A stretch of 32,231 nucleotides of DNA from Streptomyces pseudogriseolus (GTDB lineage Bacteria > Actinomycetota > Actinomycetes > Streptomycetales > Streptomycetaceae): NCBI GenBank assembly GCA_002154585.1, contig MUNG01000098.1, positions 1 through 32,231 on the forward strand. The letters run 5' to 3'. The position numbers were made by a program, and so were the translations under genes. Of this stretch, positions 1 through 32,231 are shown one piece after another. Below the pieces are notes generated by a model. That model ran no database searches. It was not told where the DNA came from and saw only the letters and a program-made list of their open reading frames with translations. Every line of letters begins with the position of its first letter. Within the stretch, counting starts at the first letter, position 1.

Positions 1-44
1 ACAGGACCGAGGGCGCCGTACCTGTACGGCGCCCTCGGTCCTGT
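1..44 (-). terminator. Strong intrinsic terminator-like hairpin downstream of fxsA
   Basis: The window opens with a perfect 20-bp inverted repeat (1-20 with 25-44) around a 4-base loop. It lies 75 bp beyond the fxsA stop codon. As is usual in Streptomyces there is no T-tract. The stem is symmetrical, so it could also serve a plus- or minus-strand gene outside the window. Confidence 0.75.
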
Positions 45-51
45 CCGCGTG

Positions 52-105
52 CCCGGACATACCCGCGTACCCCGGCACACCCGCGTACCCGGACACGCCC
101 GGGCA
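52..105. repeat. Degenerate ~18-bp tandem repeat
   Basis: About three imperfect units of the pattern CCCGGMCAYACCCGCGTA lie at about 52-70, 71-87 and 88-105, between the terminator hairpin and the fxsA stop. They are seen directly. No function is inferred. Confidence 0.4.
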
Positions 106-119
106 CGCGGGTCCGCGCG

Positions 120-710
120 CTACTTCGTCAGCGGAGGCCGCGGACCCTGCGGGGTGTCGCCCGGCGCGCTGCCGGGTTCGTCCCTGACGACCTCACCCTG
201 GACCACCTTGCCGTCCGGGCGGCGCATACGGGCCCGGGCGAAGGCGTCCCCCAGCGGACTCTGCGCGGCGGCCTCGCGGAGCTTGCGCTCGAAGGTGCGC
301 TCCGCGTAGCGGCTCACGGCCTTCTGGACCGGGGGCACCAGCAGGAGCAGCCCCAGCACGTCGGAGATCAGTCCGGGCAGGACGATCAGCAGACCGCCCA
401 GCATCGTCAGCCCGTTGCCCTCGCTGTCGGTCCGGGCGCCGGGGGTCACCGGACCCCCGGCCTGCTGCTGTTGCACGGTCTCGGTGAGGTTCCGGAAGGC
501 GCGGCGGCCCGCCCGCTTGATCACGTACGAGCCCAGGACGATCCCGGCCAGCAGGATCAGGAAGACCAGCAGGCCGCTCGACGCGCCGGCGACCAGGGTC
601 AGCAGCCAGATCTCCAGTACGAGCCATGCGGCGACGCCGAGCGGCAGCAGCGTGCGCAGCCGGGAGCGCCGGGGCCGGGCGGGGTACGGGCCGTGAGCAC
701 CAGTCGTCAT
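120..710 (-). CDS. fxsA: FxsA family membrane protein
   Basis: A 196-residue integral membrane protein. After a basic N-terminus there are two closely spaced hydrophobic segments (about residues 20-65). A third hydrophobic region (about 103-127, GGLLIVLPGLISDVLGLLLL) carries the Gly-Leu-Pro-Gly-hydrophobic-Ser-Asp signature of FxsA proteins. The C-terminal ~65 residues are charged and probably cytoplasmic. E. coli FxsA alleviates F-plasmid exclusion of phage T7; no role is established in actinobacteria. It lies 64 bp downstream of the mannose-phosphate synthase gene on the same strand and may be cotranscribed, although a weak hairpin sits between them. The ATG at 710 precedes the basic stretch expected before the first membrane segment. 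Family assignment is confident; function is unknown. Confidence 0.85.
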   Translation of the reverse strand: MTTGAHGPYPARPRRSRLRTLLPLGVAAWLVLEIWLLTLVAGASSGLLVFLILLAGIVLGSYVIKRAGRRAFRNLTETVQQQQAGGPVTPGARTDSEGNGLTMLGGLLIVLPGLISDVLGLLLLVPPVQKAVSRYAERTFERKLREAAAQSPLGDAFARARMRRPDGKVVQGEVVRDEPGSAPGDTPQGPRPPLTK

Positions 711-725
711 ACCCCCAGTGTGCCT

Positions 726-756
726 GGGCCCGGCTCAGCACGGGATAAGCGGGCCC
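726..756 (-). terminator. Weak hairpin between ppm1 and fxsA
   Basis: A 7-bp GC-only inverted repeat (726-732 with 750-756, 17-nt loop) lies in the 64-bp gap after the mannose-phosphate synthase stop. It may be an attenuator or weak terminator reducing readthrough into fxsA. Confidence 0.3.
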
Positions 757-774
757 TCCGGCGGCGAACCCGGC

Positions 775-1644
775 CTACGGCTCGGAGCGCCCGGTGTCCG
801 GGGTGGTCTGCTCGACCGGGACGGCCTTGCCGGCGCGGGGCTGGCGGGGCTTGTCGTCGTCGTCGCGGCCGAGGACCTTGCCGACCCTCTCCCCCACGCC
901 CCAGGCGGTGACCCGCCACAGGGCCTCGACGAGGATGTCCCGGCTCATCTTGGAGTCGCCGAGCTCGCGCTCCACGAAGGTGATGGGGACCTCGACGACG
1001 TGGTAGCCGGCCTTCACCGCGCGCCGGGCGAGGTCGACCTGGAAGCAGTAGCCCTGGGAGGCGACCTCGTCGAGGCCGAGCCCTTCCAGCGTCTCGCGGC
1101 GGAAGGCCCTGAAACCACCGGTGATGTCGCGCAGCGGCAGGTCGAGCGCCATGCGCGAGTAGAGGCTGCCGCCTCGGGAGATGAACTCGCGGGACTTCGG
1201 CCAGTTGACCACCCGGCCGCCGGGCACCCAGCGCGAGCCGAGCACCAGGTCGGCGCCCTTGAGCGCGGTGAGCAGCCGGGGCAGCTCCTCGGGCTGGTGC
1301 GAGCCGTCGGCGTCCATCTCGATCAGCACGCCGTAGCCCTGCTCCAGGCCCCAGCGGAAGCCGGCGAGGTAGGCCGCGCCGAGGCCCTCCTTGCCCTTGC
1401 GGTGCAGCACCTGGACGTGGTCGTCGCCGGCGGCCAGTTCGTCGGCGAGCTTGCCGGTGCCGTCGGGGCTGTTGTCGTCGGCCACGAGGACGTGCGCCTC
1501 GGGGACGGCCTTGCGCACGCGTCCGACGATCGCCTGGATGTTCTCCGCCTCGTTGTACGTGGGGATGATCACCAAAGCCGTACCGAGCGGGCCGAATTTC
1601 CGCCCCTGGGATCCTGCCGCGAGGGTCCCGTCGCCGTCGTTCAC
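775..1644 (-). CDS. ppm1: Polyprenol monophosphomannose synthase (GT2)
   Basis: A 289-aa family 2 glycosyltransferase. It transfers mannose from GDP-mannose to polyprenyl phosphate, giving the lipid-linked donor for protein O-mannosylation and other envelope glycosylation. Visible motifs are IPTYNEAENI at the N-terminus, ADDNSPDGTG, the catalytic EMDADGSHQPEEL and GSRWVPGG. The length fits a single catalytic domain without the acyltransferase fused to mycobacterial Ppm1. The start is a GTG at 1644 preceded by AGGGG at good spacing. In S. coelicolor the orthologous activity is required, with a protein mannosyltransferase, for phiC31 infection (established knowledge). The C-terminal tail is acidic and basic and probably disordered. 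Confidence 0.9.
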   Translation of the reverse strand: MNDGDGTLAAGSQGRKFGPLGTALVIIPTYNEAENIQAIVGRVRKAVPEAHVLVADDNSPDGTGKLADELAAGDDHVQVLHRKGKEGLGAAYLAGFRWGLEQGYGVLIEMDADGSHQPEELPRLLTALKGADLVLGSRWVPGGRVVNWPKSREFISRGGSLYSRMALDLPLRDITGGFRAFRRETLEGLGLDEVASQGYCFQVDLARRAVKAGYHVVEVPITFVERELGDSKMSRDILVEALWRVTAWGVGERVGKVLGRDDDDKPRQPRAGKAVPVEQTTPDTGRSEP

Positions 1645-2183
1645 TGCTGCCCCTTCATGTCCTGTGCGCAGGATCCCACCTTAGTGTGCACGGCCTGGGA
1701 TGACGTGACAGGACGTACATATGGTGGTGCCGTTTCCCGATCATCGGGTAGGCACATCTTCTTCCACCCGTGCACGAGGACGGCGGATGGGGGCCCGACG
1801 CCCTTCGGGCCGGCCCGGGACCCGCCGGCTGCGGATCGGCCTGGAGCCGTTGTCTACTGAGCGCCCGGGCCCCACCCGGGGTCGCACCTCCCCGGCCGGC
1901 GGACACGTCCCTCGGTCCCGCGCCGCGCTGAGCCTGGCTCCCAGCGACGGTGCCCCGGTGCGGCACACCGTCCCTGACCCAGCGGCGCCGGCCCGAGTGG
2001 CCGGACGTTCTCCGGTCGGGCGTCCGGTGGTGGACCCGGCCGAACCTACCGGCCCCCCGCGGCCGCCTGTCAACAGTCCTTCCACCTGGGCGGCGTCCTT
2101 CAAATGCCTGGTCAGAGGTGAGGATGCGCAGGTCGCGCGACGGGGGCGCGGCGCATGATCGACCACCGCGCCGCCCGCGTAGA
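1645..2183. other. 539-bp gene-free stretch upstream of ppm1
   Basis: No credible gene is seen; open frames on both strands have the repetitive Arg/Gly/Pro composition of shadow frames. The left part should hold the ppm1 promoter. A relatively AT-rich patch (CATATGTAC on the minus strand, near 1715-1723) is the most promoter-like spot, but I cannot assign clear -35/-10 boxes. The right end carries the weak amidohydrolase terminator. Small GC stems elsewhere are unremarkable. Confidence 0.5.
2148..2174 (-). terminator. Candidate terminator of the amidohydrolase gene
   Basis: A 7-bp perfect GC stem (2148-2154 with 2168-2174, 13-nt loop) begins about 10 bp past the amidohydrolase stop codon on the minus strand. 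Position supports a terminator; strength is modest. Confidence 0.4.
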
Positions 2184-3788
2184 TCACTCGCCCGGCCGTA
2201 CGAAGACCGTGCGGCCGCCGACCACCGTGCGGAGACAGACGGGCAGGTCACGGCCGGGGGTGAGGTCGGGCAGGCCGGGGGTGCCGGACCTCGGGTCGGT
2301 GGACCAGCGGGCCACGCGGTCGTCGGGCGCCTGGACGACGAGTGCGCCGGTGCGCCAGACGGCGTAGTCGGCGGGGGCGCCGGGCACCAGAACGCCCGCG
2401 TCGTCCCGTCCCGTCGCCCGCCAGCCGCCGCGGGTGTGCGCGGTGAAGGCGGCGCGGACCGAGACGCGGTGCTCGGGGGTGTGGTGGAAGGCGGCCGCGC
2501 GGACGGTACCCCAGGGGTCGAGCGGGGTGACCGGGCTGTCGGAGCCGAACGCGAGCGGGACGCCGGCCCGCAGCAGTGCGGCGAACGGGTTGAGCGTGCG
2601 GGCGCGCTCCGCGCCGAGGCGCCGGGCGTACATGCCGTCCTCGCCGCCCCACAGGGCGTCGAAGGCGGGCTGGACGGAGGCGGTGAGGCCGAGCTCGGCG
2701 AACGCGGCGATCGTCGCGGGGGTGACCATCTCGGCGTGCTCGACACGGTGCCGGGCGGCGCGTACGCGGGCGAGGCCGAGCTTCTCGGCCGCCGCGCGGA
2801 CGCCGTCGACCACGGTGCTCACGGCGGCGTCGCCGATCGCGTGGAAGCCCGCCTGGAGGCCCGCCTCGGTGCAGGCGACCACATGGGCGGCGACCGCGTC
2901 CACGTCGAGGTGCGCGGTGCCGGTGTGGGCGGCGTCGGCGTACGGCTGGTGCAGGCAGGCGGTGTGCGAGCCCAGGGCGCCGTCGGCGAACAGGTCCCCG
3001 GCCGCGCCGAGCGCGCCCAGCTCGCGGGCCTTGGCGACGTCCTGCTCGGCCCAGTAGCCGACCACGCGCGGGCCGGGTTCCTCGCGGGCGAGTCGCAGCA
3101 GGCCGGTGAAGTCGTCCTCGGAGGAGATCTCGGGGCCGCCGCACTCGTGCACCGTGCCGATGCCGAGGGAGGCCGCGTGCGCAAGGGCGGCGCGCTGGGC
3201 GGCGGTGCGCTGCGCGGGGGTGACGGCGCCCAGGGCGGTGGCGCGCACCGCGTGGTGGTCGTCGCCGGTGAGCGGGCGGTCCTCGCGGGTCACGCCGCCC
3301 GTGACGAGGTCGAGCAGGGCGGTGGAGACGACGGCGGAGTGCACGTCGATGCGGCTGAGGTAGAGCGGGCGGCCCCCGGTGGCCTCGTCGAGCTCCGCGC
3401 GCGTGGGGGGCCGGCCGCCGGGCCAGCGGGCGGCGTCCCAGCCGTGCCCGAGGAGCACCCGGTCGTCGGGGCGGGCGGCGGCGAACTCCCGCACCCGGGC
3501 GAGGGCGTCCTCCAGGGAGGCGGCGGTGGACAGGTCGAGGCCGGTGAGGGCGAGCCCGGTGGCGGTGGTGTGGACGTGCGCGTCGGTGAACGCGGGGGTG
3601 ACGAGCGCCCCGTCGAGGTCGACCACCTCGTCGACACCGTCCGCGAAGGCGTCGGCGGCGCCCTCGGAACCCACCCAGGCGACCTGTCCGCGCTCGACGA
3701 CCATCGCGGTGGCGAAGGGGTCGGCGGGGCTGTGGACCTCTCCGCGACGGAGCAGGACGGTGGGCGGCGGGGCGGTACGTTCACTCAT
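2184..3788 (-). CDS. Amidohydrolase family protein (YtcJ-like, metal-dependent)
   Basis: A 534-aa metal-dependent hydrolase of the amidohydrolase-3 (YtcJ/N-substituted formamide deformylase-like) subgroup. An N-terminal beta-sandwich half leads to the metal motif FTDAHVHTTATG. Next come LLGHGWDAARWPGG, a HAIGDAAV motif, a HAEMV motif and a C-terminal FGSDSPVTPLDPW motif supplying the late metal ligand. These His/Asp positions all look intact. The natural substrate cannot be told from sequence; members cleave amides and formamides of varied substrates. The ATG start at 3788 has GAGGG only 2 bases upstream, so the true start could be slightly further in. It is transcribed in the same direction as the upstream Lrp regulator, 111 bp away, which makes regulation by Lrp conceivable but unproven. 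Confidence 0.85.
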   Translation of the reverse strand: MSERTAPPPTVLLRRGEVHSPADPFATAMVVERGQVAWVGSEGAADAFADGVDEVVDLDGALVTPAFTDAHVHTTATGLALTGLDLSTAASLEDALARVREFAAARPDDRVLLGHGWDAARWPGGRPPTRAELDEATGGRPLYLSRIDVHSAVVSTALLDLVTGGVTREDRPLTGDDHHAVRATALGAVTPAQRTAAQRAALAHAASLGIGTVHECGGPEISSEDDFTGLLRLAREEPGPRVVGYWAEQDVAKARELGALGAAGDLFADGALGSHTACLHQPYADAAHTGTAHLDVDAVAAHVVACTEAGLQAGFHAIGDAAVSTVVDGVRAAAEKLGLARVRAARHRVEHAEMVTPATIAAFAELGLTASVQPAFDALWGGEDGMYARRLGAERARTLNPFAALLRAGVPLAFGSDSPVTPLDPWGTVRAAAFHHTPEHRVSVRAAFTAHTRGGWRATGRDDAGVLVPGAPADYAVWRTGALVVQAPDDRVARWSTDPRSGTPGLPDLTPGRDLPVCLRTVVGGRTVFVRPGE

Positions 3789-3800
3789 GCCCTCAGTTTC

Positions 3801-3819
3801 GCGCGCCGTGCGGGCGCGC
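3801..3819 (-). terminator. Candidate terminator between lrp and the amidohydrolase gene
   Basis: A 7-bp stem of alternating G and C (3801-3807 with 3813-3819, 5-nt loop) sits in the 111-bp gap after the Lrp stop and about 12 bp before the amidohydrolase start. It could be a weak terminator or a leader hairpin. Confidence 0.35.
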
Positions 3820-3899
3820 CGGCACGCAGGTCCCCCTCGACGCGCGCGGAGGCACGGGGCGGCGCTCCTCCCGGGGGCGGCGCCCCTCTCCCGGCCCCG

Positions 3900-4340
3900 T
3901 CAGATGCGCGGCGGGCGCGCCTCGTACGGCGTGGAGAGCACCACCGTCGTGCGCGTGGACACGCCCGCCAGGGAGCGCACCCTGGCGAGGAGTTCCTCGA
4001 GTTCGTGCGGGGTGGCGACGCGGACCTTGAGGATGTAGTTCTCGTCGCCGGCGACGCTGTGGCACGCCTCGATCTCGGGCACGCCGGCCAGGCGGTCCGC
4101 GATGTCGTCGGGGGCGCTGGGGTCGAACGGTTTGACCGAGATGAAGGCGGTCATGGGCAGGCCGACCGCCTCCGGGTCCACCACCGCCGCGTACCCGCGG
4201 ATGACGCCGCGCTGCTCCAGCCGCCGCACCCGCTGGTGCACGGCCGACGTGGACAGGCCCGTGGCCTTGCCCAGGTCCGTGTAGCTCATCCGCCCGTCCT
4301 TGACGAGCAGCTGCACGATCTGTCGGTCCAGCTCCTCCAT
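3900..4340 (-). CDS. Lrp/AsnC family transcriptional regulator
   Basis: A 146-aa leucine-responsive-type regulator. The N-terminal winged helix-turn-helix (MEELDRQIVQLLVKDGRMSY, then TDLGKATGLSTSAVHQRVRRLEQRGVI) is followed by a RAM/ligand-binding domain with GLPMTAFISVK and AGDENYILKVRV, the amino-acid effector region. Length matches the family. A longer frame opens at 4439, but the extra 33 residues are not family-like. The ATG at 4340 begins exactly at the conserved N-terminus with AGG about 9 bases upstream. It is divergent from the 144-aa cysteine protein gene at 4557. A 13-bp inverted repeat just upstream (4350-4408) is a candidate autoregulatory operator or leader hairpin. Targets are unknown. 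Confidence 0.92.
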   Translation of the reverse strand: MEELDRQIVQLLVKDGRMSYTDLGKATGLSTSAVHQRVRRLEQRGVIRGYAAVVDPEAVGLPMTAFISVKPFDPSAPDDIADRLAGVPEIEACHSVAGDENYILKVRVATPHELEELLARVRSLAGVSTRTTVVLSTPYEARPPRI

Positions 4341-4349
4341 GGCGCTGAA

Positions 4350-4408
4350 CCTACAGGGCGCTTGATCGCCTCGGACACCGGAACGACGGCACGCGAGCGC
4401 CCCGTAGG
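4350..4408 (-). promoter_or_regulatory. Inverted repeat in the lrp leader/promoter
   Basis: Arms of 13 nt (4350-4362 and 4396-4408) are complementary at 12 of 13 positions in DNA. In the minus-strand transcript the remaining position becomes a G-U pair, giving a full 13-bp stem with a 33-nt loop. It begins about 10 bp upstream of the Lrp ATG. It may be an autoregulatory operator for the dimeric regulator or an RNA leader hairpin. Confidence 0.45.
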
Positions 4409-4556
4409 GCATCTGCGAGGAGCATGTGACGAAGACCACACTCCTTGCGCCGTCTCCGTGATGTTCTCGTGATTACCCCCTGGGGGTGGTGGGAAGTGCT
4501 TGCTGTGGTCGAGGCCGCAGTGCCTGATACGGCCCAGCCCGAGGGGGAGAACCCAC

Positions 4557-4991
4557 ATGCAGAGTCTGAAGCGCCCTGGTCGTACCACGTCCAAGCGGCA
4601 GCAGCCCGTCGTCGCGCCCGAGCCGGAGTACGTCGAACCCGGAACCCCGGACGACGACTTCGACGCGTACGACACCTTCGAGATGTTCCGGGTCGTCTGC
4701 CCGGACTGCTCGCAGCCCATCGCCCTCCTGGCGGACGAGGAGGTCCTGCCGGAGCACGCCCTGTGCGCCTCGCCGTGGAACCCGTTCGGGCTCACGGTCT
4801 GCGCCGGCACCGGCCGCCGGGCGTCCGAGGCCCGGCCCGCGGACGAGACCGTCACGCCCCAGGAGCAGGACACGGCCCTGCTGCTGACGCTCCCTCAGGG
4901 GCTCGACTGGCGGACCCAGCCCTTCTCGCACGTCGGCGGACCGGGATCGCGTCCGGTCCGGTTCCCGGTGATGCGGCGCGAGGCCGCCTGA
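4557..4991 (+). CDS. Conserved hypothetical protein with a four-cysteine motif
   Basis: A 144-aa protein that I recognise only as a Streptomyces-type conserved hypothetical. The first 40 residues are basic then acidic and Pro-rich, hence probably disordered. The centre has four cysteines (C48, C51, C70, C82) in the pattern VCPDCSQPI...HALCASPWNPFGLTVCAG, a plausible zinc-ribbon-like site. The C-terminal half is mostly polar and includes LLLTLPQGLDWRTQPFSHVG. There is no signal peptide or membrane segment. The ATG at 4557 has GAGGGGGAG immediately upstream at ideal spacing; a longer frame from 4500 lacks this. It is divergently oriented from Lrp with 216 bp between the starts, and is followed by a good terminator. 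Function unknown. Confidence 0.8.
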   Translation: MQSLKRPGRTTSKRQQPVVAPEPEYVEPGTPDDDFDAYDTFEMFRVVCPDCSQPIALLADEEVLPEHALCASPWNPFGLTVCAGTGRRASEARPADETVTPQEQDTALLLTLPQGLDWRTQPFSHVGGPGSRPVRFPVMRREAA

Positions 4992-5004
4992 GCGCAGGCC
5001 GGCA

Positions 5005-5030
5005 GGGGGTGGCGGAGAGCCGCCACCCTC
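5005..5030 (+). terminator. Intrinsic terminator after the four-cysteine protein gene
   Basis: An 11-bp stem (5005-5015 with 5020-5030, one G-U pair, AGAG loop) starts 13 bp after the stop codon at 4991. It is a compact, stable hairpin of the usual Streptomyces type. Confidence 0.75.
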
Positions 5031-5101
5031 GCCGTTCGCCACCTTCACAGTTCGTCACCCTGGCCGTCGCCGCTCTCACCCGGCGCCACTTCCACGCACC
5101 G

Positions 5102-5149
5102 CCCGTCTCCGATGCGCCCCGTCTCCGACGGGCCCCGTCGCCGATGCGC
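5102..5149. repeat. Three 16-bp tandem repeats in a gene-free stretch (4992-5308)
   Basis: Units CCCGTCTCCGATGCGC (5102-5117), CCCGTCTCCGACGGGC (5118-5133) and CCCGTCGCCGATGCGC (5134-5149) follow head to tail, with a decayed fourth at 5150-5165. Further right, short GGTGTTCGGC-type repeats (about 5185-5235) continue the low-complexity pattern. The 317-bp stretch has no credible gene apart from the terminator at its left end. Confidence 0.65.
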
Positions 5150-5308
5150 CGTGTCGCCGCCCGGCCGGTCCCGGCGGCGTCCGCGGTGTTCGGCGGTGTT
5201 CGGCGACGTCCGTGGCGTCCGCCGGTGTCCGCCGCACGGGGCATCGCTGAACGCACGCTCTATTCGGGACGCCGGTGACCCGGCCGCCCGCTCGCGCGTT
5301 GGCCGGGC

Positions 5309-5563
5309 ATGACGACCCCCACGTACTCGACGACCGGGCGTCAGCGCCACGTGTTCGTGCCGCCGCCCCTGGAGGCGGCCGTCACCGCCCCGCCGCCGCA
5401 TCTCCCGGACCCGCCGATCTACCGCGAGATGATGCGGACCTGGACGGACCGGGGCCGCACCGTGCCGGGGCGGCACGACCCGGAGTGGGCCCGGCTCGCC
5501 GGGCCCAGGCGGGGGTTCGGCCGGTTCAGCGGCTCTCCGGCCCCGCGAGGTGGCGGGCGATGA
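5309..5563 (+). CDS. Small proline-rich hypothetical protein
   Basis: An 84-aa protein with a Pro-rich first half (VFVPPPLEAAVTAPPPHLP) and a more conserved-looking second half (PPIYREMMRTWTDRGRTVPG, then RHDPEWARLAG). I recall similar short Streptomyces hypotheticals. No signal peptide, membrane segment or catalytic motif is visible. The ribosome-binding site is weak. Its 3' end overlaps the convergent acyl-CoA dehydrogenase gene by 38 bp. That overlap, and amino-acid composition unlike the Arg/Gly-rich shadow frames, are the main evidence either way, so confidence is moderate. Confidence 0.55.
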   Translation: MTTPTYSTTGRQRHVFVPPPLEAAVTAPPPHLPDPPIYREMMRTWTDRGRTVPGRHDPEWARLAGPRRGFGRFSGSPAPRGGGR

Positions 5564-6698
5564 CCATCCGCTGGATCTGGTTGGTGCCCTCGACGATCTG
5601 GAGCACCTTCGCCTCGCGCATGTAGCGCTCGGCGGGGAAGTCGGCGGTGTAGCCGTAGCCGCCGAGGATCTGCACGGCGTCGGTGGTGACCCGCATCGCC
5701 GTGTCGGTGCAGTGCAGCTTGGCCATCGCGGCCTGCCGGCCGAACGGGCGGCCCGCGTCGCGCAGCCGGGCCGCCGCCAGGTACAGCGCGCGCCCCGCCT
5801 CGATCTGGGTGGCCATGTCGGCCAGCATGAAGCGCAGCCCCTGGAAGTCGGCGACCGGCCGGCCGAACTGGCGCCGCTCGGTGGCGTAGCCGACGGCCTC
5901 GTCGAGCGCCGCCTGGGCCACACCGATCGCGCACGCGGCGATGCCGAGCCGGCCCCCGTCGAGCGCCGACAGGGCGATGGCGAAGCCCTGTCCCTCCTCC
6001 CCGATGCGGCGCGCGTCGGGCACGCGGACGCCGTCGAAGTGGACCTGGGCGGTGGGCGAGCCCTTCATGCCCATCTTCTTCTCCGGCGCGGCGGCACTCA
6101 GCCCCTCGGCGTCCCCGGGCACCAGGAACGCGCTGATGCCGCGCGCCCCCTCGCCGCCGGTGCGCGCCATGACCGTGTAGAAGTCGGCGACGCCGCCGTG
6201 GGTGATCCACGCCTTGGTGCCGTCGACGACCCACTCGTCGCCGTCGCGGACCGCGCGGGTGCGCAGGGAGGCGGCGTCGGAGCCGGAGGAGGGCTCGGAG
6301 AGGCAGTAGCCGCCGAGCAGTCCGCCGCCGAGCATGGCGGGCAGGTGCTCCGCGTGCTGCTCCTTGGTGCCGAAGGCGGCGAGCGGGTAGGTGGCGAGCG
6401 TGTGCACGCTGACGCCGAGGGCGACGGTGAGGCGGGCCCGGGCAAGCTCCTCCAGGACCTGGAGGTAGACCTCGTACGGTTGGTCGCCGCCGCCGTACTC
6501 GGAGTCGTACGGCAGGCCGAGCAGGCCGGACTCGGACAGCAGGGTGAACAGCTCCCGGGGGAAGCGGCCCGCTTCCTCCTCCTCGGCGGCCCTGGGGGTG
6601 ATCTCGCGCTGTGCGATGTCGCGGACGAGCGTGAGCAGGTCCCGGGCCTCGTCCGTGGGCAGTAGCCGGTCCACCGGCTGCGGGGCGCGGTCGGGCAT
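5526..6698 (-). CDS. Acyl-CoA dehydrogenase
   Basis: A 390-aa flavoprotein of the short/medium-chain acyl-CoA dehydrogenase family, which introduces a trans-2 double bond into acyl-CoA and passes electrons to ETF. The N-terminal helical domain is followed by the FAD/substrate motif GGYCLSEPSSGSDAAS and WITHGGVADFYTVMART. The C-terminal signature is ILGGYGYTADFPAERYMREA followed by QIVEGTNQIQRMV, with the usual catalytic Glu at about residue 370. Length is normal. The frame extends upstream to 6893, but the ATG at 6698 follows a strong GGGAGGAG ribosome-binding site and starts the conserved protein. It is divergent from the chitinase gene. The chain-length preference cannot be read from sequence. 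Confidence 0.92.
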   Translation of the reverse strand: MPDRAPQPVDRLLPTDEARDLLTLVRDIAQREITPRAAEEEEAGRFPRELFTLLSESGLLGLPYDSEYGGGDQPYEVYLQVLEELARARLTVALGVSVHTLATYPLAAFGTKEQHAEHLPAMLGGGLLGGYCLSEPSSGSDAASLRTRAVRDGDEWVVDGTKAWITHGGVADFYTVMARTGGEGARGISAFLVPGDAEGLSAAAPEKKMGMKGSPTAQVHFDGVRVPDARRIGEEGQGFAIALSALDGGRLGIAACAIGVAQAALDEAVGYATERRQFGRPVADFQGLRFMLADMATQIEAGRALYLAAARLRDAGRPFGRQAAMAKLHCTDTAMRVTTDAVQILGGYGYTADFPAERYMREAKVLQIVEGTNQIQRMVIARHLAGPESR

Positions 6699-6920
6699 GG
6701 CGTCGCTCTCCTCCCTGTAAGGGGCACGTCGGCGTGCGCCTTGGGTGGAGGCGGCTCCGCCGGGGTCGTTCCGGTGCCGGGCCGATGCTCGCACTTCCGG
6801 GTCTCGGAAGCTGTTGACCAGCGGCTCTGCGCTGTGAGTATGCCCGATCGGCGGCATCACGTCACCAGTTAACGACCGCTTACTTCGCGACACCTTACGG
6901 CGTCCTTTCCGCGATCACAT

Positions 6921-6961
6921 TGGTCCGCACCATTGACCAACTGGTCTAGTCCTTCTAGGGT
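6921..6961 (+). promoter_or_regulatory. Chitinase promoter with 12-bp direct repeats and DasR-type site
   Basis: TTGACC (6933-6938), a 17-bp spacer and TAGGGT (6956-6961) form a good housekeeping promoter about 70 bp before the chitinase ATG. A 12-mer TGGTCCGCACCA (6921-6932) abuts the -35 box and a second, TGGTCTAGTCCT (6942-6953), fills the spacer. This is the direct-repeat layout described for Streptomyces chitinase promoters. ACTGGTCTAGTCCTTC (6940-6955) matches the DasR consensus ACTGGTCTAGACCACT at 12 of 16 positions. That predicts repression by the GlcNAc-pathway regulator DasR. The rest of the 334-bp divergent gap (6699-7032) holds the acyl-CoA dehydrogenase leader and promoter, with no further gene seen. 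Confidence 0.85.
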
Positions 6962-7032
6962 TTCGCTCCAACCCGAGTCCCCGCGTCCATGTCAACGACG
7001 CGGCTCTCCCCTCCCCCACGAGGAGACACCGG

Positions 7033-8271
<1,239 letters not shown>

Positions 8272-8290
8272 GCGCTGCCCGGGCCGGACG

Positions 8291-8333
8291 CGCGCGGGGC
8301 GGGGATTCCACGGGGGGATTCCCGCCCCGCGCG
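8291..8333 (+). terminator. Terminator of the chitinase gene
   Basis: A perfect 13-bp GC-rich stem (8291-8303 with 8321-8333) with a 17-nt loop begins 20 bp past the chitinase stop. It may also serve the convergent TetR gene ending at 8364. Confidence 0.8.
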
Positions 8334-8363
8334 TATATCCCCCGGCGGGCCGGCCGCCCCGCC

Positions 8364-9020
8364 TCAGCCGTCGCGGCGCGCGGGCTCCGGAGCCGGGTGG
8401 GACGGATCCAGTTCCTCGATGGCGCGCATCGCCCCGCCGAGCGTCTTCACCAGCAGCTCGCACATGGTCTCGCGGGACAACTCGGGGCGGTCGATCCAGG
8501 CCAGCACCGCGCCCTCGACGCTGCACACCCAGGCCAGCAGTCCCATCCGGGCCACCGGCGCGATGGCGGAGCGGCCGTAGGCGCCCTCGGCGATGGTCGC
8601 GACGATCGCCTCGCGCACCCCGTCCCGGACGGCGTGCACCTCGGCGTCGAAGCCGACGCCGCCGCTCACGATCGCGCGGTAGGCGGCCTGGTTGTGCTCG
8701 GCGTACCGCAGATAGCTGTCGATGGTGCGCTGCACCCGCTCCCTGGGCGGCAGTTCGTCGCCGCTCGCGGCCATCGTGACCAGCCCGGCCACCGAGTCCT
8801 CGATGATGGCCAGGTAGTAGCCGCGCTTGGAGTGGAAGTAGTAGTAGATCAGGCCCTTGGCGACCCGCGCCTGGCGCGCGATGTCGTCCATCGACAGGGC
8901 GTCGTAGGACCGGTCGGCGAACAACCGGCGTCCGATGGCGATGAGTTCGGCGCGACGGGCCGACGCGCGCCGGGTGTCGCGGGACGAGGTCGGCACGGCG
9001 GACTGCTGGATGGTCTTCAA
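8364..9020 (-). CDS. TetR/AcrR family transcriptional regulator
   Basis: A 218-aa TetR-type repressor. The N-terminal helix-turn-helix is classical: RRLFADRSYDALSMDDIARQ, then ARVAKGLIYYYFHSKRGYYLAII. The larger C-terminal ligand/dimer domain is all-helical and gives no ligand clue. The reading frame starts with a TTG at 9020 with AGGAG 13 bases upstream, which is too far for a good site. A GTG eight codons further in is an alternative start, and the first 20 residues are poorly conserved in such regulators. A G8 run lies upstream (about 9042-9049). It is convergent with the chitinase gene. Targets are unknown; the adjacent small membrane peptide is a possible one. Confidence 0.9.
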   Translation of the reverse strand: MKTIQQSAVPTSSRDTRRASARRAELIAIGRRLFADRSYDALSMDDIARQARVAKGLIYYYFHSKRGYYLAIIEDSVAGLVTMAASGDELPPRERVQRTIDSYLRYAEHNQAAYRAIVSGGVGFDAEVHAVRDGVREAIVATIAEGAYGRSAIAPVARMGLLAWVCSVEGAVLAWIDRPELSRETMCELLVKTLGGAMRAIEELDPSHPAPEPARRDG

Positions 9021-9132
9021 GGGCGGCCCAGGTCTCCTGCGGGGGGGGCGGGACGGTCCGCAGGAGTATGGCAGGTCGCCCCGCGCGGTGGCAGGGCGCT
9101 TCGCGCCTCGCCGAGCCCGGGGCCTCAGCGGG

Positions 9133-9273
9133 CTACAGCAGTCCCAGCTGCGTCACGAGCATGGCGACGACCACGACGAGGGTCCAGCCCAGCACATGCT
9201 CGACGAGCTTCGGACCGTCCTCACGGGGTCCGCCGGTACGGGCACGGGTGACGGTGGCTGTGTTGGCGCTCAT
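9133..9273 (-). CDS. SCO1431-type small membrane protein
   Basis: A 46-aa peptide with a short charged N-terminus (TRARTGGPREDGPK) and one C-terminal transmembrane helix (VLGWTLVVVVAMLVTQLGLL), matching what I recall of the SCO1431 family of small Streptomyces membrane proteins. A longer frame starts at 9369, but the ATG at 9273 has AGGTAG upstream, and the extra N-terminal residues span the gap to the neighbouring terminator and look non-coding. It is single-pass with a cytosolic or external N-terminus. Function unknown. It lies just downstream of the strong terminator of the C39 peptidase gene, so it should have its own promoter. Confidence 0.7.
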   Translation of the reverse strand: MSANTATVTRARTGGPREDGPKLVEHVLGWTLVVVVAMLVTQLGLL

Positions 9274-9370
9274 GACTTCTACCTGGTCTCCGGTGGTGCG
9301 TGGATCCCCCCAAGCGACGTCGTCCACCTTGCCACCGGAAACGGCGGGTGCGGCCGAGAGGTTGGTCACA

Positions 9371-9406
9371 CGCGGCGGGCCCCGGTGGCGGCCGGGGTCC
9401 GCCGCG
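9371..9406 (-). terminator. Terminator of the C39-like peptidase gene
   Basis: A 15-bp stem (9371-9385 with 9392-9406; one G-T mismatch pair) with a 6-nt loop begins about 10 bp beyond the peptidase stop on the minus strand. It separates that gene from the small membrane protein gene. Confidence 0.8.
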
Positions 9407-9415
9407 CGCGCCGGC

Positions 9416-10789
9416 TCAGCGCACGCCCACCGCCGCGAGCGCCTTGCGCTGGCGCGGGGTCGGGCGGGCCGGGAAGTACAGGTAGCAGACGCCGCCGGTG
9501 CCGGAGACGACCTTCCCGGAGGCGTTGTACCGCTTGGTGCGCAGCCAGATGTTCTCCCACTCGCGCCGCTTGTAGATCCGGCGCACGGCCTCGTTGTCGT
9601 CCGAGGCGGGGTCGTTGGCGATCACGTCGCCGTCGGCGGTGAAGCCGATGACGGTCATCAGGTGCCCGGAGGTGCCGTAGCCCGCCCCCGTCAGCTCCTC
9701 CTTCAGGAACGACTGGGAGGTGATGGCCGGGATGCCCGCCGCGATCAGCGTCTCCAGGTCGGTCAGCGACCCCAGCCGGGTCACGACGCCCTGGAGGCCG
9801 GGGAAGGTCGCCGCGTAGGCCGCGTTGAACGGCCAGTTGCCGCACCCGGCGTACTGGTAGTCGTAGGTGTGGCGGGCAGCATGGCAGATCTGCGGGTCGG
9901 CGTAGGCCGGGTCGACCCAGGAGAGCTGCTCCTCGGTGAGCCGGCCGCCCCAGTACTCGATGATCATCTGCGAGGAGGTGGGGCTGCACCAGGCCTCGCC
10001 GCCGTTGTCGTACTCCGGGTACTGGCCCTTGTGGACCTCCTGCGAGTAGCGCGGGACGAGCAGTTCCCCGGCGAGTCCGGGCGTCGAGGCGGGGACGGTG
10101 AACCGGTCGGGGACGTCGGAGCCCATCACGCCGAGCCGCCACACGGTCGGGGTGAGGCGGGTGCCGGGGCGGCGGTACAGGGTGAGGCGCAGCCGGCAGG
10201 AGGCGAGGCGCAGCCCCGAGGCCGCGTCGTCGACGGCGAACGTGTCCGTCCAGACGCTGCTCTTCCCGTCGCCCTGGTCGTCCACGGAGGTGCGCCGGAT
10301 GTCGGCGTCGCCGGCCGCCCAGCGGCCCATCACGTACCAGGGGGTGTCCGTGCCGTCGGAGTACGTGCCCTTGAGCTCGACCTGGATCCAGGTGCCTTCG
10401 GGGGTGCGGGCGTTCCAGGAGGCGATCGCCTCGGTGGCGGGGACCGCGAAGCGGTGGACGGGCGAGGTCCAGGTCGCGTACTCCCAGGCGGCCGTGCGGC
10501 CGGTGTGCGGGTCGGTGTAGTCCGTGGTGCCGGCCGTCCTGGCGAGCACCAGGCCGGGGCGGACGCCGGCCACGGCACGGGTGCCGGCGGCGCTGCCGGA
10601 GCGCCAGTCGGTGTACGTGGTCCAGGCACGGTTGTCGACGGTACGGGCGGCGGCGCGCCCGGGCGCCGCGGGCCGGGTGGCGCCGACGGTCGGGACAGCC
10701 GCGGACGCCGTCGCCGCGCTTCCGGCGACGGTGGCGACGACCGCCGCGGCCAGAAGGGTTCTGCGGGACGGCAGTTCGGCTCTGCTCAT
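9416..10789 (-). CDS. Secreted C39-like (papain-fold) peptidase, putative Tat substrate
   Basis: A 457-aa exported protein. The N-terminus MSRAELPSRRTLLAAAVV carries a twin-arginine motif (SRRTLL) before the hydrophobic core, and cleavage is expected near residue 31. About residues 45-245 are a beta-rich domain with many Trp and Tyr and no assigned family. The C-terminal half is a peptidase_C39_2-type cysteine peptidase domain: catalytic Cys in GGEAWCSPTSSQMIIEYWG (C268), His in GTSGHLMTVIGF (H376) and Asn/Asp in DVIANDPASDDN. Substrate unknown; such proteins are usually extracellular. The ATG at 10789 directly begins the signal peptide, although the ribosome-binding site is weak. A longer upstream frame lacks a plausible signal. 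Confidence 0.85.
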   Translation of the reverse strand: MSRAELPSRRTLLAAAVVATVAGSAATASAAVPTVGATRPAAPGRAAARTVDNRAWTTYTDWRSGSAAGTRAVAGVRPGLVLARTAGTTDYTDPHTGRTAAWEYATWTSPVHRFAVPATEAIASWNARTPEGTWIQVELKGTYSDGTDTPWYVMGRWAAGDADIRRTSVDDQGDGKSSVWTDTFAVDDAASGLRLASCRLRLTLYRRPGTRLTPTVWRLGVMGSDVPDRFTVPASTPGLAGELLVPRYSQEVHKGQYPEYDNGGEAWCSPTSSQMIIEYWGGRLTEEQLSWVDPAYADPQICHAARHTYDYQYAGCGNWPFNAAYAATFPGLQGVVTRLGSLTDLETLIAAGIPAITSQSFLKEELTGAGYGTSGHLMTVIGFTADGDVIANDPASDDNEAVRRIYKRREWENIWLRTKRYNASGKVVSGTGGVCYLYFPARPTPRQRKALAAVGVR

Positions 10790-11102
10790 GGGCGGGGGAC
10801 CCCCAGGTGTCGGAGTCGGGACGGGACCGGTGCACGGCCGCCGGACGGTGCCCGTCCGGCGGATGGAGCGGGTGTGCGCCCCACTATGAACGCAGCCGGG
10901 CGGGTCCTGCCAGCATCCGGGCCGCGCGGCGTCGACCAACATGGGACTCGACCAATGGCGGAAGCACCGCAGGTGGGCGGCGTCCGGGGTGCCGCCGTCC
11001 GGGGCCTAGAGTGCTCCCGTCCGCCTTCCTTCACAGCCCCGGGAACCAGCCATTCACACGCTCGCCTCCCGCATCCGCCGGCTTGCTCCCTCGTGCGGCC
11101 CG
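10790..11102. promoter_or_regulatory. Divergent gap between the C39 peptidase and P-loop kinase genes
   Basis: This 313-bp gap should hold both promoters. On the plus strand TAGAGT (11007-11012) fits a -10 box, but no good -35 box is found 17-18 bp upstream. The TAG inside it is also the last in-frame stop before the kinase frame. On the minus strand I see no clear promoter. No additional gene is seen; the overlapping frames look like shadows. Confidence 0.4.
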
Positions 11103-11660
11103 GTGCGGCTCGTCGCCGTCGACGGGCACGCCGGGTCCGGGAAGTCGACGTTCGCGGCGCTGCTGGCCGAGGAGCTCGGCGGCGCCCCGGTGCTGCGCCT
11201 CGACGACATCGCCCGTCACGACGAGCTGTTCGACTGGACGGGGCGGCTGCGGGACGAGGTGCTCGGCCCGCTCTCCCGCGGCGCGACCGCGCACTACGCC
11301 CCTTACGACTGGCGCGCCCGCCGCCCCGGACCGCCGCGTCCGCTGCCGGCCGCGCCGGTGGTGGTGGTCGAGGGCGTCGGCGCCGGGCGCGCGGCGCTGC
11401 GCCCGTACCTGGCGCTGCTGCTGTGGATGGACGTGCCGCGTGCGGAGTCCTGGGCGCGGGGGCGGGAGCGGGACGGCGAGGAGCAGCGGGAGTTCTGGGA
11501 CGGCTGGGAGCGGGCGGAGCGCGCGCACTTCGCCGGTGATCCCTCGCGCCCCTTCGCGCACCTGCTGGTGCGGCAGCGGCGGCAGGGGTACGAGGTGGTT
11601 CCCGGGCCTGCCGGGACGGGTGAGGCGCCCTGTTCGATCACGTACGGTGACGGGTCGTAG
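11103..11660 (+). CDS. P-loop kinase, uridine-kinase-like
   Basis: A nucleoside/nucleotide kinase-like ATP-binding protein of about 185 aa from a GTG at 11103. The Walker A motif VDGHAGSGKSTFA lies at the very start. A phosphate-acceptor-like LRLDDIARHDELFDW follows, then VVVVEGVGAG and an Arg-rich lid (SWARGRERDGEEQREFWDGW). The pattern is that of Streptomyces proteins called uridine kinase; the substrate is not proven. The GTG start leaves only five residues before the first beta-strand motif and has no ribosome-binding site. The frame is open and protein-like back to an ATT codon at 11052, which may be the real, rare start and would add 17 residues (IHTLASRIRRLAPSCGP). The last in-frame stop is at 11007. 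Confidence 0.8.
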   Translation: MRLVAVDGHAGSGKSTFAALLAEELGGAPVLRLDDIARHDELFDWTGRLRDEVLGPLSRGATAHYAPYDWRARRPGPPRPLPAAPVVVVEGVGAGRAALRPYLALLLWMDVPRAESWARGRERDGEEQREFWDGWERAERAHFAGDPSRPFAHLLVRQRRQGYEVVPGPAGTGEAPCSITYGDGS

Positions 11661-11721
11661 CCGATGTGGTGATCCTGTGAAGAGCGGCTTCGGACAAGTT
11701 GCCGCAGTCGCCCAACTCGGC

Positions 11722-11826
11722 TTGACCGAGGGCCCGTACAGGTCTTACGTTCTCAATGTGCGGCCCTTCGGGAGCCGCCGGCAGACGCGAAGCCCCCGGT
11801 TGTTCCCCCGTGATCGGGGGCTTCGT
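11722..11826 (+). ncRNA. Candidate small RNA or attenuated leader with its own promoter
   Basis: TTGACC (11722-11727), an 18-bp spacer and TACGTT (11746-11751) make a convincing promoter, with a start predicted near 11757. The transcript would fold a UUCG-capped hairpin (about 11760-11778, GCGGCCC/GGAGCCGC) and then an 11-bp terminator stem (11788-11798 with 11815-11825) followed by a pyrimidine-rich run. The product would be about 70-75 nt. An ATG sits at the predicted start (11756), but the peptide it opens looks non-coding. The rest of the 451-bp gap (11661-12111) shows no other gene. It may be a free small RNA or an attenuator ahead of the AAA+ gene at 12112. Confidence 0.5.
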
Positions 11827-12111
11827 TCTGCCCTTTTCACGCTTTCCGGGCGCACAGCGGCATATGACGATCACCCTCGGTGAGGATCACCTTCCGCGCG
11901 CCTCCCACGCGCCCCCTTTCCCTCTCCGTTTCACCTGCTCCGCACCCTGCGGACGCGGCGCCCCCGCAGGTACGATGCCCTCGGTGCGACCGGCGACGAA
12001 GCTTCGCGCACCTTGCAACTCCGGTCCGCGGCACAGCGGTTCGGCCACAGGGCGCCGGCGGCCGAGGGGCCGGCCGGCACACCGACGGGGGCACGGTTTG
12101 TGGGGGACGTG

Positions 12112-13965
12112 ATGGACTTCGGCGCGCAGGCCCCGGCCGACCTCGCCTGGCTGCGGGGCGTGGACGCGTACGCGATGGGCGCCTATCCGCAGGCGGAGGA
12201 GGAGTTCCGGACCGCCGTACGGATCGACCCGGGAATGGCCGACGGCTGGCTCGGGCTGCACGCGCTGCGCGTCGACACGACGACCGCGCTGCTGCGGATG
12301 TTCCGCCACCGCGACCGCTTCGGCGAGCAGCGCACGCGGCACGACCGCACCCTCAACTCCTGGTACTGGCTGGGCTGGTGGGTGCAGCCCGTCCTGGAGA
12401 CCCCGCGCGACCTGCTGCTCGCCCACGCCTCGCACTGGCTGGACGGGCGGCACGTCCCCGAGCTGGACCGCGCGCTCGCCGGACTGCCTCCGGTGGACGC
12501 CGACCCGCAGGTGCGCTTCCTGCACGCCTGCCGCGCCTACCTCGTCAAGGACTGGGAGCAGCTGGTCCGGCACACCGACCCGCTCGTCGACGACCCGCTG
12601 CTGGGCATCGAGGCGGGCCTGTTCGGCGGCATGGCCCGGGTGCGCCTGGAGATGTACGGGCAGGCGGAGCCGCTGCTGGCGGCGGCACTGATGCGGTGCC
12701 GCAGCGAGCAGCCGCAGCGCAAGGAGCTGCGCTACTGGCTGGCGCGCGCCCGTGAGGGCACGGGCCGCAGCGCCGCCGCGCTCCCCCTGTACCGGGCGGT
12801 GCACCGGGTCGATCCGGCCTTCATGGACACCGCAGCCCGGCTCGCGGCGATCGCCGAGGGCGACGGCTACGACGACTCCGCCGACCTGGCCGCGATCACC
12901 CTCACCGGTGCCGGGCAGGACGCCGTGGACGGCCCCGACACGCTGGACCCGCTGTTCGGGACGGAGGGCCGCGACCTGCGGCTGTCCGACGCGGACCCCG
13001 TCCCTCCGCCGATGCCGTCGTTCGGCGGGTCCGGGGTGCGCGAACGCTCCGGCGGTTCGGGCCCGGTGCTGCCGGCGGGGCCCACCGACCCGGCGCTGCT
13101 GGAGGAGGCGCTCGCCGAACTGGAGCGCATGGTCGGCCTGGAACCGGTGAAGCGCCAGGTCAAGGCGTTGTCCGCGCAGCTCAACATGGCGCGGCTGCGG
13201 GCCGGCCAGGGGCTGCCGGTGCAGCCGCCGAAGCGGCACTTCGTCTTCTCCGGCCCCTCCGGCACGGGCAAGACCACCGTCGCCCGCATCCTCGGCCGGG
13301 TCTTCTACGCCCTCGGACTGCTCGGCGGCGACCATCTGGTGGAGGCCCAGCGGGCGGACCTGGTCGGCGAGTACCTCGGGCAGACGGCGGTGAAGGCCAA
13401 CGAGCTGATCGACTCCGCGCTCGGCGGGGTGCTCTTCGTCGACGAGGCCTACTCCCTGTCGAACTCGGGCTACGGCAAAGGCGACGCGTACGGCGACGAG
13501 GCGCTCCAGGTGCTGCTGAAGCGGGCCGAGGACAACCGCGACCACCTGGTGGTGATCCTGGCCGGCTACCCGGAGGGCATGGACCGGCTGCTGGCGGCCA
13601 ACCCCGGGCTGTCGTCCCGTTTCACCACCCGCGTCGACTTCCCCTCGTACCGGCCGCTGGAGCTGACGCGGATCGGCGAGGTGCTTGCCGCGGAGAACGG
13701 CGACGTGTGGGACGAGGAGGCCGTGGACGAGCTGCGCTCCATCGCCGGGCACGTGGTGGACCAGGGGTGGATCGACGAGCTGGGCAACGGCCGGTTCCTG
13801 CGCACCCTGTACGAGAAGAGCTGTGCCTACCGCGACCTGCGGCTGTCGGCGTACCCGGGGCCGCTGTCCCGGGAGGACCTGGCGACCCTGCGGCTGCCGG
13901 ACCTGATGCAGGCGTACGGGGAGGTGCTGTCGGGGCGGGGCCCGTCGGACCCGTCGGGGCCGTAG
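12112..13965 (+). CDS. EccA/CbxX-like AAA+ ATPase with N-terminal TPR-like domain
   Basis: A 617-aa cytoplasmic ATPase. Residues 1-280 are helical, TPR-like repeats (e.g. DAYAMGAYPQAEEEFRTAV, ALPLYRAVHRVDPAFMDTA). A Pro/Gly linker follows (about 295-335), then a CbxX/CfqX-type AAA+ domain: ERMVGLEPVKRQV, Walker A GPSGTGKTT (381-389), Walker B GGVLFVDEAYSL (about 439-450), LVVILAGYPEGM and the arginine-finger segment NPGLSSRF (497-504). The same architecture occurs in EccA of type VII (ESX) secretion, but no other ESX gene is present here. A longer frame opens at 12013; the ATG at 12112 has GGGGGA close upstream, with a GTG one codon earlier as an alternative. Confidence 0.88.
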   Translation: MDFGAQAPADLAWLRGVDAYAMGAYPQAEEEFRTAVRIDPGMADGWLGLHALRVDTTTALLRMFRHRDRFGEQRTRHDRTLNSWYWLGWWVQPVLETPRDLLLAHASHWLDGRHVPELDRALAGLPPVDADPQVRFLHACRAYLVKDWEQLVRHTDPLVDDPLLGIEAGLFGGMARVRLEMYGQAEPLLAAALMRCRSEQPQRKELRYWLARAREGTGRSAAALPLYRAVHRVDPAFMDTAARLAAIAEGDGYDDSADLAAITLTGAGQDAVDGPDTLDPLFGTEGRDLRLSDADPVPPPMPSFGGSGVRERSGGSGPVLPAGPTDPALLEEALAELERMVGLEPVKRQVKALSAQLNMARLRAGQGLPVQPPKRHFVFSGPSGTGKTTVARILGRVFYALGLLGGDHLVEAQRADLVGEYLGQTAVKANELIDSALGGVLFVDEAYSLSNSGYGKGDAYGDEALQVLLKRAEDNRDHLVVILAGYPEGMDRLLAANPGLSSRFTTRVDFPSYRPLELTRIGEVLAAENGDVWDEEAVDELRSIAGHVVDQGWIDELGNGRFLRTLYEKSCAYRDLRLSAYPGPLSREDLATLRLPDLMQAYGEVLSGRGPSDPSGP

Positions 13966-13977
13966 GACCGCGACGGG
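13950..13977. terminator. Weak bidirectional hairpin between the AAA+ and CNNM genes
   Basis: A 7-bp perfect stem (13950-13956 with 13971-13977, 14-nt loop) spans the AAA+ stop codon in the 34-bp convergent gap. It is the only terminator-like structure available to both genes. Confidence 0.4.
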
Positions 13978-13999
13978 CGTACCGACGTGAGGCCCCCGG

Positions 14000-15076
14000 T
14001 CAGGTGGCCATCGCCTCCTCCGGCGTCCCGCTCGCCCGCTGCGGGGTGAGCGTGACCTCCCGGTGGGCGGGGTCGCGCACCTCGCCGACGAGCATCTCCA
14101 GCACGTCCTCCAGGGCGACCAGTCCCAGCACCTTGCCGGACACGTCCGACACCTGGGCCAGATGGGTGGCCGCGCGGCGCATCACCGTGAGGGCGTCGTC
14201 CAGCGGGAGTTCGGGACGCAGGGTCGTCATCGGGCGCCACAGCCGCTGCGGGACGGCCCGGTCGGCGTCCTCCAGGTCCAGGACGTCCTTGACGTGCAGA
14301 TAGCCCATGAAGGCGCCGCCCTCGGCGGCCACCGGGAAGCGCGAGTACCCGGTGCGGGCGGTCAGCTCCACGATCTGCCCCGGTGTGACCGCCGGGGTGA
14401 CCGTCACCAGGGTCTCGCGGCGCAGCAGGACGTCCGTCACCGGGCGCGAGCCCAGCTCCAGGGCGTCCTCCAGGCGCTCCGCCTCCTCCGGGTCGAGCAG
14501 GCCGGCCTGGCCGGCGTCCTCCACCAGCCGGTTGAGCTGCTCGCTGGTGAAGACGGCCTCCACCTCGTCCTTGGGCTCCACGTGGAAGAGCCGCAGGACG
14601 CCCTGGGCGCAGGCGCCGAGGGCGACGGTGACCGGCTTGCACAGGCGCGCGAACCACACCAGTCCCGGGCTGAGCCACAGGGCCGCCTTCTCGGGCGCGG
14701 CCATCGCCAGGTTCTTCGGGACCATCTCGCCGATGACGAGGTGGAAGAAGACCACGGCGGCGAGCGCGATGACGTAGCCGAGCGGGTGGATCACCCCGTG
14801 CGGCAGGTGCATCCACGCGAACACCGGCTCGAGCAGCTTGGCCACGGTCGGTTCGGCGACCGCGCCCAGGGTGAGCGAGCAGACGGTGATGCCGAACTGG
14901 GCGGCCGCCATCATGTGCGGCAGATGCTCCAGGCCGTACAGCACCTGGCGGGCGCGGGCGGTGCCGAGCGGTTCGATCTGGCTGCGGCGGACCGACACCA
15001 GGGCGAACTCGGCGCCGACGAAGAAGCCGTTGGCGAGCACGAGCAGTGCGGCGAACAGCAGTTGCAGGACGCTCAT
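14000..15076 (-). CDS. CNNM/hemolysin-C-like membrane protein without a CorC_HlyC tail
   Basis: A 358-aa DUF21 (CNNM) plus CBS-pair protein. The N-terminal membrane domain (about 1-180) starts with LLFAALLVLANGFFVGAEFA and includes the family signature AAVVFFHLVIGEMVPKNLAM. The CBS pair (about 205-335) includes SRFPVAAEGGAFMGYLHVKD and GLVALEDVLEMLVGEVRD. It ends shortly after the second CBS domain, lacking the CorC_HlyC domain found in its upstream neighbour. Relatives are implicated in magnesium/divalent cation efflux or resistance; hemolysin is a historical name. The ATG at 15076 overlaps the upstream gene's stop by 4 bp, so the pair is translationally coupled and may form a heterodimer. 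Confidence 0.9.
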   Translation of the reverse strand: MSVLQLLFAALLVLANGFFVGAEFALVSVRRSQIEPLGTARARQVLYGLEHLPHMMAAAQFGITVCSLTLGAVAEPTVAKLLEPVFAWMHLPHGVIHPLGYVIALAAVVFFHLVIGEMVPKNLAMAAPEKAALWLSPGLVWFARLCKPVTVALGACAQGVLRLFHVEPKDEVEAVFTSEQLNRLVEDAGQAGLLDPEEAERLEDALELGSRPVTDVLLRRETLVTVTPAVTPGQIVELTARTGYSRFPVAAEGGAFMGYLHVKDVLDLEDADRAVPQRLWRPMTTLRPELPLDDALTVMRRAATHLAQVSDVSGKVLGLVALEDVLEMLVGEVRDPAHREVTLTPQRASGTPEEAMAT

Positions 15077-16404
15077 CCGGCGGCCTCCGCGAGAGGCGCC
15101 CGGGCCGTGCGGACCAGGCGGACGCGTTCGGCGCGGTAGTGGCCGACCCGGCGCACCGACAGCCGCCAGCCCGGCAGTTCCGTGCGGTCCCCCACGGCCG
15201 GGATCCGGCCGAGCAGATCGGCGACCAGGCCGGCCACCGTCTCGTAGGGGCCCTCGGGGACCTCCAGTCCTATGCGGCGCAGCAGGTCGACCCGGGCGCC
15301 GCCGTCGACGTCCCAGGCGGGGTTGCCGTCCTCCGGCGGGGCCGGGGCGAGTTCGGGCACGTCCTGTCCGTCGTGCTCGTCGCGCACCTCGCCGACGATC
15401 TCCTCGACGATGTCCTCGAGCGTGACGACGCCGGCGGTGCCGCCGTACTCGTCGACGACGACCGCGATGGGCTGCTCGCTGCGCAGCCGGGTGAGCAGCG
15501 GGCGCACCGGCAGGGTCTCGGGGACCAGCAGCGCCGGACGGGCGATGCGGGCGACCGGGGTGCGCAGCCGTTCGTGCGCGGGGACGGCGAGGGCGTCCTT
15601 GAGGTGGACCATGCCGGCGATCTCGTCGATCCGCTCCCGGTACACGGGGAAGCGGGACAGGCCGGTGGCGCGAGTGAGGTTGACGACGTCCTCCGCGGTC
15701 GCGGAGGCCTGGAGGGCGCTGACCCGCACCCGCGGGGTCATGACGTGCTGGGCGGTCAGCTCGCCCAGGGACAGGGTGCGGACGAAGAGGTCCGCCGTGT
15801 CCTGTTCGAGGGCGCCCGCGCGGGCGGAGTGCCGGGCCAGGGAGACCAGCTCGCCGGGGGTGCGGGCGGAGGCGAGCTCCTCGGCGGGCTCGACGCCCAG
15901 GGCCCGCACGAGCCGGTTGGCCACGGCGTTCAGTCCGGCGATGACCGGTCGGAACAGACGGGCGAAGGCGTGCTGCGGGCCGGCGACGAAGCGCGCGACC
16001 TGCATCGGCCGGGACACCGCCCAGTTCTTCGGCACGAGCTCGCCGATCACCATCTGCACGGCGGAGGCGAGCAGCATGCCGATCACGACGGACACGCCGG
16101 GGACCGCGCCCTCGGGCAGGCCGGCGCCGGTGAGCGGGCCGTCCAGCAGCTGGGCCAGGGCCGGTTCGGCCAGCATGCCGACGACCAGGGAGGTGATGGT
16201 GATGCCGAGCTGGGTGCCGGAGAGCTGGAACGACAGTTCACGCAGGGACGCGACGACGCGGTGGGCGCGCCGGTCGCCGGCCGCGGCGGCCTCCTCGGCG
16301 TCCGCCCGCTCGACGGTGACGAGGCCGAACTCGGCGGCCACGAAGAATCCGTTGGCCAGGATCAGCAGGAACGCGGCTGCGAGAAGCAGCAGGGGGGTGC
16401 TCAT
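15073..16404 (-). CDS. CNNM/hemolysin-C-like membrane protein with CBS and CorC_HlyC domains
   Basis: A 443-aa protein of the same family as the next gene downstream. A DUF21 membrane domain (about 1-195: LLLAAAFLLILANGFFVAAE, MVIGELVPKNWAVSRPMQVA) is followed by a CBS pair (about 215-345: RFPVYRERIDEIAGMVHLKD, VVDEYGGTAGVVTLEDIVEE). A C-terminal CorC_HlyC domain (about 355-435) completes it. All parts expected of the family are present. A role in divalent cation transport is inferred from the family. ATG at 16404. It is the first gene of a two-gene operon (4-bp overlap). The upstream gap to 16554 shows no clear promoter; its centre has a short AT-richer patch. Confidence 0.9.
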   Translation of the reverse strand: MSTPLLLLAAAFLLILANGFFVAAEFGLVTVERADAEEAAAAGDRRAHRVVASLRELSFQLSGTQLGITITSLVVGMLAEPALAQLLDGPLTGAGLPEGAVPGVSVVIGMLLASAVQMVIGELVPKNWAVSRPMQVARFVAGPQHAFARLFRPVIAGLNAVANRLVRALGVEPAEELASARTPGELVSLARHSARAGALEQDTADLFVRTLSLGELTAQHVMTPRVRVSALQASATAEDVVNLTRATGLSRFPVYRERIDEIAGMVHLKDALAVPAHERLRTPVARIARPALLVPETLPVRPLLTRLRSEQPIAVVVDEYGGTAGVVTLEDIVEEIVGEVRDEHDGQDVPELAPAPPEDGNPAWDVDGGARVDLLRRIGLEVPEGPYETVAGLVADLLGRIPAVGDRTELPGWRLSVRRVGHYRAERVRLVRTARAPLAEAAG

Positions 16405-16553
16405 GGTGCCGCCGCCTCCGCATGCGCGCCCACCGGGCGGTGAGCGCTATGTCGGCAGGGGGCGGCGCAGGTACTGCAGGACGATCCGTCCATCGCCGGA
16501 GAGGGTCACTCCTCGGATAGCTGGGGCCCCTCGGCGCACCGGGCGGGGCGGCA

Positions 16554-16586
16554 GGGGCGGAGGCGCTGTCGGCGCGCCTCCGCCCC
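16554..16586 (-). terminator. Terminator of the PH-domain gene
   Basis: A perfect 12-bp stem (16554-16565 with 16575-16586), with a 9-nt loop, lies 72 bp downstream of the PH-domain gene's stop on the minus strand. It closes the long rib-his array. Confidence 0.75.
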
Positions 16587-16658
16587 ACAGATTAATCAAG
16601 ACAGGGGCGACTGCGGCAGGTCCGTTTTCCACGACGCGACGGTGACGGATGTCTCGCG

Positions 16659-17120
16659 TCAGTCGCGGGGCGCCTCGGCCTCGGGCGCGGAGTGCGCCTC
16701 GGCGAGGGCCCGCAGCGCGCGGGCGTCGGCGACCGCGCGCTGCCGGGCGATGCCGGGCTGGATGCCGAGCGCGGGCAGGCTGGTGCCGTCGCTGAGGTCG
16801 AGGAAGACCCAGGGATCACCCGAGCGGAGGTTCACCTGAAGGATTTCCGCCCACTCCAGACGGCGCCGGTGCACGATGTTGACGACCGTGACGCCCGTCC
16901 CGTCGGCGACGACCTTCGGCCGGGCCAGCAGGAACAGCACACCGGCCAGCAGCGCGGCGGTGAACACGAAGCTGATCCGCTCCCCCGGGCCGAGCCCGTT
17001 CAGGAGCAGCCCGATCAGGCTGACGACGACGAACAGCGCGACGCCCGCGGTGAGCAGCACGGCGCGGGTGCGGCCGGGCCGGAACGTGACGGGCAGCGCC
17101 GGGAGTTCGGTGCCGGACAC
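16659..17120 (-). CDS. PH domain-containing membrane protein
   Basis: A 153-aa protein with two adjacent transmembrane helices (about 19-42, LLTAGVALFVVVSLIGLLLN; 49-66, FVFTAALLAGVLFLLA). A compact bacterial PH-like domain follows (about 70-130: GTGVTVVNIVHRRRLEWAEI and the short WVFLDLSDGTSLPALG). The tail is Ala/Glu-rich. Such proteins follow hisG in many Streptomyces; the role is unknown. The start is a GTG at 17120. Its ribosome-binding region includes an uninterrupted run of nine Gs (minus strand) just after the hisG stop, 17 bp away, so expression is probably coupled to hisG. Confidence 0.85.
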   Translation of the reverse strand: MSGTELPALPVTFRPGRTRAVLLTAGVALFVVVSLIGLLLNGLGPGERISFVFTAALLAGVLFLLARPKVVADGTGVTVVNIVHRRRLEWAEILQVNLRSGDPWVFLDLSDGTSLPALGIQPGIARQRAVADARALRALAEAHSAPEAEAPRD

Positions 17121-17128
17121 GGTGGTGG

Positions 17129-17137
17129 CCCCCCCCC
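17129..17137. other. Nine-base C/G homopolymer at a gene junction
   Basis: An uninterrupted C9 on the plus strand (G9 in the mRNA) lies between the hisG stop (17138) and the GTG of the PH-domain gene (17120). It also serves as that gene's Shine-Dalgarno-like region. Length changes by slippage would alter spacing but not a reading frame. Confidence 0.7.
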
Positions 17138-17986
17138 TCAGAGACGGCAGGCGTGGATCGCCGTGGTGAGGATGGCGCGGGCCCCGATGTCGTACAGGTC
17201 GTCCATGATGCGCTGTGCCTCCTTGGACGGGACCATCGCGCGGACGGCGACCCAGCCCTCGTTGTGCAGCGGCGAGACGGTCGGGGACTCCAGGCCGGGG
17301 GTCAGGGCGACGGCCTTCTCCAGCTGCTCGACCCGGCAGTCGTAGTCCATCATCACGTACGTGCGGGCGACCAGGACGCCCTGGAGGCGGCGCAGGAACT
17401 GCCGCACCTTGGGGTCCTCGCCGTCGGTGCCGGTACGGCGGACGACGACGGCCTCGGAGGTCATGATCGGGTCGCCGACGACTTCCAGGCCCGCGTTGCG
17501 CAGGGACGTGCCGGTCTCGACGACGTCCGCGATGACCTGGGCGACGCCGAGCTGGATGGCGGTCTCGACCGCGCCGTCGAGGTGGACGACGGAGGCGTCG
17601 ATGCCGTGCTCCGCGAGGTGCGCGGCGACGATGCCCTCGTAGGAGGTGGCGACGGTCTTGCCGGCGAGATCGGCGGGAGTGGTGACCGTGCCGGGCTTCG
17701 CGGCGAAGCGGAAGGTGGAGCGGGCGAAGCCGAGCGGCAGGATCTCCTCGGCGTCGGCTCCCGAGTCGATCAGCAGGTCGCGGCCGGTGATGCCGATGTC
17801 CAGCCGGCCGGAGGCGACGTAGATCGCGATGTCGCGGGGGCGGAGGTAGAAGAACTCGACCTCGTTGACCGGGTCGACGATCCGCAGCTCCTTGGACTCC
17901 CGCCGCTGCTGGTAGCCGGCCTCATGCAGCATCTCCGCCGCAGGGCCTGACAGGGAACCCTTGTTGGGGACGGCGATGCGCAGCAT
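17138..17986 (-). CDS. hisG: ATP phosphoribosyltransferase (long form)
   Basis: A 282-aa enzyme for the first, feedback-regulated step of histidine synthesis (ATP + PRPP to phosphoribosyl-ATP). The N-terminus MLRIAVPNKGSLSGPAAEML and the motifs RPRDIAIYVASGRLDIGITG and GAVETAIQLGVAQVIADVVE are the HisG catalytic domain. Residues after about 205 form the extra regulatory HisG_C domain (LEKAVALTPGLESPTVSPLH, VAVRAMVPSKEAQRIMDDLY) of the long form, which does not need HisZ. ATG 17986 has AAAGGAAG upstream. It follows hisE by 46 bp on the same strand, and the remaining his genes are not in this window. Confidence 0.97.
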   Translation of the reverse strand: MLRIAVPNKGSLSGPAAEMLHEAGYQQRRESKELRIVDPVNEVEFFYLRPRDIAIYVASGRLDIGITGRDLLIDSGADAEEILPLGFARSTFRFAAKPGTVTTPADLAGKTVATSYEGIVAAHLAEHGIDASVVHLDGAVETAIQLGVAQVIADVVETGTSLRNAGLEVVGDPIMTSEAVVVRRTGTDGEDPKVRQFLRRLQGVLVARTYVMMDYDCRVEQLEKAVALTPGLESPTVSPLHNEGWVAVRAMVPSKEAQRIMDDLYDIGARAILTTAIHACRL

Positions 17987-18032
17987 GAGGTCGGCTTCCT
18001 TTGCGTGAAGGGGTGGGCGGGGCGGGGGTCTT

Positions 18033-18305
18033 CTACAGGTGGGCGTAGACGTCGTCGAGGGAGATGCCGCGGGCGACCATCATCACCTGGACGTGGTACA
18101 GCAGCTGCGAGATCTCCTCGGCGGCCGCCTCCTTGCCCTCGTACTCGGCGGCCATCCAGACCTCGGCGGCCTCCTCGACGACCTTCTTGCCGATGGCATG
18201 GACGCCCTTGTCCACCAGCTCGGCGGTGCGGGAGGTGGCGGGGTCCCCGTGGGCGGCCTTGTGCTGGAGCTCGGTGAAGAGCTCCTCGAACGTCTTCTTG
18301 GACAT
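18033..18305 (-). CDS. hisE: Phosphoribosyl-ATP pyrophosphatase
   Basis: A 90-aa all-helical MazG-like enzyme that hydrolyses phosphoribosyl-ATP to phosphoribosyl-AMP, the second histidine step, in the cytoplasm. It shows [20 protein letters not shown] followed by [20 protein letters not shown] and [18 protein letters not shown], the acidic metal-binding core of the family. Length is typical. A longer frame reads to 18470, but the ATG at 18305 with AAGGA upstream is the family start. It lies 34 bp after ribH and 46 bp before hisG, so it joins the riboflavin and histidine genes. Confidence 0.96.
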
Positions 18306-18339
18306 GGTGGTCCTTACCCTACGCGGTGACGGGGACTGC

Positions 18340-18825
18340 TCACCGCCAGGGTTCGGACACCGAGCGCAGGCATGCGGCGGTGGCGACGGCCGCGGTGACC
18401 GCCTCGTGGCCCTTGTCCTCGCTGGAACCGGGCAGTCCGGCCCGGTCGAGGGCCTGCTCCTCGTTGTCACAGGTGAGCAGACCGAAGCCGACGGGCACTC
18501 CGGTGTCGACGGACACCTGGGTAAGTCCCTGGGTGACGCCCTGGCACACGTAGTCGAAGTGGGGTGTGCCGCCCCTGATGACGACGCCGAGGGCGACGAT
18601 CGCGTCGTAGCCCCGGCCGGCCAGGACCTTGGCGACGACGGGCAGTTCCCAGCTGCCGGGGACCCTCAGCAGGGTCGGCTCGTCGATGCCGAGGTCGTGC
18701 AGGGCGCGCAGCGCGCCGTCGACCAGGCCGTCCATCACCTTCTCGTGCCACTGTGCCGCGACGACGGCGACCCGAAGATCACCCACGTTGCGTACCGTCA
18801 GCTCCGGTGCACCCTTGCCGCTCAC
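18340..18825 (-). CDS. ribH: 6,7-dimethyl-8-ribityllumazine synthase
   Basis: A 161-aa lumazine synthase, the beta subunit of riboflavin synthase, which condenses the pyrimidine and the four-carbon phosphate into dimethylribityllumazine. Visible motifs are [53 protein letters not shown] (with the catalytic His) and [18 protein letters not shown]. The start is a GTG at 18825 with GAGGAG upstream; much longer frames in the track are readthrough. It lies 20 bp after ribAB. A 7-bp hairpin (18323-18329 with 18340-18346) covers its stop codon and may partly terminate before hisE. Confidence 0.96.
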
Positions 18826-18845
18826 GTCTCTCCTCGTGGTTCTCG

Positions 18846-20132
18846 TTACTGGTTGCCGCAGGCGGGCACGGTCGGCGTGTCCAGCCAGGGCAGGTCGTGG
18901 CCCATCCGGTCCCGCTTGGTGCGCAGGTAGCGGAGGTTGTGCTCGCTCGCGGTGACGGGCATCGGCTCGCGCCTCAGGACGTCGATGCCGTGGCGGGCGA
19001 GCGCGTCGGACTTGTCGGGGTTGTTGGTCATCAGGCGGACGCTGCGGACGCCGAGGTCGGCGAGGATCTGCGCGCCGGCCGCGTAGTCGCGGGCGTCGGC
19101 GGGCAGGCCGAGCTCCAGGTTGGCGTCGAGGGTGTCGCGGCCGCGCTCCTGGAGTTCGTAGGCGCGCAGCTTGGACATCAGGCCGATGCCGCGTCCCTCG
19201 TGGCCGCGCAGGTAGACGACGACGCCCCGGCCCTCCTGCTGGATGCGGTCCAGGGAGGCGTCGAGCTGGGGGCCGCAGTCGCAGCGCTGGGAGCCGAAGA
19301 CGTCGCCGGTGAGGCACTCGGAGTGCATGCGGACGAGGACGTCCGCGCCGTCGCCGAGGTCGCCGTGCACCAGCGCGACGTGCTCGACGCCGTCGGCGGT
19401 GGAGCGGAAGCCGTACGCGGTGAACGTGCCGTGGGCGGTGGGCAGCCGGACCTCGGCCTCGCGGCGGACGGTGGGCTCGCTGCCGCGCCGGTAGGCGATC
19501 AGGTCCTCGATGGAGATGATCGACAGGCCGTGCTTGCGGGCGAACGGGACCAGTTCGGGCAGGCGCAGCATGCGGCCGTCCTCGCCGGCGATCTCCACGA
19601 TGGCGCCGGCCGGGCGCAGTCCCGCGAGGCGGGCGAGGTCGACGGCGGCCTCGGTGTGGCCGTCGCGCTCCAGCACGCCGCCGGGGCGGGCGCGCAGCGG
19701 GAAGATGTGGCCGGGGCGGACGAAGTCGTCCGGCCCGGCGGTGCCGCCGGCCAGCAGCCGGAGGGTGGTGGCCCGGTCGGAGGCGGAGATGCCGGTGGTC
19801 ACGCCGTGCGCGGCGGAGGCGTCGACGGTGACGGTGAACGCGGTGCGCATCGACTCGGTGTTCTGCGCCACCATCTGCGGGATGCCCAGCCGGTCGAGCT
19901 CCTCGCCCGTCATGGGGGCGCAGATCATGCCGCGGCACTCGGTCATCATGAAGGCGACGATCTCCTCGGTCACCTTCTCGGCGGCGACGATCAGGTCGCC
20001 CTCGTTCTCCCGGTTCTCGTCGTCGACGACCACCACGGGGCGGCCGGCGGCGATGTCGGCGATCGCCTGCTCGACGGGGTCGAGGCGGAGGCCGAGGTCC
20101 TCGGCGTCGTAAAGGACAGGTGCCGTGCTCAT
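18846..20132 (-). CDS. ribBA: Bifunctional DHBP synthase / GTP cyclohydrolase II
   Basis: A 428-aa two-domain enzyme supplying both riboflavin precursors. The N-terminal RibB domain (about 1-210) has the metal/substrate loop [31 protein letters not shown] and [20 protein letters not shown]. The C-terminal RibA domain (about 215-420) has the zinc cysteines in [40 protein letters not shown] and [16 protein letters not shown]. Both active sites look complete. ATG at 20132 with AGGAG upstream. The start overlaps the stop of the transporter gene by 4 bp, indicating translational coupling in the rib operon. Confidence 0.96.
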
Positions 20133-20770
20133 GCGGGCGCTCCTTCCAGTGCGGGCCGCGCGTCGCGGGAGCGCAGCCACCAGTCGCGCATGCCCCACAG
20201 GACGAGCGCGCCGTAGATGACGTAGACGAAGCCGGAGAAGGCGAAGCCGTTGGCGAAGTTCAGCGGGACGCCGACGAGGTCGACGAGCAGCCAGGCGAAC
20301 CAGAACTCGACCATGCCGCGCGCCTGGGCGTACATCGCGACGACCGTGCCGACGAAGATGTAGGCGTCCGGCCAGGGGTCCCAGGACAGGGACGGGTAGG
20401 CGGTGAAAAGGCCTCCGACGGCGAGGGTGCCGAGGGCGGCCCCGGCGAGCAGCGCGCCCCGCTCCCGCCAGGTCGCGAACCGTACGGCGACGGAGCCGTC
20501 CTGCGCCTGCCGCCGGCCGCGGTTCCACTGCCAGAAGCCCCAGGCGGCGACGAGCATGACGACGACCTGCTTGCCGGCGCTGCCGGAGAGGTGGGCGGTG
20601 GCGAACGCGGTGAAGAGGATGAGCCCGGAGAGGAACTGGGCGGGCCAGGTCCACAGGGAGCGGCGCCAGCCGAGGGCGAGGGCGATCAGGCCGATCACGT
20701 TGCCGATCATGTCCGACCACTTGATGTGCTGGTCGAACAGGGTGAAGGCCTCGGAGTTGAGCCAGTTCAC
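20129..20770 (-). CDS. ribM: Riboflavin transporter of the PnuC/RibM family
   Basis: A 213-aa polytopic membrane protein. About six or seven hydrophobic helices are visible (e.g. [76 protein letters not shown]). Trp-rich PnuC features such as [12 protein letters not shown] and the [14 protein letters not shown] tail are present. PnuC homologues usually carry nicotinamide riboside. Members inside actinobacterial rib operons (RibM of S. davawensis, PnuX of Corynebacterium) import riboflavin, and the context here (riboswitch, between ribE and ribBA) supports that. GTG start at 20770 with GAGGAGG upstream. It overlaps both neighbours by 4 bp. Confidence 0.9.
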
Positions 20771-21381
20771 CGGGAGGCCTCCTCGCCCGCGACGCGGTCG
20801 CCGAGCATCCGCTCGACGTACTTGGCGATGACGTCCACCTCGAGGTTGACCGGGTCCCCGGGCTTCTTGATGCCGAGGGTGGTCAGGGCGAGGGTGGTGG
20901 GGATGAGGCTGACGGTGAAGTGGTCGCGCCCGGCGTCGACGACGGTGAGGCTGATGCCGTCGACGGTGATGGAGCCCTTCTCCACGACGTAGCGGCTCAG
21001 GTGCGCGGGGAGGGAGATCTTCACGATCTCCCAGTGCTCGGACGGGGTGCGGTCGAGGATCTCGCCGGTGCCGTCGACATGGCCCTGCACGATGTGGCCG
21101 CCGAGGCGGTCGCCCACGGCGGTGGGCCGCTCGAGGTTGACGCGGGAGCCGACGGCGAGGGCGCCGAGGCTGGAGCGGTTCAGGGTCTCCGCCATGACGT
21201 CGGCGGTGAACTCGTCGCCCTCGTGCTCGACGACGGTGAGGCACACGCCGTTGACGGCGATGGAGTCGCCGTGTTTCGCGCCCTGGGTGACCACGGGGCC
21301 GCGCAGCCGGAAGCGACAGGCGTCGCCGAGGGTCTCGACGGCGGTGATCTCGCCCAGCTCTTCGACGATTCCGGTGAACAC
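20767..21381 (-). CDS. ribE: Riboflavin synthase, alpha chain
   Basis: A 204-aa enzyme that dismutates two lumazine molecules into riboflavin. It has the usual two tandem lumazine-binding barrels. The first begins [15 protein letters not shown] with [20 protein letters not shown]; the second shows [29 protein letters not shown] and ending [20 protein letters not shown]. Family length. Start GTG at 21381 preceded by AGGAGG. A longer frame to 21543 is not protein-like and would run into the riboswitch. First gene of the operon, 119 bp downstream of the FMN riboswitch expression region. Confidence 0.96.
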
Positions 21382-21500
21382 TTCCCGGGTCCTCCTGCCT
21401 CTTCGGGCACGGACTCCGGGGCTGTCGATGACGACAGGAACACGGGCGAGGACACCGGGGGCGACGCCGGACGGGGTTCGCCCGAAGGACGAACCGGTAC

Positions 21501-21526
21501 GGCGGCGCGCATGGATGCCCGCCCGC
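21501..21526 (-). promoter_or_regulatory. Hairpin after the FMN aptamer (candidate expression platform)
   Basis: An arm pair of 12-13 nt (21501-21512 with 21514-21526, one bulge and one mismatch, GG loop) forms a strong stem directly 3' of the aptamer in the transcript. It is adjacent to the P1 strand at 21528-21534. It could terminate transcription when FMN is bound. There is no U-tract. Confidence 0.45.
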
Positions 21527-21527
21527 C

Positions 21528-21654
21528 GCGCACTGCCTCCCATCCGGACTTTAACCGTCGGTCCAGGAATTTCACCTGGTCAACCGGTCGCTGGAGGCGA
21601 CCGGGTCGCGGACTGTAACCGCCGGTTCGGACTTTCACCGACCCCGGAGTGCGC
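21528..21654 (-). promoter_or_regulatory. FMN riboswitch (RFN element)
   Basis: In the minus-strand transcript the conserved RFN blocks are seen in order: CGGTGAAAGTCCGAACCGGC, GGTTACAGTCCGCGACCC, a variable stem (GGTCGCCTCCAGCGACC), TTGACCAGGTGAAATTCCTG and GACGGTTAAAGTCCGGATGG. P1 is closed by GCGCACT (21654-21648) with AGTGCGC (21534-21528). It lies upstream of ribE and should reduce rib operon expression when FMN is plentiful. Confidence 0.95.
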
Positions 21655-21816
21655 TGCTACTGGTACAGCCCCAGTCTGCCACGGCCGTGACTCGGCCACG
21701 CGGGTGAGTGCTGTGGAGTGGGTCACAGCGCGCTACGTGGAGGCAACCGAGGGTCGCGCGATGCACAACTGCCCCGCTCGTGCGCCCCCTTGGCGCCCCC
21801 TCCCGCATCCGGCGAG

Positions 21817-21859
21817 TGATCCACGCCTATTGACCCAACTGGTCTAGTCCTCTTAGTGT
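21817..21859 (+). promoter_or_regulatory. Orphan chitinase-type promoter with DasR site
   Basis: TTGACC (21830-21835), an 18-bp spacer and TAGTGT (21854-21859), with a 12-mer TGATCCACGCCT (21817-21828) abutting the -35 and TGGTCTAGTCCT (21840-21851) in the spacer, reproduce the promoter at 6921-6961 almost base for base. ACTGGTCTAGTCCTCT (21838-21853) matches the DasR consensus at 14 of 16 positions, better than the first copy. No chitinase follows; the next gene (SDR, ATG 22034) starts 175 bp past the -10 box. Confidence 0.8.
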
Positions 21860-21878
21860 CCGAGCCACCTCCCAGACC

Positions 21879-21920
21879 GGCCCGGCGGCGGTGACGACGG
21901 CCCTTGCCCGCCGCCGGGCC
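21879..21920 (+). terminator. Perfect 13-bp terminator-like stem after the orphan promoter
   Basis: Arms 21879-21891 and 21908-21920 pair perfectly around a 16-nt loop, starting about 13 nt after the expected transcription start. A further 14-bp palindrome lies at 21949-21962. Its position suggests either the former chitinase's own terminator brought next to the promoter by a deletion, or an attenuator. No coding remnant is recognisable in 21860-22033. Confidence 0.6.
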
Positions 21921-22033
21921 TCACCACGCCGCCCGCGGATGCGCCCCGCGCCGGGCCCGGCGTAGCTTGATCCCGTACGGCGCCGTGCACGACTCCCCCC
22001 AGGGCGCCGGTGTCCGAAGGGACGTGAGCCAGC

Positions 22034-22792
22034 ATGACCTCGATCGTGGTGACCGGCGGCACCGGAACCCTCGGCCGCCCCGTCGTCGGGCGGCTGCGGA
22101 CGGCAGGCCACGAGGTACGGGTACTCAGCCGCAGCACCCCGCCCTACGCCGTCGACCTGCGCGAGGGCGGCATCGCGCTGGACCGGGCCCTGGAAGGCGC
22201 GAGCACCGTCGTGCACTGCGCCACCTCGGCGCGCGGCGGCGACGAACAGGCCGCGCGCAGCCTGATCACCGCGGCGCGGCGGGCCGGGGTGGAGCACCTC
22301 GTCTACATGTCGATCGTCGGCGTGGACCGGGTGCCGTACCCCTACTACCGCACCAAGCTGGCGGTGGAACGGCAGATCGAGGACTCCGGCATCGGCTGGA
22401 CGGTGCTGCGCGCCACCCGGTTCCACGACCTGCTGTACCGGCTGTTCCAGGGCATGTCGGCGTCGCCGGTGATGCCGCTGCCCGCCCGGGTGAAGGACCA
22501 GCCGGTGGAGGTCACGGAGGTCGCGGCCCGCCTGGCCGAGCTGGCCCAGGGCGCACCCGCGGGACGCGCCGACGACATGGGCGGCCCCGAGGTGCGCACC
22601 TTCGAGTCCCTGGCCCGCGCGTACCTCGCGGCGGCCGGCCGCCGCCGCGCGGTGGTGAAGATTCCGCTGCGCGGAGCGGCGTACGAGGCCTTCCGCGCCG
22701 GCGGCCACCTGGCCCCGGACCACGCGGTCGGCACGGGCACGTTCGAGGACTACCTGACGAAGCGGTTGGCCGTGACGGGGGCGCGCCGGTAG
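22034..22792 (+). CDS. NAD(P)-binding SDR/NmrA-like protein
   Basis: A 252-aa atypical short-chain dehydrogenase-type protein. The N-terminal Rossmann motif MTSIVVTGGTGTLGRPVVGR binds a dinucleotide. VYMSIVGVDRVPYPYYRTK has a YxxxK-like core, and RATRFHDLLYRLFQGM is typical of the NmrA/YcfL-type extended SDRs. Such proteins may be oxidoreductases or redox sensors; no substrate can be named. ATG 22034 has AAGGGA 12 bases upstream. It is the first gene downstream of the orphan chitinase/DasR-type promoter, so it may now be GlcNAc-responsive if the intervening stem is read through. It converges on the ROK gene. Confidence 0.82.
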   Translation: MTSIVVTGGTGTLGRPVVGRLRTAGHEVRVLSRSTPPYAVDLREGGIALDRALEGASTVVHCATSARGGDEQAARSLITAARRAGVEHLVYMSIVGVDRVPYPYYRTKLAVERQIEDSGIGWTVLRATRFHDLLYRLFQGMSASPVMPLPARVKDQPVEVTEVAARLAELAQGAPAGRADDMGGPEVRTFESLARAYLAAAGRRRAVVKIPLRGAAYEAFRAGGHLAPDHAVGTGTFEDYLTKRLAVTGARR

Positions 22793-22806
22793 GCGGCGAC
22801 CGAACG

Positions 22807-22821
22807 CGGGCGTCCCGCCCG
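22807..22821. terminator. Short bidirectional hairpin between SDR and ROK genes
   Basis: A 6-bp all-GC stem with a 3-nt loop (22807-22812 with 22816-22821) lies in the 37-bp convergent gap, the only candidate terminator for either gene. Confidence 0.45.
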
Positions 22822-22829
22822 GAACCCGC

Positions 22830-24017
22830 TCAGTGCCCCGGCACCCCGAACAGTTCGTCCTGGGCGTGGTCGCGGGCCGTCAGGAGGGCGCCTCGGAGGA
22901 CCGCTCCTCCGCCCAGGGTGCTGGGGCGCACCTCGACGGGGAGCGGGGACATCGTGGTGAGGCGGTCCTGGACGCGGGCCGCCAACTCCGTGCCGCCCGC
23001 CTGGCCGAGCTCGCCGCCCAGGACCACGCACCCGGGGTCGAGCAGCGCGACCACGGAGGCGACGCCCACGGCGACCCGGTCGGCCAGGGTGTCGAGGAAA
23101 CGGGCGTGCGCCGGGTTCCCCGGGGCGGAGACGGCCGCCCGTACCGCGCCCGCCGCCTCCGGGCCGGCCCCGGGGTCCGGCGCGATGCCGTGCTCGGCCG
23201 CGAGCCGCGCGACCGCCGCCGCGCCGGCCAGGGAGTGGAAGCCGCCGGTGCAGTCGGTGGCCGACGGCAGGCCCCGGGTGCCCGGAACGGGGAGGAAGCC
23301 GATCTCGCCGGTGCCGCCGGAGGCGCCCCGGCGCAGGGTTCCGTCGAGGATCACGGCGGCGCCGGTGCCGTGGCCCAGCCACAGCAGCACGAAGGTGTCC
23401 CGGTCGCTCGCGGCCCCGTCGCGCTGCTCGGCGAGCGCGGCGAGATTGGTCTCGTTCTCGACGCTGACCCGGGCCTCGGGCAGCCGTTCCTGGAGCGCGG
23501 CGACCAGGCGCCGGTGCCACTCCGGCAGGCCGGTGGAGTCGCGGAGTTCGCCGGTCGCGGGGTCGATCAGGCCGGGCGCGCCGATGCCGACCGTGTGCAG
23601 CCGGTCGGCGCCCGCCTCCTTGGCCGTCCGCTCGACCAGGGCGACGGCCTGCTCGACCGCGGGTCCGGTGCCGGTGTCGTCGGCGATGGGCAGGGAGGCC
23701 TCGGCGAGCACCCCGCCGACCAGATCGGACACGACGAGGGCGACGCCCTCGGTGCGCACGTCCAGGGCGGCGAGGTGGGCGCGGCCGGCGACGATGCCGT
23801 AGAGCTTGGCGTTGGGGCCCCGGCGTTGGGCGCGGGCCTCGCCGGCGACCTCGATCAGTCCGGCGGCGGTGAGGCGTTCGACGAGGTCGGCGACGGTGGG
23901 CCGGGAGAGCCCGGTGAGCTCTTTCAACTGCCCGGCGGTCAGCGGGCCCTCATGCTGGAGCAGGCGCAGGGCGAGCCGGTCGTTGATGGCTCGGGCGGTG
24001 CTCGGGGATGCGGCCAT
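22830..24017 (-). CDS. ROK family transcriptional regulator without the ROK zinc motif
   Basis: A 395-aa regulator. An N-terminal winged helix (LTAGQLKELTGLSRPTVADL, then VERLTAAGLIEV) precedes a sugar-kinase-like ROK domain (about 90-395) with VGIGAPGLIDPATGEL and LLWLGHGTGAAVILDGTLRR. In ROK proteins the segment after GEIGH normally carries a Cys-x-Cys-Gly-x-x-Gly-Cys zinc site. Here it reads GEIGFLPVPGTRGLPSATDC, with the His replaced by Phe and only one Cys, so sugar kinase activity is unlikely. ATG 24017 has AAGGAT upstream. It is divergent from the MFS transporter, the likely target. The inducing sugar is unknown. Confidence 0.92.
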   Translation of the reverse strand: MAASPSTARAINDRLALRLLQHEGPLTAGQLKELTGLSRPTVADLVERLTAAGLIEVAGEARAQRRGPNAKLYGIVAGRAHLAALDVRTEGVALVVSDLVGGVLAEASLPIADDTGTGPAVEQAVALVERTAKEAGADRLHTVGIGAPGLIDPATGELRDSTGLPEWHRRLVAALQERLPEARVSVENETNLAALAEQRDGAASDRDTFVLLWLGHGTGAAVILDGTLRRGASGGTGEIGFLPVPGTRGLPSATDCTGGFHSLAGAAAVARLAAEHGIAPDPGAGPEAAGAVRAAVSAPGNPAHARFLDTLADRVAVGVASVVALLDPGCVVLGGELGQAGGTELAARVQDRLTTMSPLPVEVRPSTLGGGAVLRGALLTARDHAQDELFGVPGH

Positions 24018-24077
24018 GCCGGGATCCTTCCAGATCGGCGGGCCCGGCCGGCGGGTGCCGTGCCCCGGGATACCCCG

Positions 24078-24106
24078 TTTCTTTCAGGCAGGGTTCCTGA
24101 TAGTTT
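24078..24106 (+). promoter_or_regulatory. MFS promoter with an inverted-repeat operator between -35 and -10
   Basis: TAGTTT (24101-24106) fits a -10 box and TTTCTT (24078-24083) a weak -35 with 17-bp spacing. The spacer is exactly an inverted repeat, TCAGG (24084-24088) and CCTGA (24096-24100), the kind of place where a repressor would block polymerase. The ROK regulator encoded divergently at 24017 is the natural candidate. Confidence 0.5.
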
Positions 24107-24191
24107 ACGCCAGCGCACACGACGGAGCGGGAACGCACACGCCCGGCGGCGCGACACACACGACAGCGATGGATCAGGGAGGGGCAGGCCG

Positions 24192-25397
24192 ATGAGTGCA
24201 GTGGTTCACGCGCCACGCGAGGTGAGACGGGCGCGGTACGCCGTGGGCGCGGTGTTCGCCGTGCACGGCGCGGTCACCGGTTCGTTCGCGACCCGGGTCC
24301 CCTGGATCCAGGACCACGCGGGCGTCAGCGCCGGGCAGTTGGGCCTGGCGCTGGCCTTCCCCGCGCTGGGCGCGTCGCTGGCGATGCCGCTCGCGGGCAG
24401 CATCTCGCACCGTTTCGGCGCCCGCACCGCGCTGCGCGGTCTGCTCGCCCTGTGGACGCTGGCGCTCGTCCTGCCGTCCCTCGCCCCCAACCTGCTGACC
24501 CTCTGTCTGGCCCTGTTCGTCTACGGCGCCACGGCGGGCATGTCGGACGTGGCGATGAACGCCCTCGGTGTCGAGGTGGAGAACCGGCTCGACCGGTCGA
24601 TCATGTCGGGCCTGCACGGCATGTGGAGCGTCGGCGCGGTCGTCGGCTCGGCGGCCGGCACGCTCGCCGCGCACCTGGGTGCGGACGCCCGGCTGCACCA
24701 CGCGCTGGCGGCCTCCGTGCTGACGGTCGTGGGCTTCGCGGCCTGCGCCTGGGTGCTCGACCTCCAGCCGGCCGAGGACGAGGAGCCGCCGCCCCGGTTC
24801 GCGCTGCCGCCCCGCTCGGCGCTGCTCATCGGCGCGATCGGCTTCTGCGCGGTGTTCGCCGAGGGGGCGAGCCTGGACTGGTCGGCGGTCTATCTGCGCG
24901 ACCAGCTGGAGACCTCTGCGGGCCTCGCGGCCGCCTGCACCACCGGCTTCACCCTCACCATGGCGGTCGCCCGCATCGCCGGCGACCGGGTCGTGGACCG
25001 CTACGGCGCGGTGCGCACGGTCCGCGCGAGCGGTGCGGTCGCCCTGCTCGGCGGCCTGCTGATCGTGCTCGCCGGCCACCCCGCCGTCGCGATGACCGGG
25101 TTCGCGCTGATGGGCCTCGGCATCGCCGTCGTCGTCCCGCTCTGCTTCGCCGCGGCCGGCCGCAGCGGCGCCAACCCGAGCCTGGCCATCGCGGGCGTGG
25201 CGACCATCACCTACACCTCGGGGCTGATCGCCCCGAGCGCCATCGGCATGCTGGCCCAGGCGACCAGCCTGATGGTGTCGTTCGTACTGGTGACGCTGCT
25301 GACCTGCGGCATCGCGGGCTTCGCCGGGGTGCTGCGCGCGGGCGACCGGGTGAAGGTCACGCGTCCGGACGCAGCAGTTCCCGAGCCGCGTTCCTGA
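24192..25397 (+). CDS. MFS transporter (YbjJ/sugar-permease-like)
   Basis: A 401-aa 12-helix major facilitator protein. The first half begins VGAVFAVHGAVTGSFATRVP followed by WIQDHAGVSAGQLGLALAFP, and has the motif-A-like loop GSISHRFGARTALRG between helices 2 and 3. The equivalent loop in the second half is VVDRYGAVRTVRASGAVALL. The overall pattern resembles the E. coli YbjJ subgroup; the substrate is not evident, though a sugar or sugar derivative fits the ROK neighbour. The ATG at 24192 has GGAGGGG upstream; a much longer upstream frame is readthrough. Its last 41 bp overlap the convergent thioesterase gene. Confidence 0.88.
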   Translation: MSAVVHAPREVRRARYAVGAVFAVHGAVTGSFATRVPWIQDHAGVSAGQLGLALAFPALGASLAMPLAGSISHRFGARTALRGLLALWTLALVLPSLAPNLLTLCLALFVYGATAGMSDVAMNALGVEVENRLDRSIMSGLHGMWSVGAVVGSAAGTLAAHLGADARLHHALAASVLTVVGFAACAWVLDLQPAEDEEPPPRFALPPRSALLIGAIGFCAVFAEGASLDWSAVYLRDQLETSAGLAAACTTGFTLTMAVARIAGDRVVDRYGAVRTVRASGAVALLGGLLIVLAGHPAVAMTGFALMGLGIAVVVPLCFAAAGRSGANPSLAIAGVATITYTSGLIAPSAIGMLAQATSLMVSFVLVTLLTCGIAGFAGVLRAGDRVKVTRPDAAVPEPRS

Positions 25398-25815
25398 ACC
25401 CCTCGCTCCAGGGCGCCGGGCGCAGGGTCGTGGCGTCCAGCCGCACCAGCACCCGGCTGCCCCGGGCGTAGGTCACCGCGCCGTCCGCCGAGCAGAACCG
25501 GAAGCCGTAGGTGAGCCCGGTGGTGCCGAGCCGGTCCAGCCACAGGTGGACGGCGTAGGCGCCGGGCCGGGTCACCGGGGCCTCGTAGGTCAGGCGCAGT
25601 TCCTTGACCGCGTTGCAGGCGTCGCCGGCGGCCACCCAGTCGCCGTCGAAGGCAATGCCGTTGGCCTGCCACAGCTCGGACCAGGCGCGCTCGACGAGCA
25701 GCGGGTAGCGGGCGTTGTGCAGCAGCCCCAGCGCGTCGAGGTCGTCGAAGTGGACGGTCACGGGGATCAGCCGGCCGTGGGTGAGGGCGGGGGCGGGCGG
25801 GGCTTCGGCGGTCAC
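25357..25815 (-). CDS. Acyl-CoA thioesterase (4HBT, hotdog fold)
   Basis: A 152-aa hotdog-fold thioesterase, hydrolysing an acyl-CoA or acyl-carrier substrate. The family signature is clear: PVTVHFDDLDALGLLHNARY has the catalytic Asp and the HNxxY helix start, then ERAWSELWQANGIAFDGDWV. The C-terminal strands include GLTYGFRFCSADGAVTYARG. The GTG at 25815 has AGGAG at 8 bases, better than an ATG at 25857 that would add 14 residues. The 3' end overlaps the MFS gene by 41 bp on the opposite strand. Substrate unknown. Confidence 0.85.
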   Translation of the reverse strand: MTAEAPPAPALTHGRLIPVTVHFDDLDALGLLHNARYPLLVERAWSELWQANGIAFDGDWVAAGDACNAVKELRLTYEAPVTRPGAYAVHLWLDRLGTTGLTYGFRFCSADGAVTYARGSRVLVRLDATTLRPAPWSEGFRNAARELLRPDA

Positions 25816-25989
25816 GGGCGGTGCTCCTGGGACGTACGGGATCGGTGCCGTGTGCATCGATCGACGGCGTGCCCTCATCCTAAGCGGACGCTCAGCGGCC
25901 GCCGGGGGCCCGCCCACCTGTGCGAACCACTCCCCGGCGGGCCGCACAATGGTCCGGACACGCTGGCCGCACGACGAAAGCGACAACCC

Positions 25990-27384
25990 ATGGATCTCGG
26001 CGTCCGCTGGAAACTGCACGGAGACGGACGCACTCCGGCACCCGGGGCGGTGGTCCGCCCCGACGAGCGCCTCTCCTGGCCGCGCACCGCGGGCCTCGGC
26101 GCCCAGCACGTGGTCGCCATGTTCGGCGCGTCCTTCGTGGCGCCCGTCCTCATGGGCCTCGACCCCAACCTGGCGATCATGATGTCGGGCGTCGCGACCG
26201 TCGTCTTCCTGCTGGCCACCCGCGGCCGGGTGCCCAGCTACCTGGGCTGCTCGCTCTCCTTCGTCGGCGTCGCCGCCGTGATCCGGGCGGACGGCGGCTC
26301 CAGCGCCACGGTGACGGGCGCGGTGTTCGTGGTGGGCGGCGCGCTGTTCCTGGTGGGCCTCGCGGTGCGCCGCTTCGGCGCGCGGATCATCCACGCGGCC
26401 ATGCCGCCCGTGGTGACCGGCGCGGTGGTGATGCTGATCGGCTTCAACCTGGCCCCGGTGACCGCCTCGACGTACTGGCCGCAGGACCAGTGGACCGCGC
26501 TGGCCGTGATGCTGTTCACCGGACTGGCCGTGGTCTGCCTGCGCGGCTTCTGGTCCCGCATCGCGATCTTCCTCGGCCTGATCTTCGGGTACGTGCTGTC
26601 CTGGGCGCAGGACCGGATCTTCGGGCAGATCCACTCCGCCGACGCGAGCGGCAAGGTCACCGACCACTGGCGCCTGGACCTGTCCGCCGTGGGCCGGGCC
26701 GACTGGATCGGCCTGCCCGACTTCCACGGACCGTCCTTCGAGTGGTCGGCGATCCTGGTCGCCCTGCCGGTGGTCATCGCGCTGATCGCCGAGAACGCGG
26801 GCCATGTGAAGGCGGTCGGCGAGATGACCGGCGACAACCTCGACGACAAGCTCGGCACGGCCATCTCCGCCGACGGCATCGGCTCCATGCTGTCCACCGC
26901 GGTCGGCGGCCCGCCCAACACCACCTACTCCGAGAACATCGGCGTGATGGCCGCCACCCGCGTCTACTCAACCGCCGCCTACTGGGCCGCCGCCGGCTTC
27001 GCCCTGCTGTTCGGCCTGTGCCCCAAGTTCGGCGCGGTCGTCGCGGCCGTCCCCGGCGGTGTGCTGGGCGGCATCACCGTCATCCTGTACGGCATGATCG
27101 GCCTGCTCGGCGCGCAGATCTGGCTCAACGCCAAGGTGGACCTGCGCAATCCGCTGAACCTGGTGCCGGCCGCGGCGGGCATCATCATCGGCGTCGGCAA
27201 CGTGTCCATGGAGTTCACCGACACCTTCTCGCTGAGCGGCATCGCCCTCGGCACGGTCGTCGTCATCACCGGCTACCACGCGCTGCGCGCCTTCGCGCCC
27301 GCCCACCTCAAGACGCAGCAGCCGCTGCTCGACGAGGGCACGTCCTCCTACGACACGGGCGAGGATCAGCGGGCCAGGTCGTAG
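25990..27384 (+). CDS. NCS2 nucleobase permease (uracil/xanthine type)
   Basis: A 464-aa transporter of the NCS2/UraA family, probably a proton-coupled uracil or purine-base importer. About 14 membrane segments are visible. The substrate-site motifs stand out: VVIALIAENAGHVKAVGEMT (E268) and GGPPNTTYSENIGVMAATRV (E315). The early motif GAQHVVAMFGASFVAPVLMG is also typical. Which base it carries cannot be told. ATG 25990 is preceded by only a weak GAAAG, with the longer frame to 25546 being readthrough. The Lys/Gln-rich C-terminus ends 19 bp inside the convergent GH6 gene. Confidence 0.92.
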   Translation: MDLGVRWKLHGDGRTPAPGAVVRPDERLSWPRTAGLGAQHVVAMFGASFVAPVLMGLDPNLAIMMSGVATVVFLLATRGRVPSYLGCSLSFVGVAAVIRADGGSSATVTGAVFVVGGALFLVGLAVRRFGARIIHAAMPPVVTGAVVMLIGFNLAPVTASTYWPQDQWTALAVMLFTGLAVVCLRGFWSRIAIFLGLIFGYVLSWAQDRIFGQIHSADASGKVTDHWRLDLSAVGRADWIGLPDFHGPSFEWSAILVALPVVIALIAENAGHVKAVGEMTGDNLDDKLGTAISADGIGSMLSTAVGGPPNTTYSENIGVMAATRVYSTAAYWAAAGFALLFGLCPKFGAVVAAVPGGVLGGITVILYGMIGLLGAQIWLNAKVDLRNPLNLVPAAAGIIIGVGNVSMEFTDTFSLSGIALGTVVVITGYHALRAFAPAHLKTQQPLLDEGTSSYDTGEDQRARS

Positions 27385-28541
27385 GCGTACGACGGGCTGA
27401 AGGTCCCCGGCGCGCCCTTGCAGCCGTCGGACTCGCCGGGGAGCTTCACCCACAGGTAGGCGTCGATGCGGGCCTCGCCGGTGGCGAGCGTCGGGGCCCG
27501 GCCCAGCGCGCGGCCCGCGGGGTCGCACCACTCGCCGTCGGCGGGGGCGCCGTTTCCGTTGCGGCTGGTGTCGATCACCGCGCCGAGGCCCGTCCCGCCG
27601 AGGGCGTCGAGCACGGCACGGTCGTAGGCGATCTCGTCGGCGGTGGCGTGGAAGTTGGACACGTTGCTGAAGACGCCGTCCGACGAGTCGCGCGAGGCGG
27701 CCCCCGCCTGCCGCAGCAGGTCCGCCTGCTTGGCGGGCGTGTGCCAGCCGGAGTGCCCCGCGTCGTAGTAGACACGGGCGCGGGGGTTGGCCTTCTTGAG
27801 CACCCGTCCGGCGCGGGCCAGCGAGGCGAACCGCCGCTCCCGCTGCCCGGCGGACAGACAGTCGGCCTGCGCGACCGAGTCGGGCTCGAGGATGACCACG
27901 ACCTCCCCGCTGCCGAGCCCGGCGGCGAACCGGTCGATCCAGTCGTCGTAGGCGCCCAGGTCCGGGGCGCCGCCCTCGGAGTGGCCGCCGCAGTCCCGCC
28001 CGGGGATCGCGTACGGCACGACGACGGGCACCCGCCCCTGCGCGGCCCCGCCCGACGTCACGGCCCGCACCCGCGCGGTGACGGTGTCCGGCGACCAGTC
28101 CGCGAACCAGACGGCCGCCGGCCGGTCGGCTATCCGCGACTCGATGACCGCCCGGCGCGGATCGTCGGGGTGCGCCCGCACCCAGTCGAGGACCCGGGAC
28201 GCGGGATGCCGGTAGAGCCGCGCGGACGGAACAGCACGGCGCTCCTTCCGCGCACCGGCCGAGGCGGACGGCGACCGCTTCGGCTGGACGGACGGCGAGG
28301 CGGACACCGTGGCGGACGGGGACGCCGAGGGCACGGCGGGCAGCGGCACGGGACGGGGCGACGCGGACGCCACGGGCCGGGCCTCCGGGACGTCCCGCCC
28401 CTGTCCGGCCGCCGAGATCACCCCGGACACGCTGCCGGCCGCCACCACGACCGAGGCCACCGCGACCATCGTGGCCCTCCGCGCGGCACGCCGGCGCTCC
28501 GCACGGCGCGCGGACAGTCTCCGGGCACGCGAGCCTGCCAC
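27366..28541 (-). CDS. Glycoside hydrolase family 6 protein (endoglucanase/cellobiohydrolase-like)
   Basis: A 391-aa exported cellulase-family protein. A very basic start (14 Arg in the first 23 residues) leads to one hydrophobic segment (about 24-46, TMVAVASVVVAAGSVSGVIS) with no clear cleavage site, then a Ser/Pro-rich linker to about 103. The GH6 domain follows: VPYAIPGRDCGGHSEGGA (catalytic acid D183), VVVILEPDSVAQADC, FSNVSNFHATADEIAYDRAV, VIDTSRNGNGA and LWVKLPGESDGC. There is no cellulose-binding module. The basic start and missing cleavage site suggest a membrane-anchored enzyme. GTG at 28541. Convergent with, and 19 bp overlapping, the permease gene. I do not see a CebR-type operator in the 103-bp upstream gap. 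Confidence 0.9.
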   Translation of the reverse strand: MAGSRARRLSARRAERRRAARRATMVAVASVVVAAGSVSGVISAAGQGRDVPEARPVASASPRPVPLPAVPSASPSATVSASPSVQPKRSPSASAGARKERRAVPSARLYRHPASRVLDWVRAHPDDPRRAVIESRIADRPAAVWFADWSPDTVTARVRAVTSGGAAQGRVPVVVPYAIPGRDCGGHSEGGAPDLGAYDDWIDRFAAGLGSGEVVVILEPDSVAQADCLSAGQRERRFASLARAGRVLKKANPRARVYYDAGHSGWHTPAKQADLLRQAGAASRDSSDGVFSNVSNFHATADEIAYDRAVLDALGGTGLGAVIDTSRNGNGAPADGEWCDPAGRALGRAPTLATGEARIDAYLWVKLPGESDGCKGAPGTFSPSYAYDLAR

Positions 28542-28644
28542 CTTGTGCTTCCCCCTCCCCCACGGCGGAGGCGCGTTCCCTCGTTCCGGGGAAGCGCCGG
28601 GCCCGCCGCCACTGAAGTCAGACTAAAGGTGTCACCCTGCGCTC

Positions 28645-29331
28645 ATGGCGCAATGCGAACAAGTCCTCACCCCGGTCGACGGGGTCGTCGCCCGTATGCG
28701 CGCCCTCGACGCGGCCCTGCCCGCGCGGGACGGGGTCGCGGTCTTCAACCGTGTCTACCTGACCGTGACACGCGCGGTGGACCGGCGCATCGACGCCGGT
28801 CTGTTCCCCGACACCCGTGCGGTGATCACCCTGGACGTACGGTTCGCCGACCGCTACCTGGCCGCCGTCGACGCGGCGGCGGAGGGCCGGCGTCCCCCCG
28901 CCTGCTGGCGTCCGCTGTTCCACTTCCGCCGCCATCCCGGCGTACGTCCGGTGCAGTTCGCGCTGGCGGGCATCAACGCGCACATCGGGCACGACCTCGC
29001 GCTGGCCGTCGTGGACACCTGCCGTACGCTCGGCTGCGAACCCGTCGACCTGGAGGACGAGTTCGAGGCCGTGGGCGAGATCGTCCTGTCGCTGGAGGAG
29101 CGCATCCGCGACGAGCTGGTACCCGGCCCGGAGGTGCTGAGCATCACCGACCCGCTGACCCATCTGCTCGGCGCGTGGAGCCTGGACCGCGCCCGGGACG
29201 CGGCCTGGACGGCGGCGCGCGCCCTGTGGGCGCTGCGCCGACTGCCCGACATGGCGACGGAGTTCGTCGAACAGCTGGACACCGCGGTGGGGTTCGCGAG
29301 CCGCATGCTGCTCACCCCGCTGCCCGACTGA
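28645..29331 (+). CDS. DUF5995 family protein
   Basis: A 228-aa, mostly helical cytoplasmic protein recognised as the DUF5995 family, common in Streptomyces. Conserved-looking blocks are GVAVFNRVYLTVTRAVDRRI, TLDVRFADRYLAAVD, GINAHIGHDLALAVVDTCRT and DPLTHLLGAWSLDRARDAAW. The Asn-x-His-x-x-x-Asp pattern (INAHIGHDLA) could be a metal or ligand site. Function unknown. ATG 28645, with AAAGGTG 14 bases upstream, an imperfect spacing. It is divergent from GH6 (103 bp gap) and ends only 2 bp from the convergent amine oxidase gene. Confidence 0.88.
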   Translation: MAQCEQVLTPVDGVVARMRALDAALPARDGVAVFNRVYLTVTRAVDRRIDAGLFPDTRAVITLDVRFADRYLAAVDAAAEGRRPPACWRPLFHFRRHPGVRPVQFALAGINAHIGHDLALAVVDTCRTLGCEPVDLEDEFEAVGEIVLSLEERIRDELVPGPEVLSITDPLTHLLGAWSLDRARDAAWTAARALWALRRLPDMATEFVEQLDTAVGFASRMLLTPLPD

Positions 29332-29333
29332 CC

Positions 29334-31031
29334 TCAGTCCTCCGGGAGTTCGACGGGCGCGATCTCGTCGTACAGGTCGCCAGGGCCCGGGTTTGACGGG
29401 TCGGTGGCGCCCCCGAGCTGGTGCATCACGCCCCACACCGCGTTGAGCGCGGTCTGCACGGCGCCCTCGGCCCAGCCCGCCGTCCACGAGATGTCGTCGC
29501 CGGCGAGGAACAGGCCCCGCTTGTCCTCCGGCAGCCGGTCCTGCATGAAGTGCGTGAACAGCCGCCGCTGGTAGCGGTAGTGCCCCGGCAGGTTCGCCTT
29601 GAACGCGCCCATGAAGTACGGCTCGTTCTCCCAGGAGACGGTCACCGGGCTGCCGATGATGTGCTTCCGGATGTCGACCTTCGGATAGATCTCGCCGAGG
29701 GACTTCAGCATGACCTCCATCCGCTCGTTGGCGGACAGCGGCAGCCACTTCAGACTGTCGTCGCACCACGTGTACGACAGGCAGATGACCGCGGGCTTGT
29801 CGGGACCGTTGTCCAGCAGATAGGTGCCGCGGGTCATGCGGTCGGTGAGCGTCATCGACATGACGTCCCGCCCGGTGTCCGCGTCCTTGTCGAGCCAGAA
29901 CGGCCGGTCGACGGGCACGAACAGCTTGCTGGACTCCATGTAATGGGTGCGCTCGATGGCGGTCCAGTGGTCGATCGGGAAGAGCGAGTCGTCGCAGTCG
30001 ATCTTCGACAGCAGCATCCAGGACTGCGCGGTGAAGACGGCGGCCCGGTACGTACGGATGTCACCGCGGGCATCGGTCACGGTGATCCCGTTCCCGGCGG
30101 TCCGCCCCAGCCGCGTGACGGCGGGCCGCGGCTCCCCGTCCATGTGCAGCGACTTCAGCGACGTGCCGTAGGGCCAGTGGACGATCTTCTCGGGCTCACG
30201 CTCCCACAGCCTGAGCGGCAGCTGCTGCGACCCGCCGACGATCCCCCGGTGGTGATCATCGGCCTCGGTGTAGACGACCCGCAGAATCTCCAGGATGGAA
30301 TTCGGGAAGTCGGTGTCCCACCCCCCGGTCCCGAATCCGACCTGCCCGAAGATCTCCCGGTGCCGGAACGACCTGAACGCCTCGGACTCGCACAAGAACC
30401 CGTAGAAGGTCTGGTTGTCGAGCTTCTCCACCAGCCGCGACCAGATCTCCCGGATCCGCGGCACATCCCGCTCGCGCAGGGCTCGGTTCATGTCGGAGAA
30501 GTCGGCCCCCTCCTCCAGACACCGCGCCCAGGCGTCGGCCACGTCACGGTAGACCTGCGGCAGGTCGGCCATCGTCTCCGCGTAGTGCGACTCGCCCTTC
30601 AGATCCACGACGGTCGACGGGGTCGCCTCGGCCAGCGGATTGGGGAAGGGCCGGGTCTCCAGCCCCACCAGGTCGATGTAGTGCTGCAACGCCGTGGAGG
30701 ACGGCGGGAACCGCATGGCGCCCATCTCCGCCGTCAGCGACGGATCACACCCCTCGAACCCGACGGTCCGCAGCCGCCCGCCGATCCGGTCGGCCTCGTA
30801 CACGACCGGCTTGAGCCCCATCTTCATCAGCTCGTAGGCGGCGACGATCCCGGACAGCCCGCCGCCGATGACGGCGACCTCGGTGCCGTGCTCGGTGGCG
30901 GGCACCTGCCCGATCCCGGCGGGGTGGGCCAGGAAGTCGTCGTACGCGTACGGGAAGTCAGGCCCGAACATGGTGATCGGCGGCTGCTGCTCGTCGGCGT
31001 GCTCGACGGCGTTGGGCACCGTGGACGTCAT
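29334..31031 (-). CDS. Flavin amine oxidase/2-monooxygenase, DavB-like
   Basis: A 565-aa FAD enzyme that by memory resembles Pseudomonas lysine 2-monooxygenase (DavB) over nearly its full length. Shared landmarks include the N-terminal PITMFGPDFPYAYDDFLAHP, the FAD motif VAVIGGGLSGIVAAYELMKM, EMGAMRFPPSSTAL, the HREIFGQVGFGTGGWDTDFP segment, SMTLTDRMTRGTYLLDNG and LFLAGDDISWTAGWAEGAVQ with the ending GGATDPSNPGPGDLYDEI. DavB oxidatively decarboxylates L-lysine to 5-aminovaleramide. The related plant-pathogen IaaM acts on tryptophan, so the amino-acid substrate is not certain. ATG 31031 has AAGGAG upstream. It follows the amidase gene by 30 bp, in an apparent operon. Confidence 0.9.
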   Translation of the reverse strand: MTSTVPNAVEHADEQQPPITMFGPDFPYAYDDFLAHPAGIGQVPATEHGTEVAVIGGGLSGIVAAYELMKMGLKPVVYEADRIGGRLRTVGFEGCDPSLTAEMGAMRFPPSSTALQHYIDLVGLETRPFPNPLAEATPSTVVDLKGESHYAETMADLPQVYRDVADAWARCLEEGADFSDMNRALRERDVPRIREIWSRLVEKLDNQTFYGFLCESEAFRSFRHREIFGQVGFGTGGWDTDFPNSILEILRVVYTEADDHHRGIVGGSQQLPLRLWEREPEKIVHWPYGTSLKSLHMDGEPRPAVTRLGRTAGNGITVTDARGDIRTYRAAVFTAQSWMLLSKIDCDDSLFPIDHWTAIERTHYMESSKLFVPVDRPFWLDKDADTGRDVMSMTLTDRMTRGTYLLDNGPDKPAVICLSYTWCDDSLKWLPLSANERMEVMLKSLGEIYPKVDIRKHIIGSPVTVSWENEPYFMGAFKANLPGHYRYQRRLFTHFMQDRLPEDKRGLFLAGDDISWTAGWAEGAVQTALNAVWGVMHQLGGATDPSNPGPGDLYDEIAPVELPED

Positions 31032-31061
31032 GGGGTACGGACTCCTTGCAGTGGTGAAAGA

Positions 31062-31850
31062 TCAGACGAGGGACCCGTAGAGACGGGGCCGACGGTCCCG
31101 CAGATACGGATTGGCCTCGCGGGACGCGGCGAGAAGCACCGGGTCGACGTCGGCGAGGAGCAGTTCCTCGTCCCGGCCGGCGCGGACGCGGGCGACCCCG
31201 TCGGGCCCGGCCAGCGTGGACAGCCCCACGAACTCGAACTCGCCCTCGACACCGACCCGGTTGACGTAGGCGATGTACAGCTGACTCTCGAAGGCCCGCA
31301 CGGGCACCACGGACTCGGCGACGAACTGGTACGGGTGCAGCTGGGCCGTGGGCACGACCAGCAGGTCGGTGCCGGCGAGGGCGTGGGCGCGGACGTTCTC
31401 CGGGAACTCCACGTCGTAGCAGATCATCAGGCCGACGGTGAGGCCGTTCAGCTCGGCCTGGACGACCGTGTCCTCACCCGGGGTGAAGTGGTCGTGCTCG
31501 AAGCAGCCGTAGAGGTGGGTCTTGCGGTAGTTCGCGAGACGGGTGCCGTCGGGGCCGATGAGCTGCACAGAGTTGTACACGGTGTCGCCGGCGCGCTCGG
31601 GGTACCCGTAGGCGACGGCGAGGCCGTGGCGGGCGGCGGTCTCGGCGACCTGGCCGGCGGCGTCGCCGTCGGCGGGCTCGGCGAGGCGGCCGAGGTCGTC
31701 GCCGATGGCGTACCCGGTGAGGAACAGCTCCGACGTCACCAGCAGGCCCGCGCCCGTCGCGGCCGCGCGGGCGGCGGCGTCGTCGAGAGCCTTGAGGTTC
31801 TCGGCGACGTGGCCGGGGTGGCCGGAGCTTTGGAGCAGGGCGGTGCGCAT
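31062..31850 (-). CDS. Nitrilase-superfamily amidase, DavA-like
   Basis: A 262-aa carbon-nitrogen hydrolase. The catalytic triad is plain: E41 in TSELFLTGYAIG, K110 in NYRKTHLYG and C144 in MICYDVEFPEN. It resembles 5-aminovaleramide amidohydrolase (DavA), including the LAEPADGDAA and YGYPERAGDTVYNSVQLIGP segments. Paired with the DavB-like oxidase, it would turn the amide product into an omega-amino acid plus ammonia. ATG 31850 has GAGGA upstream; longer frames to 32093 or 32166 are readthrough. A promoter candidate lies 36 bp further up. First gene of the two-gene operon. Confidence 0.9.
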   Translation of the reverse strand: MRTALLQSSGHPGHVAENLKALDDAAARAAATGAGLLVTSELFLTGYAIGDDLGRLAEPADGDAAGQVAETAARHGLAVAYGYPERAGDTVYNSVQLIGPDGTRLANYRKTHLYGCFEHDHFTPGEDTVVQAELNGLTVGLMICYDVEFPENVRAHALAGTDLLVVPTAQLHPYQFVAESVVPVRAFESQLYIAYVNRVGVEGEFEFVGLSTLAGPDGVARVRAGRDEELLLADVDPVLLAASREANPYLRDRRPRLYGSLV

Positions 31851-31885
31851 GGGTGGTCCTCGGCGGGGGGTTGGGGGCACCCATG

Positions 31886-31915
31886 AAGGTACGGGCGGGT
31901 GGCTGCGCCGGACAA
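31886..31915 (-). promoter_or_regulatory. Candidate promoter of the amidase/oxidase operon
   Basis: On the minus strand TTGTCC (31915-31910), an 18-bp spacer and TACCTT (31891-31886) give a plausible promoter 36 bp upstream of the ATG at 31850. Several GTTGCGC-like hexamers (about 31925, 31948, 31963 and 31979) lie further upstream and could be regulator sites. Confidence 0.4.
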
Positions 31916-32000
31916 GGAGGAGCTGTTGCGCACCGGGGCGGTGGTCGTTGCGTCTCGGACGCGGTTTGCGGTGATTCGTTGTGCGGGGGTGTCGGGGCCC

Positions 32001-32060
32001 GGGGTGTCTGCGCCCCACCTCCAGGCACCGGGTGTTGGTGCTGGCCGGGGGTGTCTGCGC
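32001..32060. repeat. Direct repeat pair GGGGTGTCTGCGC
   Basis: The 13-mer GGGGTGTCTGCGC occurs exactly at 32001-32013 and 32048-32060 in the gene-free right end (31851-32231), which otherwise holds the operon promoter and the inverted-repeat element. No gene is seen. Confidence 0.6.
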
Positions 32061-32122
32061 ACCTCGGCGCCGACGAGGTGCCGCCGCGCCCACCCGTGCC
32101 GCACTCTCGGCTTCGCTCGAGC

Positions 32123-32180
32123 GGGAGGTACCCCCATCGCCCTGGGGGTACCTCCCAGGCCCTCAAGGCACTGGGGGAGG
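32123..32180. repeat. Intergenic inverted-repeat element with two competing hairpins
   Basis: A perfect 14-bp inverted repeat (32123-32136 with 32143-32156) has a 6-nt loop. Its right arm (from 32151) can alternatively pair with 32171-32180, giving a second hairpin with a two-base bulge that cannot form at the same time. I recall near-identical sequences scattered between Streptomyces genes, with the flanking CTCGGCTTCGCTCGAGC seen here at 32106-32122. It may act as a terminator, a mobile REP-type remnant, or both. Confidence 0.6.
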
Positions 32181-32231
32181 CACGACTGCCCGCGCTGGGC
32201 GGCAGCCTGCCGCCGTCGTCCGGGCGCGCGC

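Follow-up and report, generated by a model that had tools for sequence, protein, structure and literature searches.

We found that positions 21817-21920 of a 32,231-nucleotide stretch of Streptomyces pseudogriseolus DNA (the window, by which we mean this whole stretch) retain a promoter with a predicted DasR site (dre) and a hairpin that in relatives lie at the two ends of a chitinase gene, the coding region of which is missing here. We consider it on balance probable that this locus is a DasR-controlled small-RNA gene made from a chitinase transcription unit, and the promoter and hairpin of the deleted chitinase, still joined, would probably make a tiny regulatory RNA.

Promoter, predicted DasR site and hairpin

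The features of the locus and its neighbours, with coordinates in the window, are as follows.

20770-21384, minus strand: ribE, riboflavin synthase, the divergent neighbour (Pfam Lum_binding in two stretches, E 1e-54)
21526-21656, minus strand: FMN riboswitch of the rib operon, our landmark for orthologous loci (Rfam RF00050, 98.8 bits)
21817-21828, plus strand: upstream 12-bp repeat, worn (TGATCCACGCCT), read from the sequence; many relatives have TGGTCCATACCT
21830-21835, plus strand: -35 box TTGACC, read from the sequence; TTGAC is exact in 57/60 units without the chitinase
21838-21853, plus strand: predicted DasR site (dre), 16 bp, ACTGGTCTAGTCCTCT, the same as the dre given for SCO1444 in PMC4398421 (Table 1)
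21852-21873, plus strand: leftover start of the chitinase transcript region (22 nt, 90.9% identity with locus L055, E 5e-5)
21854-21859, plus strand: -10 box TAGTGT, read from the sequence; TANNNT is present in 57/60 units without the chitinase
21866-21925 (both ends approximate), plus strand: predicted small RNA, placed from the -10 box and the hairpin
21879-21920, plus strand: hairpin with a 13-bp stem and a near-constant loop at 21892-21907 (TGACGACGGCCCTTGC), recognised by covariation and by the strand bias of its wobble pairs
22034-22792, plus strand: NmrA/SDR-like gene, a neighbour which probably lies outside the unit (Pfam NAD_binding_10 / NmrA)

The -35 and -10 boxes are separated by an 18-nt spacer, as read from the sequence, and the putative DasR site lies between them. 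This site agrees at 14/16 positions with the consensus A(G/C)TGGTCTAGACCA(G/C)T as printed in PMC4398421, and it is letter-identical to the published S. coelicolor dre of SCO1444 (chI), for which Table 1 of that paper gives ChIP-chip and EMSA binding entries. With a dre-like 16-mer inside its promoter, the locus would be placed in the DasR regulon on sequence grounds. The 11-mer TGGTCTAGWCC is by itself no better than chance, as it occurs 5 times in the 7.26-Mb genome versus 4 times for a reversed control; the position of the dre between the -35 and -10 boxes, beside the riboswitch and the hairpin, is repeated across dozens of species.

An earlier note on this DNA had listed the two boxes, a DasR-like site with 14 of 16 consensus positions and a perfect 13-bp stem starting 13 nt past the predicted start, all of which can be read in the sequence. 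It had also likened the promoter to that of the chitinase at 7033 (GH18 by Pfam), and the resemblance holds, with a like layout at 6920-6961 (spacer of 17 nt) and the 15-mer AACTGGTCTAGTCCT common to the two promoters. Its statement that both 12-bp repeats recur is true only loosely, the upstream one being worn and agreeing with the relatives' TGGTCCATACCT at 9/12 positions.

The arms of the hairpin (21879-21891 and 21908-21920) form a perfect 13-bp stem, beginning 13 nt past the predicted start at ~21866. The predicted RNA has a folding energy of -35.2 kcal/mol (z = -3.78), and none of 200 shuffles were as low. No run of T was found 3' of the stem, either in the window or in the units of relatives which were inspected, and the hairpin at 21879-21920 is not an intrinsic (Rho-independent) terminator in the sense of a G+C-rich stem with a U-tract. 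Many actinobacterial terminators lack a U-tract. No Rfam family matched positions 21780-22000 at E values up to 1 (4227 covariance models).

The core of the hairpin loop occurs as one exact copy in its own genome, and we rejected a repeat family as its source, since allowing 3 mismatches gave 4 further places versus 2 in the control. The 13-mer complement of the loop was found in the window's genome at the promoter-hairpin unit only. In eight genomes such complements gave 10 matches, 7 at the hairpin and 3 elsewhere (G147:C15:118820, G013:C1:1783571 and G197:C14:110881), compared to 16 for the reversed control, a comparison in which avoidance and base-composition effects are mixed together. 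No long antisense target is evident from the same counts in these eight genomes (3 versus 16), so any pairing would be by a shorter seed, or the loop would bind a protein.

Orthologous loci across the genus

We searched 199 genomes of the genus, 196 of which had a match, and took 120 loci via the riboswitch, making 121 with the window. These were mostly the best-ranked loci by similarity to the window (those of G015 and G004 came from a separate search), and so the share of units without a chitinase, 60/121 including the window, is inflated. Loci were first picked by hairpin likeness, accepting up to 3 mismatches in a 23-nt core, of which 0-2 were seen: 47 of the 60 units had none, 7 had one and 6 had two. 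Alongside these 60 loci with dre and hairpin we found 7/121 with a chitinase followed by a matching hairpin, 36/121 with a chitinase but without a hairpin that comes within 3 mismatches of the core, 1/121 with the hairpin alone (L078), 2/121 with the dre alone (L106 and L119) and 15/121 with neither on that strand. Three of the last group carry an inverted unit, leaving 12, and the 78 loci without a chitinase thus comprise 63 with both parts, 1 with only the hairpin, 2 with only the dre and 12 with neither. The 12-bp dre core is exact in 56 of the 60 units, with one mismatch in 3 and two in 1. Three units (L096, L104 and L134) have an intact dre and hairpin and lack TTGAC and TANNNT; here the dre may function independently of this promoter, or a different sigma factor may be used.

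In the chitinase-bearing loci the promoter seen in the units is placed ahead of the gene. Where a matching hairpin is present (7/43), its 5' arm lies 13-16 nt past the stop codon; in these seven loci the hairpin appears to be shared with the 3' end of the mRNA, as would be expected of a 3'-UTR-derived sRNA, and the chitinase mRNA would end at the hairpin. The earlier note had called the hairpin terminator-like, which suits this location and does not suit the missing T run. Among the other 36 loci, nine have a related hairpin in which the right half-loop GCCCTTGCC is kept and the left half is mostly different, two (L057 and L098) end ahead of the stop codon and 25 have other 3' sequences, many of them being different stem-loops by eye. 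The right half-loop is possibly a conserved element of chitinase mRNA 3' ends; it is kept, with variable left half and flanks, in the chitinase-bearing loci L090, L124, L127, L128, L130, L133, L149 and L150.

At E values up to 0.01, a model of the hairpin matched 69 of 147 genomes from the order, with 57 matches reaching 61.9 bits, all within the window's genus. Matches in two genomes from another family (G026 and G034, 38-41 bits) were set aside as chance, as they have different loops and no good dre. Among the best 20 matches, 11 have a dre no more than 400 nt away and lack an intact chitinase (including the window and the genome of L089), and in the other 9 (including the shortened gene of L289) chitinase sequence stops 26-29 nt ahead of the loop core, so forms with and without the chitinase are about equally common there.

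We also scanned a collection of 84,980 species for the loop pattern, which was found in at least 118 stretches; loci chosen in this way are silent on loop conservation and come partly from the same genomes as the orthologous set. The Streptomyces stretches (at least 96) include at least 79 with a dre within 400 nt and no chitinase, at least 11 with a chitinase and at least 6 others. In L177 and L240 the stretch starts no more than 105 nt from the hairpin, in L162 and L176 the riboswitch and hairpin are present without a dre, and L236 and L262 show neither riboswitch nor dre. S. griseofuscus DSM 40191 (L211) is among the strains with the unit. There were at least 22 stretches outside Streptomyces, and among the matches listed none of these had a dre.

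Loss of the chitinase gene

In S. coelicolor the gene adjoining ribE is, as we take it, the chitinase SCO1444, and gene order in the relatives agrees with an SCO1444-type chitinase adjoining ribE. SCO1443 is described as riboflavin synthase with an RFN element (PMC4681348). In the window no chitinase follows the promoter, as the earlier note had pointed out, and the rest of the genome, which is 99.6% complete in 773 contigs, yielded none of the SCO1444 type. Relocation of the gene was rejected, as a 443-residue piece of this chitinase matched only a 38%-identical chitinase at 7171-7851.

The earlier note had proposed a deletion whose ends could be mapped by alignment, and alignment with relatives placed the junction at ~21872-21876, at the end of the 22 nt which match the chitinase-bearing L055; this leftover match partly consists of the -10 box. 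Judging by dre-to-hairpin distances, ~2.36 kb is gone from the window relative to L055. Remnants of the chitinase unit are present in other loci: L089 keeps 100 nt of its 5' end and 212 nt of its 3' end (92% identity), and L053 and L086 keep 56-58 nt of its 3' end (86-89% identity). The presence of an SCO1444-type chitinase between the same two elements in relatives, the remnants in these three loci and the absence of the gene elsewhere together support the loss of the coding region at 21817-21920 by deletion, as judged by comparison.

Two loci, L089 (in G188) and L289 (in G232), look to be mid-way, with the middle of the chitinase gone, its ends recognisable and the promoter and hairpin intact. 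In L289 the shortened gene aligns with residues 1-135 and 489-771 of a chitinase of 771 residues, and a single open frame, no longer than 406 codons, lies between dre and hairpin.

From the 121 loci, 88 of the 90 genomes from which rpoB was taken were placed on an rpoB tree (G002 and G021 were left out as the motif used was missing). Across these 88 species at least 8 changes were counted between the states "chitinase" and "unit without chitinase", and, on the assumption that a lost gene does not return, midpoint rooting gives 24 chitinase-free subtrees, 20 of them with the unit, although these loss counts are rough, the tree being of a single gene with quick support. Neighbours on the tree may be in different states, for example L089 and L094. 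The two loci with only a dre sit among chitinase species with other 3' hairpins.

Conservation and covariation of the hairpin

Mean information in the hairpin was 1.71 bits per position, and 1.89 at 12 loop positions, compared to 0.18 in the upstream flank and 0.28 just downstream, a contrast which is favoured by the 3-in-23 mismatch limit, since this caps loop divergence. As a counterweight to picking by hairpin, just 2 dre-bearing loci without a chitinase lack it. The promoter stretch had 1.13 bits in units without a chitinase versus 1.69 in the 43 chitinase loci, so some relaxation after gene loss is real. Spacing from the dre to the hairpin core ranged from 34 to 316 nt among the 60 units and was exactly 35 nt in 14/60; at this spacing an RNA starting 6-7 nt past the -10 box would scarcely exceed the hairpin.

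Covariation was measured in 43 hairpins, hand-chosen from 91 distinct sequences (the pool of 163 repeats some species). Of all cells, 98.0% were paired, compared to 34-58% in slid controls. Cells altered on both sides (n = 17) were matched by 0/500 shuffles, as was the covariation score, while the further pair types were reached by 1/500 and the four pairs with double changes by 19/500. On the promoter's strand we counted 32 G-U versus 4 A-C cells in these hairpins, and 92 versus 7 in the 142 hairpins without an extra base (species repeated), although only 7 versus 3 when counted as distinct position and type; since wobble cells are interdependent, we rely on the direction of this bias and not on its probability. 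The excess of G-U over A-C indicates that the strand which folds is the strand read from the promoter. Taken as comparative evidence, the compensatory changes on the transcribed strand are those by which structured RNAs are recognised, and they show the stem to be maintained as an RNA read from the unit's promoter.

In 50/60 units the left part of the loop reads TGACGAC. At an rpoB distance of 0.10-0.15, units without a chitinase (48 units, 346 pairs) showed 0.12 edits per pair in this part, a low figure which the mismatch limit favours, compared to 3.37 edits per pair among the nine chitinase species whose hairpin is related (19 pairs). The loop was equally constant in the 7 chitinase loci with a matching hairpin (4 with TGACGAC and 3 with TGACGAA), so this constancy belongs to the hairpin lineage and not to gene loss.

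These patterns bear on whether the locus is a passive scar, in which promoter and terminator have simply not yet decayed and the terminator is kept only to stop an orphan promoter. A real deletion with remnants, a somewhat relaxed promoter and near neighbours on the rpoB tree with different states (L089 and L094 again) would all suit such remains. However, the dre and hairpin stay amid flanks which are hardly conserved, and the -35 and -10 boxes are kept in 57/60 units although decay of the promoter would have been the simplest solution. Nor does termination call for an invariant loop; other chitinase loci have variable 3' hairpins. We therefore regard a passive scar as unlikely. The earlier note's description of a "ghost" promoter is right in that the gene is gone and undersells a promoter which is conserved together with its hairpin and is sometimes inverted with it.

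The loop also lies in a frame starting with GTG, which would allow a short peptide to be encoded across the hairpin (GTG ACG ACG GCC CTT GCC CGC ...). Variants of the loop (ACG to AAG, GAG, GTG or ATG) nevertheless alter the residue, and several species have a frameshifting one-base insertion past the loop, so we give this reading almost no credence.

Neighbouring genes and orientation of the unit

We looked for three genes downstream of the hairpin, namely the SDR, sigma-70 family and ROK genes; where distances are larger, other genes may intervene. Of the 60 units, 24 have the SDR gene as the first one recognised, 17 the sigma gene and 18 a convergent ROK gene; none was recognised in L035, a stretch of 396 nt ending shortly past the hairpin. 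The sigma-70 family gene was identified by Pfam regions 2 and 4 in L003, and we take it to be SigJ-like. It comes and goes between the hairpin and the SDR gene in L038, L039, L044, L056 and others. In the window, a gene for a ROK-family regulator with a winged-helix domain (22830-24017, minus strand) faces the promoter-hairpin unit, and the adjoining of a likely sugar regulator and a DasR-type unit may be no coincidence.

In 3/121 loci the unit lies inverted between the riboswitch and the SDR gene, and at least 5 among the at least 96 Streptomyces loci found by loop pattern also have it inverted; this reverses its relation to both neighbours. Inverted promoter-hairpin units relative to the riboswitch were seen in L079, L080, L091, L161, L163, L166, L198 and L230. 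The unit would thus have a promoter of its own, independent of the neighbouring genes.

This arrangement weighs on two further explanations. The first, raised by the earlier note, is that the promoter now drives the SDR gene with the hairpin as its leader or attenuator. In the window the SDR gene does start 113 nt 3' of the hairpin on the same strand, and it is the first recognised gene in 24/60 units. It is however not first in 36/60 units, a sigma-factor gene being first in 17/60 and a convergent ROK gene in 18/60, and the unit can be inverted; as a general role for the promoter this explanation is disfavoured, and we hold it to be very improbable. The convergent gene lies within 213 nt of the core in 14 of the 18 units, which also speaks against the hairpin being an undecayed remnant.

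The second explanation is that the locus acts as DNA, the dre being a DasR decoy or a tuner of the divergent rib operon and the hairpin merely an insulator. Exact dre cores in 56/60 units, including the three without clear promoter boxes, would be expected of such a role, and the dre lies beside an FMN riboswitch in the 121 loci, although this is by search design. A stem with strand-specific wobble pairs and a near-constant loop is not what this role calls for, and the inversions in 3/121 and in at least 5 of at least 96 loci indicate that direction relative to rib is free. We consider a DNA-level role quite improbable, and the pure decoy suggested in the earlier note leaves the conservation of hairpin and loop unexplained. 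Among the options which that note had offered, a short RNA best fits the joint conservation of promoter and hairpin and the inverted units, as far as comparison of the loci goes.

Proposed origin and function

As the sequence comparison shows, loss of the chitinase coding region brought the promoter and the first bases of the leader directly ahead of the former 3' hairpin. In the small-RNA gene which we favour, DasR would repress the unit by occupying the site between the -35 and -10 boxes; in the presence of chitin or GlcNAc the repression would lift and an RNA of ~55-60 nt, stabilised by the stem, would accumulate. Its loop, TGACGACGGCCCTTGC in DNA letters, would then act on a partner, either pairing with mRNAs through a short seed or serving as a protein-binding site. 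Conservation of the right half-loop in nine chitinase loci, with the left half different in eight, suggests an older role for the hairpin, at the chitinase mRNA 3' end, pre-dating the loss of the gene. It should be noted that the hairpin may partly serve termination, and that it is found without a dre in L078, L162 and L176, which goes against the two parts always being retained together.

We put forward more tentatively, at somewhat less than an even chance, that the RNA gene has arisen repeatedly, in separate Streptomyces lineages, by removal of the chitinase coding region, the enzyme being expendable, unlike the promoter and the 3' hairpin, and the hairpin RNA signalling the availability of chitin to the remainder of the cell, and that the chitinase mRNA has a dual function where it is kept. 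If this is true, the genus has repeated a natural experiment in which an enzyme gene was stripped away while its control region and transcript end were selected, showing a route from protein-coding units to small-RNA genes. The chitin/GlcNAc network, which governs antibiotic production as well, would gain a second RNA under DasR control, and a regulatory 3' end would be suggested for the chitinase mRNAs themselves.

Comparison with known systems

Going by their numbers, the S. coelicolor sRNA scr5239 presumably adjoins SCO5239, and scr1434 presumably lies in the same chromosome neighbourhood as the 21817-21920 locus; by gene order we take window positions 7033-21384 to be the counterpart of SCO1429-SCO1443. 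That part of the window may contain a homologue of scr1434 (PMC3765725). In the passages of the literature consulted we found no published sRNA at our locus, although an unnamed entry may exist in sRNA lists (e.g. those behind PMC3765725 and PMC8780764). The available parts of three Streptomyces transcript surveys (PMC3765725, PMC8780764 and PMC4681348) do not name the locus as an sRNA, and those of an S. venezuelae chitinase study (PMC12370203) have no bearing on it.

The closest precedent for the regulation proposed here is scr5239, which northern blots and reporters established as a DasR-controlled sRNA and which acts in carbon metabolism, as described in PMC7025569. It has an upstream dre with the core TGGTCTAGTCCA (PMC4398421). 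The predicted RNA of our locus likewise stands behind a dre, as in scr5239, which DasR represses through its upstream site; in contrast to scr5239, with 159 nt and five stem-loops, it would have a single 42-nt hairpin in a predicted 60-nt RNA, beside ribE. In its stable stem-loop with a C-rich loop our hairpin resembles scr1434 / sar6912 / svr1031, an sRNA conserved in Streptomyces (PMC3765725). Compared by its description there, scr1434 differs in location, as it is named for SCO1434 on its right flank and belongs to another intergenic region, whereas our hairpin lies beside ribE.

With the SCO1444 (chI) unit of S. coelicolor our locus shares the identical 16-bp dre (PMC4398421), and with SCO1444-type units in relatives its promoter and, in 7 of those loci, its hairpin too, although the coding region which S. 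coelicolor has is missing here. As in the sRNAs from mRNA 3' ends described in PMC9438474, a 3' hairpin is predicted to be the body of the regulatory RNA. Those sRNAs, however, are cut from a living mRNA or started inside one, whereas at our locus the parent gene is gone and the promoter would make the hairpin directly.
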